A DNA stretch of 64,000 nt from a virus. The translations under genes were made by a program, and so were the position numbers. Where the stretch lies: the IMG/VR virus record IMGVR_UViG_3300050821_003529, positions 1 to 64,000 of that record, one strand, 5' to 3'. A model generated the notes under the pieces. It ran no database searches and was not told the origin of the DNA. It saw nothing but the letters and a program-made list of their open reading frames with translations. Below, in pieces: positions 1-64,000 of the stretch (its first letter is position 1; the number at the start of each line of letters is the position of its first letter).

Positions 1-167
1 CGTCCGTCAAGAACAGTATTCAAGACACGATATGTACGAAGCCACGGAGCCTCTTCTAACGTCTTTTTCTGACCTTCGGGAGTTTGAAATTCCTGAATGT
101 TAAATGTCAGAGTTTTATCACATTTGCCACAAGTCAAAGTTCGATACGTATTATCTACAATTCCCAT
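1..167 (-). CDS. Partial small protein with CxxC zinc pair
   Basis: The start codon lies at 167 and is preceded by an ATAAGGAGAC ribosome site that overlaps the stop of the upstream gene. The 55 visible residues begin MGIVDNTYRTLTCGKCDK and hold one Cys-x-x-Cys pair, typical of half a zinc ribbon. The rest lies outside the window. It continues the leftward early operon. I do not recognise the family, and a nucleic-acid-binding role is only inference from the zinc pair. Confidence 0.7.
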   Translation of the reverse strand, partial: MGIVDNTYRTLTCGKCDKTLTFNIQEFQTPEGQKKTLEEAPWLRTYRVLNTVLDG

Positions 168-176
168 ATTGTCTCC

Positions 177-584
177 TTATTGTAAACCACTCAAATAAAC
201 TCTCAACTCAACTACATTTTTCAAATGAATTACTTCTGGTAGATAATCAAAAATACATTGATACCCACCAACTACAACCACTCTCATCTTTCGTTCTAAA
301 GCGATTCCCATCTCAACCATTCTAGAGCCTGTGGCAAGTTTAGCCGGGACAGTTTTTCGATCTAAATCGTCGGTGAATCTTACTAAAACATCTGCTCTAC
401 GAACATCTGCCAAGTCACGCTTAGCCCACAACTTTCTATGTTCATTCAAATCACCAGCAACTGGAGAAGCACTGACCCATCGACTAGTTACTTCAGCCAG
501 ATGCTCTATTTCAGAGATGACCATTTTCATTTCATCTCGTCGATGAATAGCTGCTGCCAGATAAACTTTAAGCTTTTTGGGCAT
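177..584 (-). CDS. Nucleoside 2-deoxyribosyltransferase-like protein
   Basis: This 135-residue protein starts with a KVYLAAAIHRRDEM strand-loop, has an Asp-rich middle (ADVLVRFTDD), and a GSRMVEMGIALERKMRVVVVGG segment. That order matches small phage members of the nucleoside deoxyribosyltransferase fold, which swap bases on deoxynucleosides; the Glu in MVEMG would be the nucleophile. Some relatives are only binding proteins, so activity is inference. It sits in the leftward operon near a MazG-like protein and a dNMP kinase, which supports a role in nucleotide salvage. Its 3' end overlaps the ribosome site of the next gene. Confidence 0.75.
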   Translation of the reverse strand: MPKKLKVYLAAAIHRRDEMKMVISEIEHLAEVTSRWVSASPVAGDLNEHRKLWAKRDLADVRRADVLVRFTDDLDRKTVPAKLATGSRMVEMGIALERKMRVVVVGGYQCIFDYLPEVIHLKNVVELRVYLSGLQ

Positions 585-819
585 CTAATTCAAATTCCTT
601 GGGAAATCTCTGTTTCATAACTCTAGTAGAGACTTGAACACCTTCTCCTAACGGAACCAATTCTTGAGTTTTGGTAAACGAATCTGTGACAACTTCGTAA
701 GTTCGAGCGACTCCCCAAATCTCTCCACTAGGGTCCCATGCCGAAGGACCCTCGCCCGGACTAAAAACTGTAATACGATTTCCAACATGATTTAAAACTA
801 CATGGTATTCAGTTCTCAT
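568..819 (-). CDS. Small early protein, unknown
   Basis: An 83-residue protein, not recognised. It begins MRTEYHVVLNHVGNRITVFS and looks like a small beta-rich domain with a basic C-terminus. It overlaps the next gene by 17 bases and shares its start base with the stop of the MazG-like gene upstream (TAATG type coupling), so it is probably translated together with the nucleotide-metabolism genes. No cysteines, signal peptide or membrane segment are visible. Confidence 0.7.
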   Translation of the reverse strand: MRTEYHVVLNHVGNRITVFSPGEGPSAWDPSGEIWGVARTYEVVTDSFTKTQELVPLGEGVQVSTRVMKQRFPKEFELDAQKA

Positions 820-1268
820 CAGAATTTCTTTCCCCCGTGTCTATATTCTCTAGAATTATTAAATGCCTGCTTTGCTATCAGCGCTTCTGCTACTCGCAAT
901 CCTCTGCCCTGTGCGATATTCATAATTCTGATAATCACATCGGCAAACTCTTCTTCGGCACCAGTAAACTCAGGTATGTGATCGCTTGCCGGATCACCAT
1001 GACGGAACGATTCCAGCGCTTCAGATAATTCGCTATGTATCAGAGCGATCTTTAAACCGAGATTATCCATCTCATACTCGGTTCCCTTTGCTGCCCTAGA
1101 CAAATCTTCAAAACCGTGTTCATCGTTAATTTTGTAATTAATTTCTTGCTGCCGCTTAAATTCCTCTATAAACAGCATCTCCTCTTTAATTTGCTCCACT
1201 CTTTCTTTAACCATCTGCTGAGCTTCAGGAGACATTTTCTCAAGCAATTCTTTAAAAGGTTTTGACAT
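819..1268 (-). CDS. MazG-like NTP pyrophosphohydrolase
   Basis: 149 residues. An N-terminal helical, charged stretch (about 1-60) is followed by the all-alpha NTP-PPase core: LIHSELSEALE near residue 80 gives the ExxE metal pair and EEEFADVIIRIMNIA near 105-120 gives the second acidic pair. This family hydrolyses non-canonical or regulatory nucleotides such as dUTP or ppGpp to monophosphates. The gene lies between a dNMP kinase and a small unknown gene. The exact substrate cannot be read from sequence. The long coiled N-terminus is an addition to the usual roughly 100-residue core. Confidence 0.85.
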   Translation of the reverse strand: MSKPFKELLEKMSPEAQQMVKERVEQIKEEMLFIEEFKRQQEINYKINDEHGFEDLSRAAKGTEYEMDNLGLKIALIHSELSEALESFRHGDPASDHIPEFTGAEEEFADVIIRIMNIAQGRGLRVAEALIAKQAFNNSREYRHGGKKF

Positions 1269-1269
1269 T

Positions 1270-1824
1270 TTACTTCAATCCTCTAAGCATTTCGGCTAAT
1301 GTAATTGCTTGCTGTTCTACCCAAGCTACTTGGCCTGTCTTTGCTCGAATGTAATAATCGAAATTGTAGTTGTCTAGATCGATTTCGGATTGATGATTTG
1401 CTGGACGATCCGTAGCCAAATAAAGAGTACCATTCTCGTTCAACCGTTCAACTTTGACGGTATATCCACCAAATTTCTTAACCGCTGCAACTTCATTTTG
1501 ATATCGACAATCAGTAATGACGGCGATATGAGGCTTATCATAAGCGATCTTCTCAAATACTTTCTTAACCCAATACTCCGGGTCCTGTGCTCGACGCTCT
1601 GAACCGATTCGCTGAAGCAACGGAGCATCCTTCTCAGTCATGCCGTAATCACGTCGTGCCTCTTCATACAGCGCTTCGGCAAAACGATAGATACCTACGC
1701 TCGGAATGACTCGCAAACCATGCCGTAACGCCAACTGACGCTTCTTTTCGTAATAATCAAATACACCCTGACCAGCAGTATCCTTACCTTGTCGAGCTTT
1801 GTGACCAAAAGCTAAAAGTAACAT
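1270..1824 (-). CDS. Deoxynucleoside monophosphate kinase
   Basis: 184 residues. The P-loop is GHKARQGKDT at residues 7-16, and ITDCRYQNEVAAVKKFGG near 110-130 matches the DxRxxxE region of phage dNMP kinases such as T4 gp1. The enzyme phosphorylates dNMPs with ATP, feeding dNTP synthesis for phage DNA. It is separated by one base from the exonuclease gene and two bases from the MazG-like gene, so all three are co-transcribed. Length fits the family. Which dNMPs it accepts is not visible. Confidence 0.85.
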   Translation of the reverse strand: MLLLAFGHKARQGKDTAGQGVFDYYEKKRQLALRHGLRVIPSVGIYRFAEALYEEARRDYGMTEKDAPLLQRIGSERRAQDPEYWVKKVFEKIAYDKPHIAVITDCRYQNEVAAVKKFGGYTVKVERLNENGTLYLATDRPANHQSEIDLDNYNFDYYIRAKTGQVAWVEQQAITLAEMLRGLK

Positions 1825-2565
1825 TTATTTATCCACCTTAATAGCTGGTCCTGAGTGCCAGCCTAGACAACTCATACACTGATACCGCTGTTTCTTTCTC
1901 AGTAGTGTATAACTAAATCCACGACGTTGAATTTTTGCAGAGCCACACTTTGGGCACGCTTGTAAATCTCCTTGATTAACATTAGGATGGCTTTTTGCCC
2001 AAGGTCGCATGAGATTATAAACTTTCTCAAGAAGAATAACATCTTGAGCATTATACTTTTTCATCAACTTCCAAGCTTGAGCATCTCCTGACATACAAGC
2101 TTTCCAAAGACTAAACCCGGTATGTTGAACCTTACGACCAACACCTAAGTACTTCCCCAATTCGTCTAATTTATTACTGTCAAATTTAAAAACCGATCTA
2201 GCTAACTTAAGAGTATCTAATGTTCGATAGGGGCTTGGAGGTGGCATACCATGAGTAATAAATCTAGCATTTGCTTTTTTCACATCGAAATTATCCAAGT
2301 TATGTCCAATAACGATATCTGCTTGATCTAAAACGCTCCACAGCGCCTGCATTAAAGGTTTATCATTCTCTTTATCCACAGCGTATTCTGGAAAATCATT
2401 TAATCCTAAAACATGAACCTTCTTTTCGTCTGCTCTCTTGTATGCCGCCGACAAAACATACCAATCCTTTTCAAATTCTATAACATTTTGCTCCCATTTT
2501 CCCCAAACGTAACCCAAGGACGGAGCCGTTTCCAAATCGATAAAAACTATACGTGACGAAGTCAT
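1825..2565 (-). CDS. DEDD 3'-5' exonuclease with C-terminal zinc ribbon
   Basis: 246 residues. An RNase H-fold exonuclease domain spans about 5-190: FIDLET gives Asp10 and Glu12, IGHNLDNFDVKKA near 95 gives the second motif, and KYNAQDVILLEKVY near 175 gives the last Asp. This resembles the exonuclease domain of family B polymerases and YprB-like proteins. A zinc ribbon follows (CPKCG and CMSCLGW, about 205-235), probably for nucleic-acid binding. It would degrade single-stranded DNA or RNA during replication or repair. The start at 2565 overlaps the upstream HNH stop by four bases. Confidence 0.85.
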   Translation of the reverse strand: MTSSRIVFIDLETAPSLGYVWGKWEQNVIEFEKDWYVLSAAYKRADEKKVHVLGLNDFPEYAVDKENDKPLMQALWSVLDQADIVIGHNLDNFDVKKANARFITHGMPPPSPYRTLDTLKLARSVFKFDSNKLDELGKYLGVGRKVQHTGFSLWKACMSGDAQAWKLMKKYNAQDVILLEKVYNLMRPWAKSHPNVNQGDLQACPKCGSAKIQRRGFSYTLLRKKQRYQCMSCLGWHSGPAIKVDK

Positions 2566-3038
2566 GATTTCCTTAAGTCTGTCCTAGGATGATGCGGACA
2601 GAATCCTTTATAAATTCTTTTTCCCCACTGACAATTAAAACACAACGTCTGTAACCCTTCTGGAAATTTATCTCTAATTATCATCCAATAACGAAGTCGT
2701 TCTCCAGGTCCATACTTTCTTTTATCTTTCGCTCCGTTGTCTTTGATATGATCTAGTGAAAGAAAACTAATCTCTTTTTCGCCACAACAAACACAACCAC
2801 CATTTTTACCGTATTTTACAATACACAGTTTCTTTCGTTTTAGATGATTTCTCCTAACTATTTCTTTGACTTTCTCTGGATTGTTTTTCCTCCACTTCCG
2901 TGAGTTCCTAGTCGCTCGCTCTCTGTGCTGCTTAGCCCACTCAACAGACCTCGCATTACTGCATTTTCTACACTCAGCTTTTCTATTATAAAATTCGGAA
3001 ACATCTTTTCTCTTACCACACTGAGTGCATCGTTTCAT
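2562..3038 (-). CDS. HNH endonuclease (homing type)
   Basis: 158 residues. An N-terminal zinc finger (CTQCGKRKDVSEFYN, with CRKC) and a basic helical region lead to a C-terminal HNH core: CVCCGEKE, SLDHIKDNG near 93-101 and LQTLCFNCQWGKR near 130-142. This architecture is common among free-standing phage HNH endonucleases that spread by cutting relatives lacking the gene. It is squeezed between the exonuclease and a membrane coiled-coil gene with four-base overlaps on the exonuclease side, so it travels as part of the operon. Target site unknown. Confidence 0.85.
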   Translation of the reverse strand: MKRCTQCGKRKDVSEFYNRKAECRKCSNARSVEWAKQHRERATRNSRKWRKNNPEKVKEIVRRNHLKRKKLCIVKYGKNGGCVCCGEKEISFLSLDHIKDNGAKDKRKYGPGERLRYWMIIRDKFPEGLQTLCFNCQWGKRIYKGFCPHHPRTDLRKS

Positions 3039-3724
3039 CAGAATGTTAGATTATGAATCCGACCTAATGTAAAACCTGTCACAACTCCAGCGATAAACCA
3101 CTTGAATTTACTCTTGCGTGCGTCATCTTTTACTGTTTTAATTTCTTGATTCGCTGTGTCGAGCTTAGCTTGTATTGCTTCTACATCACTTTTATGAGAT
3201 TGCTTTTCACCGTTTAAAGTTTTTGCGTCGTTTTCAATGATAGTCGTATCATTGTCTATAACTTTTTGATCGGCATCGTATTGTTGTTGCAAAATCGGAG
3301 CTTCCTCTAAAGCCTGAGTGACACTAACAGCCTCTGACTGATCTAGTTTGTAGCCGTCAGCTAGAACTGTCACAGTACCACCTGGAGCTAACGTTTGGAT
3401 TCTCATAGCTAAGTCTGTCGGTGGAAGCGTAGCGTCTTTTGTTTTATTCGCTTTAAGCTGTGCTATCAAATTAGAAACTATAGCATTTTGCTGTGTATTT
3501 TCAGCTTGCAATTGTGAATTTTGCATGGCTAATTGTGCCATTTGATCAGTTATTTGCTTTTGAAATTGTGCATTTGTAGCGTCTTTTTGATCAGATAGTG
3601 TTTTCAAATCTTGATACTTTTGATCGGCTCTATCTGCTATTTTAGATTCAATTGTGTAAGTCAATCCAAGAGCAAATAAAATTGCCACTCCGTAAAGTAT
3701 TATATGGTGTTTGTCTAATGTCAT
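3038..3724 (-). CDS. Membrane-anchored coiled-coil protein
   Basis: 228 residues from the chosen start at 3724, where ATGA overlaps the stop of the upstream endonuclease and a GGGAAG ribosome site lies in front; an earlier in-frame ATG at 3772 falls inside that endonuclease and is less likely. One transmembrane helix (about 6-24) is followed by long Gln- and Asp-rich coiled coils and a hydrophobic glycine-containing C-terminal helix (FIAGVVTGFTLG). The layout resembles inner-membrane spanins or other phage envelope proteins, but no lysis cassette surrounds it, so the function remains unassigned. Confidence 0.8.
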   Translation of the reverse strand: MTLDKHHIILYGVAILFALGLTYTIESKIADRADQKYQDLKTLSDQKDATNAQFQKQITDQMAQLAMQNSQLQAENTQQNAIVSNLIAQLKANKTKDATLPPTDLAMRIQTLAPGGTVTVLADGYKLDQSEAVSVTQALEEAPILQQQYDADQKVIDNDTTIIENDAKTLNGEKQSHKSDVEAIQAKLDTANQEIKTVKDDARKSKFKWFIAGVVTGFTLGRIHNLTF

Positions 3725-4137
3725 GTTCTTCCCAAAGTAGTCGCTGAGGGTACACGATTTTTCTTCAACCATGCTCGATGTACGTCGGTCCCTAATTTAC
3801 CGGGAAATATGAATACACTTCTTCCAAGAGCTTTGACTGCCGGTGGATTTTTAAGGTAAAGAATCAGACGTTCTAGCTTAGAAATTAAATCATCTCGCCA
3901 AAATCTGGGGTCCTCAATTTTTCCTAAGATACGATTGCAAGTGGCGCAGAGCAGTCCACGGATTAAACCGGCGGTTGGACCCGTCTTTCTATGATCATGG
4001 TCTGTAGAGAGTCGCTTACCTGATTTATTGGGCTTACCGCATATGAAACAGACGTGATTCTGATATGCGTCAATTAGGTCCCATTCTGGAACCGTCAATT
4101 GAAACCAAAGCAATAGTATCCGCTCTCTCGCTGTCAT
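3721..4137 (-). CDS. Endonuclease VII-type HNH endonuclease
   Basis: 138 residues. CFICGKPNK and LSTDHDHRKTG near residues 31-54, then GLIRGLLCATCNRILGKIED, match the recombination endonuclease VII family: two Cys pairs holding a zinc and the His-rich HNH loop. Stand-alone phage copies are often mobile. The gene is flanked by a 30-base direct repeat (3730-3759 inside its 3' end and 4137-4166 upstream), about 25 of 30 bases identical, suggesting insertion or duplication. It overlaps the membrane coiled-coil gene by four bases. Confidence 0.85.
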   Translation of the reverse strand: MTARERILLLWFQLTVPEWDLIDAYQNHVCFICGKPNKSGKRLSTDHDHRKTGPTAGLIRGLLCATCNRILGKIEDPRFWRDDLISKLERLILYLKNPPAVKALGRSVFIFPGKLGTDVHRAWLKKNRVPSATTLGRT

Positions 4138-4166
4138 CCCAAAGTGGCGGGAGAGGGTACACGATT
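3730..4166. repeat. 30-bp direct repeat flanking the endonuclease VII gene
   Basis: Copies at 3730-3759 and 4137-4166 share TCCCAAAGT, a 7-base divergent spacer, and GAGGGTACACGATT. The first copy encodes the endonuclease C-terminus (NRVPSATTLGRT). The second lies just upstream and, in one frame, would encode NRVPSPATLG followed by a stop. This looks like a remnant of a second endonuclease 3' end or a duplication made during insertion. Confidence 0.7.
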
Positions 4167-4332
4167 ATTGACAAGGCGAATAAGGCATTTTCTGCTGCAG
4201 TTTTAAGTCGGTACGTTCACTCCAGTGCTGTTTACGCTCGACTGTTCGATGATAGTACTCAAACACAGTAGAATCCACCCACATTGGCGGTGTTGGATAA
4301 AGCCATCTCCACATTTGAGCGATCCACTTCAT
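4165..4332 (-). CDS. Small Trp-rich early protein
   Basis: A 55-residue reading frame (MKWIAQMWRWLYPTPPMW at its start) with a GGAG ribosome site seven bases before the ATG. Its start overlaps the stop of the preceding 42-residue frame as ATGA. Five tryptophans lie in the first 40 residues. It ends inside the direct repeat upstream of the endonuclease VII gene, so the C-terminus may have been altered by that insertion. No family is recognised. Confidence 0.5.
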   Translation of the reverse strand: MKWIAQMWRWLYPTPPMWVDSTVFEYYHRTVERKQHWSERTDLKLQQKMPYSPCQ

Positions 4333-4457
4333 ATTCGCTCCAGCACCGCTGTTGCTGTTTTAAGTTTATGAATCAAAGACAATAACAATTTGAATTCTCG
4401 ACGCTCTATTCTTTCTTTTTCTTGATGATAATTTCCTCTGATGAGTTTTTCTTGCAT
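4329..4457 (-). CDS. Very small charged early protein
   Basis: A 42-residue frame, MQEKLIRGNYHQEKERIERR at the start, predicted mostly helical. A good GGAGATCACC ribosome site precedes the ATG, and its TGA overlaps the next ATG. Position, spacing and ribosome site argue that it is real; function is unknown. It overlaps a different-frame 39-residue hydrophobic frame at 4406-4525. Confidence 0.5.
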   Translation of the reverse strand: MQEKLIRGNYHQEKERIERREFKLLLSLIHKLKTATAVLERI

Positions 4458-4525
4458 GGTGATCTCCAGACCACGTCTGCCAAGCTTATGTAAGCTATTA
4501 GAAACAAGATAATGACAAACAACAT
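4406..4525 (-). CDS. Possible small membrane peptide
   Basis: A 39-residue frame that begins MLFVIILFLIAYISLADVVW, a clear hydrophobic segment, and ends in a Lys/Glu tail. It starts two bases after the stop of the upstream gene and overlaps the 42-residue frame by 52 bases in another frame. There is no good ribosome site, so translation would depend on coupling. Nested small membrane genes near a membrane coiled-coil gene recall spanin pairs, but a lipobox is not seen. Confidence 0.35.
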   Translation of the reverse strand: MLFVIILFLIAYISLADVVWRSPCKKNSSEEIIIKKKKE

Positions 4526-4526
4526 C

Positions 4527-4817
4527 TTAGCTAACGAACGGCTTCATTCCATTCTTGAAGCTTTCTAGGAGCACATCCAATACGACCGACTCGGCGACGG
4601 CACGGTAGCCGGTCAACTCTCCCTTAATTCCCTTTTGGACTTCGTGACGCAATTGCCTGTTGGTCATTTTTGATATTCGCTGCTCGTACGTCTCTACCGA
4701 TTTTTTAACCGGTGCAGGTGACTCTTCACGAGTACCGTCATCTTCCATTCCTAGCTGATATGGTGCTTCCAACACTCTTGGCTTAGAAATTACCCGGATC
4801 GCCTTCGGTTCCATCAC
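4527..4817 (-). CDS. Early protein, unknown
   Basis: 96 residues, MMEPKAIRVISKPRVLEAPY at the start, a disordered Pro/Glu middle, and a helical C-terminal half from about residue 40 with many charged residues. Its start overlaps the stop of the 77-residue gene upstream by four bases, so the two are coupled. No catalytic motif or zinc ligands are seen. Confidence 0.7.
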   Translation of the reverse strand: MMEPKAIRVISKPRVLEAPYQLGMEDDGTREESPAPVKKSVETYEQRISKMTNRQLRHEVQKGIKGELTGYRAVAESVVLDVLLESFKNGMKPFVS

Positions 4818-5047
4818 GTCTCCTTTGATTTTAAAATCAAGCCGACTGTCTGACCTACAGCTTTACCCAATTCGTATGCCGATGATGCTATCTTCGGATC
4901 GATAACGGATTCAACCGTGACAACTTCCTGATGCTGATAAATGTTGCTTATCTCACCACGTGCGACAGCCTCTTCCGCTCGACGCCTGAACCGATCCTCA
5001 AGCGGTTTCCAATCGGTTTGAAACATCAAGCTTTCAGGATCGAACAT
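4814..5047 (-). CDS. Early protein, unknown
   Basis: 77 residues, acidic and helical, beginning MFDPESLMFQTDWKPLEDRF. A TTAGGAGTC ribosome site lies just upstream of the ATG. It is the first gene after the 200-base stretch at 5048-5246 and is followed by a coupled 96-residue gene. No known domain was recognised. Confidence 0.7.
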   Translation of the reverse strand: MFDPESLMFQTDWKPLEDRFRRRAEEAVARGEISNIYQHQEVVTVESVIDPKIASSAYELGKAVGQTVGLILKSKET

Positions 5048-5246
5048 TTATTGACTCCTAAGATTTGCCGGTCCTTTGCTTCGACTGACGGTCCAGGGAG
5101 CAGCCAACGGTACCTTTTCGGTGCCACTGTGTGACTTCAGCTTTCGCTTTCCCGCTGCTGGTTGCCTAATTCCCGCTCTTAGCCGTAACCGGTCTTTACA
5201 AGAGGCACGGTCAAAGTGTTCCCCGCAACGGCCTCAGGAAAACAAG
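5048..5246 (-). other. Stretch with coding-like frame but no start codon
   Basis: On the minus strand one frame stays open from about 5218 to 5051 and reads as a basic, zinc-finger-like protein (RCGEHFDRASCKDR, then a Lys/Arg/Pro-rich tail). It has no ATG, GTG or TTG near its beginning; it opens after a TGA that follows the SWIM-protein stop. It could be a decayed gene, a gene with an unusual start, or untranslated spacer. No RNA family was recognised here. Confidence 0.35.
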
Positions 5247-5867
5247 CTACTTGATGTAGCCGAGAGATTTCAACGTTATTAAAGCCGACCGATAATGGAT
5301 GGCAAAATGTTTCTGTGCATTATGCTGTTTAGTCAACTCACTAATCAGCCGGTAATAATCATTCGATCCGTTCCATAAGTCGAAATTATAGCCGAATGGT
5401 TTTTCACTAGAGACAACCGCTCCAGTACGGCTGTTTGAAAAAAGTCCAATGGCTCCCCGGAGTGCAGCCGTTGTTTTCTCTTTCAGATCAAGATCGTCGT
5501 TATCAGGACCACGCAAAATAGTCAAAACATCCCACAACTGTCTAGCCTCGGCTCGTGGACCGTTTAAAATCTTAACAATCAAGTTGAGAACATTCTTAAC
5601 TGACGCATCGGACAAAGCACATTCAGCCGCTTCCGCTGCCTGTACTGCAACCTTCAAGTTGACGAAATTTCGAACTTCCAAGATGTGCTTACACTCCTGA
5701 TTCTTGAATTGCCGACGCTCAGTAAAGTCTGGACAGTTGCACGTCCACACCTTGTGATGACTAACTGCATTACGTTTGTTGTGAACGATGTACTCTGTGC
5801 CAGAGTCACCGATTACGTACCATGTGGTTTGCCTATTCTGTACTTTTGCTGCTTCTCTGATCTGCAT
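5247..5867 (-). CDS. SWIM zinc-finger protein
   Basis: 206 residues from the start at 5867, which has a strong AAAGGAGAT ribosome site. A longer frame to 5942 is ruled out because its ATG overlaps the -10 box of the promoter at 5938-5965. Residues 43-61 form the SWIM pattern: Cys-x-Cys, then Cys-Lys-His. SWIM fingers bind DNA or protein partners in recombination and ubiquitin-type systems. The rest is helical and unassigned. It is the first gene behind its own promoter. Confidence 0.8.
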   Translation of the reverse strand: MQIREAAKVQNRQTTWYVIGDSGTEYIVHNKRNAVSHHKVWTCNCPDFTERRQFKNQECKHILEVRNFVNLKVAVQAAEAAECALSDASVKNVLNLIVKILNGPRAEARQLWDVLTILRGPDNDDLDLKEKTTAALRGAIGLFSNSRTGAVVSSEKPFGYNFDLWNGSNDYYRLISELTKQHNAQKHFAIHYRSALITLKSLGYIK

Positions 5868-5937
5868 TTTATCTCCTTTTGAATTATCTATCCATCCCGA
5901 AGAAATCCATGAACCTGCTTTCAAGCTATCTAAAGTA

Positions 5938-5965
5938 ATCATAGCATTTTCCAGTTAATTGTCAA
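5938..5965 (-). promoter_or_regulatory. Early promoter for the SWIM gene
   Basis: TTGACA (5965-5960), 16-bp spacer, TATGAT (5943-5938), read on the minus strand, with the shared AAAGC element just upstream of the -35. Transcription would begin near 5931 and give a leader of about 64 bases before the ATG at 5867. Confidence 0.8.
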
Positions 5966-5968
5966 GCT

Positions 5969-6283
5969 TTATCTTTCGTCTCCCGGCAGACGGACCACTT
6001 TCTTAATATCGGCATCCATTTGTCGAGACTCTTCTGATCCCGGCGTCAAACGGGCGTTCAGGATACGGTAAACTTCACCGACATTGATCGTTCGTTCCAG
6101 TAAAGGTTGATCGAGTGTAACTGTACGAACGAAAATAGTCCAACCACTTTTATCGTCACCAGCACTAAGCTTATGATTCTCGACTCGCCAACCATCATTA
6201 ACCATTCGGTTTAAAAGAACAGCTAGCGAACCTAAATCATGCCACTCCAGAATCGTATAATCTGTTCGATATTTGTAAGCCAT
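5969..6283 (-). CDS. Early protein, unknown
   Basis: 104 residues from the ATG at 6283, chosen over an upstream TTG because GTGAGGGC lies at ribosome-site distance and the gene then begins directly after the ligase stop. It begins MAYKYRTDYTILEWHDLGSL, and the LAVLLNRMVNDGWRVEN segment resembles short phage proteins with a DUF4177-like fold (a protein that pairs a beta strand with a GW motif). Function is unknown. It is in the ligase transcription unit. Confidence 0.7.
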   Translation of the reverse strand: MAYKYRTDYTILEWHDLGSLAVLLNRMVNDGWRVENHKLSAGDDKSGWTIFVRTVTLDQPLLERTINVGEVYRILNARLTPGSEESRQMDADIKKVVRLPGDER

Positions 6284-6293
6284 TTTATTGCCC

Positions 6294-7157
6294 TCACAAA
6301 TCAAGTTTACTTCGAAAACCTAGGAATACCGGATGCCTTGGCTTATCCTTACTGCCAGTCGGAAAAAACTTGTATTTGATAATCTTGCCGATCAATTCCT
6401 CTCGGGTATCCCACAATGCCTCTCGATCATTCTGCGTTAAGCCGGTACCGCAACGAAACTCGACTCCGGAATGAATATCTCTCAATTCGAATCCACCAAG
6501 AGCGTTCAAACCTGTCTTATTTTCTTGATGTGATGATCGCTCAGTACGTCCGAGAGCGTTTGTCGTTGCTTCATTACCGTTGTGCATCAATTCATAGGTA
6601 CTTAGAATCTTAGCATCCGAATCCCGATAACGCTTAAGCTTTAGAAGGTAGCCCTCTTTTGCGGTGCTTCGGCCAAATTTATATGGACCGTTAGGATCAC
6701 GGATCATTGCTCCTTCGAAACCCATCTCGATGCACTTAGTTTCAAATGATGCTAAATCATCAGCATCCGTTACTCCTTCATGCAACACTACGTTAACATT
6801 TTTATGCTCTTCCAAATACTGAACTTTATAAAATCTATCTATAAATGTCCCATTTGCCAGAAAATTATCGAACACATAGTAATGAACATCTGGCTCGCCA
6901 TCCTCAGACATAACTGCACTGACGGTGCGTCGATAAGGATCGTCGTTCGCAGCACCCATAATCAACTCGCCATCGGTACCCTCAGGCAAACCAGCAAATA
7001 GCTTCTGTACATGCCGATTCGGAATTGGTTTTAACGTGCGACTGACAAGCTGACCATTCAAAACAAGTGCTCGAATGCCATCTAGCTTTGGACTAGCGAT
7101 TACTGGATAACGAAGCTTGGTGATATCTTCGCAGAGTGCCGCCAACATGGGCTTCAT
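6294..7157 (-). CDS. ATP-dependent DNA ligase
   Basis: 287 residues from ATG 7157, which is preceded by AGGAG; upstream TTG and longer frames overlap the promoter. SPKLDGIRAL at 22-31 is motif I with Lys24 as the adenylated residue; GTDGELIMG, YVFDNF and GFEGAMIRD are motifs III, IIIa and IV, and LLKLKRYRD is motif V. An OB-type C-terminal domain follows. Size and motifs match T7-like phage ligases, which seal nicks in replicated DNA. Spontaneous short leader from the promoter at 7177-7205. Confidence 0.9.
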   Translation of the reverse strand: MKPMLAALCEDITKLRYPVIASPKLDGIRALVLNGQLVSRTLKPIPNRHVQKLFAGLPEGTDGELIMGAANDDPYRRTVSAVMSEDGEPDVHYYVFDNFLANGTFIDRFYKVQYLEEHKNVNVVLHEGVTDADDLASFETKCIEMGFEGAMIRDPNGPYKFGRSTAKEGYLLKLKRYRDSDAKILSTYELMHNGNEATTNALGRTERSSHQENKTGLNALGGFELRDIHSGVEFRCGTGLTQNDREALWDTREELIGKIIKYKFFPTGSKDKPRHPVFLGFRSKLDL

Positions 7158-7176
7158 CTTTTCATCTCCTATCCTG

Positions 7177-7205
7177 ATAGTCTCATAATTCTGAAATCTT
7201 GTCAA
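7177..7205 (-). promoter_or_regulatory. Early promoter for the ligase gene
   Basis: TTGACA (7205-7200), 17 bp, GACTAT (7182-7177) on the minus strand, with AAAGC before the -35. The -10 is weak, but the position, spacing and the GGAG 13 bases downstream match the other early promoters. Confidence 0.6.
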
Positions 7206-7208
7206 GCT

Positions 7209-7337
7209 TTATTTCAAACTTTCTATTGGATCGCACCACGAACAAATATGCTTAGAGCAATCACACTTGTCCCGGTGCGGTAGCGGACAATAGCAATTAA
7301 CGAATATAAGAAAAACCAGGACAATCATCCGTATCAT
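7209..7337 (-). CDS. Small Cys-rich membrane peptide
   Basis: A 42-residue frame with hydrophobic N-terminus (MIRMIVLVFLIFVNCYC) and a tail holding seven cysteines in all plus a His. A GGAGCC ribosome site lies seven bases before the ATG. It overlaps the 3' end of the metallophosphoesterase gene by 41 bases. The cysteine after the hydrophobic stretch could be a lipid attachment site, but the lipobox is imperfect. Function is unknown. Confidence 0.4.
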   Translation of the reverse strand: MIRMIVLVFLIFVNCYCPLPHRDKCDCSKHICSWCDPIESLK

Positions 7338-8043
7338 AAGGCGGCTCCATCGAGTGCATAGATCGCTCCTGTTTACAGCGAGTGCATAACAGCTCCGTAC
7401 GTAAAGTATACTCACCTAATTCACCGACACAAGTAAATTTCGTCTTAAGCACCTCACCCTGTTTATTAAAAATCTGAAATTGCATGTTGACGTGATAATG
7501 ACCAAACACCCATTCCTTCGGCTGATGAAGATCGAGCATCGCCTGCAATGCTGTGCTAGTGCGAGTCTCTATGCAGCCCATCTTAGTTTTAAAATATCCA
7601 GCATCGGAACCTGTTGATCCTATTAAATAGCGTGCGGCCTCTTGCGGAGCCTCGTGTGAAATAACATACTCCGGCTTTACTTGTTCATAAAGATACAACG
7701 CTTCGCCCAACTCCTTAATAGATAACTCTTCGTCGGGCCACCAACTGACACCGGTAATACGCATAGCACGGTCAATAGACCACGCACCTGCTAGCCAGAA
7801 TAGGCAATCCTCAGGCAAATAGCCGTAATCGCCAAGATAATTGGGGTGCTGTCGGCATAACTCCGGATTGTCATGATTGCCACGAAACCAACGATGATTC
7901 ATCGGCATTTCATGCAGACCGACACCCTTGAATCCGATACCCATGTCGCCGATCTGAATCGTCCGTTTGCCTTCATAATGCTGACGTAGACGCTTCTGGT
8001 AGACGTGAGTCTTGCCATGTACGTCACCGATTATTGTAATCAT
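7297..8043 (-). CDS. Metallophosphoesterase (calcineurin-like)
   Basis: 248 residues. The five signatures are visible: GDVHG (6-10), GDMG (32-35), GNHD (55-58), a His in VISHEAP near 132, and GHYH near 182. A short zinc-like tail follows (CTRCKQERS). Phage relatives include the lambda Ser/Thr/Tyr phosphatase, and others act on nucleotides or DNA ends; the substrate here is open. The start overlaps the stop of a 55-residue gene as ATGA, so it is coupled to the upstream operon. Confidence 0.85.
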   Translation of the reverse strand: MITIIGDVHGKTHVYQKRLRQHYEGKRTIQIGDMGIGFKGVGLHEMPMNHRWFRGNHDNPELCRQHPNYLGDYGYLPEDCLFWLAGAWSIDRAMRITGVSWWPDEELSIKELGEALYLYEQVKPEYVISHEAPQEAARYLIGSTGSDAGYFKTKMGCIETRTSTALQAMLDLHQPKEWVFGHYHVNMQFQIFNKQGEVLKTKFTCVGELGEYTLRTELLCTRCKQERSMHSMEPPYDTDDCPGFSYIR

Positions 8044-8207
8044 TTAATTACCTTATTAATGACAGACTCTAATTCACAAGCAGCCACGTCCCATTGTATC
8101 TCCCAAGGGGCTTCGGCTCGCCACTTAATAATTAACTCATTTAAACCTTTTAGCAGCTGATCGTACTTAGACGGCTTTGGGACGAATTTTTCTTTCGGTA
8201 GACTCAT
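8040..8207 (-). CDS. Small early protein, unknown
   Basis: A 55-residue frame beginning MSLPKEKFVPKPSKYDQLL, with a helical, Trp-containing body. Its ATG overlaps the stop of the zinc-ribbon gene upstream and its TGA overlaps the ATG of the metallophosphoesterase, both as ATGA. Such tight overlaps on both sides support translation. No family recognised. Confidence 0.65.
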   Translation of the reverse strand: MSLPKEKFVPKPSKYDQLLKGLNELIIKWRAEAPWEIQWDVAACELESVINKVIK

Positions 8208-8557
8208 CCGATTTTATCCTTACTGACAAGGTTCTGCCGATATGCAAGAGCTTCGGCTACAAGCAACGGAGCTAAGCTTGATCCCCATCCACTCGAATAA
8301 CCTGATGGTTCATGGGAGAATCTAGCCAGAACAGTCTTAGTCATTATACCTTCGCAGTAGTACAAATCGTAATCGTTAAAGCGACCGAGATATCGGCAAT
8401 TTGGACATGCGTCATGCTTGTAACGTGCGGGTAAATCCCACACAAAATCGTCCTGCACAGCTGTGGATTTTTCAGGAATTGAGCAAGATGGGCACACTTT
8501 ACTATCATAGCGTCCGTGTATGGTGCCAGAAGGAAATTTCTTTGCACAACTTTTCAT
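8204..8557 (-). CDS. Zinc-ribbon protein, unknown
   Basis: 117 residues from ATG 8557, where a GGGGGAG ribosome site and TAATG overlap with the upstream stop define the start. Three Cys pairs are visible: an early CAKK, VCPSCS near 22, and ACPNCRYLG near 54 with a later YYCEG. A Gly/Ser-rich and Ala/Leu-rich C-terminus follows. Probably a zinc-binding structural or nucleic-acid-binding protein. Confidence 0.7.
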   Translation of the reverse strand: MKSCAKKFPSGTIHGRYDSKVCPSCSIPEKSTAVQDDFVWDLPARYKHDACPNCRYLGRFNDYDLYYCEGIMTKTVLARFSHEPSGYSSGWGSSLAPLLVAEALAYRQNLVSKDKIG

Positions 8558-8865
8558 TACTCCCCCATTATCTGGCGCTTGTGACTCGCCCTGGATTGAT
8601 TTTCCTCTTCCCACTCTAGGTGGACTTTGTTGAAATAACCAGTTTGATTAAGAGAGTCACGCATAGCAGAGCACACATCGCAATACATTGAACCCGGAAT
8701 AGACAACGGAATGTGACACTCCTGACATTTCTCATTCTTTGATTCCTTATTTTGTCGCTTTGACGGATACAAGGCACTCTGGGCTGCTTCCTGCAATGAT
8801 TCGGTAATCAAATTACCGCCATTGTCTAGCAGGGCACCATCAGCATAGTCCTCGTATTTAAACAT
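8557..8865 (-). CDS. Small zinc-binding early protein
   Basis: 102 residues from ATG 8865 with GGAG at ribosome-site distance. CQECHIPL and YCDVCSAM (near 47-70) form one four-Cys zinc site of the DksA or phage zinc-ribbon kind. The rest is polar and charged. It overlaps the basic 47-residue gene upstream by eight bases and is coupled to the next gene by TAATG. A transcription-modulator role is possible but not shown. Confidence 0.7.
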   Translation of the reverse strand: MFKYEDYADGALLDNGGNLITESLQEAAQSALYPSKRQNKESKNEKCQECHIPLSIPGSMYCDVCSAMRDSLNQTGYFNKVHLEWEEENQSRASHKRQIMGE

Positions 8866-9001
8866 CGTCACTCCGCAGTGGTTTCTTATGCTTTGCTGGC
8901 TTACGCCGCTTATCCTGAATCACCCGAGTCTGCGGCAACGTTCCCAGGACATTACGAGAACGTCGCCGTGCTTCGTTCGCCTGTGTAAACTTCTTAGGCA
9001 T
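8858..9001 (-). CDS. Small basic early protein
   Basis: A 47-residue frame, MPKKFTQANEARRRSRNVLG at the start, with about 16 Lys/Arg residues and no hydrophobic core. It shares TAATG with the stop of the upstream gene and overlaps the next start. The charge suggests nucleic-acid binding. The ribosome site is weak, so coupling is probably needed. Confidence 0.6.
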   Translation of the reverse strand: MPKKFTQANEARRRSRNVLGTLPQTRVIQDKRRKPAKHKKPLRSDDV

Positions 9002-9255
9002 TAGAAAACCTTAACTTGCGTCCCATCCATTACAAATTTAGACGTGATTGCTTTAATCGACTGACGACCGGTAATCTTCAAGATTCGAAGTTTTCCTTCT
9101 ATAAAGTCTGGAGCGATTCGCAAAATCTCCGAATCTTCAATCGGTTTGCCATTTGAGTCTGCCAACATAAGAAGAAGCTCACGATCATTCTCTTGCACAA
9201 GTGCCAGAAAAACTTCATCTTCATTCGGCTTTGCTGGAAATACTTTGGCTTTCAT
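9001..9255 (-). CDS. Early protein, unknown
   Basis: 84 residues, beginning MKAKVFPAKPNEDEVFLALV; predicted beta-rich with a conserved-looking hydrophobic core. AAGGAGACAC precedes the ATG. It is the first gene behind the promoter at 9274-9302, with a leader of only about a dozen bases. Function unknown. Confidence 0.7.
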   Translation of the reverse strand: MKAKVFPAKPNEDEVFLALVQENDRELLLMLADSNGKPIEDSEILRIAPDFIEGKLRILKITGRQSIKAITSKFVMDGTQVKVF

Positions 9256-9273
9256 TTGTGTCTCCTTAAGAGT

Positions 9274-9302
9274 ATATTACCAAATTACCGCTTGCGTGTC
9301 AA
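9274..9302 (-). promoter_or_regulatory. Early promoter at 9.3 kb
   Basis: TTGACA (9302-9297), 17 bp, TAATAT (9279-9274) on the minus strand, with AAAGC upstream of the -35. It lies across the 3' end of the 9285-9503 gene and would restart transcription of the downstream operon. Confidence 0.8.
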
Positions 9303-9503
9303 GCTTTTTATTTCAAATAATCGGGGCAGAATACGCTCATCTAACTTTTGATCGGATGGGAGCGACAAGGTCCATTGCTCAGCTTTCAATTGCGTTTTCA
9401 GATCGGGATACTCGGGTGAATCCTTAACAATGACTTCGTCCTGATATGCACAAAGAAACTGCCCAACTGAATTGTATCGCTTGACTTCAACTAGCTGCGT
9501 CAT
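9285..9503 (-). CDS. Early protein, unknown
   Basis: 72 residues, MTQLVEVKRYNSVGQFLCAY at the start, mixed alpha/beta, charged C-terminus. Its ATG overlaps the stop of the upstream 187-residue gene by four bases. Its 3' end is occupied by the promoter for the next transcription unit, so the promoter evolved within coding sequence. Function unknown. Confidence 0.7.
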   Translation of the reverse strand: MTQLVEVKRYNSVGQFLCAYQDEVIVKDSPEYPDLKTQLKAEQWTLSLPSDQKLDERILPRLFEIKSLTRKR

Positions 9504-10063
9504 AATCCTGTCTCCTTTTGAAATTGCTCAAAATCTAGTTCACACGAAATGCACGTCGGTGGGTCCTGTTTCTCATAAAAGTAAACTGGCTCATGGCAAT
9601 ACTGACATAGTGTATTAGATGATTTTCCTATTGTCAACATTGTTCTTTTGCTCAATCGTTCAATTAATTCTTGAGGCAAATCCTCTCGACCGATTTGATC
9701 CTTACCTTGCCAGTATGCAGGTATACTAGTTAGTAATTCTTCTACTCGCTCAGCTTTCTTTTCTTTTTTGCGCTGCTCCTTCTTTAATTCTTTAACCTGA
9801 TCTATAATCTTCTGATTCTCCTGCTCCTGATGGATCAGCTTGTTAAATTCTTCCAATGCTTGTGGCGTAATCTCTAATACGGTAGGCCGGTGCTCCTTAA
9901 GCTTTGCAACGATCAATGCTTTAGATGTGGCCCAAGTCCAACTGGGGGGACCATCACACTTGAATCCCGCTTGCTTCGCAAGGTCCATCTCAGCTTGCCA
10001 CGGTGCGCCTGAGAGCAAGCTTAGCTCGAATCGATGCTCAGTCGTATTGTATGTTATCAGCAT
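9500..10063 (-). CDS. Protein with HARP-like N-terminus, coiled coil and zinc ribbon
   Basis: 187 residues in three parts: an N-terminal domain (about 1-65) whose GAPWQAEMDLAKQAGFKC and WTWATSK features resemble the small domains that precede phage helicases; a highly charged coiled coil (80-120); and a C-terminal zinc ribbon (CQYCHEPV, CISCELD) near 150-180. No catalytic motif. Probably a DNA- or RNA-binding accessory factor. The family assignment of the N-terminal part is tentative. Confidence 0.7.
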   Translation of the reverse strand: MLITYNTTEHRFELSLLSGAPWQAEMDLAKQAGFKCDGPPSWTWATSKALIVAKLKEHRPTVLEITPQALEEFNKLIHQEQENQKIIDQVKELKKEQRKKEKKAERVEELLTSIPAYWQGKDQIGREDLPQELIERLSKRTMLTIGKSSNTLCQYCHEPVYFYEKQDPPTCISCELDFEQFQKETGL

Positions 10064-10154
10064 CTTCTCTTGGATCGCTATCTGGATTCATAGCGTATTG
10101 ATCTTCACTTTCATCAATTTCGTATTCCTGATCCCATCCACATTCGCTACACAT
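10038..10154 (-). CDS. Small acidic protein
   Basis: A 38-residue frame starting MCSECGWDQEYEIDESEDQY, with one Cys pair and about 15 Asp/Glu. It overlaps the genes on both sides (8 and 26 bases) and has a GAGAAAACAA leader. Small acidic phage proteins often act as DNA mimics or protein inhibitors; that is speculation here. Confidence 0.5.
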   Translation of the reverse strand: MCSECGWDQEYEIDESEDQYAMNPDSDPREDADNIQYD

Positions 10155-10611
10155 TTGTTTTCTCTGGTTGAACTAAATCGATTGTCCAACCGTGCTCATC
10201 CAATATTTTACGCCACTCCTGCACAGTCATCGGTTTCTTCTGAAAAGGATCATAAATTATACCATCTTGATAAGCAACAATGTGGCGAGTAAATAAGCAC
10301 ACGATTGTGATAACACCACGGCCAGTCAAATCCAATCCCTCTAATTGATAACCTGTCGTCATATTATAAGAAAGTCTTTTAAAACACTCAAGAGTTAGCC
10401 ACGGCAACATTTCTTGAACAATGAGGAACATTTTATCAATCGATGGAATATCCTGCGTGCCGAATTTAACAAACTCTTCCCAAGAAGTGTAAGACACAAC
10501 CGCAAGCATCCGCTTGATGATGTACCGTGGCGTGTGATTTGTCAACATTGCAACAACAGTCGGAAAGCATTCGCACCATCCTTGACGCCGGAACTTCATT
10601 TGCTTTTTCAT
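10147..10611 (-). CDS. Cysteine-peptidase-like protein, unknown
   Basis: 154 residues. GWCECFPTVVAML near 11-23 and RHIVAYQDGIIYDP near 108-121 resemble the Cys and His/Asp motifs of C39-like papain-fold domains, in the right order and spacing. If active, it would cut peptide or isopeptide bonds; it might also be an inactive fold. The gene begins only about seven bases after the -10 of the promoter at 10618-10646, so its mRNA may be leaderless. Confidence 0.6.
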   Translation of the reverse strand: MKKQMKFRRQGWCECFPTVVAMLTNHTPRYIIKRMLAVVSYTSWEEFVKFGTQDIPSIDKMFLIVQEMLPWLTLECFKRLSYNMTTGYQLEGLDLTGRGVITIVCLFTRHIVAYQDGIIYDPFQKKPMTVQEWRKILDEHGWTIDLVQPEKTNV

Positions 10612-10617
10612 GATCGA

Positions 10618-10646
10618 AAATTAGCATCCTCTCATTTTATTGTCAA
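10618..10646 (-). promoter_or_regulatory. Early promoter at 10.6 kb, possibly leaderless
   Basis: TTGACA (10646-10641), 17 bp, TAATTT (10623-10618), minus strand. The next ATG is at 10611, where the transcript itself should begin, so the first gene would have almost no leader. No ribosome site is visible in the gap. Confidence 0.65.
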
Positions 10647-10857
10647 GTAAAATCTGATCAACCGTGGGCCACTGCCTGCGTGGTGCTCTCGGCTTAACTT
10701 GGTATCCATTTTTGCAACGTCCCTGATAATGATAATAATGACGTGCGAACAAACGTTGCCTATGTTTCGCATGTTTCTTCTTACACTCGGGAGACAGACA
10801 CGTTCTCTGTAAGTGATGAGTCCGGACTATTCTCCTTCGGCATTCTGAGCAGATCAC
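10621..10857 (-). CDS. Small basic zinc-finger protein
   Basis: 78 residues with a GTG start at 10857 (GGGAG six bases upstream; no ATG is available in this frame). CSECRRR and CLSPECKKKH near 3-27 make a zinc finger of the phage HNH-associated or ribosomal type. It is strongly basic. Its 3' end contains the promoter for the next gene. Probably nucleic-acid-binding. Confidence 0.65.
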   Translation of the reverse strand: MICSECRRRIVRTHHLQRTCLSPECKKKHAKHRQRLFARHYYHYQGRCKNGYQVKPRAPRRQWPTVDQILLDNKMRGC

Positions 10858-10900
10858 CTTATTCTCCCATTGCTCAAAATCGATTCTTGATTCGTCATAA

Positions 10901-11371
10901 TCAAACCGGGAATTTTAAACCCTCCCATTTTAAATACATATCCTCTTCAGCAGGCAAGCTTACACACTTGCAATAGTATCTTCCAGTCAGCAAGCGACGA
11001 CTCATGCGGTATCGCTTAATATCTCGATGACACTTTGGGCAAATGGCGTGCCACGGTGCCGGAGGAAGTTTAACATTGACAGAATTATAACAGGCCATAG
11101 GATTAGCACCGATCTCTCGTGCTTTTAATTTCCAAGTAGCATTATGATTAGCAAAAGGCGTCAAGGCGTGGGCAATCTCGTGCAAAATGGTATCTCGGAC
11201 TGTGTTTAGATCATTCAATTCGGTCAGTGGACCCGACAGAGAGATACGACCACGACGCCAGTTGCAATGACCGAAACGAGATTTGCATTTATCTATTCGG
11301 AACGTCCAACGTTGGAGTCCATGCTGATCCATTAATTGACGTGCCAGTGTGCGTGCTTCGCCTATATCCAC
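10901..11371 (-). CDS. SprT-like zinc metalloprotease
   Basis: 156 residues. HEIAH at 64-68 is the catalytic zinc motif, followed by a third His in NHNATWK and a C-terminal zinc ribbon (CPKCHRD and YYCKC, about 112-140). This is the SprT/Spartan arrangement, enzymes that trim proteins crosslinked to DNA. In a phage it may clear DNA-bound host proteins; that is inference. The start GTG/ATG context is weak but the domain begins at its expected position. Confidence 0.85.
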   Translation of the reverse strand: MDIGEARTLARQLMDQHGLQRWTFRIDKCKSRFGHCNWRRGRISLSGPLTELNDLNTVRDTILHEIAHALTPFANHNATWKLKAREIGANPMACYNSVNVKLPPAPWHAICPKCHRDIKRYRMSRRLLTGRYYCKCVSLPAEEDMYLKWEGLKFPV

Positions 11372-11447
11372 GTGACCATCCTTTCATTCGTCATTCTGAA
11401 CAGGCCTATCTCAATGACCGATTCCCGAAATGGAAAATCGAAAGCGC

Positions 11448-11615
11448 TTAATCGATCCCCGAATTTTTAACCGGGGTATTCCTTTTGACATATCGATTGT
11501 AGCGCCACGTTGTTAGAAATAGGTGATCGAAAAATCTGATTACCCTAGTGTGCAATTTTCTACCTAACAATTTATCACACTGCCAAAAGTATTTTGCATT
11601 GTATAGATCAAACAT
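11448..11615 (-). CDS. Small basic early protein
   Basis: A 55-residue frame, MFDLYNAKYFWQCDKLLGRK at the start, with an aromatic N-terminal half and a basic end. AAAGGAGCACTA precedes the ATG, the same leader style as neighbouring genes. It lies downstream of a set of alternative CTAGGC hairpins (11638-11711) that may control it. Function unknown. Confidence 0.6.
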   Translation of the reverse strand: MFDLYNAKYFWQCDKLLGRKLHTRVIRFFDHLFLTTWRYNRYVKRNTPVKNSGID

Positions 11616-11637
11616 TAGTGCTCCTTTCGTTCGATTC

Positions 11638-11711
11638 TAGGCACGTGCTAACATTGCCTAGTGTCTCCCTACCAGACAAGATTTTACGTTCGCCTAGACG
11701 CCTAGGAATCA
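11638..11711 (-). promoter_or_regulatory. Leader with alternative CTAGGC stems
   Basis: On the minus strand four CTAGGC-type segments lie between the stop of the 54-residue gene and the ribosome site at about 11622. CTAGGCA and TGCCTAG can form a hairpin next to the ribosome site, while the same 3' arm can instead pair with GATTCCTAGGC near 11711. The two pairings exclude each other, as in an attenuator. Seen in sequence; function inferred. Confidence 0.4.
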
Positions 11712-11873
11712 CTCTGGCGTAGCTTCACCTAGATCATCGGGACAGAACGTGACAGGGATTCGTACGTCTACTCCGTCAACGTTTGCCATGCGCTCTAGTG
11801 TCGGATGGTGCCGGAGAATAGAGTAGGCTATCTCTGTTTCCTCAATTGGCAGATGACAATTTTTGCATTGCAC
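11709..11873 (-). CDS. Small protein with Cys pair
   Basis: A 54-residue frame with a GTG start (11873) and GGGAG six bases before it. It begins MQCKNCHLPIEETEIAYSIL, with CKNC near the start and a further Cys near 46. Probably zinc-binding; function unknown. It follows the hairpin at 11909-11948. Confidence 0.5.
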   Translation of the reverse strand: MQCKNCHLPIEETEIAYSILRHHPTLERMANVDGVDVRIPVTFCPDDLGEATPE

Positions 11874-11894
11874 AGTATTCTCCCTTTGCTAGGA

Positions 11895-11948
11895 TGACGT
11901 GCCATCGATAGGCCTACTCTTTAATGCGTGGTAGGCCTACTATCGAAC
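11895..11948 (-). promoter_or_regulatory. Structured intergenic hairpin
   Basis: Immediately after the stop of the 11950-12654 gene the minus strand can fold into GACGT/ACGTC, CGATA/TATCG and GGCCTAC/GTAGGCC stems with an internal loop and a 3-base bulge. There is no T-run, so it is more likely a processing or leader structure than a terminator. It sits just before the next ribosome site. Confidence 0.45.
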
Positions 11949-11949
11949 G

Positions 11950-12654
11950 TCAAAGGATAGAGACAAGCTTGCTAGGCTCGACAAACCCGGAGCAATCTTT
12001 CTTAGCTTTGCCTTTCGCTCGTAGTCCGACGACTACTCTAGTCTGATCAGTGAATCGCAAGTCTGACAAGTCACCATCGATAACCTTGTAACCATGCCAG
12101 CTATCAGGCAAAGGCCTACCCTTCTTAGTGTCGAATACTACTGCCACATTGACGCCATTCCACAGTGAATCGAGACAGTCAAACAGGTTAGTCTCGGAAT
12201 GAGAAAAGGTTAGATGATAATTCGGACGAATCCGGGTGTAGGGTTTGGGCAGTTTGGTATAGTCGTAGAATTGTACGTCTGGAAATTCCTTAGACAATAG
12301 CAGGGGGATCCATGGGAGATCAGATGTTCCATTCAAGCGTATACATGGCTGGAGACGTTCACGCTTTGCCTTGCGAACGACTGTGCTAATATCCTTGCGT
12401 AATTGATCTAGGAAAGCTTGACGGTCGCTGAATAGTTCCTGAGTCTTTCGTATTCGAGCCTTGTTAATTTTGGGATACATGCTGGCACGTCCCGCAGTGA
12501 ACAGGCATCCCGTTTTACAGCCGGGTGTAGCCATAGCGCAAACATTGATTCCTGATATGTCACTAGGCGCAAGGTACAAGATACCAGTCAGGTATCCGTA
12601 CTTTTTGCCTTTGATTGTCTTTGCATCGGCAGACACACTTAGCAATTTAGACAT
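11950..12654 (-). CDS. Phage Gp88-like / DUF7227-like protein
   Basis: 234 residues. LSVSADAKTIKGKKYGYLTG at the start and a Cys cluster CAMATPGCKTGCLFTAGR near 39-56 resemble a widespread phage family (Gp88-like) whose Cys motif has been compared to metal-cofactor enzymes. PCIRLNGTSDLPW near 105 and the C-terminal TRVVVGLRAKG are further conserved-looking blocks. The reaction is not known. AGTGCTCCTTTC forms a normal GGAGCAC leader for the ATG at 12654. Family match is from memory of motifs, hence moderate. Confidence 0.7.
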   Translation of the reverse strand: MSKLLSVSADAKTIKGKKYGYLTGILYLAPSDISGINVCAMATPGCKTGCLFTAGRASMYPKINKARIRKTQELFSDRQAFLDQLRKDISTVVRKAKRERLQPCIRLNGTSDLPWIPLLLSKEFPDVQFYDYTKLPKPYTRIRPNYHLTFSHSETNLFDCLDSLWNGVNVAVVFDTKKGRPLPDSWHGYKVIDGDLSDLRFTDQTRVVVGLRAKGKAKKDCSGFVEPSKLVSIL

Positions 12655-12672
12655 AGTGCTCCTTTCAATTCG

Positions 12673-12722
12673 AGATTACTTCGCCTATCCCATTCAAGCG
12701 AATAGGATAGACACTGTAATCT
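12673..12722 (-). promoter_or_regulatory. Leader hairpin with conserved internal loop (copy 1)
   Basis: On the minus strand AGATTAC pairs with GTAATCT, CTATCC pairs with GGATAG, and the two stems are joined by an internal loop AGTGT / GCGAA. It lies just upstream of the AAAGGAGC ribosome site of the gene at 12654. The same design with different stem sequences recurs at 13912-13964. Confidence 0.55.
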
Positions 12723-13194
12723 ATTCTTTGATTAAAGCTTTCAATTCATCTGGAGTTATCTCTGTGAATCCCGTAATCTCAAACCCCTGTGAGATGGGAC
12801 GGTATACCTTGATTGTCCATTGCTCGGAACAGATTACACGGTATAAATATTCAATATCTCCGTGTATTTGATTGTCAATATAGACGCAACCGTGCGAACG
12901 ATACCCGCCAGCAAAATTAGTGGTACAATTTTTCGGGCGTTTTGCATCGGACCGCAACCGATGCTGTACGACAAATTCTGTGGCGGCCCATGCGGTATCT
13001 GTTTGCCGTGTGCCGTACATCGGCAAAGGAGTAGACAAAAACTTTTCAAGCCATCTTAGGGACGGGAGAATATACGAAGGATACCCGTCTGAATGATGGT
13101 ATATGCGTGCTGTAGGCTCACCGATGAATTGTGAAGACTCCCCTTCGTACAATCGTTCCGCATCATAAAATTCTATCTGACAACGTGTGCTCAT
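12721..13194 (-). CDS. Phage hypothetical protein (HSDGYP type)
   Basis: 157 residues from ATG 13194, which has AAAGGAG eight bases upstream; an in-frame TTG at 13212 lies on that ribosome site and is rejected. It begins MSTRCQIEFYDAERLYEGES, and RIYHHSDGYPSYILPSLRWL near 30-49 is the hallmark of a small phage and plasmid family of unknown role. Its stop lies within the leader hairpin of the next gene. Confidence 0.75.
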   Translation of the reverse strand: MSTRCQIEFYDAERLYEGESSQFIGEPTARIYHHSDGYPSYILPSLRWLEKFLSTPLPMYGTRQTDTAWAATEFVVQHRLRSDAKRPKNCTTNFAGGYRSHGCVYIDNQIHGDIEYLYRVICSEQWTIKVYRPISQGFEITGFTEITPDELKALIKE

Positions 13195-13218
13195 TGTTAA
13201 TGCTCCTTTCAATTTGAG

Positions 13219-13599
13219 TTAAAACCTGACGAATGGTTTGCTGGCTAACTCCTTAACTAGGTTGACGAATTGCTCCAACGTTTGCACGTAGTGATTACCG
13301 CCGGAATTGCTCCCGTTCCATTGGCGAACCAATAAACCCATCGAAGTATCGTATGCTTCGACTACGGGACGTTCGCCAAGTGGAAGCGAATTGTCTACAG
13401 CACATATGTGTGCGCTTGTTTCTCCCCAAACAGCAATTCCGCCTTTGTTAAAATGTACCTTGAGCGTAAACTCAGGCAAAAGCTTTGATGCTTGACGGTA
13501 TATGCTCCGCATGTTTCTAGAGTGTGCCAGTTTTGCTTGATCATTGTAACAAAGCATTGATGGTTGCTTAGGGATTGCATCGTTCGATATTCGCATCAT
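13219..13599 (-). CDS. Early protein, unknown
   Basis: 126 residues, MMRISNDAIPKQPSMLCYND at the start; a second ATG directly follows and may be the true start. A CTAAGGAGC ribosome site is present. Beta-rich middle (VWGETSAHICAVDNS) and helical C-terminus. It is one of a run of genes sharing the GGAGC leader style. Function unknown. Confidence 0.7.
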   Translation of the reverse strand: MMRISNDAIPKQPSMLCYNDQAKLAHSRNMRSIYRQASKLLPEFTLKVHFNKGGIAVWGETSAHICAVDNSLPLGERPVVEAYDTSMGLLVRQWNGSNSGGNHYVQTLEQFVNLVKELASKPFVRF

Positions 13600-13605
13600 T
13601 GCTCC

Positions 13606-13893
13606 TTAGAGTGAATAGATATTGTGTTCCCTTTCGAGTTTTTGTTGCTCCGCAGTGTCGGGGTTGCGCCAGAGTTTAGCTTGTGCTCTGGCAGTCTCTT
13701 CTAACTGGTATAGGGCGGACCATGCAGCTATTTCCGCCGTCAGACTCTGCCATCGGCGAGTGTTACGCTCTGACTCAAATTTTGCTTGGTAGTTTTGACG
13801 TTCGCAATAGTTGCCCGTTCCGAATTGGACAGAGACTGTCCAACCATTTTTGAACGTCAATTGAAACCCTTTGCCTTGACTGATAGTAAACAC
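13606..13893 (-). CDS. Early protein, unknown
   Basis: 95 residues from a GTG at 13893 that has AAAGGAG five bases upstream; the ATG at 13908 lies on that ribosome site and is less likely. Begins MFTISQGKGFQLTFKNGWTV, a beta hairpin, then a Trp/Arg-rich helical part. A structured leader (13912-13964) precedes it. Function unknown. Confidence 0.65.
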   Translation of the reverse strand: MFTISQGKGFQLTFKNGWTVSVQFGTGNYCERQNYQAKFESERNTRRWQSLTAEIAAWSALYQLEETARAQAKLWRNPDTAEQQKLEREHNIYSL

Positions 13894-13911
13894 GTTTTCT
13901 CCTTTCATTGC

Positions 13912-13964
13912 TTGATTGTTTCCCCTGTCCTACTCCGAGAGAATAGGACAGAGACTACAATCAA
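13912..13964 (-). promoter_or_regulatory. Leader hairpin with conserved internal loop (copy 2)
   Basis: TTGATTGT pairs with ACAATCAA and CTGTCCTA with TAGGACAG, separated by an internal loop AGTCT / GGGAA on the minus strand. Stems differ from the copy at 12673-12722, but the loop size and AGTnT / GnGAA pattern are kept. It precedes an AAAGGAG ribosome site. Confidence 0.55.
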
Positions 13965-13965
13965 A

Positions 13966-14787
13966 CTAGTTGCTCTGCTTTGCTTGTGCCGTTTCCTCTG
14001 CTAGACGCCATAGTGCTTTGTTCAGGTTGACGTTCTGATCTATTCCAGTGACAGAACGTGCGGTTCGACGTGACAGGCGGTAACCATTGCGAACTATGCC
14101 ACGCATACCGCCTTGAATGGCGTTTTCTTGCACACGGTTGAATGTAGACCAAAGGTCACTGCCAGTATCGTCATACCGGCGAGCCTTAAGCAATGATGCG
14201 GGTTTGATGGCTTGTGCCAGCGTGCTTTCCTGTTCCGGAAAACGGAGCATATGTGCAGACTGCGCAAATACACCTTGCTCCTGTTCCGTTAACGTGATTG
14301 TTCGCCAAGTGTCGATAGTCTTCTGTATTTTCGGTGCCTGATCGATCAATTCGAGTGAACCATCGATTACGCTCTGTATGATGTTGCCAATGTGTCGGAC
14401 CTTAATGGCAGTGACAAGCGAATCTGCCACGATTAAACCATTGCTACAGACAAGACGGAACACGCCAAGCATCAAAACGTAGCGTGACGTTCCATCGTGA
14501 GAGTTAATCAAAACCGTTTCAAGGTCCGAGTCTCCGACGTTAGTCAATTGACTGTTTGCGGACCGGAAACGAATCATATGCTTAGTGAAGTTTTTCTTGT
14601 CTGCAATCCTGCTAGAAGACTGCGATGCCAGAACTGGATTGAATCCGGCGGAACGCATACCGTCAATTACTTCGGACGTTGGGACGAAGGCATAACGATC
14701 AGACATCGCTTGATACGGTTGCCCTGCGAACGCCGACGGAGCGTATCGTTGTATCTCTTCGTTGCTCATTGCGTGATAGGTTCGCAT
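13966..14787 (-). CDS. DUF932-like protein
   Basis: 273 residues. YAFVPTSEVIDGMRSAGFNP near 32-51, RFRSANSQL, and LGVFRLVCSNGLIVADS near 107-123 are characteristic of the DUF932 / phage-plasmid family, common in large phages and mobile elements and of unknown biochemical role. It follows the 55-residue gene and a small hairpin at 14800-14820. Length is close to the family norm. Confidence 0.8.
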   Translation of the reverse strand: MRTYHAMSNEEIQRYAPSAFAGQPYQAMSDRYAFVPTSEVIDGMRSAGFNPVLASQSSSRIADKKNFTKHMIRFRSANSQLTNVGDSDLETVLINSHDGTSRYVLMLGVFRLVCSNGLIVADSLVTAIKVRHIGNIIQSVIDGSLELIDQAPKIQKTIDTWRTITLTEQEQGVFAQSAHMLRFPEQESTLAQAIKPASLLKARRYDDTGSDLWSTFNRVQENAIQGGMRGIVRNGYRLSRRTARSVTGIDQNVNLNKALWRLAEETAQAKQSN

Positions 14788-14826
14788 TTTGTTTATCCTC
14801 TTTGAGTAGATTTTACTCTCAATTAC

Positions 14827-14994
14827 CTAAGCTACTGAGACGCCTAGCAATTGCTTGATTTGTTGAATCGCAAGCCATGTCTCCGGGTATCCTTCGGACG
14901 TTCCGGGTTGATCGTATTGCAAGTGTCCTAGAACGTGCCAAAGAATATGCTCACCTTGTGCTTTGGTATACTTCTTTGTTTGGTATCGTCGCAT
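14827..14994 (-). CDS. Small early protein, first gene of operon
   Basis: A 55-residue frame, MRRYQTKKYTKAQGEHILWH at the start, with a GGGAG ribosome site six bases before the ATG. It directly follows the promoter at 15017-15044 and is therefore the promoter-proximal gene of the leftward operon. Function unknown. Confidence 0.65.
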   Translation of the reverse strand: MRRYQTKKYTKAQGEHILWHVLGHLQYDQPGTSEGYPETWLAIQQIKQLLGVSVA

Positions 14995-15016
14995 CGGTTC
15001 TCCCTTCGATCAGAGT

Positions 15017-15044
15017 ATATCACAGTTCACTCTGACAATTGCAA
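15017..15044 (-). promoter_or_regulatory. Leftward promoter with overlapping inverted repeat
   Basis: TTGCAA (15044-15039), 16 bp, TGATAT (15022-15017) on the minus strand, with AAAGC before the -35. TCAGAGT and ACTCTGA arms flank the -10 region (about 15010-15035), a likely operator for a repressor. It would drive the main leftward operon. Confidence 0.65.
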
Positions 15045-15084
15045 GCTTTATTTACAAGAAAATATCACGTTTAGAATGATAATA

Positions 15085-15194
15085 TTACGAGGATAATTTT
15101 CTTCGTTTTGCGTCTCTTCCCAGAGCGATTAACTCTTTGTCGGAAGCGTCTGATTTTAAACTGTTTCCACACTGCATTTTCTACATTTTCGCAT
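15085..15194 (-). pseudogene. Split small zinc-finger reading frame
   Basis: Behind the promoter at 15212-15240 and a GGGAG site, the ATG at 15194 opens MRKCRKCSVETV and then stops. A different frame (15177-15085) continues with a polar 30-residue sequence containing DKELIALGRDAKRR. A small indel would join them into one protein with two Cys pairs. It may be a frameshifted gene or two unrelated short frames. Confidence 0.35.
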
Positions 15195-15211
15195 ACAATT
15201 CTCCCGCAATT

Positions 15212-15240
15212 ATCTTACCATATTGAGTGTGTCCTGTCAA
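15212..15240 (-). promoter_or_regulatory. Leftward promoter at 15.2 kb
   Basis: TTGACA (15240-15235), 17 bp, TAAGAT (15217-15212) on the minus strand; a GGGAG and an ATG (15194) follow at the short distance seen behind the other early promoters. Confidence 0.7.
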
Positions 15241-15290
15241 CATATTTTCAAGGCGAAACGAAGAATAATTTTATACTTAGATAAATTGAA

Positions 15291-15615
15291 CAAAATAAAA
15301 GAGTTATAAGCGATAGCGAGCCGATTGGACAGGTTACACGTGCGAGGAAATACTATAGAAATGAAAATTTTGCCGAAAAATTCGAGAAAATACGCAACAA
15401 ATTGTTTGTTTTCAGCAATTTATGCGGAAAATTCACTGTTTTCGGCTCGCAGTAGGGAGATTGATTAGTGTATTCTATTGCAAGGCTAATGTAATGATAA
15501 TAAAAGACTTAAACCTGCAATGAATCAACGATTTTAGGCGTTTTGCAAGCGATGCAACGTTCCGGAACGCAAGGGAATCGAGGGCAAAAGTTAAGTTATT
15601 CAAAATAAAAGACTT
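15291..15615 (+). repeat. Three AATAAAAGACTTA-type repeats in AT-rich intergenic DNA
   Basis: AAAATAAAAGAGTTA (15292-15306), ATAATAAAAGACTTA (15497-15511) and AAAATAAAAGACTTA (15602-15616) recur on the plus strand of a gene-free stretch (15195-15810). A fourth copy lies at about 47904-47918 before the GIY-YIG gene. They may be phage-specific promoters or binding sites. Apart from these and the operators the stretch holds nothing I can assign. Confidence 0.5.
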
Positions 15616-15753
15616 AGTGAAGAGGCTAAATCGCTTTGATTGCTAAGTATTTTAGAATCAGTCTATTAGAATCGGACCCGTGCGACCAGCCCCCAAGGGT
15701 AGATCGGCAGAAATTAAAATTTGCCACAAATACTTTATTTTCATATACTTACA

Positions 15754-15865
15754 GGGTGGGGTATACCACCCACTACACCCGCCCAGGACTTATTAAACCC
15801 AAAATACCTCTTGACATTAACTAACACTTGTGTTATCCTATACTTGACCGGGGTATAATACCCCG
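15754..15865 (+). promoter_or_regulatory. Two GGGGTAT operator-like palindromes
   Basis: GGGTGGGGTATACCACCC (15754-15771) and CGGGGTATAATACCCCG (15849-15865) share a GGGGTAT half site. The second lies at the transcription start of the promoter at 15811-15839, immediately before the ribosome site of the zinc-ribbon gene. This is the arrangement of an autoregulated control gene. Confidence 0.6.
15811..15839 (+). promoter_or_regulatory. Rightward promoter of the zinc-ribbon gene
   Basis: TTGACA (15811-15816), 17 bp, TATCCT (15834-15839). It is the first plus-strand promoter in the divergent region and overlaps the operator-like palindrome just downstream. Confidence 0.7.
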
Positions 15866-15878
15866 CCCAGGAGCGATT

Positions 15879-16415
15879 ATGATTAAAGAAGGTGATCGGT
15901 TTGAAAGATTAGTTGTAGAAAAATTTGAGAGGAGCCACTCAAGCCATCAATTATGGTTATGCCATTGTGACTGCGGTAAAACTACCATCGCTAGAGGAGA
16001 TAAGCTTCAATCGGGAAGAACTAAAAGTTGTGGTTGCTTAAAACTGCAACTTAGACAAGCTCTTGAAAACAAAGATTTAAACGATGACAACATATTACAG
16101 AAAACTCTTCGGGAACTCAAAACATGCCTACAAGAGAGTAAAGAAACTCTCAACCTTGCTCAAAAACTAGCTTCTAAAAACTTTCATTTAGCTGCTACCA
16201 ACAAATGTCCTGGCTTAGGAGTGTGGGATTTAGTAGAACGAGCTAAACTCTCTGGATTACACCTACCATCTGATTACACAAAATTTCAAAAAACTGGAAG
16301 AGCGAAAGAAATGGCTACTGCTCTGCGATCTTGGGCACTACTAGTTAGTGAAGTATTAGAAGCTGGAGACGACGAATTCAAAATAATAATTTCTATAGAA
16401 AAAGTTCACATCTAA
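15879..16415 (+). CDS. Zinc-ribbon DNA-binding protein, possible regulator
   Basis: 178 residues from ATG 15879 with CAGGAG upstream; a longer frame to 15828 overlaps the promoter. The N-terminal domain (GDRFERLVVEKFE, then WLCHCDCGKTT and TKSCGCLKL, about 3-52) is the short zinc ribbon found in many phage and homing-type proteins. A helical region follows with NLAQKLASKNF and a positively charged middle. No nuclease core is visible, and the operators at its promoter suggest a DNA-binding regulator of the divergent region. That role is inference. Confidence 0.7.
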   Translation: MIKEGDRFERLVVEKFERSHSSHQLWLCHCDCGKTTIARGDKLQSGRTKSCGCLKLQLRQALENKDLNDDNILQKTLRELKTCLQESKETLNLAQKLASKNFHLAATNKCPGLGVWDLVERAKLSGLHLPSDYTKFQKTGRAKEMATALRSWALLVSEVLEAGDDEFKIIISIEKVHI

Positions 16416-16473
16416 ATTTAAAAATAATTTTCAATTTTATTTTGCATTTTATTTTCAAAAGTTAAGCCGGAAG

Positions 16474-16574
16474 GTGTCACTTAGGCTAGGTGACACAATA
16501 CGAGCGAGTTCAGTGACAGTATTTCTCCTACTGAACAAAGGACTTAGCTGGCAAAACGATGAAAATACTGTCAC
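16474..16574. repeat. Inverted repeats of GTGACA(G)
   Basis: GTGTCAC (16474-16480) faces GTGACAC (16490-16496), and GTGACAGTATTT (16513-16524) faces AAATACTGTCAC (16563-16574), a perfect 12-bp inverted repeat with a 38-base gap. They use the same core as the iterons at 16982-17014. Confidence 0.8.
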
Positions 16575-16767
16575 CCCGTGGGAGAGACACTAAAACCTTA
16601 TATTTTAAAAATCTGATCTCATTTTTGAATGATTATTTTACATTTTATTTTCAATTTCTTATAAGTCCTTTGTTTTCAATAAAAAGAGGTATAGTTCTCC
16701 ATCTATATTCTTTTTCTTCTCCTTTTGATATAAAAATTTAAAAAATAAGCTTTTCTCTCTTTCTCCG

Positions 16768-17014
16768 TCTAGGTGACACTATCTAGGTGACAGTATATTT
16801 CCGTCGTCTGTGGTGAATTGATTCTAAAGAACTTGCAGACGCACTGCATAAAAGATTCTGTCATTGTATCAAAATGCATAAAATTCGACCGGCGACATAG
16901 TGTAACGGTATAAGGTGTATACGCCTATATAGACAATAAAGGTATATACATCTATATAGGTGTATACAGGATCGCCATTTTGTGACAGCATTAAGTGACA
17001 GTACTCGGTGACAG
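16768..17014 (+). repeat. GTGACAG direct repeats (iteron-like)
   Basis: CTAGGTGACAC (16768-16778)and CTAGGTGACAG (16782-16792) are spaced 14 bp apart. Further on, GTGACAG occurs three times at exactly 13-bp steps (16982, 16995, 17008). Regularly spaced repeats of this kind are typical of replication-initiator or repressor binding arrays. Confidence 0.75.
16916..16968. repeat. 18-bp inverted repeat, TATA-rich
   Basis: TGTATACGCCTATATAGA (16916-16933) and TCTATATAGGTGTATACA (16951-16968) match at 17 of 18 positions when inverted, with a 17-base loop that contains another GGTATATACA. It could form a cruciform or a strong RNA hairpin. Confidence 0.8.
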
Positions 17015-17113
17015 AATAAAGGTCTGTACTCATTTTCGTGCATAATTCCTTTATTATCAACTCTGGAACAATTCGTGTACCCTCTGCAACAGCTTTGGGA
17101 CAGCAAATAACGC

Positions 17114-17142
17114 TTGACAATGTTCCAAGAGTTCGATATTCT
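17114..17142 (+). promoter_or_regulatory. Promoter of the RNase P RNA gene
   Basis: TTGACA (17114-17119), 17 bp, TATTCT (17137-17142), preceded by GC as in the AAAGC promoters. The expected start, seven bases on at 17149, is exactly the first G of the GGAGAGTC that forms helix P1 of the RNA below. Confidence 0.8.
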
Positions 17143-17148
17143 GATTCT

Positions 17149-17446
17149 GGAGAGTCAGATGATCGCAGTCGATTGCAGCGTCAAATCTTCATAAGATTGG
17201 CGGCTGGTCGATTGAGGAAGTTCCGGACTACACGAGCAATCGTATTGTGGAAGCTGCAAGCACGGTAACGTGACGGGTAAAGCTGCCAGCCCTAAGTGAT
17301 ATCCTACAGGCTGGAGATAACTCCATACGAGTAGCAATTCCAAACAGACCTTCTAGCTCAAGTTTTGCTGGTCGGGTAGGAAGCTCAGACGAATGATCAT
17401 CTCCGTTCGCACGAGCGAAGACAGAATCCGGGCTATCGACTCTCCA
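17149..17446 (+). ncRNA. rnpB: RNase P RNA (phage-encoded)
   Basis: About 298 nt with the hallmarks of bacterial RNase P RNA. The 5' and 3' ends pair as P1 (GGAGAGTC / GACTCTCC). CR-I is GAGGAAGTTCCGGAC (17214-17228), CR-V is GACAGAATCCGG (17420-17431), followed by GCTATCGAC as in the E. coli 3' end. ATAACTCCATACGAGTAGCA near 17320 and CAAACAG match the P10-P11 to J11/12 region, and GGGTAGGAAGC...AGACGAATGATCATC near 17372-17400 matches the GGGTAGG...GATGAATGA block. The RNA would remove 5' leaders from the tRNAs downstream. It is shorter than the E. coli RNA (377 nt); the loop that normally carries GGT for CCA binding looks reduced (17351-17369). No RNase P protein gene was seen. Confidence 0.88.
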
Positions 17447-17456
17447 AAGGAATTTT

Positions 17457-17591
17457 ATGAACGAAGACAAAGAGAAACCGGAAAAGGATGAACTTACTGA
17501 TGACGAAATTTGGGATTTAGTTCCCGGCATGGGTCCTTTCATATTTGAGAAAGCACTTCAAGATTCGATTCCTTTTCTGACACCATTTTAA
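17457..17591 (+). CDS. Small acidic protein downstream of RNase P RNA
   Basis: A 44-residue frame (MNEDKEKPEKDELTDDEIWD at the start) with AAAGGA before the ATG. It begins 11 bases after the RNase P RNA ends, so both are probably one transcript. It is far too acidic to be an RNase P protein subunit. Function unknown. Its TAA overlaps the next ATG. Confidence 0.6.
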   Translation: MNEDKEKPEKDELTDDEIWDLVPGMGPFIFEKALQDSIPFLTPF

Positions 17592-17665
17592 TGTTTTGGC
17601 TTATAGCAATATTGTTATCAGTTTTGATTTGGCTTTGTATAGATTCAGTGATAAATATAAAATAG
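17591..17665 (+). CDS. Single-pass membrane micropeptide
   Basis: A 24-residue frame, MFWLIAILLSVLIWLCIDS at the start, almost wholly one transmembrane helix. It is coupled to the upstream gene through TAATG and its stop overlaps the first base pairs of the following tRNA. Function unknown. Confidence 0.45.
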   Translation: MFWLIAILLSVLIWLCIDSVINIK

Positions 17666-17737
17666 ACTATTCGTCCAACGGTAGGACGCTCGTCCGATTA
17701 ACGAGAAATCGGGGTTCGAATCCCTGATGGTCTACCA
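17664..17737 (+). tRNA. tRNA-Ile(GAT), atypical loop
   Basis: Acceptor AGACTAT / ATGGTCT, discriminator A, encoded CCA; T arm GGGGTTCGAATCCC. The anticodon stem CTCGT/ACGAG encloses CCGATTA, so the triplet GAT would be the anticodon, but position 33 is C instead of U and 37 is T. Amino-acid identity is therefore less certain. First tRNA of the array. Confidence 0.7.
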
Positions 17738-17784
17738 GGGCTATGCCGGTGTGAAAACGAAAGGCTAGTCACTTTTGAGGTATC

Positions 17785-18084
17785 ATGGCAAATTTCACGA
17801 TCACAGGAAACGTAGGTGGAGCAACTGGCTCCGGAGCCACCATAGAATTAATCTCCGATAGAGGTGACATCAATCAAACGTATATTTGTGATGCCAGCGG
17901 AAATTTTACATTTACTGTTCCCGACTTGAGAACATACGTTTTGACGGTTATATCAACAGGAGTTGCTACGACGACTTGTCGTTATTCTCATAGCGTCACG
18001 ATGGCAGGTGCTAATGTCTCAGGTGTAAATTTTCAAATTGTTAATTTGAATTCAAGTAACAATCCAGCCCCTGGTGGATTTTAA
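17785..18084 (+). CDS. Small beta-sandwich (carboxypeptidase-regulatory-like) protein
   Basis: 99 residues; NFTITGNVGGATGSGATIEL at 3-22, DASGNFTFTVPDLRTYVLTV and a final VSGVNFQIV match the repeat unit of SdrD-B / carboxypeptidase regulatory-like domains, an Ig-type sandwich often used on phage surfaces. TTTTGAGG lies before the ATG. Placed among late-oriented virion-type genes, it may be a decoration or fibre accessory protein. Confidence 0.7.
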   Translation: MANFTITGNVGGATGSGATIELISDRGDINQTYICDASGNFTFTVPDLRTYVLTVISTGVATTTCRYSHSVTMAGANVSGVNFQIVNLNSSNNPAPGGF

Positions 18085-18093
18085 GGAGATTTT

Positions 18094-18291
18094 ATGGCAG
18101 CAACTAAACCGGTTGTTGGATTTAAAATTGAAGAAGAATCGGTGCAAGCCGCAGGCGCATTGCATTCGCAAGCAACGAAACTAAGTGATGGAACTCCTAA
18201 TCCTTATGTTATTACTATTTGGGGTCCAGCGAATCCGAAAGTTCGATTGCATTTAGATGGATCAGCTAACCCATTTTTTGTCGGTAGATAA
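18094..18291 (+). CDS. Small protein, virion-type context
   Basis: 65 residues, MAATKPVVGFKIEEESVQAA at the start, beta-rich (VITIWGPANPKVRLHLDG). AAGGAG precedes the ATG. It is coupled to the next membrane protein gene by TAATG. Family not recognised. Confidence 0.7.
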   Translation: MAATKPVVGFKIEEESVQAAGALHSQATKLSDGTPNPYVITIWGPANPKVRLHLDGSANPFFVGR

Positions 18292-18455
18292 TGCTACCAG
18301 TTTGGTTGATCTTTTATCTGATTTGTATTTGGTTAGGCTTGATTGTCGACGATTATATCTTGACAAAGCGACACGTTAAGATGTTTAAGAAAGCTATGGA
18401 CGAAGAGTTAAGAAAATTGAAGGCAGAATCACTAAGCCTTCCCGGTGGAAAATGA
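18291..18455 (+). CDS. Small membrane protein
   Basis: A 54-residue frame with one N-terminal transmembrane helix (MLPVWLIFYLICIWLGLIV) and a charged helical tail. It shares TAATG with the upstream gene and ATGA with the downstream one. Topology would place the tail in the cytoplasm. Function unknown; holin or anchor roles are both possible. Confidence 0.6.
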   Translation: MLPVWLIFYLICIWLGLIVDDYILTKRHVKMFKKAMDEELRKLKAESLSLPGGK

Positions 18456-18847
18456 AAATAGTTCTGCTAATGTTGGTTTCCTTACTGTCTCTTGGTGTAG
18501 TAAAAGTGAAGTTAGATCAAGCAGCTGTCGATTTGCAGAAGATGCACCGAGTAGAAGTATTTAAACCGATGCACAATAAGATTGTTATGATGCAGCCGAT
18601 AGCTTATAGTCCGGAAACGGAACAGGAAGCTCAAGTAGCGTGGGATCAGTTTAACGCTTTTGCAAAAGAACATAACTTGATTGGGTTGTATCAGCATCCA
18701 GCAGAAGATGTTTGGAATCTAGGCTTAGCTGTAGATAACGAATCGGCACCTAAATGGGCAGTTTACGGTTTCAAGACTTTGACCGAAGCAGTCAAGCAGA
18801 TCGAATCGGATTATACAAAGTATCCAGATGGACATGAAACCAAATAA
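18452..18847 (+). CDS. Exported protein, unknown
   Basis: 131 residues with a signal-peptide-like start (MKIVLLMLVSLLSLGVVKV) and a mature domain rich in aromatic and charged residues (VAWDQFNAFAKEHNLIGLYQ). Probably acts in the periplasm or at the membrane. GGTGGAAA precedes the ATG. Neighbours on both sides are membrane proteins, which suggests a small envelope-directed gene group. Confidence 0.7.
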   Translation: MKIVLLMLVSLLSLGVVKVKLDQAAVDLQKMHRVEVFKPMHNKIVMMQPIAYSPETEQEAQVAWDQFNAFAKEHNLIGLYQHPAEDVWNLGLAVDNESAPKWAVYGFKTLTEAVKQIESDYTKYPDGHETK

Positions 18848-19097
18848 TTTTAATTGGATGGTGGCTCAGTTAGCACATTTAGCTTGGGGAGCTTATCTTC
18901 CTTTCTTATTCGCTCGTGTTCATTTCTGGCATCCATTTATGTTGACTCTTCTTTTTACAGGTTTCAAAGAGGCGCTGGAGTCTTTAGGATGTGCTCCTTG
19001 GGAAGATAAACAAACGTGGTTTAGTTCTGGAATAGATTTCTTATTCTTTGTGTTAGGCTGTTCGTTAACAGCTTTATTGTTTGGAAACATTATGTAA
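18828..19097 (+). CDS. Membrane protein, two to three helices
   Basis: 89 residues, overlapping the previous gene by 20 bases. Hydrophobic segments lie at about 10-28 (LAHLAWGAYLPFLFARV), 30-45 and 70-88 (FLFFVLGCSLTALLFG). The ribosome site is unclear, and either of two close ATGs may start it. Size and topology are those of small phage membrane proteins, including holins, but no evidence singles that out. Confidence 0.65.
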   Translation: MDMKPNNFNWMVAQLAHLAWGAYLPFLFARVHFWHPFMLTLLFTGFKEALESLGCAPWEDKQTWFSSGIDFLFFVLGCSLTALLFGNIM

Positions 19098-19101
19098 TTT
19101 T

Positions 19102-19186
19102 CGGTGATTGGCGGAACTGGCAGACGCACCGTTCTCAAAAAGCGGCGAAGCAATTCATGTGGGTTCGACTCCCTCATTACCGACCA
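19102..19186 (+). tRNA. tRNA-Leu(CAA)
   Basis: Acceptor CGGTGAT / ATTACCG, discriminator A, encoded CCA, long variable arm. Anticodon loop CTCAAAA in stem CCGTT/AGCGG gives CAA, reading UUG. T arm GGGTTCGACTCCC. Confidence 0.9.
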
Positions 19187-19198
19187 GAAATAAACTAT

Positions 19199-19283
19199 AC
19201 GGCTGTGGTGGAAAGGCAGACACAGTAGGTTTAGACCCTACCGGTTAACAGCCATGGGGGTTCAAATCCCTCTAGCCGTACCA
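19199..19283 (+). tRNA. tRNA-Leu(TAG)
   Basis: Acceptor ACGGCTG / TAGCCGT, discriminator A, encoded CCA. Stem GTAGG/CCTAC encloses TTTAGAC, anticodon TAG, reading CUN. Long variable arm as expected for leucine. Confidence 0.9.
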
Positions 19284-19328
19284 ATTCACAAACATCAACA
19301 TATTGTGGAAGAAATAAGAAACAATCTT

Positions 19329-19412
19329 CGGTCACTGGCGGAATGGCATACGCAGCGGACTTAAACCCCGCCGCTTAACAGCATAGAGGTTCAAATCCTC
19401 TGTGACCGACCA
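19329..19412 (+). tRNA. tRNA-Leu(TAA)
   Basis: Acceptor CGGTCAC / GTGACCG, discriminator A, encoded CCA. Loop CTTAAAC gives anticodon TAA. Long variable arm; T arm GAGGTTCAAATCCTC. Confidence 0.9.
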
Positions 19413-19467
19413 GAGTGGTTGCCAGTCACCACGGTAAACAACTGGCACTTAAGTTAAAAGGTGAATA

Positions 19468-19581
19468 GTGGATAAGAAAATTGAGCAAGAACTGACGTAT
19501 AAAGAGTGGGAAAAGCAGCATAATACTTTAGTCACTTTCTTGAAAAAGAAGTTTGAGTACGTTTTGACACGGAAGAAATAA
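19468..19581 (+). CDS. Small charged helical protein
   Basis: A 37-residue frame with GTG start (19468) behind AAAAGGTG, beginning MDKKIEQELTYKEWEKQHNT and ending in a basic helix. It ends TAATG into the next gene. Function unknown. Confidence 0.5.
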   Translation: MDKKIEQELTYKEWEKQHNTLVTFLKKKFEYVLTRKK

Positions 19582-19781
19582 TGCAGGCACTTTATAATTA
19601 TTTTTCAGAAAGAGAGAAAGCAGGTGTGACTGAATATCGCTTAGTCACAAAGAAACAAGCTAATGGCGATTTTAAGTTTCGGATAGAAACGTATGCTGGC
19701 GACAAGATAATTTTTATTTTGACACGAGTAGGATTAACACCGCTCGATAATAGAGGAATTTTAGGAGCAGATGATTTGTAA
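19581..19781 (+). CDS. Small protein, unknown
   Basis: 66 residues, MQALYNYFSEREKAGVTEYR at the start, mixed alpha/beta. Start is fixed by the TAATG overlap with the preceding small gene. No family recognised. It lies between the leucine tRNAs and the Ig-like gene. Confidence 0.6.
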   Translation: MQALYNYFSEREKAGVTEYRLVTKKQANGDFKFRIETYAGDKIIFILTRVGLTPLDNRGILGADDL

Positions 19782-19803
19782 ATTAGTTCTGAGGGGGACT
19801 TAT

Positions 19804-20076
19804 ATGCCACAAACAGCAACTGCTAGTTTTTCTTTAGTTGTTACACCATCACCGCTAGTTATTGTTACCACATCGTTGCCTAATGGACAAGTTGGACAAG
19901 CTTATTCAGAACAACTTGTAGCTAGTGGTGGTACCGCTCCTTATGTATGGTCGCTTCAAGCAGGAAGTAGTCTTCCAGCTGGTTTAACACTATCATCTAG
20001 TGGATTAATTAGTGGTACTCCTACCGCAGCCGTCACAGACACGGTTGTTATTCAGGTTACAGATTCTGGGGCATAA
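19804..20076 (+). CDS. Ig-like (He_PIG) domain protein
   Basis: 90 residues from ATG 19804, which has GAGGGGG in front; an upstream ATG at 19771 overlaps the previous gene. TSLPNGQVGQAYSEQL, YVWSLQAGSSLPAGLTLSS and GLISGTPT are the classic putative-Ig (He_PIG) repeat. Such domains on phage particles bind carbohydrates weakly and help attachment. Likely a virion surface protein. Confidence 0.8.
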   Translation: MPQTATASFSLVVTPSPLVIVTTSLPNGQVGQAYSEQLVASGGTAPYVWSLQAGSSLPAGLTLSSSGLISGTPTAAVTDTVVIQVTDSGA

Positions 20077-20117
20077 TATGCCGCAGACATCCAGAGCTAC
20101 TCTTTCTATTAAAATAA

Positions 20118-20154
20118 GCGGAAGAAAACGGAGACACTTCCGCTTTTTCTTTTG
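20118..20154 (+). terminator. Rho-independent terminator
   Basis: GCGGAAG (20118-20124) and CTTCCGC (20137-20143) form a hairpin followed by TTTTTCTTTT. It ends the transcript carrying the Ig-like gene. Confidence 0.85.
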
Positions 20155-20170
20155 GTTTAAAAGGATTTTT

Positions 20171-20434
20171 ATGAATTTTAAAACAACGATTCCTGATTGT
20201 GCATTCGAGCACGACATGAGCCACCCCGATGCGGGGGTGCATAGTCGTGGTAAGTCAAACGCTGAAGAGGCTACATTGAGAAAAGGTTCTCTTCCTTCTG
20301 CTAGCGCAGTTATAGAAGCAAAGTGTGATGACGGCGCAGCTGCTAAGAAAGCACATCGGCAGCAACTAGGATTTAATGACATTGGTAGTGACGGAGCACC
20401 CGGCGTCAGTGGCAACGGGTACCGGGGGAACTGA
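20171..20434 (+). CDS. Small protein, unknown
   Basis: 87 residues from ATG 20171, with AAAAGGA upstream; the frame is open further upstream (MPQTSRATLSIKISG from 20078, similar to the start of the Ig-like protein) but crosses the terminator. Polar, glycine-rich C-terminus. It may be the remnant of a duplicated Ig-like gene fused to a new start. Function unknown. Confidence 0.5.
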   Translation: MNFKTTIPDCAFEHDMSHPDAGVHSRGKSNAEEATLRKGSLPSASAVIEAKCDDGAAAKKAHRQQLGFNDIGSDGAPGVSGNGYRGN

Positions 20435-20480
20435 CGTAAGTTATCGATAAATAAAGATTTAAGTTTGTTTAGCTAAACGG

Positions 20481-20512
20481 GCGGGAGCAGCCACTACTGC
20501 TCCCTGCTTTCC
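20481..20512 (+). terminator. Possible terminator hairpin
   Basis: GGGAGCAG (20483-20490) pairs perfectly with CTGCTCCC (20497-20504). The following T-run is short, so it may be a weak terminator or leader hairpin for the HNH-like gene. Confidence 0.5.
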
Positions 20513-20527
20513 TTAGTGGAGGAAAGA

Positions 20528-21451
20528 ATGAAAGAAAGGTTTATTACGGTTTTAGATTTAGCAAAAGAGTTAGGTTTGCCTGCGGCTATTAGGAAATCAG
20601 ATTCTACTAATTTTAGAGAACTCATAGAGCGAGCATTTCCAGGTTTAGTTAGGAAAATTCATTTAGATAAAGTATCTGGAGTACGTGATGGTTTGGTATG
20701 GGCCATTCCCGCATCGGAAAAAGAATGTGTTATAAAGAAATTAGGATACGGCGTAGATTCTTCAAAATTTATTCCATTAGTCGATTTAGCAAAAGAGTTG
20801 AATTTTTCTAAGGCTATTACCAAGAGCGATTGTACTACATTAGTAACGCAAATTAATAGACGATGCCCTAATTTACTTACTAAGGTTAGATTTGTAAGTC
20901 GAGGACGTAGCGATTTCAGGTGGGCGATTCCACTACAAGAAAAAGATTATTTTATAAAGAATTTTTCTTTGCAAGAAAAACAAAGTGTGGGATTCATTTC
21001 AGAAAGAAGCGATGACGAAGCAGCCGTTTTGAATTTTCAACTTAATTCTAAGGTGTCTGAAAGTGTTCAGCGGCACGCTAAGCTTAGAAATGAGTGGTGT
21101 AGGAACTGGAGTCAAAGCCACCCAATTGCTGCTAGTCTTAGAAATCATCATCGTTATATTTTTAGACTTAAAACAAAGTGGTATGTGGATATGCCCTTTT
21201 ATGATGCTTGGAATTATGACAAAGGTGGTTCCTTTATTGAGGGCGAAAATTGTTTGTTAAAAGAAATAGGACCTAAGCCAGGTAAGTTTTATGATCTCCA
21301 CGTTGTGGATAAATCTGTAGGAATAATGCCGGGTAATCTTGTGTGGGTTCCTAGAGATCGACACAAGAGGGAAGAGTTAGTTTTTAAACAAGCTTTGGAA
21401 ATTAAGCAATTACGAGAACGAATTAAATATTTGGAATCAGGAGTTTTGTAA
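20528..21451 (+). CDS. HNH-type homing endonuclease with two repeated DNA-binding modules
   Basis: 307 residues from ATG 20528 (GGAGGAAAGA upstream). Residues 5-70 and 78-140 are tandem repeats: each has a DLAKEL helix, a KSDSTN/KSDCTT turn and ends WAIP. The C-terminal part contains WYVDMPFYDAWNYDKGG and GNLVWVPRDRHKREEL, resembling the C-terminal half of HNH/AP2-type homing proteins. The catalytic core is not textbook, so nuclease activity is inferred. It abuts the collagen-like gene by TAATG. Confidence 0.65.
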   Translation: MKERFITVLDLAKELGLPAAIRKSDSTNFRELIERAFPGLVRKIHLDKVSGVRDGLVWAIPASEKECVIKKLGYGVDSSKFIPLVDLAKELNFSKAITKSDCTTLVTQINRRCPNLLTKVRFVSRGRSDFRWAIPLQEKDYFIKNFSLQEKQSVGFISERSDDEAAVLNFQLNSKVSESVQRHAKLRNEWCRNWSQSHPIAASLRNHHRYIFRLKTKWYVDMPFYDAWNYDKGGSFIEGENCLLKEIGPKPGKFYDLHVVDKSVGIMPGNLVWVPRDRHKREELVFKQALEIKQLRERIKYLESGVL

Positions 21452-21876
21452 TGAGCGTAGATTTAGAAAAAGAAATTGAACAACTTAGAGCTGAATTTAA
21501 TGATTTAAAAAATAAGACTGTTCAACAGTTTTTAGATCACATAACATTACAGCAAAAGCAAATTTCCAGTCGCAAAGGTGATCCTGGTGGGCAAGGACCA
21601 AAAGGCGATCCAGGCATTTCCAATCTGCCGGGTCCACGAGGACCACAAGGCATCCCCGGACCCAAAGGGGATCGTGGTGAGGCAGGTGTCAGTCACACAC
21701 CCGGACCACAAGGTGCCAAGGGAGACACAGGGGAGCGGGGTCCGCAGGGGTCGCAAGGAGCGACCGGAGCGACCGGGGCAACCGGAGTACAGGGTCCAAA
21801 AGGTGATCCTGGTTATTCTCCAAGTATAAGTGAGATCGTCACAGCTGTTATTCAAAAGATAAAAATGAATTTGTAA
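21451..21876 (+). CDS. Collagen-like virion protein with coiled-coil start
   Basis: 141 residues. An N-terminal coiled coil (about 1-45, EKEIEQLRAEFNDLKNKTV) would trimerise the protein; about 25 Gly-x-y triplets (44-125) follow, then a short C-terminal helix. Collagen-like fibres are frequent among phage tail fibres and head decorations. Coupled to the HNH-like gene by TAATG. Tail or head location is unknown. Confidence 0.85.
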   Translation: MSVDLEKEIEQLRAEFNDLKNKTVQQFLDHITLQQKQISSRKGDPGGQGPKGDPGISNLPGPRGPQGIPGPKGDRGEAGVSHTPGPQGAKGDTGERGPQGSQGATGATGATGVQGPKGDPGYSPSISEIVTAVIQKIKMNL

Positions 21877-21886
21877 AGAGGAAGAC

Positions 21887-23500
21887 ATGGCGCAGGGACC
21901 GGGAAGTACAAGACAGAATAACGGTCCTTTCACAGTCGGCGGATTTTATAATCTCGCTCCTTTTACTTTAACAGATGGTCAGGCTTGTTCTCTTCAGTTC
22001 GATATAAATGGTAATTTAAAAGTTACCAGCATCGGTGGTGGCGGGGGAAGCGGTAACGCCGCAGCTGGTCCTACTGGTGCTCCTGTTCCAGCAGACGCTG
22101 ATTATCTAGGCGTGAATATCGGTGGCACTTTGTTTGGTGTCACTGGATTCAATCTGACAGATTCCACTCCAATAGCCGTAGCTATCGTCAATGCTAACGG
22201 TGATCAAATTACCAGTTTCGGTGGCGGCACTCAGTACGCAACGGGTACCGCAGTTGCGACTCCTACAGGAACAGCAGCGTTAGGATGGGATGGAGCTGAT
22301 GTAAGAGTTCTATCAACGGATGCGGCTGGTCAACTTAAAGTTTTGATTGAGAATACTCCTGCTGTGACTGTTTCTGGAAGTGTCAGTGTCACGCAAGGAA
22401 CCTCGCCTTGGGTTGTATCGTTAGTTTCTACAACGATTACCGGAAACGTAAACGTTGTCGGAACAACGACAGATGGTAGCACAACAGAGACACCTTTTCT
22501 AGTAGTTGGCGGCGAGTCTAACGATGCAACTGCTCAGTATCAACCAATTCCGCTTGGAGCCGCTGGTCGCAGTGTAATTATTGAAGGTGTCGCTGGTGGA
22601 ACAGCTGTTCCAATTAGCGGATCGATAAGTTTTTCTGCTCCACAACACGTCATCGTAGACTCCGGAACAGTTAGTGTTACTCAAGGAACGTCTCCTTGGG
22701 TTGTATCACTAAGTTCTACAACTATAACCGGCACAGTCAGCGTAACACAAGGGACAAGTCCTTGGATTGTAGCGGGAGCAAAGACTCCATCAGATACGTT
22801 TGCAAATCCAACGGATGCTGAAGACACATTTGCTTTGCTTGGTGGATGGGATGCAACCAATTCTGTTTGGCGCAGAGTTCAAGTAGACGCCGGAACCGGT
22901 GTACTTAAAGTAGATATAGGTTCAAATGGCACAGTTGCCATTACTGGAACTGTCAGTGTTACTCAAGGTACAAGTCCTTGGGTTGTATCTTTGACATCAA
23001 CAACTATCACAGGAAATGTCGATGTTGTCGGTACAACAACTGACGGTACAACCGCAGAAACGAATTTCTTGGTGATAGGTGGTGAATCAAATGACGCCAC
23101 TCCTCAATATCAGCCCGTACCGTTAGGTGCAGGTGGTCGTTCTGTTATTATTGAAGGATTTACAGGTGGAATAGCAATTCCTATTTCCGGAACAGTCACA
23201 GCGAATCAGGGCACGCCTAATACATTAGTGAACGCTTGGCCAATGGAAATTACGGATGGTGTGAATGGTCCGGTTGCGGTTAAACCGGGAACTATAGCGC
23301 CACTTAATACGGATTCGGCTTTAGTGGTTACTATTTCTCCTAATAGCCAAGACACTCGTGGCTTGACAGAGTTGATTCAAATGTTGATTTTAGAAGTTAG
23401 AGCCATGCGTACAGCCATAGTCCATATGGTTACTGAAAATGGAGATGTTGAAAGTTCTGATTTCGATCCTACATCTCAAGATTTTCAGCCAGTGATTTAA
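21887..23500 (+). CDS. Large beta-repeat virion protein
   Basis: 537 residues. VSVTQGTSPWVVSL recurs four times with GTTTDG blocks, and GGESNDATAQYQPIPLG with a second near-identical block (residues about 200-250 and 400-450). Such beta-solenoid repeats are typical of phage adaptor and fibre proteins. The C-terminus has a helical tail. Role unassigned within the virion. Confidence 0.8.
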   Translation: MAQGPGSTRQNNGPFTVGGFYNLAPFTLTDGQACSLQFDINGNLKVTSIGGGGGSGNAAAGPTGAPVPADADYLGVNIGGTLFGVTGFNLTDSTPIAVAIVNANGDQITSFGGGTQYATGTAVATPTGTAALGWDGADVRVLSTDAAGQLKVLIENTPAVTVSGSVSVTQGTSPWVVSLVSTTITGNVNVVGTTTDGSTTETPFLVVGGESNDATAQYQPIPLGAAGRSVIIEGVAGGTAVPISGSISFSAPQHVIVDSGTVSVTQGTSPWVVSLSSTTITGTVSVTQGTSPWIVAGAKTPSDTFANPTDAEDTFALLGGWDATNSVWRRVQVDAGTGVLKVDIGSNGTVAITGTVSVTQGTSPWVVSLTSTTITGNVDVVGTTTDGTTAETNFLVIGGESNDATPQYQPVPLGAGGRSVIIEGFTGGIAIPISGTVTANQGTPNTLVNAWPMEITDGVNGPVAVKPGTIAPLNTDSALVVTISPNSQDTRGLTELIQMLILEVRAMRTAIVHMVTENGDVESSDFDPTSQDFQPVI

Positions 23501-23508
23501 GAGGATTT

Positions 23509-24216
23509 ATGAATATAGGTGTTCAGCAAGGGGCGACAGGTAAGCAAGTCGGACAGGTTCCGGTAGCTTCTGCGGGTGAGTTTGGCGAAGTTCTTGTTAG
23601 CGATCTTCAAGGTCGTTTTTATGAAGCAACTTATCGTGGTCAGATGTTTAGTTCTGGTATGACCACTACAAGTATTAATGCCGCCACTTTTACAACAGCA
23701 GATGCTAATTCAGCTACATTGGCTACGGCAGCTACCGCAACCCCAATTATAGGAATTTATAATCCATTGATATCGGGTGTTAATGCTGTAATTTTACAAG
23801 CAACTCTTTCAGTTACCTTAACAACCCTGACAACAGCGGTCGGACCCGGTGGTTTGGTTTGGATTGCATACACAGGCAATAATGCAATTACTACAGGTAC
23901 AGCACCTTTTAATAGAAAGACTCTGACTCAGGCTGGTTCGCAATGTAAGGGTCTTGCAGGATTAGCGTTAACAGGATTAGCCTCAATTCAAACGTCGGTT
24001 CTTTGTGCATCCGGTTTGGGTGGTGGTCAGATTTACAACGTTGCTGAAACTGCAACTGCTGCCGGTTTTATGACACAAATGCAATCACAAAATACAGAGA
24101 ATTTCGATGGGAGTTTAATTATATCACCTGGAGGTATTTTAGGCCTATTTGCTACAACAACTCCAGTTGGACATTCTGCAGCTTCTTCTTTGTTGTGGGC
24201 TGAGTTCCCAGTTTAA
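23509..24216 (+). CDS. Virion-type beta protein
   Basis: 235 residues, MNIGVQQGATGKQVGQVPVA at the start. Ala/Thr-rich, no cysteine motifs, predicted beta-sandwich; the profile matches phage decoration or fibre proteins. GAGGA precedes the ATG. It lies in a row of four similar genes. Function unknown. Confidence 0.75.
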   Translation: MNIGVQQGATGKQVGQVPVASAGEFGEVLVSDLQGRFYEATYRGQMFSSGMTTTSINAATFTTADANSATLATAATATPIIGIYNPLISGVNAVILQATLSVTLTTLTTAVGPGGLVWIAYTGNNAITTGTAPFNRKTLTQAGSQCKGLAGLALTGLASIQTSVLCASGLGGGQIYNVAETATAAGFMTQMQSQNTENFDGSLIISPGGILGLFATTTPVGHSAASSLLWAEFPV

Positions 24217-24217
24217 C

Positions 24218-24835
24218 ATGGCTCTTAGACAGTATCTATTTAACAAGTTCCAGTCTGTTGTTCCGTCTCTTGTGAATGGTCAGTCGTGGCCTACTATAAT
24301 TGATACGACTGGAGCTTTAAGTGTTAACACCGAGGGCCGTAAGGCAACGTATCGGTCAGGACTTTCGGGTTTTACACCTCCTGTAGGTGGTATAGTTAAT
24401 GGGCCTTTTTTCTCTCTTCAAGGAAGTCCAGCAAAAGTAGTTAGATTGACGAGAATACGATTTTCGGCGACGGCAGCAACAGGTGCAAGCGCTGATCTTC
24501 AAGTTTTTAGATACAGCAGTTTGAGTGGCGGTACGGGCAATTCGGCGTTTGTTTCATTGGATATAAATAATCCAACACCTTCGGCTACAGCTACTGGGTG
24601 GGCAACGGCTCCAACATCAGCTACACGAGCAGGAACATCACCATTAGCTGCTGATCAGTATGAGATTGTTACTACTTCAGTTTCTGTTCAACCACAGGTA
24701 ATTGAGTGGACGTTTGGAAATTACTTTTCGCAAACTGGAGTTATCCGAGGGCTTAATGATTATATCGGGGTTACTATAAATAATGTAGGAACTACTCCTC
24801 TAGCCAGTGTGTGGTTTGAGTGGACGGAGGAATAA
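24218..24835 (+). CDS. Virion-type protein
   Basis: 205 residues from ATG 24218, two bases after the previous stop; a longer frame from 24149 lies inside the previous gene. It begins MALRQYLFNKFQSVVPSLVN and is beta-rich. Tightly packed in a set of structural-looking genes. Confidence 0.75.
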   Translation: MALRQYLFNKFQSVVPSLVNGQSWPTIIDTTGALSVNTEGRKATYRSGLSGFTPPVGGIVNGPFFSLQGSPAKVVRLTRIRFSATAATGASADLQVFRYSSLSGGTGNSAFVSLDINNPTPSATATGWATAPTSATRAGTSPLAADQYEIVTTSVSVQPQVIEWTFGNYFSQTGVIRGLNDYIGVTINNVGTTPLASVWFEWTEE

Positions 24836-25126
24836 ATGGCCATCGTCGCAACTATAAATTTTTCGGTCAATCTTGTTCCTGATGGCACGTCTACCTCTGT
24901 CACTCTTACGTTGTCAAAAGTGCCGTTAACTGTTTATCTTAGCCCAGGTTTTGAATTTAATCCGGCGTTCAGCGCAAGTTCGGTGACACTTTCTGGGGTC
25001 ACGAATCTGAGATCGTCTGACGGTCAAATTATCACCGGCTCTGTAGCGTCGGGAGTCTTGACCATTAACTGGCCTGTTGCGCCAACAGGATCACAGATCA
25101 CGGTCACGGGAAATTTTTTGTTCTAG
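24836..25126 (+). CDS. Small beta-sandwich virion-type protein
   Basis: 96 residues, MAIVATINFSVNLVPDGTST at the start. Repeating strands with VTLSGVTNLRSSDGQ and ITVTGNFLF at the end suggest an Ig-like fold. It abuts the previous gene. No direct family match. Confidence 0.7.
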   Translation: MAIVATINFSVNLVPDGTSTSVTLTLSKVPLTVYLSPGFEFNPAFSASSVTLSGVTNLRSSDGQIITGSVASGVLTINWPVAPTGSQITVTGNFLF

Positions 25127-25145
25127 AACATAAAAGGAAGAAGAA

Positions 25146-25343
25146 ATGAATATAACAATTGAGCGTTTAATGGCAAAAGTGGGTAATCTTTCTGTCGTGA
25201 ACGATTTGCTAGTCGAAGAAAATGCAGCTTTGAAAGAAATAGCTAAAGTTAAAGAATCTATCAAAGTTGAAATCGCTAAGCTAGAATCAGAAGGGGAATC
25301 CGTAGCCGCAAATGTGTTAGCACGTTTGAAAGCACTTCTCTAG
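25146..25343 (+). CDS. Small coiled-coil protein
   Basis: 65 residues, almost all heptad-like helix (ENAALKEIAKVKESIKVEIA). A GGAAGAAG site precedes the ATG. It may trimerise with a neighbouring fibre protein; function unknown. Confidence 0.65.
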   Translation: MNITIERLMAKVGNLSVVNDLLVEENAALKEIAKVKESIKVEIAKLESEGESVAANVLARLKALL

Positions 25344-25351
25344 GAGATAAA

Positions 25352-25489
25352 ATGCCTCTACACGCATTCATCGCTTTGTTCGTTGCTTTATTTGTCGGTG
25401 GTGTTCTGACTAGTTATGCTGAGTACAAGTTTCAGTATAATTTGTTTGACAAGATTAGAGACATTGTGTTATATTTGAAAAAGATTTAA
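25352..25489 (+). CDS. Small membrane protein
   Basis: A 45-residue frame, MPLHAFIALFVALFVGGVLT at the start (one transmembrane helix), then an aromatic and basic tail. TAGGAGATAAA precedes the ATG. The promoter for the next tRNA lies in its 3' part. Function unknown. Confidence 0.6.
   Translation: MPLHAFIALFVALFVGGVLTSYAEYKFQYNLFDKIRDIVLYLKKI
25446..25474 (+). promoter_or_regulatory. Promoter before tRNA-Thr(AGT)
   Basis: TTGACA (25446-25451), 17 bp, TTATAT (25469-25474), inside the preceding small gene; transcription would start near 25481, just before the tRNA. Confidence 0.55.
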
Positions 25490-25563
25490 GCTGACTTCGT
25501 ATAGTGGAATTACCGCTAGTTAGTACCTAGCAGACCAGTGTTCGATTCACTGAGTTAGCTCCA
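25490..25563 (+). tRNA. tRNA-Thr(AGT)
   Basis: Acceptor GCTGACT / AGTTAGC, discriminator T, encoded CCA. Stem GCTAG/CTAGC encloses TTAGTAC, anticodon AGT. An A34 threonine tRNA is unusual in bacteria and would need inosine or A-reading. The acceptor begins at the stop of the preceding gene. Confidence 0.8.
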
Positions 25564-25604
25564 TAACATTCTTTGAGAAAGTACAGGCTCTCAAAGGAGG
25601 AAAA

Positions 25605-26021
25605 ATGAAAGTGTGCCTGTACTGTGGAATACGAGTTTCAAAAGCAGCAAAGGGTTGTAGAAAGTGTGCCCGTTTAGTTTTACAGAATGACTGGATTCAA
25701 AGATGGCTTTCGGGTGAAGAATCCGGTATTATTCAAAATAAGGGTGCTAATAAAACATCGGCTCACATACGAACTTATCTGATTAAAGTTCGTGGAGAAA
25801 AGTGCGAGCGGTGTGGTTGGAACGAGATTAATCCTTTAACAGGACATTCTCCAGTTGAGTTGGAACACATCGATGGACATTGGGATAACAATAAAATTGA
25901 GAATCTTATTTTGTTGTGTCCGAATTGTCATTCTTTGACTCCTACTTACAGAAGTTTGAATATGGGTAAAGGAAGAAAAATTCGCAGGCTTGGCTCAGAG
26001 GCGACAGCAGCAGTTTTGTAA
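25605..26021 (+). CDS. HNH endonuclease ending inside a tRNA gene
   Basis: 138 residues. N-terminal zinc ribbon (CLYCGIRVS, CRKCARL), then an HNH core: CERCGWNEI, VELEHIDGHWDNNKIENL near 86-103 and LILLCPNCHSLTPTYR. AAAGGAGG precedes the ATG. The last 38 bases lie within tRNA-Thr(TGT) (25984-26068), and the stop codon is formed inside its anticodon arm. A homing-type enzyme that has adopted the tRNA sequence as its 3' end. Confidence 0.85.
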   Translation: MKVCLYCGIRVSKAAKGCRKCARLVLQNDWIQRWLSGEESGIIQNKGANKTSAHIRTYLIKVRGEKCERCGWNEINPLTGHSPVELEHIDGHWDNNKIENLILLCPNCHSLTPTYRSLNMGKGRKIRRLGSEATAAVL

Positions 26022-26068
26022 ACTGCCGGATAAAACCCACGGAAGTTCGAGTCTTCCAGCCTGCTCCA
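25984..26068 (+). tRNA. tRNA-Thr(TGT) with long variable arm
   Basis: Acceptor GCAGGCT / AGCCTGC, discriminator T, encoded CCA; T arm GGAAGTTCGAGTCTTCC. Stem GCAGT/ACTGC encloses TTTGTAA, anticodon TGT. The variable region is about 14 nt and the D stem has three pairs, features of class II tRNAs rather than threonine. Discriminator T is shared with the other two Thr tRNAs here. Confidence 0.75.
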
Positions 26069-26095
26069 AGTAAATCACTGTTCTGAGGGGGATAG

Positions 26096-26509
26096 ATGAT
26101 TGATCTAGCATTTATTGCTATTGGTGTTGCTGGTGTATCGTTAATTTTTTCTTTGTTTCATAAAGTTTCCGGAGTTCCTGGTGCTGCAGGTCCACGTGGT
26201 CCAGTCGGTCCCGCAGGGCTAGCGGGTCATGTAGGTTCAGTAGGTCCAGCAGGTCCGCAAGGTAAATCCGGAGTAGAAGGTCCTACAGGTCCTCAAGGAA
26301 ATAAAGGCGACAAAGGGGACGCAGGATCGAAAGGTTTAGATGGTAAAGCTGGAGCAGACGGTAAAGATGGTATGAAGGGAGACAAGGGTGATCAAGGTCC
26401 TTTCGGTCCAGCTGGTTTGAAAGGCGATCCCGGTAAAGATGGCGCTCCCGGTCGTGATGGAAAAGATGGAGCACAAGGTCCCAAGGGAGATAAAGGAGAT
26501 CACGCTTAA
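26096..26509 (+). CDS. Membrane-anchored or leader-bearing collagen-like protein
   Basis: 137 residues. A hydrophobic N-terminus (about 1-22, LAFIAIGVAGVSLIFSLF) is followed by some 35 Gly-x-y triplets to the C-terminus. GAGGGGG precedes the ATG. Compared with the collagen-like protein at 21451 it lacks the coiled coil; its hydrophobic start could be a membrane anchor or a virion-insertion segment. Exact location unknown. Confidence 0.8.
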   Translation: MIDLAFIAIGVAGVSLIFSLFHKVSGVPGAAGPRGPVGPAGLAGHVGSVGPAGPQGKSGVEGPTGPQGNKGDKGDAGSKGLDGKAGADGKDGMKGDKGDQGPFGPAGLKGDPGKDGAPGRDGKDGAQGPKGDKGDHA

Positions 26510-26515
26510 AATAGC

Positions 26516-26544
26516 TTGACAAACTTGAAGAAGTTTGATAGAAT
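26516..26544 (+). promoter_or_regulatory. tRNA-array promoter A
   Basis: AGC then TTGACA (26516-26521), 17 bp, TAGAAT (26539-26544). The spacer AAACT...AGTTT is an inverted repeat and is closely shared with the promoter at 27690-27718. It would drive the His-Thr-Tyr-Pro tRNA group. Confidence 0.8.
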
Positions 26545-26550
26545 TTCTAT

Positions 26551-26627
26551 GGTGGATATAGTGTAGCGGTGAGGCACTGCTCTCTGTGAAAGAGCCAGGA
26601 CGGGTCCGACTCCCGTTATCCACCCCA
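26551..26627 (+). tRNA. tRNA-His(GTG)
   Basis: GTGGATA / TATCCAC acceptor with an encoded extra 5' G (G-1) opposite discriminator C, the histidine hallmark; encoded CCA. Stem GCTCT/AGAGC encloses CTGTGAA, anticodon GTG. Confidence 0.93.
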
Positions 26628-26629
26628 AT

Positions 26630-26701
26630 GCGGTGAGTGAGGCTCACCATTTGGCTTTCGTAAAGCCTGAATGCACGGTTCGAATCCGTGTCTCCGCTCC
26701 A
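26630..26701 (+). tRNA. tRNA-Thr(CGT) with shortened D arm
   Basis: Acceptor GCGGTGA / TCTCCGC (one mismatch), discriminator T, encoded CCA; T arm CACGGTTCGAATCCGTG. Stem with loop TTCGTAA gives anticodon CGT. The D arm is several bases short and poorly paired, so the molecule is 72 nt. Confidence 0.7.
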
Positions 26702-26703
26702 AT

Positions 26704-26794
26704 GGATGTGATGAACAAACCGGCTAGGTTCTGGTGTCTGTAAAACACTTCGTCGCTTACGACGTTGTAGGTTCAACTCCTACCACATCCACCA
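26704..26794 (+). tRNA. tRNA-Tyr(GTA)
   Basis: Acceptor GGATGTG / CACATCC, discriminator A, encoded CCA. Stem GGTGT/ACACT encloses CTGTAAA, anticodon GTA. Long variable arm (TCGTCGCTTACGACG) as in bacterial tyrosine tRNAs. Confidence 0.93.
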
Positions 26795-26797
26795 TTT

Positions 26798-26885
26798 CGG
26801 AGTGTAGTTAAGTAAATGGAAGCTTGCCAGTTTTGGAAACTGGTGTCGAAAGACCTTGAAGGTTCGAGTCCTTTCACTCCGACCA
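26798..26885 (+). tRNA. tRNA-Pro(TGG) with extra variable-arm hairpin
   Basis: Acceptor CGGAGTG / CACTCCG, discriminator A, encoded CCA. Stem CCAGT/ACTGG encloses TTTGGAA, anticodon TGG. The variable region (TGTCGAAAGACCTT) contains a GTC-GAAA-GAC hairpin, which proline tRNAs normally lack. Confidence 0.85.
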
Positions 26886-26902
26886 AATTTGTGAGGTGAT
26901 TC

Positions 26903-27286
26903 ATGGCGGCAGCAACATCAGTGGCGGTGTTATCTAGAGTTCAAGCTTCAGTAACTAATGGCTTGTCGGTTCAATATGCGTTTTCTTCTAACGAAGCGCA
27001 GAATTTAGATTTGATTCAAATTGCAAGTCCTGGTAGTCAGACAGGTGGCGCTCCTTCCGTTATGATTAACGTAGATTATCTTGGTAAGGTTCATAGTCCA
27101 GCTGTTAATCCAACAGATGGAACCGTTTTGGGGGTTTATTTTACCCCTATTCTTCAAGGATCGACAGCAACTTTATTCGCTTCAGCGTTTGATAATCCCT
27201 TGTTGTTAGATATTATACAGGTTATCAATCCTGGTGGAAATATTTCTTATTGGCTTGATTATCTAGGCGTAGCTCACGGAGCATAA
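26903..27286 (+). CDS. Virion-type beta protein
   Basis: 127 residues, beginning MAAATSVAVLSRVQASVTNG. A duplicated motif is visible: LDLIQIASPGSQ...YLGKVHSPA and LDIIQVINPGGN...YLGVAHGA, each a beta-hairpin pair. GTGAGGTGA precedes the ATG. Looks like a small two-lobed decoration or fibre-tip protein; function not known. Confidence 0.75.
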   Translation: MAAATSVAVLSRVQASVTNGLSVQYAFSSNEAQNLDLIQIASPGSQTGGAPSVMINVDYLGKVHSPAVNPTDGTVLGVYFTPILQGSTATLFASAFDNPLLLDIIQVINPGGNISYWLDYLGVAHGA

Positions 27287-27297
27287 GGAGAAATTAA

Positions 27298-27681
27298 ATG
27301 TCTATTACACAAGTGACTGTAGCAACGCCAGCCAATGAGGTTATCTTTACAGATACAGCCATGGGGAATACAGCCGATGCTATCAAAGCGTCCTCGGCAA
27401 AGGTTTACTGGATTTCAGTTGATAATTCGGCTAACGGTGGCGCAGCATCGTATGTTAAGTTGTATAATTTAGCGGCAGGTTCCGTGGTAGTAGGAACGAC
27501 AGCACCTGATGAAATTTTGTATGTTCCCGGTGGGGCGGTAATTACACAGAACTATAATACTGGTTCGGCTCCAGGTAAAACGTTTGGTACAGCTTTGACA
27601 GCACTTTGTGTTACCACTGGTGGAACAGCGGGTTCGGTTTCCCCGTCATCTGGTGTAATTGTAACTGTCAATTACGTATAA
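27298..27681 (+). CDS. Virion-type protein, unknown
   Basis: 127 residues, MSITQVTVATPANEVIFTDT at the start, with VYWISVDNSANGGAASYVKL near 38-57 and GSVVVGTTAPDEILYVPGGA. This beta-rich pattern is typical of small phage capsid-decoration proteins. AAGGAG precedes the ATG. Confidence 0.75.
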   Translation: MSITQVTVATPANEVIFTDTAMGNTADAIKASSAKVYWISVDNSANGGAASYVKLYNLAAGSVVVGTTAPDEILYVPGGAVITQNYNTGSAPGKTFGTALTALCVTTGGTAGSVSPSSGVIVTVNYV

Positions 27682-27689
27682 AATAAAGC

Positions 27690-27718
27690 TTGACAAACTG
27701 TTAGAAGTTTGATACAAT
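27690..27718 (+). promoter_or_regulatory. tRNA-array promoter B
   Basis: AAAGC then TTGACA (27690-27695), 17 bp, TACAAT (27713-27718). Near-identical to the promoter at 26516-26544, including the AAACT...AGTTTGA spacer. Drives the Ala-Phe tRNAs and perhaps beyond. Confidence 0.85.
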
Positions 27719-27727
27719 GTTTAAATT

Positions 27728-27803
27728 GGGCCTGTAGCTCATTAAGAAGAGCGCTGCTCTTGCACAGCAGAGGCGGTCGGGGCAGAGCCGACTAGGTCCA
27801 CCA
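27728..27803 (+). tRNA. tRNA-Ala(TGC), atypical T loop
   Basis: Acceptor GGGCCTG / TAGGTCC carries the G3-T70 wobble that defines alanine tRNAs. Stem CTGCT/AGCAG encloses CTTGCAC, anticodon TGC; discriminator A, encoded CCA. The T loop is GGCAGAG in stem GTCGG/CCGAC and lacks the usual TTC. Confidence 0.85.
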
Positions 27804-27804
27804 T

Positions 27805-27879
27805 GGCTATGTAGCTCCAACGGTAGAGCGCTTGTCTGAAGAACAAGAGGAGAGGGTCCGACTCCCTCAGTAGCCGCCA
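27805..27879 (+). tRNA. tRNA-Phe(GAA)
   Basis: Acceptor GGCTATG / AGTAGCC (last pair mismatched), discriminator G, encoded CCA. Stem CTTGT/ACAAG encloses CTGAAGA, anticodon GAA. T arm GAGGGTCCGACTCCCTC. Confidence 0.85.
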
Positions 27880-27884
27880 CTTTA

Positions 27885-28080
27885 CATAACATCATGCTGG
27901 CAAGACGCTGAAGCTCTGCAGGGCTAAGCTGGCGTGATGTAGGGCTGTTCTAATCAGACTCGTTCTGTTTAGAAACATAGGCTGGCCACCCGCTCATGAA
28001 AAGGCGTCCAGTTCGAAATGTTTTCGTGAGTGATTACTTTTCATTTGGTTGATAGGTAGCTCCTATCAATCGGTGGGATT
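27885..28080 (+). ncRNA. Possible structured RNA before HNH gene
   Basis: No gene is seen in these 196 bases, but several stems are possible: ACATCA/TGATGT around an AGC...GCT hairpin (27886-27942), GTTCTAA/TTTAGAAAC (27947-27977), CTCATGAAAA/TTTTCGTGAG (27994-28033) and TTGATAGG/CCTATCAA (28050-28071), the last just before the HNH ribosome site. It resembles no RNA family I know and may be remnant tRNA sequence or a leader. Confidence 0.4.
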
Positions 28081-28491
28081 ATGATGCGTTTATGTTTAAG
28101 TTGTGGCGTTGAATTCGAGGCGTATAAACCTAAATTACGGTTTTGTAGTCGTCCTTGTGCCGCTAGATTTAAGAGTTCGCACTCAGTTATGGGCAGTAGA
28201 ACTAAGAAAGATTTATTTTCTTCGAGAAAGAATTGGCAGTCAGCTAGAAGTTCAATAAGAAAACACGCTGCTGCTATTTGGGAACGAAGTGGTAATAAAC
28301 TAAAGTGTTCGAAATGTGGATATTCTAATTACGTTGAGATCGCTCATTTGAAAGCAGTATCTGAGTTTCCTGATGACGCTACGATTGCTCAAATAAATGA
28401 TTTGAATAATTTGGTAGCGTTGTGTCCAAATCATCATTGGGAATTTGATCATAATTTGATTTCTATTGCGGGATCGTCTAGTCTGGCCTAA
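28081..28491 (+). CDS. HNH endonuclease ending inside a tRNA gene
   Basis: 136 residues. N-terminal zinc finger (CLSCGVEFEAY, CSRPCAARF), then KCSKCGYSNYVEIAHLKAVS near 78-98 and LNNLVALCPNHHWEFDHNL near 109-128: the VEIAHLK / CPNHH form of HNH. The last 25 bases and the stop lie within tRNA-Met(CAT) (28467-28545). A probable homing enzyme whose target is near the tRNA. Confidence 0.85.
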   Translation: MMRLCLSCGVEFEAYKPKLRFCSRPCAARFKSSHSVMGSRTKKDLFSSRKNWQSARSSIRKHAAAIWERSGNKLKCSKCGYSNYVEIAHLKAVSEFPDDATIAQINDLNNLVALCPNHHWEFDHNLISIAGSSSLA

Positions 28492-28545
28492 GACACGAGA
28501 TTCATAACCTCGTTATCGTCGGTTCGAATCCGACTCCCGCTACCA
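28467..28545 (+). tRNA. tRNA-Met(CAT)
   Basis: Acceptor TGCGGGA / TCCCGCT with a T1-T72 mismatch, discriminator A, encoded CCA; T arm GTCGGTTCGAATCCGAC. Stem with loop TTCATAA gives anticodon CAT. Elongator Met, initiator, or Ile (with modified C34) cannot be separated; the anticodon stem lacks the three G-C pairs of initiators. Confidence 0.85.
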
Positions 28546-28547
28546 AT

Positions 28548-28622
28548 GCGAGCATGATGTTAATGGTAGCATGTGAGTCTTCCAAACTTAACGTACGGGT
28601 TCGAATCCCGTTGTTCGCTCCA
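28548..28622 (+). tRNA. tRNA-Gly(TCC)
   Basis: Acceptor GCGAGCA / TGTTCGC, discriminator T, encoded CCA. Stem TGAGT/ACTTA encloses CTTCCAA, anticodon TCC. T arm CGGGTTCGAATCCCG. Confidence 0.92.
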
Positions 28623-28719
28623 CTCCCGCAAGGGATGGTGAAAGCCGACCGTGACCAAACAGGCTTGACTTGATGCTTCGCATCTGAAACCGGAATGGAT
28701 CAGAGAATCCTCTCCCAAT
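28623..28719 (+). other. Degenerate tRNA-like spacer
   Basis: A 97-base spacer between two glycine tRNAs. It holds TCCCGCAAGGGA and GATGCTTCGCATC hairpins, and GGGATGG / CTCTCCC ends that could be an acceptor, but it lacks a T loop, a clear anticodon arm and CCA. It may be a decayed class II tRNA. Confidence 0.35.
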
Positions 28720-28793
28720 GCGGCTTTCGTACATTGGCAGTACGAATGCTTGCCAAGCATTAAAGGCGGGTTCGATTCCCGCAAGCCGCTCCA
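28720..28793 (+). tRNA. tRNA-Gly(GCC)
   Basis: Acceptor GCGGCTT / AAGCCGC, discriminator T, encoded CCA. Stem AATGC/GCATT encloses TTGCCAA, anticodon GCC. Confidence 0.93.
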
Positions 28794-28804
28794 GAAGTTT
28801 TAAT

Positions 28805-28881
28805 TGGCCTGTCGTATAATTCGGTAGTACACTCCGCTGTTAACGGAGAGGGTGAGCGTTCGAGTCGCTCTGGGCCAGCCA
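28805..28881 (+). tRNA. tRNA-Asn(GTT), copy 1
   Basis: Acceptor TGGCCTG / TGGGCCA, discriminator G, encoded CCA. Stem CTCCG/CGGAG encloses CTGTTAA, anticodon GTT. Confidence 0.92.
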
Positions 28882-28885
28882 ATTT

Positions 28886-28960
28886 GGTGACGTAGCATAA
28901 TGGTAGTGCGCTGTCCTGTCACGACAGAGTGTGGGGGTTCGATACCCCTCGTCATCGCCA
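28886..28960 (+). tRNA. tRNA-Asp(GTC)
   Basis: Acceptor GGTGACG / CGTCATC, discriminator G, encoded CCA. Stem CTGTC/GACAG encloses CTGTCAC, anticodon GTC. Confidence 0.93.
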
Positions 28961-28962
28961 AT

Positions 28963-29037
28963 GTCCCTGTAGCTCAATGGAAAGAGTACTCCGTTTCTAC
29001 CGGATGGATGGGGGTTCGAGTCCTCTCAGGGATGCCA
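28963..29037 (+). tRNA. tRNA-Arg(TCT)
   Basis: Acceptor GTCCCTG / CAGGGAT, discriminator G, encoded CCA. Loop TTTCTAC gives anticodon TCT, reading AGA/AGG. One mismatch in the anticodon stem. Confidence 0.88.
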
Positions 29038-29039
29038 AT

Positions 29040-29114
29040 GGTCCTATCGTCTAATGGAAAAGGCGCTAGTCTTCGAAACTAGTTATGCGGGTTCGAGTCC
29101 TGCTAGGATCGCCA
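29040..29114 (+). tRNA. tRNA-Arg(TCG)
   Basis: Acceptor GGTCCTA / TAGGATC, discriminator G, encoded CCA. Stem CTAGT/ACTAG encloses CTTCGAA, anticodon TCG, reading CGN by wobble. Confidence 0.92.
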
Positions 29115-29116
29115 AT

Positions 29117-29210
29117 AGTCGGATAGCTCAATGGTAGAGCGGCAGTCTTATAAACTGTATAAGCGCTAGATTGGCGCACGATGTCAGTTCGAATCTGGCT
29201 CCGACTACCA
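29117..29210 (+). tRNA. tRNA-Ile(TAT) with 24-nt variable arm
   Basis: Acceptor AGTCGGA / TCCGACT, discriminator A, encoded CCA. Stem GCAGT/ACTGT encloses CTTATAA, anticodon TAT (AUA codon). The region between anticodon and T arms is about 24 nt and contains two GCGC segments, which is not expected for isoleucine. Confidence 0.85.
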
Positions 29211-29285
29211 CGGTCTATAATTCAACGGCTAGAAGCGCCGACTCTTACTCGGCAAATCTCGGTTCGAATCCGAGTAGACCGACCA
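29211..29285 (+). tRNA. tRNA-Lys(CTT)
   Basis: Acceptor CGGTCTA / TAGACCG, discriminator A, encoded CCA. Stem GCCGA/TCGGC encloses CTCTTAC, anticodon CTT. Confidence 0.92.
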
Positions 29286-29301
29286 GCGAGTCCGACCATG
29301 T

Positions 29302-29377
29302 GCTCCCATCTTCTAGGGGTTTAGGATACTGCTTTCTCAAAGCAGTGACGTGTGTTCGAATCACACTGAGAGTACCA
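29302..29377 (+). tRNA. tRNA-Glu(CTC)
   Basis: Acceptor GCTCCCA / TGAGAGT (one mismatch), discriminator A, encoded CCA. Stem CTGCT/AGCAG encloses TTCTCAA, anticodon CTC. Confidence 0.87.
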
Positions 29378-29379
29378 AT

Positions 29380-29453
29380 GGGGTTATAGTGCAATGGTAG
29401 CACGCTTGCCTTTCAAGTAAGTAGTCCGGGTTCGAGTCCCGGTAGCCCTACCA
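29380..29453 (+). tRNA. tRNA-Glu(TTC)
   Basis: Acceptor GGGGTTA / TAGCCCT, discriminator A, encoded CCA. Stem CTTGC/GTAAG encloses CTTTCAA, anticodon TTC. Confidence 0.92.
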
Positions 29454-29456
29454 TAT

Positions 29457-29532
29457 AGCGGATTAACTCAATGGCTAGAGTGCCACTCCTACAAAGTGGA
29501 AGTTATGGGTCCGAGTCCCTTATCCGCTACCA
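29457..29532 (+). tRNA. tRNA-Val(TAC), C33
   Basis: Acceptor AGCGGAT / ATCCGCT, discriminator A, encoded CCA. Stem CCACT/AGTGG encloses CCTACAA, anticodon TAC; position 33 is C instead of U, as in the isoleucine tRNA at 17664. Confidence 0.88.
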
Positions 29533-29534
29533 AT

Positions 29535-29611
29535 GCACGGAATGCCGAATCGGTCGAGGCGAGCGTCTGCAAAACGCTTCTTAGTGAGTTCGAGTCTCAC
29601 TCCGTGCTCCA
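29535..29611 (+). tRNA. tRNA-Cys(GCA)
   Basis: Acceptor GCACGGA / TCCGTGC, discriminator T as usual for cysteine, encoded CCA. Stem AGCGT/ACGCT encloses CTGCAAA, anticodon GCA. Confidence 0.93.
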
Positions 29612-29644
29612 TTTACGAAGCGTTATACACATTTATGTTCATAT

Positions 29645-29719
29645 AGGTCGGTAAGATAGCGGTAGTCGGCTCGTCTCCAAAACGATGCAGTGTCTGTTCG
29701 ACTCAGACCCGTCCTGCCA
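29645..29719 (+). tRNA. tRNA-Trp(CCA)
   Basis: Acceptor AGGTCGG / CCGTCCT (one mismatch), discriminator G as for tryptophan, encoded CCA. Loop CTCCAAA gives anticodon CCA. UGA is used as stop in this genome, consistent with standard Trp decoding. Confidence 0.9.
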
Positions 29720-29731
29720 ATTTGAGGAACC

Positions 29732-29872
29732 ATGTTTGAAGAAACTGTTAACATTATCACTGAAGAAGTTAAGCGTCAGTTGTTGAATGGTGCAGATCGG
29801 ATTGTCTTGACAGTTGAAAAGTTAGATGACGATAATGCAGTAATTTTCTGTCACCCCGAATATAACGATTAA
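29732..29872 (+). CDS. Small acidic protein
   Basis: A 46-residue frame, MFEETVNIITEEVKRQLLNG at the start, alpha/beta with an acidic middle. TTGAGGAACC precedes the ATG. It lies between tRNA-Trp and the HNH gene; a weak promoter-like sequence lies inside it. Function unknown. Confidence 0.6.
   Translation: MFEETVNIITEEVKRQLLNGADRIVLTVEKLDDDNAVIFCHPEYND
29807..29836 (+). promoter_or_regulatory. Weak promoter before the HNH gene
   Basis: TTGACA (29807-29812), 18 bp, GATAAT (29831-29836), inside the 46-residue gene. It would serve the HNH endonuclease at 29917. Confidence 0.4.
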
Positions 29873-29916
29873 AAGGAAGTCCTAAATAGTCAACGACTTT
29901 AAGGAGTCAAAGGCTT

Positions 29917-30360
29917 ATGAATAAGGATGAATTACGAAAGCAGCGTATTTTTCAGCAATTGGGAATGTCGCATGGTGCAGCGGCAAATAAACTGAGAAAG
30001 AATATTCTTTTTCATTTACTCGTTTGTTTACAACAGAATGTTTGTTTTAAGTGTAAACAAGTAATTTCTGTAGCCGAAGATTTGAGTGTTGAGCATAAAG
30101 AGCCTTGGGAAGGACGAGATTCGTCTTTGTTTTGGGATTTAGATAATATCGCTTTTTCTCATTGTGATTGTAATCGTCCTCATTCATACTATCGTTCACC
30201 GTATAATGTTCCAGATGGCATGAGATGGTGTTCACGACACAAGAGAGCACTACCGGTTTCTGAGTTTTATGATAGTCGTAGCGGCACTTATTGTAAAGTT
30301 TGTAAACGAGATGTGGACACTCGTAAGAATCATGCAAAGATAGAAAATTCGGAGAGTTGA
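29917..30360 (+). CDS. HNH endonuclease ending inside a tRNA gene
   Basis: 147 residues. Helical N-terminus, then CFKCKQVISVAEDLSVEHKE near 43-62 (HNH first strand and His) and NIAFSHCDCNRPHSYYR near 77-93, followed by a second zinc finger (CSRHKR, CKVCKRD). AAGGAGTC precedes the ATG. The last ten bases overlap the acceptor of tRNA-Ser(GCT) (30351-30440). Third HNH gene of this array with this ending. Confidence 0.85.
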   Translation: MNKDELRKQRIFQQLGMSHGAAANKLRKNILFHLLVCLQQNVCFKCKQVISVAEDLSVEHKEPWEGRDSSLFWDLDNIAFSHCDCNRPHSYYRSPYNVPDGMRWCSRHKRALPVSEFYDSRSGTYCKVCKRDVDTRKNHAKIENSES

Positions 30361-30440
30361 CGGAATCCGGCAACGTGTCAGTTTGCTAAACTGAAGTCAA
30401 GCGAAAGCTTGTGCAGGTTCAAATCCTGCACTCTCCGCCA
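30351..30440 (+). tRNA. tRNA-Ser(GCT)
   Basis: Acceptor GGAGAGT / ACTCTCC, discriminator G, encoded CCA, long variable arm with CAAGC/GCTTG. Stem TCAGT/ACTGA encloses TTGCTAA, anticodon GCT. Confidence 0.93.
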
Positions 30441-30442
30441 AC

Positions 30443-30531
30443 GGAGCGTAGCGCTTAATGGTGAGCATCTGTCTTGAAAACGGTGATATCTCGCAAGGGG
30501 TAAGGCCGTTCGATTCGACCACGTTCCGCCA
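30443..30531 (+). tRNA. tRNA-Ser(TGA)
   Basis: Acceptor GGAGCGT / ACGTTCC, discriminator G, encoded CCA, long variable arm. Loop CTTGAAA gives anticodon TGA. The T stem has one mismatch. Confidence 0.88.
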
Positions 30532-30543
30532 ATGGAGAATAAA

Positions 30544-30648
30544 ATGTCATTTATAATGCACAGATTAGGTTTATGGATTGGATACTTTGTTTCTGGATTT
30601 AAAGTAGGCTCTTCAAAAGATTTTTGTTCGCCGCCAAAGTTTGTTTAA
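30544..30648 (+). CDS. Small protein inside the tRNA array
   Basis: A 34-residue frame, MSFIMHRLGLWIGYFVSGFK at the start, aromatic and possibly membrane-associated. TGGAGAATAAA is a good ribosome site. It lies between two serine tRNAs, ending a base before the next acceptor. Function unknown. Confidence 0.5.
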   Translation: MSFIMHRLGLWIGYFVSGFKVGSSKDFCSPPKFV

Positions 30649-30649
30649 G

Positions 30650-30736
30650 GGAAGATAGCGCTGAATGGTCGGCAACTATCTCGAAAATAGTGACAGGTGA
30701 AAGCCTGACAGTGTTCGATTCACTGATCTTCCGCCA
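30650..30736 (+). tRNA. tRNA-Ser(CGA)
   Basis: Acceptor GGAAGAT / ATCTTCC, discriminator G, encoded CCA, long variable arm. Stem ACTAT/ATAGT encloses CTCGAAA, anticodon CGA. Confidence 0.92.
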
Positions 30737-30738
30737 AT

Positions 30739-30814
30739 GGACTGCAGGTGTTAGAGGCAACATACCTCCCTTTTAAGGAGTGGGTTCACGGTTCGAGTCC
30801 GTGGCGGTCCACCA
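30739..30814 (+). tRNA. tRNA-Lys(TTT)
   Basis: Acceptor GGACTGC / GCGGTCC, discriminator A, encoded CCA. Loop CTTTTAA gives anticodon TTT; T arm CACGGTTCGAGTCCGTG. Confidence 0.92.
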
Positions 30815-30818
30815 AGAT

Positions 30819-30893
30819 TCATCTGTAGCTCAACGGTAGAGCGACTCCCTGTTAAGGAGAGGGTTGTAGGTTCGAATCCTTCCAGATGAGCCA
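30819..30893 (+). tRNA. tRNA-Asn(GTT), copy 2
   Basis: Acceptor TCATCTG / CAGATGA, discriminator G, encoded CCA. Loop CTGTTAA gives anticodon GTT. Different in sequence from the copy at 28805, so not a recent duplicate. Confidence 0.92.
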
Positions 30894-30975
30894 GTCGTCG
30901 TGACCATGGATCGATGATATCGCCCGTACGAAGGAAGTCGTCGTATAAACCGTGGCGTAAAAAGTAACGGACTAT

Positions 30976-31050
30976 TGCCTTGTCGTTCAATCGGCAGGAC
31001 CCATGTCTTTGAAACATGGTATCTTGGTTCGAATCCAAGCGAGGCAACCA
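30976..31050 (+). tRNA. tRNA-Gln(TTG)
   Basis: Acceptor TGCCTTG / CGAGGCA, discriminator A, encoded CCA. Stem CATGT/ACATG encloses CTTTGAA, anticodon TTG. Confidence 0.92.
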
Positions 31051-31054
31051 ATAT

Positions 31055-31129
31055 TGGCAGATAGTGCAATCGGCAGCACGTGTCGCTCTGAACGATAAAA
31101 TCTAGGTTCGAATCCTAGTCAGCCAACCA
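31055..31129 (+). tRNA. tRNA-Gln(CTG)
   Basis: Acceptor TGGCAGA / TCAGCCA (one mismatch), discriminator A, encoded CCA. Stem TGTCG/CGATA encloses CTCTGAA, anticodon CTG. Last tRNA of the array. Confidence 0.9.
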
Positions 31130-31133
31130 AAAC

Positions 31134-31163
31134 AACCCGCCCATTGTGGCGGGTTTTTTATTT
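31134..31163 (+). terminator. Terminator closing the tRNA array
   Basis: CCCGCC (31136-31141) and GGCGGG (31148-31153) form a G-C hairpin followed by TTTTTTATTT directly after the last tRNA. Confidence 0.92.
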
Positions 31164-31202
31164 AGCAGACCCCGGTGGACAATCCCTGAGGCCGGAGACG
31201 TT

Positions 31203-31301
31203 ATGTGGGAAAGAAAGTGTCCACGTTGCGGCAACGTTTTACGAAAGCCTCGTCAAGGTGACGGTATTGTCAAGTGCATCTGCGGATGGCTGTGGCGATG
31301 A
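31203..31301 (+). CDS. Micro zinc-ribbon protein
   Basis: A 32-residue frame, MWERKCPRCGNVLRKPRQGD at the start, with CPRCG and CICGW: a complete four-Cys ribbon. CCGGAGACG precedes the ATG, and its stop overlaps the next start as ATGA. Likely binds nucleic acid or protein. Confidence 0.6.
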   Translation: MWERKCPRCGNVLRKPRQGDGIVKCICGWLWR

Positions 31302-31387
31302 AGCGGGTGTTTGGCTATATTTTATTTGGAATTATGTATGTCGTGGTTTTTGTGCTAGGTACTCTTTACGACCTAAAGCATAAATGA
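31298..31387 (+). CDS. Membrane micropeptide
   Basis: A 29-residue frame, MKRVFGYILFGIMYVVVFVL at the start, one transmembrane helix, coupled to the zinc-ribbon gene by ATGA. Function unknown. Confidence 0.5.
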   Translation: MKRVFGYILFGIMYVVVFVLGTLYDLKHK

Positions 31388-31397
31388 AGTAAATCTA

Positions 31398-31431
31398 ACA
31401 GAGTCTAATTTGGGCACTTACTCTGTGTGCC
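31398..31431 (+). promoter_or_regulatory. Leader with two mutually exclusive hairpins
   Basis: ACAGAGT (31398-31404) can pair with ACTCTGT (31420-31426), or GGCAC (31413-31417) with GTGCC (31427-31431). The strands interlock with no connecting loop, so both cannot form together. The AAAGGAG of the next gene follows at once. A switch-like role is inference. Confidence 0.45.
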
Positions 31432-31446
31432 GTTTAAAGGAGATGT

Positions 31447-32220
31447 ATGACTTATAAGAAAAACTTTGTCTTGGCAGTAAAGGTAAATGGAAAGATTCTC
31501 CGAGAAAGTGGAGAGGAAGTTCAGTTACCATTTGGAAGTGAATATTCGGTTCTGTTGAAGAATTTGAATCCTGTCAGAGCTATGGCTCAGATTTCAATTG
31601 ATGGAAAGGAAGCTACAACGTGGTTAGTTCTTCCAGCTAATGGTGAAATGGAAGTTGAGCGATTCCTGCGAAGTGATAATTTGAAACAGGGTAATCGTTT
31701 CAAGTTTATCGAGCGTACCCAGGCGGTTGAAGATCATCGTGGTGTTCGGCTTGAAGACGGTTTACTCCGGGTTGAGTTTAAGAAAGAGTACGTGTTTAAG
31801 ATACCGAAAGTAGTTGAGCATCATACTTACCACCATCAGTACTGGCCTTATCGTCCTTTTTATGATTATTTAGGTCCTGTGTGGAACACTAACACAGTGA
31901 TGGGTAATTCAGTCCACGCTCAGAATATGATGTCGGCTCAGTGCACGAAATCGGCTCAGTGCACGAAATCGGTAGAAGAAAATACAGCTGGTATTACAGC
32001 ACCTGGAGCAGTTAGTAATCAAGAATTTGTCAGTGTATCTGGATTTCAAACAGAAGCTTCAGAAGTATTGACTTTGAAGCTGATCGGTAAGCACGGTAAG
32101 GTAGATGTGCAACGACCAGTGACAGTTGATATTAGAGCGAAGTGTCAGACTTGTGGTAAACGAGCGAAGGGAGCAGCCAAGTTTTGTTCAGGCTGTGGAA
32201 CTTCTCTTCAGATAATTTAA
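31447..32220 (+). CDS. Protein with beta N-terminus and C-terminal zinc ribbon
   Basis: 257 residues. The N-terminal domain (VLAVKVNGKILRESGEEVQL, YSVLLKNLNPVRAMAQISIDG, 1-75) is a beta domain seen in various phage and environmental proteins. A His/Tyr-rich linker follows (EHHTYHHQYWPYRPF), then a tandem SAQCTK repeat, then a zinc ribbon (CQTCGKRAKGAAKFCSGCG, 234-252). AAAGGAG precedes the ATG. Function unknown; may bind to a surface or nucleic acid. Confidence 0.7.
   Translation: MTYKKNFVLAVKVNGKILRESGEEVQLPFGSEYSVLLKNLNPVRAMAQISIDGKEATTWLVLPANGEMEVERFLRSDNLKQGNRFKFIERTQAVEDHRGVRLEDGLLRVEFKKEYVFKIPKVVEHHTYHHQYWPYRPFYDYLGPVWNTNTVMGNSVHAQNMMSAQCTKSAQCTKSVEENTAGITAPGAVSNQEFVSVSGFQTEASEVLTLKLIGKHGKVDVQRPVTVDIRAKCQTCGKRAKGAAKFCSGCGTSLQII
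31933..31968 (+). repeat. 18-bp tandem duplication within coding sequence
   Basis: TCGGCTCAGTGCACGAAA occurs twice in a row, giving the SAQCTK-SAQCTK repeat. The copies are identical, so the duplication is recent or under gene conversion. Confidence 0.9.
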
Positions 32221-32223
32221 TCT

Positions 32224-32327
32224 TGACCGTTTATGAGACGGTTGGAGTCTGAGTAGAGACGAAAGAATCCTCGGGCGACAAGGGGTGCGGCGGGTGCCTC
32301 GGCGAGAGCCAAAACCCGCACAATTTT
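32224..32327 (+). promoter_or_regulatory. GC-rich structured leader
   Basis: These 104 bases before the glycosyltransferase gene are much richer in G and C than the flanks. ACCGT/ACGGT makes a first hairpin (32226-32242). GTGCGG near 32286 can pair with CCGCAC near 32317, enclosing further GGC/GCC stems. It is not a family I recognise; a leader structure or small RNA is possible. Confidence 0.4.
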
Positions 32328-33083
32328 ATGTCAAATGTTGTCGTAATGCCCACACTGAAGCGTCCAGAAATGTTGGCGCTAGCATTAGAATCAATTGACC
32401 GGGCCGATCAATCGCCTGACGATATTCGAATATACGTTGACCACACTGATGCTAAGCGTCTCAGTGAAGTGGAGTATGTTCGGGACACCTACTTACCACG
32501 TGCTTTGATCTTTCACGCTAAAGAGCATCCTCGTGCGCCAAGCGGGTGTTGGAATATTTTAAACTCTATGAAAGGTGGTTATGAGTCCGGAGCCGACCTG
32601 ATCTTCTTCGTTGAGGAAGATGTTCGAGTCTTTCATGATTATTTTACTTGGTCAATTGAAGCACAAGACAGTGGTTGTTTTGCAACGTCTGGTCGGTACA
32701 TTAAAAGATACGGCGAAAACTATTACACTAACCCTGGCGCTTCATTTAGACGTGAATCTCTTGTTTTGGTTGTTCCTCATATCAACGATAGTTTTTTCAA
32801 TGATCGCAGAGGCTATTTAGATAAGATTTTCACCCCATTTCCTGATGCTAGTGATTTGGATGACGGTTTGATTCGCCACGTGATGCGTTCGGTTAATGGA
32901 TTTGTTAAGTATCCGGAAACTCCTAAGGTAGCCCATCAGGGTTTTCGTATGTATTGTCGTACTGAAGAATTTAGACCGATAGGAAATATCGAACGACGTA
33001 TTCATCAACTGAGAAATATTTTAAAGAACGTTGATCCGTCGTGGCGTTATACACAAGATTTCGAACCCTTCACCGAAGGGTAA
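32328..33083 (+). CDS. Glycosyltransferase-like protein (GT-A type)
   Basis: 251 residues. VVMPTLKRPEMLALALESI at 5-23 and FFVEEDVRVFHDYFTWSIEA near 90-110 match the nucleotide-sugar-binding start and the DxD-like acidic motif of family 2-type GT-A glycosyltransferases. A later DASDLDDGLIRHVMRSV block fits the acceptor side. Phage glycosyltransferases modify DNA, virion proteins or host surface sugars; which applies here is unknown. Confidence 0.7.
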   Translation: MSNVVVMPTLKRPEMLALALESIDRADQSPDDIRIYVDHTDAKRLSEVEYVRDTYLPRALIFHAKEHPRAPSGCWNILNSMKGGYESGADLIFFVEEDVRVFHDYFTWSIEAQDSGCFATSGRYIKRYGENYYTNPGASFRRESLVLVVPHINDSFFNDRRGYLDKIFTPFPDASDLDDGLIRHVMRSVNGFVKYPETPKVAHQGFRMYCRTEEFRPIGNIERRIHQLRNILKNVDPSWRYTQDFEPFTEG

Positions 33084-33096
33084 AGATATTCGCAGG

Positions 33097-33129
33097 TGCC
33101 ATCGGTACCTGGAATCACAGATGGCACAA
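33097..33129 (+). other. Intergenic hairpin
   Basis: GTGCCATC and GATGGCAC form a perfect 8-bp stem with a 16-base loop shortly after the glycosyltransferase stop. No T-run follows, so it is more likely a processing or stability element than a terminator. Confidence 0.5.
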
Positions 33130-33210
33130 TAGTGTCTCTGAATAAGAACGTACGGATTGAACAACAGCCTAAGGCGAGTTTCATACCCATACGAAACACA
33201 AAGGTGACTC

Positions 33211-33834
33211 ATGCAGACAGTAAGTAATTTGCTTTTAAATGGTAACACCCCGGTAACGGTTGGCGGTACAGGTACAACCGCTAAATTCTTTCCTCCAGTT
33301 CCCGGTCCTTCGATCAACGTAGCTTCGTCTAAAGTTGGATACATTTATCCTCAGGGAAATAATGCTTCCAATAACCAGTTGCTGCACGTTATCGCTATGG
33401 GTAACGTAACACCCGATCCTACAATCGCTTGCCCAACTTTTAAATTAGAGTTGGTTCTTTCGACTAACTATACAGCAGCGTCTCCGACATATACATCAAT
33501 TTGTGATACTACAGCTAGAAACTTAGGCGGTGGTACTGGTGAACAATTGGCGACTCAGCCTTGGATGTTGGAGTGTTGGCTTCAGGGGGATAACACAAGC
33601 GGTCTAGTTCAAGGTAAGTGGGTCTACGAACTGGATAACACGTTTGAAGCTGGAACAGCTGGTGATTTTAGCATTTTGACAAACGCTGTAACTGGCGTAA
33701 ACATGTCAGCTCCCGCTGGTACAACTGGAACGTCAGGTGCCAATGCACCATTTGCTTTGGCTGTTCGAGCAACATTCGGTACAACTGGCGCAGGTAACAC
33801 AGCTAGTATGTATCAGTTCGCTCTAGAACAATAA
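33211..33834 (+). CDS. Virion-type protein, unknown
   Basis: 207 residues, MQTVSNLLLNGNTPVTVGGT at the start. Thr/Gly/Ala-rich beta protein with FKLELVLSTNYTAASP near 72-87 and KWVYELDNTFEAGTAGDF near 130. Composition and orientation suggest a virion component. AAGGTGACTC precedes the ATG. Family not recognised. Confidence 0.75.
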   Translation: MQTVSNLLLNGNTPVTVGGTGTTAKFFPPVPGPSINVASSKVGYIYPQGNNASNNQLLHVIAMGNVTPDPTIACPTFKLELVLSTNYTAASPTYTSICDTTARNLGGGTGEQLATQPWMLECWLQGDNTSGLVQGKWVYELDNTFEAGTAGDFSILTNAVTGVNMSAPAGTTGTSGANAPFALAVRATFGTTGAGNTASMYQFALEQ

Positions 33835-33949
33835 ACTTCGTTCTGACATCCGGAGCCGACTCAAAGCGGCTCCAGTTGCTAGTTCGACAACGCCTGTGGA
33901 ATTCAGGGCGGCACCGTGAAAGTCGGTTGCTTAACTTCGGGTTAATTTA

Positions 33950-34204
33950 ATGGAAGGAATCCCTCAAACAGAAGAACAGTTTCGTCTATGGATGGTAGAA
34001 AAAGTAGGCGAGATTCAAACTGGTCAAGAAACTTTAGCTGGCGATGTAAAAACGGCTATAGCTAAACATGACGCACTTAAAGAACAAGTCAATGATCTTA
34101 AAGACGATGCTAAGACAGCAAAGAATTGGGAGAATGGCAAGTTTTTAGTTACTTACGCCGTTCAGGGCTTATTGATGTTACTTGGTCGTCGACACGGAGC
34201 ATAA
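33950..34204 (+). CDS. Small protein with coiled coil and hydrophobic end, holin candidate
   Basis: 84 residues. A charged N-terminal half with heptads (KEQVNDLKDDAKTAKNW) is followed by KFLVTYAVQGLLMLLGRRHG, a short hydrophobic segment with a basic end. One-helix holins and tail-anchored proteins look like this, but no lysin is next to it. Ribosome site is weak. Confidence 0.6.
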   Translation: MEGIPQTEEQFRLWMVEKVGEIQTGQETLAGDVKTAIAKHDALKEQVNDLKDDAKTAKNWENGKFLVTYAVQGLLMLLGRRHGA

Positions 34205-34205
34205 C

Positions 34206-34391
34206 ATGCCAGCAGTTTCAGTAGCTCAACGGACAGCTATGGCAATCGCTGAACATCATCCGGAAAAGTTATATGCTCGTAATAAAGGTTTGAAGAAAAT
34301 GAGCCATGAGCAGCTTCATGATTTCGCTTCGACTTCTGAGAAGCATTTGCCATCTTATAAGGTGGCACATAAGGCACGGAAAAATGGCTAA
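34206..34391 (+). CDS. Small basic protein
   Basis: 61 residues from ATG 34206, just after the previous stop. Begins MPAVSVAQRTAMAIAEHHPE, with KMSHEQLHDFASTSEKHLPS near 31-50. This small basic helix-rich type often accompanies phage head genes. It overlaps the next gene by eight bases. Confidence 0.7.
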   Translation: MPAVSVAQRTAMAIAEHHPEKLYARNKGLKKMSHEQLHDFASTSEKHLPSYKVAHKARKNG

Positions 34392-34701
34392 GTCCTGGCT
34401 TAAAATAATCGGTAAGTTAAAAAAGTTTATCTCTGACGTAGGTCCAATTTGGCCTAAGAGTACGGATTTAGCAGGATATGCTGAAAACGGTCCTTATTAT
34501 TGTGGTATGTGTGAATACCTCAAAGGTATTAAGCAAGATAAGATTTTTAAGGATGAAGATGGTCGTGGTCGCTGTCTTCAGTCTGTTATGTTAGCTGATC
34601 CACAAGTTAAAAAAGATTCGAAGGGTTTGCCTATCGTTAACATCGAAAAAGGATGTTGCGAGTTTGTCGAAGCCTTCAAGAAAAAAGATCAGGAGAAATA
34701 A
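34384..34701 (+). CDS. Small Cys-containing protein
   Basis: 105 residues from ATG 34384; earlier start lies inside the previous gene. YYCGMCEYL, GRCLQS and GCCEFVEAF supply five cysteines spaced as in phage high-potential iron-sulfur-like or zinc domains. The context of small head-proximal genes suggests a minor virion or assembly factor. Cofactor unknown. Confidence 0.65.
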   Translation: MAKSWLKIIGKLKKFISDVGPIWPKSTDLAGYAENGPYYCGMCEYLKGIKQDKIFKDEDGRGRCLQSVMLADPQVKKDSKGLPIVNIEKGCCEFVEAFKKKDQEK

Positions 34702-34702
34702 T

Positions 34703-35116
34703 ATGTCAGATTATGCAAAGGACCACAGTCCGAAAAGAGGAAATAAGATCGGTGTAGCTATGGCTACTCCGGGTACAGGCGAGGTTTGTGATCACGAGGC
34801 CGACATTCGTCAAGGTGAAGGTCAGAGTGGTATGAACACTGGTGTACCTGTTAAAGATGCAAAGCATCAAATGGGCACAAGAGCAGCCGCTTTAGATAAT
34901 TGGAAGCGTGGAGTTACAGGCGGTCATGCTGCCAATGGCGCTCATGACAGAATGCCTACTAATCAAGAAACAGGTCACAGACCATATCATAAGCCTAACG
35001 CAAGTGCCAGAGCAAATGGATTGGCTATGTGGCAGGAAGGCGTCGACAGTGGTCATGATGAGAAAGGCGAACACGCAGTTCCGGAACAATTTAATAATCG
35101 GCATAATGCCAAGTAA
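34703..35116 (+). CDS. Hydrophilic glycine/histidine-rich protein
   Basis: 137 residues from ATG 34703, with AGGAGAAATA upstream. No predicted core: repeated GHAANGAHDR, TGHRPYHKP and GHDEKGEHA motifs suggest an extended, metal- or nucleic-acid-binding chain. Function unknown. Confidence 0.65.
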   Translation: MSDYAKDHSPKRGNKIGVAMATPGTGEVCDHEADIRQGEGQSGMNTGVPVKDAKHQMGTRAAALDNWKRGVTGGHAANGAHDRMPTNQETGHRPYHKPNASARANGLAMWQEGVDSGHDEKGEHAVPEQFNNRHNAK

Positions 35117-35127
35117 CGGAGATTATC

Positions 35128-35376
35128 ATGGCTAAGACTCATAAATATTCTCACACTCACATTACTCATCACGCCGATGGTTCGCATTCGATTCATCACG
35201 AGCATGAAGAGGGTAAGCACAAGGATTACGCTCGTGCTGATCATGACGGAATGATGGACGGCCTTATGGAGCACACATCTGAGCCAGATGAACAGGAAGG
35301 CGCAGCTGAAGCTGGAGATCACGGTGTAGATGCCGCCGAAGCAGTTAAGGCTGGTATTCCTATGAAGGGAGTGTAA
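35128..35376 (+). CDS. His-rich small protein
   Basis: 82 residues with 19 histidines concentrated in the first half (HKYSHTHITHHADGSHSIHH), then an acidic tail. Probably binds divalent metal; it may sequester metal or form a pH-sensitive patch. AACGGAG precedes the ATG. Confidence 0.65.
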   Translation: MAKTHKYSHTHITHHADGSHSIHHEHEEGKHKDYARADHDGMMDGLMEHTSEPDEQEGAAEAGDHGVDAAEAVKAGIPMKGV

Positions 35377-35377
35377 T

Positions 35378-35572
35378 ATGGCAAGAGCTAAAAATCCCTC
35401 TCTTTATAGAGCGCTGCATAAACTTCGAAAAGGTGGTTTGCATCGGGCGCTAGGTGTTCCTGAGGGAGAAACGATTCCTAAGTCTAAGGTCGAAGCCGCT
35501 ACTCACAGCAAGAACGCCCATGTTCAAAAGATGGCAAACTTTGCGCAAACGATGTCGGGGTTTAAACACTAA
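35378..35572 (+). CDS. Small basic protein
   Basis: 64 residues, MARAKNPSLYRALHKLRKGG at the start, strongly basic helical. Starts two bases after the previous stop and overlaps the next gene by one base. Resembles small DNA-packaging or head-proximal basic proteins; function not known. Confidence 0.65.
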   Translation: MARAKNPSLYRALHKLRKGGLHRALGVPEGETIPKSKVEAATHSKNAHVQKMANFAQTMSGFKH

Positions 35573-35766
35573 TGAATTGGGATAAAATTTTAACTAATGT
35601 TAAAGATTATCACCTTCCGATGATAGGTAGTATTTTTGGGGTGGGGGCAGTTCTTCAGTGGTTCCATCACATGGACCCCACTTTCGTAGCTTTTACCAGC
35701 GTAGTAGTCGGCGGTGTCGCTAGCCACGCTTTTTCACCCGCTAGAAAAGACGACGATCAACAGTAA
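35572..35766 (+). CDS. Small membrane protein, holin candidate
   Basis: 64 residues with two hydrophobic segments (about 15-31, LPMIGSIFGVGAVLQWF, and 36-56, FVAFTSVVVGGVASHAF), a charged C-terminus. Two-helix topology and length fit class II or III holins, and a secreted protease gene follows, but no lysin is adjacent. ATG overlaps the previous stop. Confidence 0.65.
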   Translation: MNWDKILTNVKDYHLPMIGSIFGVGAVLQWFHHMDPTFVAFTSVVVGGVASHAFSPARKDDDQQ

Positions 35767-35825
35767 GCCGAGCAGAGGACCTTGTAAGAGGGCGGCTTTA
35801 AACTATGCTCTGTTAGGGTATTAGT

Positions 35826-36776
35826 GTGAAAAAATTAGCCACGTTAGCTTTGGTTTTAATTCTCTCGCTTCCTCTTGCGGCAGGAGGATCAGTTATTCAA
35901 TCACCGAAAGGTTTCAATGGTGATGTGTTTAAGGCAACAATGCTGTTAGAAGGAATTTATAAAGATCACGTTCAAGATTTTTGTACAGTGACAGCGTATG
36001 AAATTATTCCTGGTGGTTATCATTTGATCGGAGCAGGTCATTGTGTCGGTAAGTCTACGGGCTATACTTATGCAGTAGCTGATGATGTGGATGAAGATTT
36101 TACACCCGTGACTGTTGTTAAATCGGTATTCGATAAAAAATTCGATTTCGCCGTATTTGAATTAAAGACCGATAAGGTTTATCCAGTTATTCCTTTGGGA
36201 ACTCTAGGTGGGGTTTCTATTGGAGATGATGTTATAGATGTGAATTTCGCTTTATCTGCTGCTAAACAACTTAGCGTAGGAAAAGTATCTTCAGCTAATT
36301 TGACCTCTGAAGGAATTCTAGTGCCGGGTTATTTCATAGCTCAAATTTTTGGTAGTGAAGGTTCTTCAGGTTCGGCTCTTATATCACTGACTACACATAA
36401 GATTGTAGGAATCGTCACAATGCAATTTAGTAATGAGGATGAAGCACAAATAACTGTCGGCTTAGGTGTTGAGTCTATAGATAATTTTCAAGCATTTTTG
36501 AATGCTCTTGTCTCTGTTGAAGTTGTTAAGCCGTCTATTTCAGATACCGATTTTAAACAACTATTTGGTAAAGAACATTCGTTTAAGTTGAAAGTTCACG
36601 GTCCTAATCCAACGTTTGTTCAAGCTGGATACAAGTTTCAAGTTCAGGTTTTAGGGTTCGAATTGGCCGATATCTATTATAAGAAGCGTGTTTATATCGA
36701 AAAAATGGATGGCATATATCGTCTTATTACTTCGAAGGGATATGGAGTAGACATAGAACTTGTAGGGAAAGCATGA
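35826..36776 (+). CDS. Secreted trypsin-like serine protease
   Basis: 316 residues with a GTG start (35826). Signal peptide 1-20 (LATLALVLILSLPLAAGG). The chymotrypsin-fold triad is visible: IGAGHCV gives His72, KKFDFAVFEL gives Asp107 and GSEGSSGSAL gives Ser181, with Cys53 and Cys73 flanking the His. An extra roughly 90-residue C-terminal domain follows (about 225-316). Exported serine proteases are rare in phages; it may degrade an envelope or competitor protein. Translationally coupled to the phosphatase gene by ATGA. Confidence 0.8.
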   Translation: MKKLATLALVLILSLPLAAGGSVIQSPKGFNGDVFKATMLLEGIYKDHVQDFCTVTAYEIIPGGYHLIGAGHCVGKSTGYTYAVADDVDEDFTPVTVVKSVFDKKFDFAVFELKTDKVYPVIPLGTLGGVSIGDDVIDVNFALSAAKQLSVGKVSSANLTSEGILVPGYFIAQIFGSEGSSGSALISLTTHKIVGIVTMQFSNEDEAQITVGLGVESIDNFQAFLNALVSVEVVKPSISDTDFKQLFGKEHSFKLKVHGPNPTFVQAGYKFQVQVLGFELADIYYKKRVYIEKMDGIYRLITSKGYGVDIELVGKA

Positions 36777-37402
36777 ATATGTTGAAACCCGTAGCATATT
36801 TTGTTCGGCACGGTAGTACCGAATTAAATGATGCGGGGAAGTTTCGTGGCCCTGTTGATGTATCGTTGGATGATAAAGGAAAAGAACAGGCTGAAGAGTT
36901 AGGTAATTTTTTCAAGAGTCGAAAGTTTAGCGCAGCTTATCATAGTAGTAAAAAGCGAACGCTGCAAACTATAGAACCGATTTTGGAAAAATCGAAGTCT
37001 AAGATAAAGCCTAAGATGGTTAAGGATTTCGATGCTTTTAATGTCGGTGAGCTATCAGGTAAGCCAAAAGATAAAGAGAATTTAGCGACGATTCGATATT
37101 ATCAAGATAATCCTGATGAGAAAATTCCTCGGGGTGAACGGCTGAATGATTTTAGAAAGAGAACCGATCCTAAGATTATGATGGCTATTCACAAGGGTGA
37201 AGCTAGTAAATATCCTTCTATTTCAGTTGTTCATAGTTCAATCGTCCACGAGTTGTCTCAATTACTTCATGGTGATCATAATAAAGTAAAAGTAGCGCCG
37301 GGTGGAGTTGTAGGCGTTTATAAAGATGATCAAGACCCATCTGGATATAAAGCTATTGCTTTAACGAAAGAGATTAAACATTCGGAAGATATGGTGAGCT
37401 AA
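36773..37402 (+). CDS. Histidine phosphatase / phosphoglycerate mutase-like
   Basis: 209 residues. FVRHGST at 10-16 supplies the phospho-accepting His13; HSSKKRTLQTIEPIL supplies Arg, and SVVHSSIVHELSQLL near 152 supplies the second His. This is the two-histidine phosphatase fold. Phage versions are frequent close to terminase genes; the substrate is unknown. The start overlaps the protease stop. Confidence 0.8.
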   Translation: MNMLKPVAYFVRHGSTELNDAGKFRGPVDVSLDDKGKEQAEELGNFFKSRKFSAAYHSSKKRTLQTIEPILEKSKSKIKPKMVKDFDAFNVGELSGKPKDKENLATIRYYQDNPDEKIPRGERLNDFRKRTDPKIMMAIHKGEASKYPSISVVHSSIVHELSQLLHGDHNKVKVAPGGVVGVYKDDQDPSGYKAIALTKEIKHSEDMVS

Positions 37403-37614
37403 TGCCAGATATTTTTGAAGATGTAAAAAGAACGTCGGAAGTCTCCAGTAGACCTGGAAAGACTTCTCCTGTGCCGTTGCCCCATGAACTAAGCAACGAG
37501 TATTCTGGTGCATCTTATAAGATGGCGGCTCCAAAGGCAGCAAAGCCTAAGTCTGACGAAGAGAAATCACTAGAGTGGAATGCTCAGCAAAGAAAGGTAG
37601 CAGAGGGGCAGTAA
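37402..37614 (+). CDS. Small pre-terminase protein 1
   Basis: 70 residues, MPDIFEDVKRTSEVSSRPGK at the start, disordered and Lys/Glu-rich. The NEYSGASYKM segment recurs, slightly changed, in the next gene. TAATG couples it to the phosphatase. May be a small terminase-associated factor; not proven. Confidence 0.65.
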   Translation: MPDIFEDVKRTSEVSSRPGKTSPVPLPHELSNEYSGASYKMAAPKAAKPKSDEEKSLEWNAQQRKVAEGQ

Positions 37615-37615
37615 C

Positions 37616-37819
37616 ATGCCAGATATGAGTGGTCTTGGAAAGAATCCTCTGGAAACAGCTGAAACTTTTGATAAGACTTTACAAAGAGACTCAGTTTCAA
37701 ATCCAGATATAATCGCTAATGAGTATTCACAAGCTCCGTACTCCTTAATAAAAAGATGGGGCGAAGCTGCTAAGAAGCCAAGTTTAAAGCCGACAGGATC
37801 ATTGATACCATCGGCTTAA
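37616..37819 (+). CDS. Small pre-terminase protein 2
   Basis: 67 residues, MPDMSGLGKNPLETAETFDK at the start, with ANEYSQAPYSLIKRW similar to the NEYSGASYKM of the gene before. The pair look like paralogues or a duplicated module directly ahead of the terminase. Function unknown. Confidence 0.65.
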   Translation: MPDMSGLGKNPLETAETFDKTLQRDSVSNPDIIANEYSQAPYSLIKRWGEAAKKPSLKPTGSLIPSA

Positions 37820-37832
37820 TGTCGAGGGATCA

Positions 37833-39965
37833 ATGGGTAATACTACAGAAGAAACACGAGAAGAGAGAAAGTATAGTAAAGAGCGTGCGTTACGATTAGG
37901 CTTTGATCTTTCAGTAAGAGAAAGTGCTCCTGCACAGTTTGTCACAGTAGAGAATCAGTTTATTCGTGAAACATTAGCACCCTTCGATGAGGCGGAACTT
38001 CCTTTAGCTGATGTAGGAAGTCTTGGTAAGGTTGATAGACGGTCGGAGAGTTTGAGTTGGGCACAGTTAGGTCAGCTTTATGTTGGTCGAGACGAGTGGT
38101 TAGCTTCAGAAGAAGAGGAAGAAGAGGATGATGTAAAACGACCTCGTGGTCGTCCAAAAGGTTCTAAGACTAAGAAGTCTAATACTCCAAAGCCGTTGGA
38201 TTCAAAGATTCTCGGAGCTTATCGTAATTTTAGAGAGTGGCTTGATCTTAGAGATAAAGCTAGAAAGGATTTACTATTTCTAGGTATCGATATTCTACGT
38301 CACGATTTTGTACGCCGAGTTCATCAAGAAATAGCCGATACGTACGTTCAGAAAAATTTCGATGGTGTGTATTATAAAGGTTATACCATCGGCGATGTTC
38401 ATAAGGCTATTGATCGTCAAGAGCGATTTGATGAACACGGATGTCTTACAAAAGAGTCCCTGATTCTGGATTCTAGAGGACATTTTAAGTCTACGTTGAA
38501 TAGAGTGGATTGTATTCAATGGATGCTAAACGTTCCGGATGTTCGTATCTTGATCATGACGGCTGAAAAGAAATTAGCTTTTGCTTTCATGAAGGCGATT
38601 AAGGGTTATCTTTATTTAGCGGAGCAGGGAACACCGACAGATTTTCAACTGTTATTTCCTGAGTATGTTTTGCGGAAAGCCGCTGGTAGAGCCAATACTC
38701 CTATTCTTTTGCGATGTAGAAAACACAGTCAAGTAGAACCTACTTTATGGGTTAACTCGATTGATTCTGGTTTGTCGGGTTGGCATTGCGATATTAAAAA
38801 GAATGATGATGCTGTTAACGATAAAAATTGTTTAACTACGCAAACCAGAGAATCGTTGAAAGATCAGATAGATAACAGTTCCAACCTAGTTGATGGGCAT
38901 GGGTTTACAGACAGTATTGGTACGAGATATTTTCCGGACGATTGGTATGGTTCTCGTATAGCTATTCGAGATGATAAGCCGTTAAAGTATTTTTGTCGTG
39001 CGTGTTGGATAGTTAAACCAGGGTTTGAAGATTTACCTTTGAAGCAACTTACGGAAGATATGGTTGTTTTAGCTTTTCCTGAGTTGTCTAAGAATGCTTT
39101 TCAAGTTCTTCGTGGAAAGCTTCTAGATAATGAGAAGTTGTTTCGTTGTCAGCAATTGAATGAACCCGCTTTGGAAGCCGAAGATTCTTTCAGAGTAACG
39201 TTCACTGAGGATGCATTGCGTAAGCATTTGTATCCTATGACAATGGCTCCTCAAGATGGTGATCTTTTTATAGCTTGGGATTGGGCACTGACACATAATA
39301 AGAATTCAGACTACTCAGTTGGTGTAGCTGCTCGACGTTATCAAAAAGATGGGCGATGGGGATTAGCAATTTTAGATGTTCGTTTCGGTCGTTGGACACC
39401 TTCTGAGTTAGCTCAGCAGATTGTCAAGATGGATCGGGATTGGAATCCACGACAAACATTGATTGAGAAAACTCCAAGCTCTGAACTGCTTCAAATAGAG
39501 TTAGATCGTTGGTATAAGCGTTTGGATGTTATGCCCAGAATTTGGTGGAGAACACCTTCTGTCGAGCCTGATGCCAAAAGAAATCGCATTAAGCAGTTGG
39601 AAATATTGCTTACGAATGATTTGCTTTGGTTCTGTTTCGGTGCATGGAATGATGAGGCATTTACTCAGTTAACTCGTTACACGGGTGAGCGAAGAAATCG
39701 TGGTCGAAAGGATGATATTCCTGACGCCATGTCGATGTTGTATTTCTTTCTGCCAACGTATATTCCCTCAGTGGAAGATATAAAGGCTCAAGAAAAAACA
39801 AAAGAAACTCAGCGAATCGCAATGGCGCAAGCTGAATTTCACAAAAGAATTTTTGGTGGATGGGGTGATCCTACGCCTACGCAGGCACCGTCAGCACCAG
39901 AAGATGTGCGACCTTCAAATGACCCTCGAAATAAAATCTTCGGTGGTAATGGAATGCACGTTTAA
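37833..39965 (+). CDS. Terminase large subunit
   Basis: 710 residues with GAGGGA before the ATG. An extra N-terminal part (1-145) contains an acidic run and an AT-hook-like RPRGRPKG near 104-111. The ATPase has a Walker A variant LILDSRGHFKST near 208-219 and VRILIMTAE near 235. The nuclease domain shows WDWALTHNKNSDYSV near 483 and KDDIPDAMS near 626, supplying the Asp metal ligands. It packages DNA into the head through the portal encoded next. The AT-hook could help bind DNA ends, replacing a small subunit. Confidence 0.92.
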   Translation: MGNTTEETREERKYSKERALRLGFDLSVRESAPAQFVTVENQFIRETLAPFDEAELPLADVGSLGKVDRRSESLSWAQLGQLYVGRDEWLASEEEEEEDDVKRPRGRPKGSKTKKSNTPKPLDSKILGAYRNFREWLDLRDKARKDLLFLGIDILRHDFVRRVHQEIADTYVQKNFDGVYYKGYTIGDVHKAIDRQERFDEHGCLTKESLILDSRGHFKSTLNRVDCIQWMLNVPDVRILIMTAEKKLAFAFMKAIKGYLYLAEQGTPTDFQLLFPEYVLRKAAGRANTPILLRCRKHSQVEPTLWVNSIDSGLSGWHCDIKKNDDAVNDKNCLTTQTRESLKDQIDNSSNLVDGHGFTDSIGTRYFPDDWYGSRIAIRDDKPLKYFCRACWIVKPGFEDLPLKQLTEDMVVLAFPELSKNAFQVLRGKLLDNEKLFRCQQLNEPALEAEDSFRVTFTEDALRKHLYPMTMAPQDGDLFIAWDWALTHNKNSDYSVGVAARRYQKDGRWGLAILDVRFGRWTPSELAQQIVKMDRDWNPRQTLIEKTPSSELLQIELDRWYKRLDVMPRIWWRTPSVEPDAKRNRIKQLEILLTNDLLWFCFGAWNDEAFTQLTRYTGERRNRGRKDDIPDAMSMLYFFLPTYIPSVEDIKAQEKTKETQRIAMAQAEFHKRIFGGWGDPTPTQAPSAPEDVRPSNDPRNKIFGGNGMHV

Positions 39966-39978
39966 GGATGGAAATAAT

Positions 39979-42117
39979 ATGGCAGGAATCGGAGCAGTCC
40001 CCGGTAGTTCTCAACCGGCACCAGAAGAGATTTCAAAACTATATGTAGAGCCTGCGGGAGAAATAACTAAAGATAATACTAGTGTGGATGTTGAAACTAA
40101 CATCCTTATGCTACAGGCGCAAGCAGCTGTTAAGTTGGTATTGGATGATTGTGCTTCAGCTGATAATTACATCAATATAAATCAGTGGCCTTCAGGTTGG
40201 ACTTTGGCGGATACGTTGTATCAATCGCCAGCAGCTAGTACCGCTTTTGATGGTGGTAACGTAGCTCAGGCTAACGTTCCGAAGTTTATGGTTTCGAATC
40301 ATATTAGTTCTATCATCCCTAAGGTGATGGGCGGAATCTTTTATGAGAAACCACCGTTTGAACTACGTCCTCGACCTGGAACAACACAGACTGTAGTCGA
40401 AGCGAAGAAAGCTCTTTTCACTACTCAATTAGACTTAATGCATTTTGAAGAAGAAGTTGAGTTGTTTGCGGAACATATGGCTTTGTTCGGAACAGGGATA
40501 ATGAAGTGGGGATATTCCGAATATAAAGAAAAGAGAAAGACATATAGCCGAAAGAAGAAAACAGGAACATTCGTTGGTGCGACTCAAGAAATTGAGCCTA
40601 TTCATACTGCCGAATCGGATGAGTTTGTCAGTGAAGTAGTTGAAGTTCTTCATTCTCGACCTTGGATTAAATTTTGCGATATTCGAACTGTCCTAGTCGA
40701 TCCCGGCACTCGTGTTGGTGATATTCGAAAAGCAAAGTGGGTTATCTATCGAGATTACGCCACGTTTTCGGATTTAGATCGTCTGCGAAATGTTCCTGGT
40801 TATAACATTCCTGATGAAGATGTTTTGAGAGGGCTGTATTTTTCTAAACCTACTTCCGGACCAGATAACATCACGTTGACTATTCCGGAAGGTATGTATG
40901 GTTATTTGCAACATGCTCTTCCTCGAAGCTATAAGACTTCGGCAAACCCACAAGAAACTCCAATTGAGATTCTTGAGCGATGGGATAAAGAACGAGTCAT
41001 TGTGATTATGACTTTTGATGGTCACAACATCTTGATTCGAAATGAAGCTAATCCGTATGGGCGAATTCCGTTCTTCTCAGCAAACTGGAGAAACATTCCG
41101 GATTGTTTTTATGGTCAAGGGTTGGGTATCTTGATCGGTTCAGAACAATTGGTTGAGCAGGGTGTGACAAACCTTTCGTTGGATTTGATTTCGTATTGCT
41201 TGCAGCCTCCGTTTGTTCGTAAGAAGGGATTTAATACTCCTACGCAGAACATTCGGTGGAAGCAGGGCGGTATTATCGACGTAGATGACGACGTAGATAA
41301 GGCATTTAGAATTCTAGAAATGCCGTCGCCACCTGCGGCAGCTTATCAGGCTATTCAGCAGTCACAAGCAGCGGCTGCGGCTTCGTCTGGAGCCAATGAG
41401 CAAGTTGTTCAAGGCGCTAGTTCGGCTGGTATTAAGTCAACTGGTATGCGATCAGGAACCGGTGCGGCTGGAGTTATTCAGGCTAATGCATCGAGATTAG
41501 ATAATCCTATCGGTCGAATCATTCGTCAAGTTTTTGAGCCTTGGCTTCAGACAATGGATGAATTGAACAATGATTTATTACCTACTTCTGTCTTGAACAG
41601 AATCCTTGGCGAGAAGATGGGTAAAGACGCCATAAAGAGTGTCGATCATATCGATTTCAGAAATGCTCAGTTAGAGTATGAAGTACTTGCCGGTGCTCAT
41701 CTTGGCGCTAAGAAAGAGATGGCTCAATTTTTTCCTATTCTGATGCAACTTTTTGCTGCACCAGCATTTAATAACGGGCTTACTCAGGCAGGCGTGAAGT
41801 GGAATTATCCTCAGATATTTAAAATGTACGCCGCAGCAGCTGGATGGAAGTACAGTCAAGAATTCTTGATTCCTATGTCTCCTGATGAAACTAAGCAGCG
41901 AGATGCAAATTCTCCTGCCGGAGTTCAAGCTCGTCAAGCTCAAGCACAGCAAGAGCAGCAACAGCAGAAGTTCCAGCAAGAGCAGGCTTTACAGGAACAA
42001 GAGCAGTTAGGAAAGGCTTCAAATGAAGTCGTCAGAGCGGCTACAGAACATGCTTTACAACCAGAAATATCTGGTGAACCAACTACAACAGGAGTCGGTT
42101 CGTCAACAGAAATATAA
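39979..42117 (+). CDS. Portal protein
   Basis: 712 residues from ATG 39979; an upstream frame lies inside the terminase gene. Size and order match the large podovirus portal. KPPFELRPRPGTTQ, EEEVELFAEHMALFGTGIM, and KFCDIRTVLVDPGTRVGD lie in the expected clip/stem parts, and the last 110 residues are a Gln-rich coiled coil (AQAQQEQQQQKFQQEQALQ) as in barrel regions. It forms the dodecameric channel at the head vertex. Confidence 0.88.
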   Translation: MAGIGAVPGSSQPAPEEISKLYVEPAGEITKDNTSVDVETNILMLQAQAAVKLVLDDCASADNYININQWPSGWTLADTLYQSPAASTAFDGGNVAQANVPKFMVSNHISSIIPKVMGGIFYEKPPFELRPRPGTTQTVVEAKKALFTTQLDLMHFEEEVELFAEHMALFGTGIMKWGYSEYKEKRKTYSRKKKTGTFVGATQEIEPIHTAESDEFVSEVVEVLHSRPWIKFCDIRTVLVDPGTRVGDIRKAKWVIYRDYATFSDLDRLRNVPGYNIPDEDVLRGLYFSKPTSGPDNITLTIPEGMYGYLQHALPRSYKTSANPQETPIEILERWDKERVIVIMTFDGHNILIRNEANPYGRIPFFSANWRNIPDCFYGQGLGILIGSEQLVEQGVTNLSLDLISYCLQPPFVRKKGFNTPTQNIRWKQGGIIDVDDDVDKAFRILEMPSPPAAAYQAIQQSQAAAAASSGANEQVVQGASSAGIKSTGMRSGTGAAGVIQANASRLDNPIGRIIRQVFEPWLQTMDELNNDLLPTSVLNRILGEKMGKDAIKSVDHIDFRNAQLEYEVLAGAHLGAKKEMAQFFPILMQLFAAPAFNNGLTQAGVKWNYPQIFKMYAAAAGWKYSQEFLIPMSPDETKQRDANSPAGVQARQAQAQQEQQQQKFQQEQALQEQEQLGKASNEVVRAATEHALQPEISGEPTTTGVGSSTEI

Positions 42118-42136
42118 TCAATAGTTAGGAGTCACA

Positions 42137-42529
42137 ATGTCCGTAGAACCTTTGTTATTTGATGAATTAACTATGCCACAGCGAGCAGCTTTGGCTAATT
42201 TAGCTCATCATCCCGGTTACGAAGTTTTGATCATGATTTTCAATAAATCGTGTGAGAGAGTTAATAGACGTTTTCTTGCTCTTAAATCTGATGATGCGGA
42301 GTATGAAAAGAAACTTAGTCGTTTGCATTTACAGTCTCAAACGATAAATGAATTTTGTGCCGATGTTATGAAGTCAATTGATTTTCATGAGCGAGTAGCT
42401 GTTTTGAGTCAGCAAGTATCGGAAGAGGAAATTCGTGCTGTTATTAATGCGGCGGAATCTAAAGCTCGACCGGGTAATCCACTAGCGCAAGCAGTGGTGT
42501 TGTCTAATAAATTACAAGATGGAGACTAA
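42137..42529 (+). CDS. Head-region protein, unknown
   Basis: 130 residues, MSVEPLLFDELTMPQRAALA at the start, helical with acidic C-terminus. Lies between portal and scaffold-like protein, a place often held by small head-maturation or scaffold factors. No family is recognised. TAGGAG precedes the ATG, and it overlaps the next gene's 5' frame. Confidence 0.7.
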   Translation: MSVEPLLFDELTMPQRAALANLAHHPGYEVLIMIFNKSCERVNRRFLALKSDDAEYEKKLSRLHLQSQTINEFCADVMKSIDFHERVAVLSQQVSEEEIRAVINAAESKARPGNPLAQAVVLSNKLQDGD

Positions 42530-42530
42530 T

Positions 42531-43775
42531 ATGTCAGAAATACTGCGTACTAAGGCCGATGTGTATAAACTCGGTACTGAAGAACTGAAGAAAAAGATGT
42601 CGACGCCGGAAGGTATAGTTGAGATTAATCGAGCACTTCAGGCAACCGAAGAAGCTCCTGTGATTACTCCAGAAGAAGCAGCAGCGAAAGAAGCCGCAGA
42701 TCAAGCGACAAAAGAAGCGGCGGCAGCAGAACAAGACGCAGCGGATGCAGCAGCAGCCAAAGCAGTATCAGAAGCGGCAACGGCGGCAGCGTCAGCAAAC
42801 CAAGTATTAGTTAAGCCGTGGGAAGCAGAAGATGCTTCTTATGCTGTTTACGGTATACATGTTACTCGTGATGCCGAAGGTAAAATTTTAAGAATTGTTC
42901 AGGAATATCAGGTTAAAGACGAATCTGGTAATCCTATTGGACGACCTACTCATCTTGAGGCTAAGACGTGGCCTGAGTTTATCGCAAAGAAAGATGAGTG
43001 TCATGTTCAAGCAACACGAGCCTTCAATCGTTTGAAGACTCAGAAAGTTACGTTTAAACAACAGCAGCCCGTGGAGCCAGAGTATAAGCCTCTGACAGAC
43101 GAAGATATGGCTGCATTACTAAAAGATTTGAAAGGCGACGATTCTGCCAAGGCTGTTGCAGCGGCAAGAAAGATCGCCGGAAGTGAAGTCGCTAAAGACC
43201 GAGAAGCAGCCCGAGAAGCTGAAGCAAAAGCTAAGGGTAAGCAAATTGGTTTTGAGTTTATGCAGCGACACGTTAAAGATTTTAATCCATGCAAAGCAAA
43301 TTCTGATTTGATCGGAAAGTATCTTGAGGAAAATCAACTTGAGTTTACTTTAGATAATTTGGAAATTGCATTTATTGCATTGGAACACGAGTTGGCTCCG
43401 GTAGTGGTGCCAGCTAGTCGAGTAGAGGTACCGCCCGTGGCTAATCCACCGGTAACGGTGCCACAAGCGTTACCAGCCGTGCAACATCCTGCCGCCGAAT
43501 TAGCGGCAAGACAAGCAGCGGCGGCTGCTCCTCCAGCAGCGCCAGTACCACCGGCAACTTTGCCAGCAGACAATACACCTCCTGCTACGCCAAGACCGGG
43601 TATTAACGGTGGACTTGAACCAGGATCGCTATCAGCACAGCGACCGACGGTTTCAGGTGAACCGAAATACACAAGAGAAGGTATTTTGAAGATGGACAAG
43701 GAAAAATTGAAGCGCTTAGTCAAAGACCCGAAATCACGGGCCGAGATTAACGCAGTCCTTGCACAGCCTCGATAA
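42531..43775 (+). CDS. Scaffolding-like protein
   Basis: 414 residues from ATG 42531 (GGAG upstream); an earlier ATG at 42519 lies on that site. Alanine-rich coiled coil (40-90), a compact middle domain (VYGIHVTRDAEGKILRIVQE, 100-150), further helices, a Pro/Ala-rich linker (290-370) and a short C-terminal domain. Its first and last segments both contain YKLGTEELKKK / LKMDKEKLKRLV type motifs. The position immediately before the capsid gene fits a head scaffold; no protease domain is seen. Confidence 0.65.
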   Translation: MSEILRTKADVYKLGTEELKKKMSTPEGIVEINRALQATEEAPVITPEEAAAKEAADQATKEAAAAEQDAADAAAAKAVSEAATAAASANQVLVKPWEAEDASYAVYGIHVTRDAEGKILRIVQEYQVKDESGNPIGRPTHLEAKTWPEFIAKKDECHVQATRAFNRLKTQKVTFKQQQPVEPEYKPLTDEDMAALLKDLKGDDSAKAVAAARKIAGSEVAKDREAAREAEAKAKGKQIGFEFMQRHVKDFNPCKANSDLIGKYLEENQLEFTLDNLEIAFIALEHELAPVVVPASRVEVPPVANPPVTVPQALPAVQHPAAELAARQAAAAAPPAAPVPPATLPADNTPPATPRPGINGGLEPGSLSAQRPTVSGEPKYTREGILKMDKEKLKRLVKDPKSRAEINAVLAQPR

Positions 43776-43805
43776 CTTCGTAAAGCATATTAAGGCAGAG
43801 ATTTT

Positions 43806-44831
43806 ATGAGTGGACCAAATCCAGCAGCAATGAACGTAGGAAACGTTTTAACAGCGCAGGCTATCTTGTTCGATAAGGAACTGATTCCTAACCTGAAGGG
43901 CGAAACCGATGCTTTCGTAGCATGGGCAGAGCGACGTGTGCAACCGTTGCACATGGGTATCAACCGAACATTCTTCCAGTACAACACGCTATCTGGTGAT
44001 ACAACACAGCGAGCCGACGGTACGGTTGGAAGTCCGGAACTGATCAGCCAGTTGAGCGCTCCGGCGCAGATTGGTGAATGGAATAACTATTCCAACTTCT
44101 CTTCGTTTGCGATTGCCGCAGCGATTGATGAGTTGGTCGGAAATTCGGCTGTTGAACTAGGCTATCAGGCTGGTCAGTCGATTTCTGAATTGTATAGCGC
44201 CGTAGTTGACTCGGCATCGACAGTTGACGCTAACGTTAACCAGAGCGGTTTGCTATCAGCCCCTTACACACTTGACCTAGGAACAGTTCGTGAATTGAAA
44301 CAGCAGTTAGTTTCGCACAACGTGTTGCCTTGCAAGCGTGGTAAGTTCGGCGGTTCTGTAAGTCCTAACGTGTTGGGTGATATTTACAACGCAACAACTG
44401 TTAACAACAGCATTGTTGATTTGTGGAAGTACGCCAACATGGAGAAGTTCGACAAGATGGCTGGTTCTGACCAGACCCAGGATATTGAACTTCCCGGCAC
44501 AAACATTGTGTTGCGACAGACACCGTTTGTGACAACAACAGCGAATTACAACGGCACAGGTAAGACAGCGTATCGTACATACGTGTACGGTAACTATGCC
44601 TTTATCGGTGTATGGTTGGAAGTTCCCGGTGACACAGACCTAGACGAAGGCGATTGGAGAACAATTGAGTGCCGTGTCGTAACAGATGCGCCTCAGAGTT
44701 CATTTGATCCAACAGGAACAATCGGGGGCTGGGCATCGTACAAATTTCACCAGACCGTTACACTTCCTCCAGCAACAGGATTGAACACGCAGAGAATTCG
44801 CTACATTGATAGCGTTCCTGCCATTCAATAA
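43806..44831 (+). CDS. Major capsid protein
   Basis: 341 residues, MSGPNPAAMNVGNVLTAQAI at the start. Charged E-loop region (LISQLSAPAQIGEWNNYSNF), then helices and the P-domain-like NYNGTGKTAYRTYVYGNYAF. HK97-type fold is inferred from size, its place after the scaffold-like gene, and codon use (more C-ending codons than neighbours, typical of highly expressed capsid genes). Self-assembles into the head. Confidence 0.85.
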   Translation: MSGPNPAAMNVGNVLTAQAILFDKELIPNLKGETDAFVAWAERRVQPLHMGINRTFFQYNTLSGDTTQRADGTVGSPELISQLSAPAQIGEWNNYSNFSSFAIAAAIDELVGNSAVELGYQAGQSISELYSAVVDSASTVDANVNQSGLLSAPYTLDLGTVRELKQQLVSHNVLPCKRGKFGGSVSPNVLGDIYNATTVNNSIVDLWKYANMEKFDKMAGSDQTQDIELPGTNIVLRQTPFVTTTANYNGTGKTAYRTYVYGNYAFIGVWLEVPGDTDLDEGDWRTIECRVVTDAPQSSFDPTGTIGGWASYKFHQTVTLPPATGLNTQRIRYIDSVPAIQ

Positions 44832-44840
44832 ATTTAACTC

Positions 44841-44869
44841 TTGACATAAGTTGCAACTTATGCTAAGAT
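44841..44869 (+). promoter_or_regulatory. Promoter with operator palindrome for inserted HNH gene
   Basis: TTGACA (44841-44846), 17 bp, TAAGAT (44864-44869). The spacer is a perfect 16-bp palindrome ATAAGTTGCAACTTAT (44846-44861), well placed for a repressor. Confidence 0.85.
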
Positions 44870-44876
44870 TAGAGTG

Positions 44877-44903
44877 GGAAGGTATGCCTCGAACATACCT
44901 TCC
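44877..44903 (+). promoter_or_regulatory. 5' leader hairpin of HNH gene
   Basis: GGAAGGTATG (44877-44886) pairs perfectly with CATACCTTCC (44894-44903), loop of seven. It begins at the predicted transcript start and may stabilise the mRNA 5' end. Confidence 0.65.
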
Positions 44904-44927
44904 AACTCGCTCTTTCGAGGAGAGAAA

Positions 44928-45335
44928 ATGCGAAGAATATTTTCGGACAGACCGTTAACTCAGTCAGAAAGAAATAAAAGATATTACGAAAATCATAAAG
45001 AGCAATCCCTTGCTCGTAATGCTCAGTTTTATAGAGACAATAAAGAAGCACAAGCTAAGCGGCATAGAAACACTAGACACGGTATAACTCAAGAGTGGTT
45101 TGATACGAAATTAGTTGAGCAAGATAATAAGTGTGCCGTTTGTCGTAAGCCATTTGAAAGAACTCCGCATATTGATCACGACCATAAGTGCTGCCCTAAG
45201 TTAAAGAGTTGTGATAAGTGTCGTCGTGGTTTGTTGTGTGAGGGCTGTAACATAGGGTTAGGAATGCTTCAGGAAAATCCTGAAATATTGTCTAATGCTA
45301 TTCAGTACGTCAATAGTTATAAGAAGGAACAATGA
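44928..45335 (+). CDS. Endonuclease VII-type HNH endonuclease
   Basis: 135 residues from ATG 44928 (GAGGAGAGAAA upstream); the longer frame begins before the leader hairpin. Basic N-terminus with RNKRYYENHKEQSLARNAQF, then CAVCRKPFERTPHIDHDHKC and CDKCRRGLLCEGCNIGLGML near 78-120, the zinc-bound HNH of endonuclease VII homologues. It sits after the capsid gene behind its own promoter, a homing-cassette arrangement. Confidence 0.85.
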   Translation: MRRIFSDRPLTQSERNKRYYENHKEQSLARNAQFYRDNKEAQAKRHRNTRHGITQEWFDTKLVEQDNKCAVCRKPFERTPHIDHDHKCCPKLKSCDKCRRGLLCEGCNIGLGMLQENPEILSNAIQYVNSYKKEQ

Positions 45336-45985
45336 AAAATATCAATGGTCGTCAGTATGAGGATTTTTTAGCACCAGCAGAAAATCCCATCAATAGTGTT
45401 CACGATATGAAGACCACGCAAGCAACTATAAAAAAGTTACTCGCTAATGGAACTCCAGATTGGGTTCGTTTCCCGCATGATTATAAAGCATTTGTTAAGG
45501 AAAGTTTTGCCCAAGAAAAAGAAATCAGCGATACGATGGCGAAAGCCTATCAGATCGAAGATCAAGATATCTTGGCAAATCCCGAAGGTAGAAAAGTAAA
45601 CGCCATATCTACTCGTGATTTTATTCAGAAACTTCGAGATAATGGGGTGCATTGTTTCACTGTTGATAATGGATACCCGCCTCAAACAGTTGCTTTGTGG
45701 GCTATTCGAAAGTGGAGTGATCAAGCAGTTTACGTCTGCTATCTTCAAGTACCAGCTATGTATGAATGGAGTGTTTTGAAGTTGGATCGTCACAATGTTC
45801 CCCAGGGAGAAGATTTCAGGGGATGGCGAACTGTGTTGTCTCAATTAATAATTAAAGAAATTGTTACTGAAGATGAGGCTCATCGAATATTCGGTAAGCC
45901 AGCTTTGAGTAAGATTAGTAGAGTTTATAGAAGAACTTTGTGGCTATTTCGTAATGGAAAAAGGCACGAAACTTCATCGTTGTAA
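45332..45985 (+). CDS. Head-region protein, unknown
   Basis: 217 residues, coupled to the HNH gene by ATGA. KTTQATIKKLLANGTPDWVR near 28-47 and LRDNGVHCFTVDNGYPPQTVALW are notable. The C-terminus is basic. It follows the capsid gene but is not recognised; it might be a virion or assembly protein, or a passenger of the HNH cassette. Confidence 0.65.
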   Translation: MKNINGRQYEDFLAPAENPINSVHDMKTTQATIKKLLANGTPDWVRFPHDYKAFVKESFAQEKEISDTMAKAYQIEDQDILANPEGRKVNAISTRDFIQKLRDNGVHCFTVDNGYPPQTVALWAIRKWSDQAVYVCYLQVPAMYEWSVLKLDRHNVPQGEDFRGWRTVLSQLIIKEIVTEDEAHRIFGKPALSKISRVYRRTLWLFRNGKRHETSSL

Positions 45986-46051
45986 ATTTCGTCACCGGAA
46001 CGTAATCCGGATTAGTTCTCAGAAGAAGTCTAGCCTGAGAAAGGACATGTT

Positions 46052-46741
46052 ATGGATAAGAAACAAGAAGTCAGTGATTTTCTTTTGTCTGTAGATAAGA
46101 AAGTTGAGAAGCCTCAAGAACAGGCTCCAGCAGTACAACCTATAGCAGCCGCCGCACCAACTACGTTGGAAGGGGCTATCGCTATGTTGGTTCAGATGCA
46201 GGTGGAAAACCAAAAGCTGACACAGATGATGTTTCAGCGAGAGGCTCGAAAAGAAGTTGAAGAACGAGCATTAATTGAAAGAATTGAACAGAGAGACAAG
46301 CAGCGCCGATTGAATGCTAGAGAGTTCGATAGAACTCGTCTGCTGACTCAGGCGCAGTGTAAGCATCAGAAGGGTCTAGGTAAGGGCAGTATTAAAGGTC
46401 CAGTTGTCGACTATGCTGTTTATCTTCATACCTTTATCGATCACTCTCAGACCATTATGTGCCGAATTTGTAAGATGAAGTGGAAACCAGGAGACACCAA
46501 GGAATTCTTGATGATCAGTGGAAAACAAGTCACAAATCATACAAAGGTCGGTTGGGCAGAAGCCGTCGAGATGACTAAGCAGTCGACGGATAAAGAGTCT
46601 AGTTCGGAAGCTCCGTTGCACGTAGACGGCGACATTGCTTTGTTGTTGCAAGGTCGTGATCCATCCTTTATCTCAGCGCTATTGAGTAGTCCTGAAGGTA
46701 GAGCGTTCTTGGAACGAACTAAAGATCAGCCAACAGTATAA
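46052..46741 (+). CDS. Coiled-coil and zinc protein, head region
   Basis: 229 residues. Disordered start, a long coiled coil (50-100, LVQMQVENQKLTQMMFQREA), then CKHQKGLG...MCRICKMKW (about 107-150) with one Cys/His set, and an acidic C-terminal part. AAAGGA precedes the ATG. Perhaps a structural or assembly factor; family not recognised. Confidence 0.65.
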   Translation: MDKKQEVSDFLLSVDKKVEKPQEQAPAVQPIAAAAPTTLEGAIAMLVQMQVENQKLTQMMFQREARKEVEERALIERIEQRDKQRRLNAREFDRTRLLTQAQCKHQKGLGKGSIKGPVVDYAVYLHTFIDHSQTIMCRICKMKWKPGDTKEFLMISGKQVTNHTKVGWAEAVEMTKQSTDKESSSEAPLHVDGDIALLLQGRDPSFISALLSSPEGRAFLERTKDQPTV

Positions 46742-46762
46742 AGAAGTCGTTCTACCGCTTTA

Positions 46763-46792
46763 CCGGTTGTGCGATAACAACCGGATTTTTAT
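46763..46792 (+). terminator. Rho-independent terminator
   Basis: CCGGTTGT (46763-46770) and ACAACCGG (46777-46784) form a hairpin followed by ATTTTTATTT, between the coiled-coil zinc gene and the head-completion gene. Confidence 0.85.
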
Positions 46793-46803
46793 TTGAGGCC
46801 TAG

Positions 46804-47898
46804 ATGCCCACATCTTCTTTAAGTACCGTAAAGCTTCAGGATATAGTCACAATAGCGCAGGGATTTGGTGATATTGCACCTGTCCTTAATGTCCCTCAGT
46901 CTTCTGGTCAACCCGCCAAAACAATTGCAAACGATGTTATGAATGCTATCTGCGCTCTACCTTTTCCTCATAAATGGAACGAGATCAACTTACCTCAATT
47001 TTATACAAACTCGTTTCAACAGGATTATGCGGGTATAAATCTTGACGGCTCATCTATTTTTAATTTGTCGTGGTTAGAGAGAGGAATTGTAGTCGATATT
47101 AACAATACTGCTGTTCCTAAGCCGTGGCGTCAGGTTGAAGTAGGTCGTCAGTTGCCACAACAGACTGGTATGCTTTTTAATTCTGCTACGAATTCTCCGT
47201 TGTTTTTGTGCAATTGGTTTCCAAATCGTACGTTGTATTACGGTCAATGGGGTAAAGGAAATACCGGAAGCACTTCTTTCGGTAATAATCCTGTTGCGGG
47301 TTCCGTATATCAGCCGCTAGTTAGTCCTAATTTAACAGCGATGCCGTTTAATCCTATTTTGCAGATTAAGGATTCTAATAACAATCTTTTGGTCTTGACA
47401 GTTTTCGGAACTGAGGGCGTGAACCCTCCTGTAGCTCCTCCAAATTCGGCTCCGGGTTTCTTGGTGACTGCAGCAACTCGTCAGGACGCTTCGACTACAG
47501 TTTGGACTGTAGTTGATCCAAATGGTGCTGGATTTAGAATTCTCCCTGCTCCGTCTCAGACTGGTGTCGTATGGCAGTTTAGCTTATGTGGACAGGCGGT
47601 GCCGGTTAGATTCACAAGTCTTTCGCAAACATTAGCTCCGTTGCCGGATGAATACGAACCTATTTTTCGACAAGGATTTATTGCTCAGTGCTACAGATAT
47701 TCTCCGGAAGCGAAAATCAGAGCGAAGTTTAAAGAAGAGTGGGCATTGTGGCAAGCAGCTGCATACTCTATGCGAGCCAAGGAAGACTTCGAATTAGAAG
47801 AGAACAGTTTCGTTCCAGATCGTGGAATAATGGGTGGAGTAGTTGGTCGTCAACGTTGGTTCGGTCCTCAATGGCCGTTCCAGTACCCTACCAGATAA
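46804..47898 (+). CDS. Head-completion / adaptor-type protein
   Basis: 364 residues. The central part is Pro/Gly/Asn-rich beta; a helical N-terminus (KLQDIVTIAQGFGDIAPVLN) and C-terminus (AKFKEEWALWQAAAYSMRAK) give the look of podovirus adaptor proteins that join the portal to the tail. The place between head and tail genes supports this. Not a confirmed family match. Confidence 0.6.
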   Translation: MPTSSLSTVKLQDIVTIAQGFGDIAPVLNVPQSSGQPAKTIANDVMNAICALPFPHKWNEINLPQFYTNSFQQDYAGINLDGSSIFNLSWLERGIVVDINNTAVPKPWRQVEVGRQLPQQTGMLFNSATNSPLFLCNWFPNRTLYYGQWGKGNTGSTSFGNNPVAGSVYQPLVSPNLTAMPFNPILQIKDSNNNLLVLTVFGTEGVNPPVAPPNSAPGFLVTAATRQDASTTVWTVVDPNGAGFRILPAPSQTGVVWQFSLCGQAVPVRFTSLSQTLAPLPDEYEPIFRQGFIAQCYRYSPEAKIRAKFKEEWALWQAAAYSMRAKEDFELEENSFVPDRGIMGGVVGRQRWFGPQWPFQYPTR

Positions 47899-47959
47899 TA
47901 TTAATAATAAAAGACTTATAGTATTTATAGCGAAAATTAGGCGAATATTTAATTTGTTC

Positions 47960-47988
47960 TTGACAATAGCCTCGTGTTGTGATATACT
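47960..47988 (+). promoter_or_regulatory. Promoter of the GIY-YIG gene
   Basis: TTGACA (47960-47965), 17 bp, TATACT (47983-47988), close to consensus, with AAAGGAG 14 bases on. It lies in the short gap behind the adaptor gene, next to the AATAAAAGACTTA repeat. Confidence 0.85.
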
Positions 47989-48005
47989 CTTATAAAGGAG
48001 AAAAC

Positions 48006-48629
48006 ATGGCACAATTTTACGCTTATTTGTGGCTAAGAAAAGATGGGACTCCATACTATGTTGGTAAAGGCCGAGGTAATCGGGCATTTACAAGTAGAGA
48101 TCATACTTGTCACAAACCTGTAGATAATTCACGAATTTTAATTTTATTGAGAGACTCTGAAGAGGAAGCTTTTGAAACTGAGAAAGAGTTAATTGCAAAT
48201 TGGGGACGAAAAGATTTAGGAACTGGTTGTCTTCGTAATCTTACGGATGGTGGCGACGGAGTATCTGGTATCATTTTTACTAAAGAACATCAGGTTAATG
48301 CTGCTAAAGCCGGTGGAAAATTTTGTGTTGAAAATAAGATCGGCTTCTTTAATCCTGTAAATAAAGAAATTTGTAGAGAAGGTTCTCGCAAAGCGGGTAA
48401 AAATAACGTCGAGTCAGGTCATCTTCAAAAGATTTCTTCAATAGGTGGTAAGGTAGCTGGAGCATTAGCGGCAAAGAGAAATGTAGAAAGCGGCCACATG
48501 TCGGCAGTGGGTAAGAAATATGGCGGTTTGAATAAAGAAGAACATGTCGCAGGTTCTAAACGTTATCTTCACATCCGTTGGCATGTAAATCGCAATATTA
48601 TCAATTCTTCTTGCCAGTACTGTAAATAG
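48006..48629 (+). CDS. GIY-YIG homing endonuclease
   Basis: 207 residues from ATG 48006 (AAAGGAG upstream). FYAYLWLRKDGTPYYVGKGR at 4-23 is the GIY-YIG core (YAYL, YYVGKG); RAFTSRDH, LRNLTDGGDG and repeated AAKAGGK / GGKVAG / GGLNKE motifs (90-180) form the DNA-binding tail of NUMOD type. Own promoter and own terminator make it a self-contained insertion between virion genes. Confidence 0.9.
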   Translation: MAQFYAYLWLRKDGTPYYVGKGRGNRAFTSRDHTCHKPVDNSRILILLRDSEEEAFETEKELIANWGRKDLGTGCLRNLTDGGDGVSGIIFTKEHQVNAAKAGGKFCVENKIGFFNPVNKEICREGSRKAGKNNVESGHLQKISSIGGKVAGALAAKRNVESGHMSAVGKKYGGLNKEEHVAGSKRYLHIRWHVNRNIINSSCQYCK

Positions 48630-48651
48630 ATTTTAATTATCGTAATCTCAG

Positions 48652-48680
48652 AGCCGCCCATAAATATAGGCGGCTTTTCT
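48652..48680 (+). terminator. Terminator of the GIY-YIG cassette
   Basis: AGCCGCC (48652-48658) and GGCGGCT (48669-48675) make a stable hairpin followed by TTTCTATT, just after the homing gene. Confidence 0.85.
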
Positions 48681-48690
48681 ATTGGTGTCT

Positions 48691-49089
48691 ATGCCTGAAT
48701 CTCCTGTTATCATTACCGTACAACCGCAGAATCAATCTGTCCTCCATGGGAGTACGGCGACATTTTTCGTCGTAGCGAAAGCAGACGGCGTGTTGTCATA
48801 TCAGTGGTTTACGACGGATCATGCTATCTCTACAGCTTCTGGATTCACTCCTTTACCTGGAGCCGAAGCTGATGGGTTCTGGCAAATTACTGGAGCACAA
48901 GGCTCAAGTTACACTACACCGGTATTGAGTACTTCGGATAACGGTTTTCAATTTATATGTTTAGTCACAAATGTGGAGACGGTTTCTCAGAGTATTGGTG
49001 GACTGAATGTGACAAATACTCCACAGCAGACACAACAGGTGCTATTCACTGAGACGTTGACGGCTCCTGCCTTTCTTTTGGTGAGTTAA
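48691..49089 (+). CDS. Ig-like domain virion protein
   Basis: 132 residues from ATG 48691 (a TTG at 48682 is possible). IITVQPQNQSVLHGSTATFF near 7-26 and LSYQWFTTD, DNGFQFICLVTNV near 88-100 are an I-set-like Ig domain with its Trp and Cys. Phage Ig domains decorate heads or tails and bind sugars. Overlaps the next gene by one base. Confidence 0.8.
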   Translation: MPESPVIITVQPQNQSVLHGSTATFFVVAKADGVLSYQWFTTDHAISTASGFTPLPGAEADGFWQITGAQGSSYTTPVLSTSDNGFQFICLVTNVETVSQSIGGLNVTNTPQQTQQVLFTETLTAPAFLLVS

Positions 49090-50018
49090 TGGCGAATACG
49101 CTTACATCGACTTTAAATTGGTCTTTACCGTACATAGAATATAGTCCTATGAATGCCGGTACAAGTAACGAGCCTGCGGTTTCTATTTGTTCAATGATTA
49201 GAAATTCTATGTTGTTTCTTCCGCCTATTGGGTGGGCGTTTAATCGAGTTGAGGATTCTACTAAATCAACTCAAGTTAATGTTCAGGATTATACTTATAC
49301 AAACACTGATTTCGGATTTTTGGAAAAAGCATCTTTGATAGATTCAAATAATCAAGTTATAGAAATTAAGGATGTTTATAATACAGCAGCTTTGTCTTTA
49401 GGTGGAGATCAACAACAACCTCATGCTGTGGCAGTTATTTTGAATACTCCTGGAGTTGGTTTTAAGATTCGTTTTATGGGTATTCCCGATCAAGTTTATA
49501 CAATTGTTTTGACTTATCAGAAGCTGGCTGTTCAATTCGGCTCGTTTCCGATTACGTCTGTTATGAATGCTTCGGGTGGAACTACTGAATATGTTGGAAC
49601 ATTTGATCCGTTGTCGTTCTTAATAGGGCAGAGTGCTTTTGTATCGGGTCTTAAAACTGCCGCAAATAACGGAGCTTTTTCTATTGTGTCTGTCAATTTG
49701 ACAACTTTGATACTTAATAATCCAAATGGTCAAGCTGAAACCGATCCTGGTTTGGTAATAAATCAAAGTTGGGCACCAATTCCGGATTCGTATTCGGATA
49801 TTTATAACAATCTCTTTTTGGGTGAGTCTCTGGCAGTTGTCGACGATACTAGATCGCAGATTTATAGACAACGTGGAGTCGCAGCTTTCTTGGCGAAAGC
49901 CGAAGGGCTGTCCGACACTCAAAAGAATATATTTGCCCAACAATGGTTTGCTCAGGGCAGAGAGCAAAATTCGGTAACGTTGAAACTTCAACAGGGAGTT
50001 CAAGGTAGAGGGATTTAA
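49089..50018 (+). CDS. Tail tubular protein A-like
   Basis: 309 residues. An N-terminal beta part (GWAFNRVEDSTKSTQVNVQD, 50-70) and a C-terminal helical part (DIYNNLFLGESLAVVDDTRS QIYRQRG, about 238-265) recall the gatekeeper/tail tubular proteins of podoviruses. It lies directly before the large nozzle-like protein, the order of T7-type gene pairs 11 and 12. Similarity is positional and in fold only. Confidence 0.6.
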   Translation: MANTLTSTLNWSLPYIEYSPMNAGTSNEPAVSICSMIRNSMLFLPPIGWAFNRVEDSTKSTQVNVQDYTYTNTDFGFLEKASLIDSNNQVIEIKDVYNTAALSLGGDQQQPHAVAVILNTPGVGFKIRFMGIPDQVYTIVLTYQKLAVQFGSFPITSVMNASGGTTEYVGTFDPLSFLIGQSAFVSGLKTAANNGAFSIVSVNLTTLILNNPNGQAETDPGLVINQSWAPIPDSYSDIYNNLFLGESLAVVDDTRSQIYRQRGVAAFLAKAEGLSDTQKNIFAQQWFAQGREQNSVTLKLQQGVQGRGI

Positions 50019-53000
50019 TGAATTTACTTCAGGCACATGGAGCACAGCCTCAAAAACAGCCTCGGTATACGCCTATCTTTATGGATCGGGCGTTTACAGG
50101 ATTGTATACTCAAAGAAACGTGCTGCATGATCCTTCTGATGTCGCCACAGCTAGATTTTATGGCGGTCGTCCAGACGCATTGTGGATGGGGAAGAATATC
50201 GAGCTTACAAATCGCTTGACTCTTCAGCGTCGTCCCGGTCTGGTTCCTTTTTCGGCTGACATATATCCTACCACCCCTTTACGGGCATTTTCCTTCCAAT
50301 TAACAGATGGTACAATTAGAGTTATCGTAGATACTGGAAGTACGGGACCGCTTGCTATCTCGTCTGTTGCGTCCTCTGTCGGTTCTACGGCTGTTTATAC
50401 CGGAGTTTTTCCTAATGGCGGTAGTAATGCTTATCAGGGATTTATTTTTCAGATCGCTGGTTTTGCGACAAACCCTGGGAATAATGGAACCTTTACTGTC
50501 ACAGCTTCAACCACAACAACTTTGACTGTTTCTAATTCTGTCGCCGTGTCAGAAATCCATGTGGCGACTGCGGTATCGGCAGGCGCTGTTTATTGGGATG
50601 TTCAAAACGGAACTACTACATTTTTGTTTGGAAAAGGTGTCGGTGCTGGTCAAACCTATTTTCTAGCTGTCGCCGGTATTTTGTACATGGGGGACGGAGT
50701 AGAAACCAGAATATATACTCCGTTAAATCCTAATGGAACGATTTTTAGTTATGGAGCTTTAGGTCCTTTAAATGCTCCAGCAGTAGTAGCTACGCCGTCT
50801 GGTACTGCGGCTGGAACTTGGCAAGCGAGTACATGGTTTTCGACGATGGGATTGATTGTCGATCCTAATGGTAATATTCAACAGTTAAATTTTATTAATA
50901 ATCCGTCAGTAGTGATAGGTTCTGTGGCTGTTTTAGGTACGTCTAGTACAGGCGGTCCTACTTGGAATCAAACTCCAGGTAACACTACATCGGATAATAC
51001 TGTTACTTGGAGAAATCTAAGTGATGTTATTCCGTGGATGCCGAATTTCCCATTTGAAACAGAAACTCAGGCTTTTAGTACAAATGCTCTGCGATGTATT
51101 TGTTACGATCAAGCAACCGGTTGTTTCTTTGTAAATATTTCAAGTCAAGCAACGGCGAATACGGGTCTGTCAAATCCATTCGCTGCTGCAGGTTACGGAA
51201 CTGCAAATCCTCCACCTCCAGGTACTGTTATTCCAGATCGTCAAGTAACTTGGATGAGTTTGGGAAATATAAATAATATTCCAAATGGATACTGTCAAGG
51301 CATATGGCGACCTTCCCAAGTGATAGCGACTCCTCCACCGTCTGTTCGTATTCTGGAGCCGTTTACATTGCCGCAGCCGGGTCATCCACTTCCTGCGGGA
51401 ACTATTTATTTGCAGGAAAACACCGGTTCCGGTACAACAGCAGCAAGTAATACTTCTATAACATGGCAAACAGCAGCCGGTCAAACTACTACTGAGCCAG
51501 CAGGTTCAGATGGAAGTACTCTAAAGTGGCTATGCGTAACAGCAACCAATAACGGAACTGGGCTGTGGCAATCGGGAACTCCATACATTGGGTGGTCTTC
51601 TCCGGGTTCAGCGTTCGGAGTTGTTAAGGACAATAACGGAAGTTTGTGGGTTGCGGCTAGTTCAGGAACTTCAGGCGCATCCGATCCGTTCGGTAACTCT
51701 GGTGCTCAGCTGTATTACCAAACTGGTCATGTCTATGGTGTTGGAACAATTATCATAGATTCGAATTCTAATCGTCAACAGGTGACAGCTTCAGGAACAT
51801 CGGGAGGTTCGGCTCCGGTTTGGAATAGAAATCAAGGCGGCACTACTGTTGATAACGGTACTTTGCGATGGCAGAATTTGGGTTCCGCTTATGGTTTCGG
51901 ACCAGTTCCGGATGGAACTAATGGTCTTACATGGGTAAACGTAGGACGAAGTGCTGTTTGGATTGCAAGTCAAAAGTATTATTTGCCTAACGCAGGATTT
52001 TTTGCTCCTATTTCAGTTCCATTGGGTGGTGCTAATGTTAATGATGGAACTAATATAGAGTACGTAGTTCAAACAGGAGTTTCAGGAAGTAGTACTCCAA
52101 CATGGAATACTTCAACAGCACCGGGTTCAAATGAAACGTATGATCCGTCTCCTGCGGCTGCAGGTGGTGTAGTTTGGTATAATAATGGGCCGTTTAAGCA
52201 GAATTCGTTATCATTCTCTACATCTCTTTCGTGGGCGTACTCGTATAAAGCACGAACTTTGACAGATTTTTATTCAGTATTAATACCAGGAACTAGCACC
52301 CCACAAAATATTCCTCCTCCGGGTCCACCATTTAATGGTGCTTTACCTGCTCCAACTGGAAGTGAGACGGGTTTTATTACGACTGCGTCTCCTGCTACAA
52401 CTTTGACAGGAGCTAATGCGGGAGCCGTGTTCTCTGTTTACGGTCAATATTCTCCTGATATTCAATTCGATACAATTGTGATATGGCGTTCGGCTGACGG
52501 CGGCGGTCCTACGCAGATGTTTGAATTGACAGAAATTCCTAACATTCCGTCTCAGGCTGGCTCTGGTAAGTATACAGTTAATGGAGTAAAATATGATTGG
52601 GTATTTCAAGACTTTCTACCTAGCGTTGCGACAAACCAGTTTCCGGGTTTGAATCCTCAAATTATAGCTCCGATAAATGGTATTAATAATCCTGCTCCAT
52701 CGAATTTCTTGCCGATGGTATTTAATTTTCAAAGAATTTGGGGAACTGTAGGACAAAATGTTTTATCTAGCGGAGGTCCTGATACTCCAACTGGGAATGC
52801 CAATTTCGCATTTCCAGCTATTAACTCATTGCCTTTCTTGGCTTCCGTTACCCGTTTAGTTAGAACTCCGCAAGGGATAATAACATTTACGGTGGATTCT
52901 ATTGAATTAATAGCTGGTGGTCCTGCGACAGCAACTTTCTATTCAGTTACATTATGTCCTGGCGTGGGGTTGTTGAGTTTCAATTTCTTGGATGTTTATG

Positions 53001-53785
53001 CGGGAGAAATATTCTTCTTTAGCGCTGATAACGAATTCATGGTATTGAGTCCTAGTTTGAATTTGGCGAATTTCGGTTTCCCATTAGGCGATCAATTCGC
53101 CAATTTGCCTTCTTCTGGTGTTTCGGATACGACGTGGAATGCCGCTACTGGTTATGTGGCTGTTCACCAAAGTGGAATAGATAACTGTATTTTTGTTTGC
53201 GACGGTGCTACAGGTTGGTATCGGTTGAATCCTAGACAAGTTCCCGGTGGTTTGCAAGGCGCTGAACCTATCTGGAGTCCATTTGCCGCTATTACTGGTG
53301 GATGCCACATGGTTCAGAGTATTGAGTATACTCCGGGTATTAAGGCTTTGCTGGTAGGTGCGTCAACTGGTGGACACAATATTTTGAAGAGAAGTTTGTC
53401 CGTTTTTACTGATAATGGAACACCATACGATGCAAATTTCACTATGGGTGGAATTATGTTGGCTCATCCTGGTCAACGAGCGTTGTTAAAGTTCATAGAA
53501 GTGGATTTTTCTGGAGTGGATTTTACTCCTACGGTTTCATATTTATTGAATGAAATATCCGGAACGTTTACTCCGTTTACACAAGAGCCGGTGTTCGATC
53601 CGCCTTCAATTTACGGAACAACCATTTCTCCGGCATCATATAGTCCTAATCGATATTATTTTGCGAGTAATCCGTCGCTAGCTGTTTGTCGTCACTTGCA
53701 AATTAAGGTAGACCTAGGAACAACTTCAAATGGCGACGAGTTGTATAATTTGACTATTTTTGGAAAATTAATTGTTGAACTATAA
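50018..53785 (+). CDS. Tail tubular protein B / nozzle-like protein
   Basis: 1255 residues. KNIELTNRLTLQRRPGLVPF near 59-78 is a typical start for nozzle proteins; the rest is a long run of beta modules with repeated GTSTPTW / GGSAPVWNR / GTTVDNGTLRWQN blocks (about 300-720), and a compact C-terminal region. It would make the tail tube. It begins directly after the tubular A-like gene and ends one base before the fibre gene. Confidence 0.75.
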   Translation: MNLLQAHGAQPQKQPRYTPIFMDRAFTGLYTQRNVLHDPSDVATARFYGGRPDALWMGKNIELTNRLTLQRRPGLVPFSADIYPTTPLRAFSFQLTDGTIRVIVDTGSTGPLAISSVASSVGSTAVYTGVFPNGGSNAYQGFIFQIAGFATNPGNNGTFTVTASTTTTLTVSNSVAVSEIHVATAVSAGAVYWDVQNGTTTFLFGKGVGAGQTYFLAVAGILYMGDGVETRIYTPLNPNGTIFSYGALGPLNAPAVVATPSGTAAGTWQASTWFSTMGLIVDPNGNIQQLNFINNPSVVIGSVAVLGTSSTGGPTWNQTPGNTTSDNTVTWRNLSDVIPWMPNFPFETETQAFSTNALRCICYDQATGCFFVNISSQATANTGLSNPFAAAGYGTANPPPPGTVIPDRQVTWMSLGNINNIPNGYCQGIWRPSQVIATPPPSVRILEPFTLPQPGHPLPAGTIYLQENTGSGTTAASNTSITWQTAAGQTTTEPAGSDGSTLKWLCVTATNNGTGLWQSGTPYIGWSSPGSAFGVVKDNNGSLWVAASSGTSGASDPFGNSGAQLYYQTGHVYGVGTIIIDSNSNRQQVTASGTSGGSAPVWNRNQGGTTVDNGTLRWQNLGSAYGFGPVPDGTNGLTWVNVGRSAVWIASQKYYLPNAGFFAPISVPLGGANVNDGTNIEYVVQTGVSGSSTPTWNTSTAPGSNETYDPSPAAAGGVVWYNNGPFKQNSLSFSTSLSWAYSYKARTLTDFYSVLIPGTSTPQNIPPPGPPFNGALPAPTGSETGFITTASPATTLTGANAGAVFSVYGQYSPDIQFDTIVIWRSADGGGPTQMFELTEIPNIPSQAGSGKYTVNGVKYDWVFQDFLPSVATNQFPGLNPQIIAPINGINNPAPSNFLPMVFNFQRIWGTVGQNVLSSGGPDTPTGNANFAFPAINSLPFLASVTRLVRTPQGIITFTVDSIELIAGGPATATFYSVTLCPGVGLLSFNFLDVYAGEIFFFSADNEFMVLSPSLNLANFGFPLGDQFANLPSSGVSDTTWNAATGYVAVHQSGIDNCIFVCDGATGWYRLNPRQVPGGLQGAEPIWSPFAAITGGCHMVQSIEYTPGIKALLVGASTGGHNILKRSLSVFTDNGTPYDANFTMGGIMLAHPGQRALLKFIEVDFSGVDFTPTVSYLLNEISGTFTPFTQEPVFDPPSIYGTTISPASYSPNRYYFASNPSLAVCRHLQIKVDLGTTSNGDELYNLTIFGKLIVEL

Positions 53786-56094
53786 TGGCAGAACAGAAAT
53801 CAAATTTTATAAACGAAGCGGACATTCCTGAAAATTGGCAAGAAGTAGAAACTAAGCCCATTGTTCCGGGTGAAGTGCCTTCTCCGATTTCGTCAACTCC
53901 GATAGTTCTTCCACCGTATTATCGGGGAAGTATTCCAGCTAATTTGCAGCATGACGCTTATCTTGTCGGCACAGATCGTACGCCACGAGTTACAAGCATT
54001 CCAATCATGCCTACTGCACCGTCGGCTAATCCACAAAATAACGCTGCTATTCAAAGCGTTATTACTGAGAATAAGTCGACAACAACGGTTATAACGTCCG
54101 GTACAGGAATGCGATTTCGTGGGTATTGGCTTGGATTCGTAACTTATAATCCTGGTGACGTGGTAATTTTTAATGTATCGACGTATGTTGCGAATTCGAC
54201 AAGCATAGGCTTGCAGCCAGATTTAAATGCCGTAGGAGAAATCGGAGAGTCTACTAACCAGCCTCTTACCCCGTCTGCTTGGACTTTAGTATCAGAAAAT
54301 CTTGTATTTAACGGTACTTATCCAGCTCAGTTTAGTGCAGGGGGATTCGGTCCCATCGATGCGACTGGAGTTGTAGGGGCTTCCGGTAGTACAGTCTCAC
54401 CTACGGTTACGGCCACTTCCAGCGGTACCTTTCCGAATGAAGTAGCTCTTGTTTTTGTTAGTAACGATAATGCCGGATTCACGTTTACTCCTCCTGCCGG
54501 TTGGAACTTATTATACAACATTTCGGGTGGATCGCATTTGTATTGGAAAGCTATTCCTGGTGGTTCTTCAGTAACTTTTACGGCTACCTTAAGTTCTAGC
54601 GATGATTGGGAAGCTCTGATCGCATTTTTTGGTTTCGGGGGGTTTGCTCCGTTTTCTATAACGCAGATTCAAACTTCGCCGACTGTTTTGACGGTTACAG
54701 CTAACAATAGTCTTGTGGCGGGAAATTATGTAACGTTTTTCAATCTAGCTAACGCTACATTTTTGAATGGTCAGTCGGGATTCGTGGCATCAGCTTCTCC
54801 AACTCAGTTTACGATTAACAGCGTTTACGGAAATCCTAATTATGGTCCTACAGCCGATACCGGTACGGCATCTTTGACCATGTTGCAAGCAACAGCATTG
54901 GTATCCGGTGGTGGTGGTCCGAATGCGGTTGGGTTTACTCAGGCTACTACTAAGGGAAGTACGTTTATCTATACGGACTTGTGGGAGGGTCACACCGGCC
55001 CTAGCGGAGCCGTATCGTCGGTAGGAGATAACAACATTCCTTCCAATGTGTATAAATTAGCAAATACTGATGACGGTGCCTGTCTAGCTGCGGCGCAAAA
55101 TAATGGAGCCTTGAGTACACCGACTATTCTTCCTCTTAGCAGCGGATTACAACTTTCCTCGGGTGCTATAGGTTTTGAATTACCAGGATCAGTTCAAAGT
55201 ACTTCAAAATTTCTTCCTTACGATGTGGTTGAATTTCGTGGTTCAGTTTTTGTCTGTTTAGCGGAAACTACTGGTGATGCTTTTACATCTCCTTCGAGTT
55301 GGGCGCTGATAGGTCCTGCGACTGGCTTTGTTCAAGCTAAGATGGGAAGTTATTTGGCAGTTCGAGGCGATGAAGGCACTCTTCTATCATTTAACTCGGC
55401 TTCTGCTGCTACGTTAACTCTTCCAAATCCCGTTCCGGCTCACCCCCAAATCATAGGATTGTCAGATTCGGGTTGGTGGATTTTAGTTCAGAACATAGGT
55501 GCAGGGACGTTGACTATTTCTCCGAACGGATTATTGATTGACGGTTCGTTAAGTAGTCTTACTCTAGGTCAAAATCAGGGCATCCTTATTTTCACCGACG
55601 GAACAAATTATTTTACTTGGCACGGTGTAAATAGTATAGCAGTTCCGTCGTTTTTGACGGCTACAGGTCCTGATGCATCAGGAAAAGTTACCATTGGATC
55701 GGGCACTGTATCTCCTAGTTTTGCTATTATCGGTCCGACAGCTTGTGCCGGTCCAGGTCCGATAACCGCTCGACAGATTCAAGGGTCAGACCTTTTGAAT
55801 CTCTCGATTACGTCTGTAACACAATTTGGAAATACTACAACCGTGACAGGGAATTTGAGAGCTTGTGGAGCTATTCTTCCTACAGGATTGTATAGAATTT
55901 CTGTTTATGTGGTTGTTACAACCGGTGGTACCGGAAATTTAACCGCATCTATTTCTTGGAATGACGGAGTTGCTTCTCAATCGTTTACTCCGGCATCTAT
56001 TTCGACAACGTCTATAGGGACGATTATTCAATTTGATTCTGTAATAGAATCAGATGGAATTCACGATGTTTCATACAGTTTTACTTTATCATAA
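53785..56094 (+). CDS. Tail fibre / receptor-binding-type protein
   Basis: 769 residues. Pro-rich N-terminus (VVPGEVPSPISSTPIVLPPY) probably attaches to the tail. RFRGYWLGFVTYNPGDVVIF near 112-131 and FLPYDVVEFRGSVFVCLAET near 471-490 are carbohydrate-binding-module-like YxxGDVV motifs, and many beta repeats follow. Fits a host-recognition fibre or tail knob. No enzymatic motif found. Confidence 0.75.
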   Translation: MAEQKSNFINEADIPENWQEVETKPIVPGEVPSPISSTPIVLPPYYRGSIPANLQHDAYLVGTDRTPRVTSIPIMPTAPSANPQNNAAIQSVITENKSTTTVITSGTGMRFRGYWLGFVTYNPGDVVIFNVSTYVANSTSIGLQPDLNAVGEIGESTNQPLTPSAWTLVSENLVFNGTYPAQFSAGGFGPIDATGVVGASGSTVSPTVTATSSGTFPNEVALVFVSNDNAGFTFTPPAGWNLLYNISGGSHLYWKAIPGGSSVTFTATLSSSDDWEALIAFFGFGGFAPFSITQIQTSPTVLTVTANNSLVAGNYVTFFNLANATFLNGQSGFVASASPTQFTINSVYGNPNYGPTADTGTASLTMLQATALVSGGGGPNAVGFTQATTKGSTFIYTDLWEGHTGPSGAVSSVGDNNIPSNVYKLANTDDGACLAAAQNNGALSTPTILPLSSGLQLSSGAIGFELPGSVQSTSKFLPYDVVEFRGSVFVCLAETTGDAFTSPSSWALIGPATGFVQAKMGSYLAVRGDEGTLLSFNSASAATLTLPNPVPAHPQIIGLSDSGWWILVQNIGAGTLTISPNGLLIDGSLSSLTLGQNQGILIFTDGTNYFTWHGVNSIAVPSFLTATGPDASGKVTIGSGTVSPSFAIIGPTACAGPGPITARQIQGSDLLNLSITSVTQFGNTTTVTGNLRACGAILPTGLYRISVYVVVTTGGTGNLTASISWNDGVASQSFTPASISTTSIGTIIQFDSVIESDGIHDVSYSFTLS

Positions 56095-56106
56095 GTTGGA
56101 GAATAT

Positions 56107-56571
56107 ATGGCGACAATTAAAGAAAATTTTGGCTCATCTACGGCGATAACTATCACATTAGCGAGTTTAGGATCAGGGTCGTGGAGACAATCTGCGTTTG
56201 TGGATAACAGCACTAATTTATTTCTAGATGCTTTAATTCAGGTTATCGTCACAACTGGAGGGACTGCAGCCGGTACGGTCGATTTGTGGGCGTATGCATC
56301 AAATGATGGTGGAACTTCGTATTCTGATGGAGCATCAGGCTCAGATGCAGCTTTTACCCCAACTGCAAATCCAAATTTGGTTTTTATAGGTTCGATTCAA
56401 ACACCGTCAACTACGACGCAGTATACGTCTAGAATGTTTTCATTGGCTCAGGCTTTTGGCGGCTCTGTTCCCCAACGTTGGGGTCTTGCAGTTAAAAATA
56501 CTAACGGTGGATCACTAGGCGCAGCCGCAAGTACATCTCAGTATATGGGCTTAACACAGACGGTGGCTTAA
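56107..56571 (+). CDS. Tail-associated beta protein
   Basis: 154 residues, MATIKENFGSSTAITITLAS at the start, all beta with GTVDLWAYASNDGGTSYSDG near 57-76, a motif common in phage tail and decoration proteins. Located between fibre and LamG genes. TTGGAG precedes the ATG. Confidence 0.75.
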   Translation: MATIKENFGSSTAITITLASLGSGSWRQSAFVDNSTNLFLDALIQVIVTTGGTAAGTVDLWAYASNDGGTSYSDGASGSDAAFTPTANPNLVFIGSIQTPSTTTQYTSRMFSLAQAFGGSVPQRWGLAVKNTNGGSLGAAASTSQYMGLTQTVA

Positions 56572-57305
56572 TGGCTCGATCTTTTAATGGTACTAGTCAA
56601 GCAATTCAATCTCAATCTACGGTAAATTTGTCTAACACAGCGACAATTACTTTATCGTTTTGGTTGTGGTGGAACGCATTCGCTAATGACGATGAGTTGG
56701 CATTGGAAACGAGCGCAAACTATAATAGTAATAATGGGGCAATCTTGATCGATCCCAATTCGTCCACTAGTTCAGCCTTCGATGTAAATGTTCACACTAG
56801 CAACTATAATTCTTGTAATTTTCCTCGTCCTAGTGCCGCCACGTGGCATCATTATGGAATAATTGCTAGCACGACAGCTCAGGCTCAAGTTTGGGTAGAC
56901 GGTAAGTCACAGACAGTTTCTGGAGGGGCATCGCCAGGGGGGAATTTCGGAAATTTTACGTTAAATCTTATGAGTCGAAATAACACTACACTTTGGGGCG
57001 CTGGCCGCATGTCCGATTTCGCTATTTTTAATCGGGCTTTATCGGTGAGTGAAATTTTGTCATTGGCATCACAGCAAATTACTCCCATATCTTTAGATAA
57101 TGGTGCTCTGGCTGTTAATTATAAGTTTAATGAACAAACACCGTTGCAAGACTTGTCACAAAATCAGAATTTTGGAACAGCGACTGGAAATCCAGTTGTT
57201 GTAGACGGTCCACCAAATTCCCAGAGAAGACGACGAAAATTTTGGGGATCGTCTGTGGCTGGTCGTGCGTACACATTTTACATTGCTGCTGAAAAGATTA
57301 TCTAA
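56571..57305 (+). CDS. Laminin-G / concanavalin-like protein
   Basis: 244 residues. MARSFNGTSQAIQSQSTVNL, ITLSFWLWWNAF, WHHYGIIASTTAQAQVWVDG near 96-115 and GRMSDFAIFNRALSVSEILS near 140-159 are the standard strands of LamG (Laminin_G_3) domains, which bind sugars. A basic C-terminal tail (RRRRKFWGSS) follows. Likely a tail-tip adhesin. The start overlaps the previous stop. Confidence 0.85.
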   Translation: MARSFNGTSQAIQSQSTVNLSNTATITLSFWLWWNAFANDDELALETSANYNSNNGAILIDPNSSTSSAFDVNVHTSNYNSCNFPRPSAATWHHYGIIASTTAQAQVWVDGKSQTVSGGASPGGNFGNFTLNLMSRNNTTLWGAGRMSDFAIFNRALSVSEILSLASQQITPISLDNGALAVNYKFNEQTPLQDLSQNQNFGTATGNPVVVDGPPNSQRRRRKFWGSSVAGRAYTFYIAAEKII

Positions 57306-57739
57306 TGATTAAATTTATTCCGTCAGTTAAAGAAGACATAGATCAAATACGAGAGTGGACAGAGGCCGATCCTTGGCATCAAAATCAGAAACAACCCGAT
57401 TGGTGGTTAACGGGAAGCGACGCTTATGTTTGCGCCTGTGTGCAAGACGAAATGGGTCCGGTTGTTTATTTGAAAGTTGAGGAAGAGACAAAACAGTTTA
57501 GACTTCACTGTCAATTCGGTCCGAGAAAAGAAGTTAGTCGTTTACGTCTCATATTAGCGATGAACGAAGGTTTACCTCCCCTATTGATGCATTTAATGAG
57601 TAAGGGAAAAAGTATTATTTTTAATTCATCTAATTCGAGTTTAATTAGATTTATGGTTTCGAGAGGATTTCGTCCTGTAGAGGAATCTGTTGGAGAGTAC
57701 AAACTATGTGTGGCCCTAGCGGACAAGAAGAACAATTAG
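57305..57739 (+). CDS. GNAT-like acetyltransferase domain protein
   Basis: 144 residues. IKFIPSVKEDIDQIREWTEA at the start, VVYLKVEEETKQFRLHCQFG, and SLIRFMVSRGFRPVEESVGE near 113-132 (a typical last GNAT motif). The acetyl-CoA-binding loop is not clear, so it may be a structural GNAT-fold protein, as is found next to ejection-protein genes of podoviruses. Overlaps the next gene by 34 bases. Confidence 0.7.
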   Translation: MIKFIPSVKEDIDQIREWTEADPWHQNQKQPDWWLTGSDAYVCACVQDEMGPVVYLKVEEETKQFRLHCQFGPRKEVSRLRLILAMNEGLPPLLMHLMSKGKSIIFNSSNSSLIRFMVSRGFRPVEESVGEYKLCVALADKKNN

Positions 57740-58470
57740 CCAATCAGGAAGCATCTTTATCAACTGCGCTCGACAACGCCTATAAAGATAGATTCGCTAC
57801 ACAGACTAATATACTTAGCCAAGTGCAAGGTGCATTAGGTCAGTTGCAATCAGGTAATTTTCCTCCTGGTTACTCTCCTGCCGTTATGTCTCAATTGCAA
57901 GCTAGTGTATTGAATAATGTGGCTGGCGCTACGAGATCGGCTCGACAAGCTGCCGGGAACGCTATTGCAGGTGAAGGTGGTGGAGCAGGTAGCGCTTTGG
58001 TTAGCGGTCCTCAACAAGAAATTCAGGGTGAGATCGCCGCAGCTGGAGCCACTAAACAAGCTGATCTTTTGAATCAGTTGAATATTAATAGTTTTGATTT
58101 AGGTCGTCAGAATTTATTGCAATCAATAAGTGGCTTACAAACACTAGCTGGAGCAGAAAACCCAGAAGCATTCGCTAGCGGTGCATCTCAAGCTAATCAG
58201 GCGGCATTCGGTCAAGCTAAGACAATTAATCAGCAGAAGAATCAGAAATGGGCTGATATAACTGGTGCCGTTACAGGGTTAGCTAAAGCTGGTTTGGGTG
58301 TTTTAGGTGGTGGTTTGTTAGGTGGCGGTGGCTCAAGTGATGGCGGTATAGGCTCTTTTGCCAATCCAGGTGTGTTCTCTAGCACTACTCCGTCAGCTAC
58401 CGGACCGCTAGAAGGACAATTTGGTACAGATTGGTTAAACATGGGCGCTGCTCCAGGTGCGTCAGAATAA
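57706..58470 (+). CDS. Internal virion protein (T7 gp14 type)
   Basis: 254 residues beginning MCGPSGQEEQLANQEASLST. The MCGP start, Gln/Ala-rich helices and a Gly-rich hydrophobic segment (about 190-212, LAKAGLGVLGGGLLGGG) are typical of small ejection proteins that insert in the membrane during DNA entry. It is the first of three such genes. Overlap with the GNAT-like gene supports co-translation. Confidence 0.75.
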   Translation: MCGPSGQEEQLANQEASLSTALDNAYKDRFATQTNILSQVQGALGQLQSGNFPPGYSPAVMSQLQASVLNNVAGATRSARQAAGNAIAGEGGGAGSALVSGPQQEIQGEIAAAGATKQADLLNQLNINSFDLGRQNLLQSISGLQTLAGAENPEAFASGASQANQAAFGQAKTINQQKNQKWADITGAVTGLAKAGLGVLGGGLLGGGGSSDGGIGSFANPGVFSSTTPSATGPLEGQFGTDWLNMGAAPGASE

Positions 58471-58487
58471 CTTAAAGAGGAATGAAC

Positions 58488-60524
58488 ATGGCAGATGGAA
58501 ACGTAGTTACTCCCGAACAAGCGGGATTGGATACATTAGCTAATCAACCGGATATGCAGGCTACGCAGCCGGAACAGATTCCACCCTACAAACCTGCACC
58601 AGCGACTCCTATTCCACAGGAACCTGCAGTAAAACCAGGAAGTTTCGGTGCTAAACTGGCTAACGCTTTGAAGGGATTTACAGCTGCTATGGGCGACGCC
58701 GGTGCTGTAGGGCAAGTACCAGAAGGTGCAGGAGCCTTGTATGGTGCTCAGAAGACTATGCAAGCGGCACAGGCACGACAGAAGCAAGAACAAGAGCATA
58801 AGGAAGTGTTGGAACAGCAAGCCCGAGAGAATACACGTGAAGATTGGCGTGCTATGGCTAATGTGGCGACAGCTAATGCTCAGATGCGTCACGAGCAGGC
58901 TCTGACTTGGCAGCTTGGCGAAGAACAGATGGATAAGTCTATTGCCAGCGGAAGTCAAATGGCTGATCAGTGGTCATCATTACCGAAGGCTCAGTCTCAG
59001 GTTGACGCTGAGAATGTTACTGCGTCTGAATTGACGAATTTGATAAAGACAAGAGACGCTGCTAGAAATGACAAACCCGGAACTTATGCCTCGACACATA
59101 CAGCGTTTCCTACCGGAAAGAAATATGTGGGTGAAGATAAGCAAGGGAAACCACAGTATGCTTTGACTTACACTGTTATGTCGGTTCCTGCGGAATATCA
59201 GTTGACAAAGGAAGATCAGCCTTGGATTGATGTTGTCAATAAGATTCCTGGTGGTAATCAATATAACATTAAATACGATGGAAGTGAAAATAAGAGTGAT
59301 AGAATGCCTGGATACGTGGCCAACAGTTTGTTTAAGCAGTCTCAGACTATTCAGGCTCAGACTGCGGCTACTAAAAAAGCTGCCTCTGATTTGCAACTGA
59401 CAAATGAGTATAACACTTTTGCTCCGTCGGGCGAGTGGACTAAATATCTTGGCGCTGCAAAAGGCGATATCGCTCAAGCTGAAAAGCATATGTTGGCTGA
59501 TTGGAAAAGTTCTCCCGATATGAAACAGAAATTTCCTAATTTGCATCAAGATATTGTCAGAATGTTTGCTACGAAAGAAGACCCAACAGGACAGAGTGGC
59601 TATACAACAGCATTAGAAAAGCAGCAGAAAGACGCCGAAGATCAGCGTCGAGAAGAGGAACGAGAAACTCATGATGCAGAAACAGAACGAATTCTTGAAG
59701 CTAATAATAAATTGAAAGATGCTACCAAGAATAAGTACGAGGGTAATCCGGAATTGTTAGAAAAGTATGAAACTACAGCCGATCCCGCCGAAAAAGTTAT
59801 GGCAAAGCAAGCTTACAGAGCTTCGTTCCCTGCGAATGAAATGGCAACAATAGATTCTATTGGCGTAGGAAAAGGCGACGTAGGTCGACTTGCGTATTTG
59901 TTGTCACGAAATTCAAACTTGGCTGACGCTGTTAATTTCTTCTATCCTAACTTCGATAGTTCAAAGGTTGGTGGATATGCGGAAGCGGTTAAGAGCATGA
60001 CTGCCGGTAAGGATAACATACGGCTGCGATCAGCCGGTATTGCTTCTAAGCACTTGTTGCAGCTTTACCAAGGTACTACATTAGGTGCCTTAGTGCCAGG
60101 ATTTGAACCTATACATGAAAAAGAATCTATTTATAATCAATTAGCTCAAGAATTAGCTTCATTTAATGCTCAATCAAATTCTCCTGGTAAAACTGAAATC
60201 GAAGACGCTAAGAAAACATTGGGCGGCGAGTTTTCAGCGACGTGGAATGCTAAGGCAAATCTTAGAAAAGTAGCTAGTTTGATGGCAGACGGTATTAGTG
60301 AATATAAGACTCGATATAAGCAGGCGGCTCCGTCTCCAGCTTATGAAACGAAATATTCTGATTTAAGTCCAGAAGCTTATGCTTCACTTCAATTGGTTGC
60401 CGATGACGGTAAAGTTACAATCAAAGACTCTCAAGGTAGACCGTACACATTCACAGAAGTGGCCCCTCTTGCTAAATACATGCAAGCTAAGATGGCGTTA
60501 GAGAAACAGCAAGGAGCACAGTAA
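58488..60524 (+). CDS. Internal virion protein, large
   Basis: 678 residues from ATG 58488 (GAGGA at good distance; ATG 58482 lies too close). Long helical coiled regions, including ALTWQLGEEQMDKSIASGSQ near 138-157 and a Glu/Lys-rich middle (KQQKDAEDQRREEERETHDA, 380-400). No lysozyme motif is visible. Gene order and composition match the second ejection protein of podoviruses. Confidence 0.7.
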   Translation: MADGNVVTPEQAGLDTLANQPDMQATQPEQIPPYKPAPATPIPQEPAVKPGSFGAKLANALKGFTAAMGDAGAVGQVPEGAGALYGAQKTMQAAQARQKQEQEHKEVLEQQARENTREDWRAMANVATANAQMRHEQALTWQLGEEQMDKSIASGSQMADQWSSLPKAQSQVDAENVTASELTNLIKTRDAARNDKPGTYASTHTAFPTGKKYVGEDKQGKPQYALTYTVMSVPAEYQLTKEDQPWIDVVNKIPGGNQYNIKYDGSENKSDRMPGYVANSLFKQSQTIQAQTAATKKAASDLQLTNEYNTFAPSGEWTKYLGAAKGDIAQAEKHMLADWKSSPDMKQKFPNLHQDIVRMFATKEDPTGQSGYTTALEKQQKDAEDQRREEERETHDAETERILEANNKLKDATKNKYEGNPELLEKYETTADPAEKVMAKQAYRASFPANEMATIDSIGVGKGDVGRLAYLLSRNSNLADAVNFFYPNFDSSKVGGYAEAVKSMTAGKDNIRLRSAGIASKHLLQLYQGTTLGALVPGFEPIHEKESIYNQLAQELASFNAQSNSPGKTEIEDAKKTLGGEFSATWNAKANLRKVASLMADGISEYKTRYKQAAPSPAYETKYSDLSPEAYASLQLVADDGKVTIKDSQGRPYTFTEVAPLAKYMQAKMALEKQQGAQ

Positions 60525-63500
60525 TGCCTCAAAATCTAGATGACATTTTAAGAGCAACGGGTAAACCAGCCGATTCTCCAGATTCGCCTGATACTCCGTC
60601 CCCTGCGCCTGCTCCAGCTTTGCAACCTACAACATTGACGAATCCGGAACATATTGGAACTCTAGATAGTGTACTTCAGCAGACAGGTAAACCTGAGGCA
60701 GTTCCTGAAGATGTTCAGAAACAACAAGGGATGATAGAGCAGTTGAAACAGGAAGTAGCCGGTCCGGGGACTGTTTTGGGCGAAGCTCCGGCAGCTGGTG
60801 AGGGTATTCGCCGAATGCTTCAGGGAGATATTGTCGGTGGAGCTAAGCAAGCGGCACAGGGTTATAAAAAGATGGCTACCGCTTCATTGACAAAAGGTTC
60901 AGAACAAATCGACGGACAGAAGCATCCTATTTTGAAAGCCGGATTAGAATTCGCTGAAGGAATGACTTCTCCAATTAATCTTGGTTTGATTGCTGCATCT
61001 GGCGGTTTGGGAATGATAGATTCTGCGGCAAAGATTTATGCAGTGCATCAATTGGCGAATCTTGGTTTGACTTCACAACAGATTGTCGATATGTACAATC
61101 GATTCCCTGAAGTTAAGAAAGCGTGGGATAAGGGCGATTCCTCAAAAGTTCTGTATGAAGGAACTCATCTTTTGTTGAGTGGTGCGTTGACTGTGGCCGG
61201 TATGTACGATATGGCTGGTAAACCGCTGGAAGTCGCTTCTCCGACAGATCGTGCTGTAGCTGGAAAGGTTGCTGAAGTAGCTGGTAAAACAGCTACAGCA
61301 GTTAAAGAGGCTCCAGGTAAGGTTGCTGCAGCTGTTAAAGATAAGATATCTGTGCCAAGGGTAGAAGTAAAGTCAAATCCAATCAAGGATATCGCTGACG
61401 CTTTTCCGCCTTCTAAGACCAATCCTTACGACGTTGAGAAGGCACCTCAGGTCGCTTATAACGCTCTTGCGGCTGAACACAAGCTAAACACCATACACGA
61501 TCCGGCAGAGGCGGCTGAAGCCTTACAGAGCCAAATTACCAAAGCTGAAGATAAGGTTATGCAAGGTGCTATTAAGCAGGTTCCGGATGAGCCTATCTTA
61601 AAGAATAACAAACCCGTCAACGTTTGGGACGAAGTTAAGAGTGAATTAGACTCTAGAAAGTACGCTGAAGCTGGATTCGTAGATAAGGCGATGGATGAGT
61701 TGGAAAAATTCGGTTTGACTAAAGGTAAGTCTGTGACGGTTAGCGATGCGGACAGAATTCGTCGACAATTGAATGATCAAACAACAGCTATAGAAAAGAA
61801 ACCAGATTATCAACAAGTTCGAATCGAAAACGTTGATCCTAAATACGCTGCTTTACAAGTAGCTAAGGATGTTCTTCGTGACGGAGTTTACGATACAATT
61901 GATGCTCACGGTTTAGATAAAGGTGTCACGGCTCGTGATTTTCGTCGAGATATTATCGGAAATCTTATTTCATTTAAGAACGCTGTGTTGGATAAGGTTT
62001 ATGGTGCTGATCAGCAAGTTAAGGGAACAGCGCCGGAAGCACCTGAAGAACCTTTGACACGTAGAGTCGCACGAGGCGTGGCTCCGGTAGCTGGTGCTTT
62101 AGTGGGTTCTAAATCAGGCGCTTTGGGTGCTGCGGCTGGAGCTTATCTAGGAAGAGAAGCTGGAGAAAAGCTTCTTCCACCGCCAGAAGTTCCTGAGGAT
62201 TTGACTCGGTCTGAATTGCTGGATCGTGCTTTAAATCACCCTGAGGCTGATAAGTTTGTCACAGAGACTCCAGAAGAACAACAGATCAGAGGAAGAATTC
62301 AGAAGCCAGAAACTCCTGAGGCGAAAGGTCAGGAAGAAATTCCATATGGTCCTATACCGTTGTTTGGACGGCTTCAGGGTAAACCTACTCCGCTAGAAAT
62401 GTATCCAGAGGATTTGAATAAAATTAGTAATTATATAAACAGTTTACGAGAAGCTCTCGAAAATCCTACAGCCACATCCGTAGAGAAAGATGCAGCACAA
62501 CATCAGTTAGAACAAATATTTGGTGGTAGAATTCCAGAGGGCTTTAAACGCCCAAAAGAGCAGGGCGCAGCTGAGCCTGCGCCGAAACTAGTTAAGGCAT
62601 ACGGTGAATTTGAAGCACCGTCTGAAATTAAAAGTCAAACAGGATTAGACACAAAAGCTATCTTGAATCACGAATTAGCTCATGCGGTATTAGCATATAT
62701 GGCGGGTTTTGAAGTTCACGATATTATTAGCGGTGAACATGTGGCTGCTTCTCCGCAGACAATAGCTGCTTTACGTGTTAGTTTACCAGAGGACTTAGTT
62801 AAAAGATCAGATGGTACATTAGAGCCTAAAGGATTAAAAGAACGTCTTCCTGATGTTTTGTCTATGTATTTAGCTGGTGCTGCTGCGAATGAATTATACG
62901 ATGGTGTTAAGATAGAAGATAATAAAGCTTTAGGAGCTGATCTTAGAGAAGTTAAAGATGCGCTGGATTTACTTGGTTTGTCAGAAGAAGAAAAAGATAA
63001 GTTTATTGAGTGGGGAATAACAAGAGCAAAGGCTACTCTATCGGACCCAGAAGTAGAAAATTTGATCAACGAATTTTCGGATACACGAGAGCGTGGTCTT
63101 CCTGAATCACATCACTATAGTGTAATTAGATTGATGGAATTTAAAGATAGATTAGATAGTTTGAGAGGAAAAAATGCAAACAACCCTGAAGGAACTCATG
63201 GAGTCGGTACGGAACACAATCCGGCAGGCGAATCCAACCGAGAAACGAGTGTTGCGTCAAGCGATACAGGAGAAGCTGCGGGAACTGCCGCCGACGAAAT
63301 AAGAGAAACCGATGACGATGCTTTTAAAAGAGACTTATTTGAATCTCTAAGATTGCCTTATAAACCACCTCCAACCGGTACAGGGCCGGGTGGTACATTG
63401 CTTAAAACAGAGAATTCGTTACCGCCAGAGCGGACAACAGGAGAGTACGATGCGCCGATCAAGGAAGCTGGTGCTATACCCGGTGGAATTTGGAAAGGTG

Positions 63501-63661
63501 ATAAAGAATTGAATATTCCAGATATGGCTTTATTTCACGATCCTACTTCGGGATCGACATTAGCGTTGCCGGTAGACAAGGTTACGAAAGAAGCCGTCAC
63601 TGAGCAATTAGAAAAGAGTCGAGAGCAATATAGACAGGCTGCTCAAAGAAAGGCTTCTTAA
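60524..63661 (+). CDS. Ejection protein with metalloprotease motif
   Basis: 1045 residues. An Ala-rich membrane-active region lies at about 150-270 and again at 520-545 (GAVVGSKSGALGAAAGAYLG-like), interspersed with coiled coils. At about 714-725 NHELAHAVLAYMAGFE provides HELAH, the zinc-binding motif of M41/FtsH-type peptidases, followed by GADLREVKDALDLL where a third ligand might lie. A fusion of ejection protein and peptidase is unusual. It may open the host envelope or self-process. Its start overlaps the previous stop. Confidence 0.75.
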   Translation: MPQNLDDILRATGKPADSPDSPDTPSPAPAPALQPTTLTNPEHIGTLDSVLQQTGKPEAVPEDVQKQQGMIEQLKQEVAGPGTVLGEAPAAGEGIRRMLQGDIVGGAKQAAQGYKKMATASLTKGSEQIDGQKHPILKAGLEFAEGMTSPINLGLIAASGGLGMIDSAAKIYAVHQLANLGLTSQQIVDMYNRFPEVKKAWDKGDSSKVLYEGTHLLLSGALTVAGMYDMAGKPLEVASPTDRAVAGKVAEVAGKTATAVKEAPGKVAAAVKDKISVPRVEVKSNPIKDIADAFPPSKTNPYDVEKAPQVAYNALAAEHKLNTIHDPAEAAEALQSQITKAEDKVMQGAIKQVPDEPILKNNKPVNVWDEVKSELDSRKYAEAGFVDKAMDELEKFGLTKGKSVTVSDADRIRRQLNDQTTAIEKKPDYQQVRIENVDPKYAALQVAKDVLRDGVYDTIDAHGLDKGVTARDFRRDIIGNLISFKNAVLDKVYGADQQVKGTAPEAPEEPLTRRVARGVAPVAGALVGSKSGALGAAAGAYLGREAGEKLLPPPEVPEDLTRSELLDRALNHPEADKFVTETPEEQQIRGRIQKPETPEAKGQEEIPYGPIPLFGRLQGKPTPLEMYPEDLNKISNYINSLREALENPTATSVEKDAAQHQLEQIFGGRIPEGFKRPKEQGAAEPAPKLVKAYGEFEAPSEIKSQTGLDTKAILNHELAHAVLAYMAGFEVHDIISGEHVAASPQTIAALRVSLPEDLVKRSDGTLEPKGLKERLPDVLSMYLAGAAANELYDGVKIEDNKALGADLREVKDALDLLGLSEEEKDKFIEWGITRAKATLSDPEVENLINEFSDTRERGLPESHHYSVIRLMEFKDRLDSLRGKNANNPEGTHGVGTEHNPAGESNRETSVASSDTGEAAGTAADEIRETDDDAFKRDLFESLRLPYKPPPTGTGPGGTLLKTENSLPPERTTGEYDAPIKEAGAIPGGIWKGDKELNIPDMALFHDPTSGSTLALPVDKVTKEAVTEQLEKSREQYRQAAQRKAS

Positions 63662-63666
63662 AACTA

Positions 63667-63692
63667 CAATCAACTAGCGTGTTGATTGCACT
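63667..63692. terminator. Bidirectional hairpin between convergent genes
   Basis: CAATCAAC (63667-63674) pairs with GTTGATTG (63681-63688) between the rightward ejection gene and a leftward gene. The T-runs are short on both sides, so termination may be partial. Confidence 0.55.
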
Positions 63693-63694
63693 TT

Positions 63695-63901
63695 CTAACG
63701 AAATAAAGACGAAAGATCGTCGGCGCAAGCCTCTAACGTCACGGCGCAGTCTGTATAGGCGGTATCTTTTCTTAATTGCTTCGCCCTCTCCATCCACAGT
63801 GCACGTAGAGCGATTAGATTGGCTTGGACTATCAATTTGTGATAAGGATGCCCGCATACGGTATAGTCGTCACATTGCGGACAGCGTTCAATCTCGGCCA
63901 T
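63695..63901 (-). CDS. Small zinc-binding early-type protein
   Basis: 68 residues from ATG 63901, with GGAGGAAACG upstream; the longer frame to 63955 overlaps another gene. MAEIERCPQCDDYTVCGHPY begins with a CPQC...CGH zinc site, then a helical part. It is on the minus strand, so leftward genes resume here. Confidence 0.65.
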   Translation of the reverse strand: MAEIERCPQCDDYTVCGHPYHKLIVQANLIALRALWMERAKQLRKDTAYTDCAVTLEACADDLSSLFR

Positions 63902-63921
63902 TTTCGTTTCCTCCGGTGCAA

Positions 63922-64000
63922 TCAGCGTGCTACTTTCCGCATAGGCGAAGGACAAAATTTGCCACTACGATGAGTATCACAAAAGTGAGTATCGGGTGGT
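63922..64000 (-). CDS. Partial 3' end of a leftward gene
   Basis: The last 25 residues of a minus-strand frame are visible, ending HFCDTHRSGKFCPSPMRKVA-type sequence with two Cys and two His, probably zinc-binding. It stops just before the ribosome site of the next gene. The rest is beyond the window. Confidence 0.45.
   Translation of the reverse strand, partial: PPDTHFCDTHRSGKFCPSPMRKVAR

Follow-up and report, generated by a model that had tools for sequence, protein, structure and literature searches.

A phage RNase P RNA without P18 at the start of a tRNA gene block, and its reduced relatives in phage tRNA arrays

The RNA subunit of bacterial RNase P cuts the 5′ leaders off tRNA precursors with the help of the RnpA protein, and it is a textbook example of a cellular ribozyme. 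The stretch of DNA analysed here, a window of 64,000 nucleotides (positions 1 to 64,000 of the IMG/VR virus record IMGVR_UViG_3300050821_003529), appeared to contain such an RNA next to many tRNA genes, which raises the question of whether a phage carries its own RNase P RNA and, if so, what the RNA would do there.

The family to which the RNA belongs is clear from covariance searching. The Rfam model of class A RNase P RNA, RF00010, matches the window end to end, at model positions 1-367 of 367, with a score of 101.0 bits, a narrow one bit above the gathering score of 100. The E-value is 4e-31 in a search of 2.6 kb and 1e-29 over the whole window, and the match is the single one for RNase P in the complete virus record of 109,128 bases. 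The initial annotation, which had proposed such a search, is thus borne out, and so are its structural observations. The core blocks follow each other in a sensible order (GAGGAAGTTCCGGAC at 17214-17228, GGGTAGGAAGC at 17374-17384 and GACAGAATCCGG at 17420-17431), the two ends pair as P1 (GGAGAGTC with GACTCTCC), and P4, on whose presence the annotation had staked its identification, is found with CR-I pairing to CR-V in all eight positions. P1, P2 and the pseudoknotted P2/P4 topology are present. The covariance match, backed by the compensatory changes in relatives described below, confirms the window RNA as the RNA subunit of a bacterial RNase P of the class A type, lacking P18 and with a reduced specificity domain (Table 1).

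Table 1 Features of the RNase P RNA locus and the adjoining tRNA block, in window coordinates.
Feature	Position	Strand	Basis
Sigma-70-like promoter, TTGACA-17-TATTCT	17114..17142	+	consensus match only; start ~17149
RNase P RNA, P18-less, reduced specificity domain	17147..17451	+	RF00010, 101 bits, E 1e-29
P1, 9 pairs	17148-17156/17438-17446	+	helix covaries across phage RNAs
P2, 7/7 pairs	17158-17164/17395-17401	+	helix covaries across phage RNAs
P3 hairpin	17165..17213	+	predicted fold, -17.1 kcal/mol
CR-I including P4 5′ strand, GAGGAAGTTCCGGAC; bulged U at 17222	17214..17228	+	8/8 P4 pairs
P4	17219-17227/17427-17434	+	8/8 pairs; bulged U (U69) is 17222
Reduced specificity domain	17229..17334	+	cmscan local end, motif check, hand model
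P5 within reduced specificity domain	17228-17231/17331-17334	+	hand model from sequence
P7 within reduced specificity domain	17241-17245/17325-17329	+	hand model from sequence
P8, P9 and one further hairpin, reduced specificity domain	within 17229..17334	+	hand model
P6, GAGC with GCTC of L17	17234-17237/17356-17359	+	read by hand from sequence
P15 (TTCC/GGAA), L15 CGGGT, P16, L17	17338..17382	+	sequence, cmscan alignment
Junction without P18, then CR-IV AGACGAATGA	17383..17396	+	cmscan, 24 model positions absent
P19-like hairpin, TTCGC/GCGAA	17402..17420	+	sequence
CR-V including P4 3′ strand, GACAGAATCCGGGCTAT	17420..17436	+	sequence, cmscan, pair check
44-codon ORF, AAGGA ribosome-binding site	17457..17591	+	sequence
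tRNA-Ile(GAT), first tRNA of block, CCA encoded	17664..17737	+	ARAGORN, Rfam, CCA check
29 further tRNA genes among small ORFs, all CCA-encoding (likely ribozyme substrates)	19102..31129	+	ARAGORN, CCA check

CR-IV and CR-V (GACAGAATCCGGGCTA) are intact in the window RNA, and L15 keeps its CGGGT at 17373-17377, with the GGU that normally pairs with the 3′ CCA of the tRNA, and the RNA keeps, as judged by its sequence, what catalysis and CCA reading need. The lost elements lie elsewhere. P18, which is usual though not universal in class A, has no bases at its model positions in the cmscan alignment; the idea that the missing 3′ element might be P15-P17 with the GGU was discarded, as alignment with the E. 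coli RNA shows P18 lost and the GGU kept. The specificity domain is cut down to 45 nt in place of 104 model positions, and neither of the CR-II/CR-III motifs, ACAGA and GTGAAA, occurs in 17228-17345. Having no recognisable CR-II/CR-III, the RNA may bind the tRNA elbow poorly, and since P18 docks onto the specificity domain, the shrinkage of the one and the loss of the other would go together.

A scan of GTDB shows that P18-less RNase P RNAs occur in many bacterial phyla. The loss of P18 is therefore ruled out as a hallmark of phage RNase P, and it does not disqualify the window RNA from class A. The sequence of P4 is more distinctive: 6 of the 16 bases that form its pairs are not those usual in bacteria, yet all eight pairs are kept, three of them by changes on both sides. 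In E. coli numbering, A67-U359 has become G-C, G68-C358 has become U-G and G74-C353 has become A-U. Among the 77 P18-less GTDB RNAs in which both P4 strands could be read, pair 67-359 is A-U in 71 and G-C in 6, and pair 68-358 is G-C in every one. The latter pair is altered in 7 of 12 phage RNAs, namely to U-G in the window and in the Microbacterium phages Zooman and Big4 and to C-G in loci L047, L048, L050 and L051, although these seven are not independent, one change being shared by Zooman and Big4 and another by L047 and L051. By its sequence, then, the window form carries a P4 variant typical of phage RNAs.

The surroundings of the gene are those of a phage. The 109-kb record encodes a terminase large subunit (phrog_38), head-tail adaptor/portal proteins (phrog_332 and phrog_1216) and a weaker match to a major head protein (phrog_1357), and no 16S rRNA was found in it; genes of the same kind also occur in isolated phages, as described below. 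Among isolates, the Tunturiibacter phage Tunturi_3 is closest in portal and terminase, with 35% and 25% identity, respectively, and its record, when searched, contained no RNase P RNA. Tunturiibacter is an acidobacterium, and the kinship weakly hints at an acidobacterial host for the window phage. A profile search of the window record for RnpA (PF00825) was negative, so the RNA must either borrow the host protein or work alone.

Upstream of the RNA, TTGACA at 17114 and TATTCT at 17137-17142 are separated by a 17-nt spacer, and the start predicted about 7 nt past the -10 box coincides with 17149, the first base of P1 as initially annotated. Promoter-like sites are mildly commoner in the window than chance would have it (18 against 11.3 expected from shuffles), and the promoter is therefore weak evidence and just plausible. 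The RNA had also been described as heading a large tRNA array. It is indeed the first feature of a plus-strand block at 17.7-31.1 kb that holds all 30 tRNA genes of the window, each of which encodes its CCA; the nearest of them, tRNA-Ile, is however about 220 nt downstream, separated from the RNA by a 44-codon ORF that is probably co-transcribed with it, and the dense array lies at 25.5-31.1 kb.

Several other features were observed in the same record and elsewhere. Just upstream of the RNase P promoter, positions 16489-17017 contain five copies of GGTGACANWAT, with 0.21 expected in the whole window, and an 18-nt inverted repeat is found at 16916-16933/16951-16968; both might be regulator sites or replication iterons. 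At 25490-25563, ARAGORN predicts a tRNA-Thr with the anticodon AGT, unusual in bacteria, which the Rfam tRNA model does not confirm at its gathering score. In L002 (5179-7573, record 69179-71573), a nicotinamide phosphoribosyltransferase (PF18127/PF04095) adjoins a Nudix-domain protein with an apparent N-terminal nucleotidyltransferase, the two likely salvaging NAD together, as happens in phages that escape defences based on NAD depletion. A tyrosine integrase and an SPFH/Band 7 protein (2609-3541 and 1616-2551 of L002) occur in this same phage, which may be temperate, and L003 (19553-19975) encodes a 140-aa C-terminal piece of IMP dehydrogenase/GMP reductase (PF00478) beside DNA-polymerase-like ORFs.

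IMG/VR was scanned with a CR-I pattern and a pattern for the P18-less 3′ half, and most of the resulting loci were confirmed by Rfam as RNase P RNA; the prevalence figures are lower bounds set by these exact patterns. In 14 virus contigs (L005, L007, L011, L012, L014, L015, L017, L028, L030, L047, L048, L049, L051 and L052, of which L007 and L011 are near copies) the RNase P RNA lies among many tRNA genes, and a fifteenth locus, L029, is truncated where its stretch ends. The larger array-bearing loci hold 10-29 tRNA genes beside the RNase P RNA, compared with a mean of 0.25 and a maximum of 4 per locus in a control set of 80 GTDB loci (up to 8 kb) with P18-less RNase P RNA. The spacing to the neighbouring gene is often 0-10 nt. 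In L017 one tRNA ends 2 nt before the RNase P RNA and the next starts 2 nt after it, and a tRNA is similarly tight on at least one side in L012, L014, L030, L047, L051 and L052. Unlike most other phage RNase P RNAs, the window RNA is not abutted by tRNAs, and none of the relatives found is close to this exact RNA. Neither 16S rRNA nor RnpA was detected in any of the 20 phage records searched, and contigs G009, G010, G024, G028 and G029 have a terminase match; the IMG/VR contigs as such are predicted viruses, with virion genes checked in some detail for the window record only. In L049 the 3′ part of a tmRNA (1-209) shares the phage tRNA array with the RNase P RNA.

The most reduced form is found in L050 (782-939, contig IMGVR_UViG_3300020420_000027), an RNase P RNA of 158 nt scoring 79 bits (E 1.5e-22), which to our knowledge is among the smallest of the bacterial type. 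P18 is absent, a loop of 8 nt makes up the entire specificity domain, and P4 has an A in place of the bulged U69. The sequence suggests a 5-bp mimic of P6 between the L5 loop and L17, with a second 5-bp alternative. The L050 fragment of the 46-kb contig contains no tRNA gene, and from ORF reading the contig looks to encode a family B DNA polymerase and a clamp loader.

A number of candidates were set aside. Short IMG/VR matches, among them L025-L027, L031, L034, L035, L037 and L040, score above 300 bits and have the look of ordinary chromosomal rnpB, and they were not counted. Public 'phage' records with rnpB among apparently bacterial genes are likely host DNA; they include the Salmonella record AGRM01000002.1, the Acinetobacter MD-2021a records, CAKLQF020000022.1 and the 'Microcystis phage' MaAM05 (MW495066.1), where rnpB is near ompA, fliM, fabI, glyS and others. 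The terminase relatives L019-L024 do not reach the region and have no bearing on its conservation.

Cultured carriers nevertheless exist. The window RNA has no blastn match among isolated phages, but an IMG/VR RNase P RNA used as the query gave a 26-base match in Microbacterium phage A3Wally. There Rfam detects an RNase P RNA of 221 nt that lies exactly between a pair of tRNA genes, at 72 bits (E 8.6e-21) and thus short of the gathering score. The same 221-nt RNA, 88-92% identical to that of A3Wally, occupies the same position in Zooman, Big4 and one more phage of Microbacterium foliorum, making four isolates in total, and it is unannotated in all of them. Searches of the whole records find one copy each in A3Wally, Zooman and Big4, at 51-72 bits against the gathering score of 100; the genes have probably been overlooked because these forms fall below the Rfam cut-off and occupy the spaces separating annotated tRNAs. 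RnpA is not encoded by A3Wally or Zooman. The 171-kb IMG/VR contig G029 has a copy at 97% identity.

Selection on the fold is evident in two alignments of these relatives. In 67 columns of P1, P2 and P4 from 12 P18-less phage RNAs, cut by hand at fixed offsets from conserved motifs, 95.7% of cells pair compared with 72.6% in shuffles, and 17 of 25 pairs change on both sides compared with 12.7, a value reached in none of 500 shuffles; the signal vanishes when the partners are shifted by 1-3 columns. The second alignment consists of five A3Wally-type RNAs (88-97% identical to that of A3Wally) in 221 ungapped columns. Here 10 of 49 pairs, in P4, P5, P6 and P7, change on both sides, the shuffle mean being 3.6 with none of 500 reaching 10, and covariation is also seen in P6, which has 8 bp in the Microbacterium phages. 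The structure used for the second alignment is that of A3Wally, so the percentage paired is biased towards it, the count of double changes being less exposed. Substitutions in the A3Wally-type RNAs are largely compensatory. With no close relative of the exact window RNA, this selection applies to its relatives and not to its own lineage.

Taken together, the locus is probably a gene for a trans-acting phage ribozyme that relies on RnpA from the host in maturing the tRNAs of the phage. During infection, transcription of this 0.3-kb RNA, which precedes the plus-strand tRNA genes, would start from what is probably a promoter of its own. The RNA would fold its catalytic domain (P1-P4, P15/L15), enlist RnpA from the host and cut the 5′ leaders off the phage's 30 pre-tRNAs, every one of which carries the CCA that L15 reads. 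What we infer from the sequence is that the RNA is transcribed and catalytic, that it works with the RnpA of the host and that its chief substrate is the tRNAs of the phage. That the ribozyme would trim the phage's own tRNAs, as initially proposed, is a good inference, because most phage RNase P RNAs lie inside tRNA arrays and cellular ones do not. It counts against the proposed role that the host RNase P should already manage tRNA 5′ processing. In the array-embedded forms, where the downstream tRNA starts at the point where the ribozyme ends, the RNase P cut of that tRNA would also free the 3′ end of the ribozyme; in the window, whose RNA has no tRNA directly beside it, this would not hold.

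Two other roles for a functional RNA appear unlikely. The RNA might act as a decoy that binds host RnpA, starves the host enzyme and stops host tRNA maturation, its own catalysis being unimportant. RnpA is encoded in no phage record searched, so any phage RNA would compete for it, and the part that has been kept, the catalytic domain, is the one that contacts RnpA. A decoy, however, has no need to preserve the P4 pairs, the bulged U, CR-V and the GGU of L15 through compensatory change; it would harm the phage's own tRNAs as well, and it leaves the association with tRNA arrays unexplained. Just as improbable is a backup or replacement for a host RNase P RNA that suffers degradation or attack in infection, which would give the phage independence from the host RNA pool. 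For situations of this kind phages are already equipped with tRNAs, ligases and tmRNA, and some of the carriers described here also have RNA ligase or tmRNA, but nothing here supports a loss of host rnpB in infection, and the idea is a special case of the ribozyme reading that is hard to separate from it by sequence.

The remaining explanations deny the phage a working gene. The small size, a bit score just over the gathering cut-off and the missing P18 and CR-II/CR-III would suit a captured bacterial rnpB decaying into a pseudogene, but the core helices are all intact, the unusual bases of P4 are compensated and relatives evolve in a strongly pair-preserving way, which makes decay very improbable. 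Host DNA misbinned as virus does occur, as AGRM01000002, CAKLQF020000022 and MW495066 illustrate; with terminase, portal and head genes and 30 tRNAs on the same contig, no 16S, and genes of the same kind in isolated phages, it is scarcely credible for the window. The trans-acting ribozyme therefore remains the preferred reading. More tentatively, and with somewhat less than even confidence, we suggest that phages hold RNase P RNA lineages of their own in tRNA arrays, stripped stepwise to the catalytic domain, perhaps freeing their own 3′ ends, and yielding minimal ribozymes of the bacterial type, as short as 158 nt and rewired in P4, that are specialised for phage tRNAs.

As far as we can tell, the RNA family is a known one, and its phage carrier, the tRNA-array setting and the reduced forms are new. 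We found no report of a phage-encoded RNase P RNA in the open-access papers searched, and priority cannot be claimed. RNase P is not mentioned in the main text of a paper on huge phages (PMC7162821) or in a 2026 review of jumbo phages (PMC13282480), nor are phages mentioned in a paper on finding RNase P RNA genes (PMC2996960). The recurrence of reduced RNase P genes in phage tRNA arrays implies that some phages may control the 5′ maturation of tRNAs besides their supply, and with A3Wally, Zooman and Big4 as cultured carriers, phage tRNA processing, and in part the reason why phages carry tRNAs, becomes testable. T4 is not known to carry an RNase P RNA. The tRNA precursors of T4-type phages are cut by RNase P, for which T4 uses the host enzyme (PMC11143913). 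Theta ribozymes adjoining phage tRNAs have likewise been proposed to process them, but these are cis-acting, HDV-like self-cleavers at tRNA 3′ trailers with an unrelated fold, and unlike RNase P they are not a trans-acting 5′ processing enzyme (PMC10879173).

With the class A RNAs of RF00010 the window RNA shares P1-P4, P6, P15/P16, CR-IV, CR-V and the GGU of L15; it differs in being phage-encoded, in lacking P18 and CR-II/CR-III, in its cut-down specificity domain and in having U-G instead of G-C at P4 pair 68-358. A natural loss of most of the specificity domain is also known from the type T RNase P RNA of Pyrobaculum, which, unlike the phage RNA, is archaeal, resides in a cellular genome and works with archaeal proteins. 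A further parallel comes from the laboratory. Stripped of the specificity domain and P18, the catalytic domain of the E. coli RNA still cleaves, and faster with the C5 protein (PMC5839562); P18 no longer matters once the specificity domain is gone, and a P6-type pairing does (PMC5839562). The loss of P18 alongside a reduced specificity domain makes sense in this light, but full-length E. coli RNA loses most of its activity when P18 is deleted (PMC5839562), and activity of the phage RNA is therefore not to be assumed. The parts removed in the engineered domain are the same as in the phage RNAs, and the L050 RNA, which lacks both the specificity domain and P18 and has a tiny P3 and a possible 5-bp mimic of P6, is close to the construct (PMC5839562). 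The phage RNAs differ from it in being natural minimal versions of a ribozyme that has been trimmed down chiefly in the laboratory, with compensation for changes in a catalytic helix that is otherwise nearly invariant, and the window RNA in keeping a small remnant of the specificity domain.
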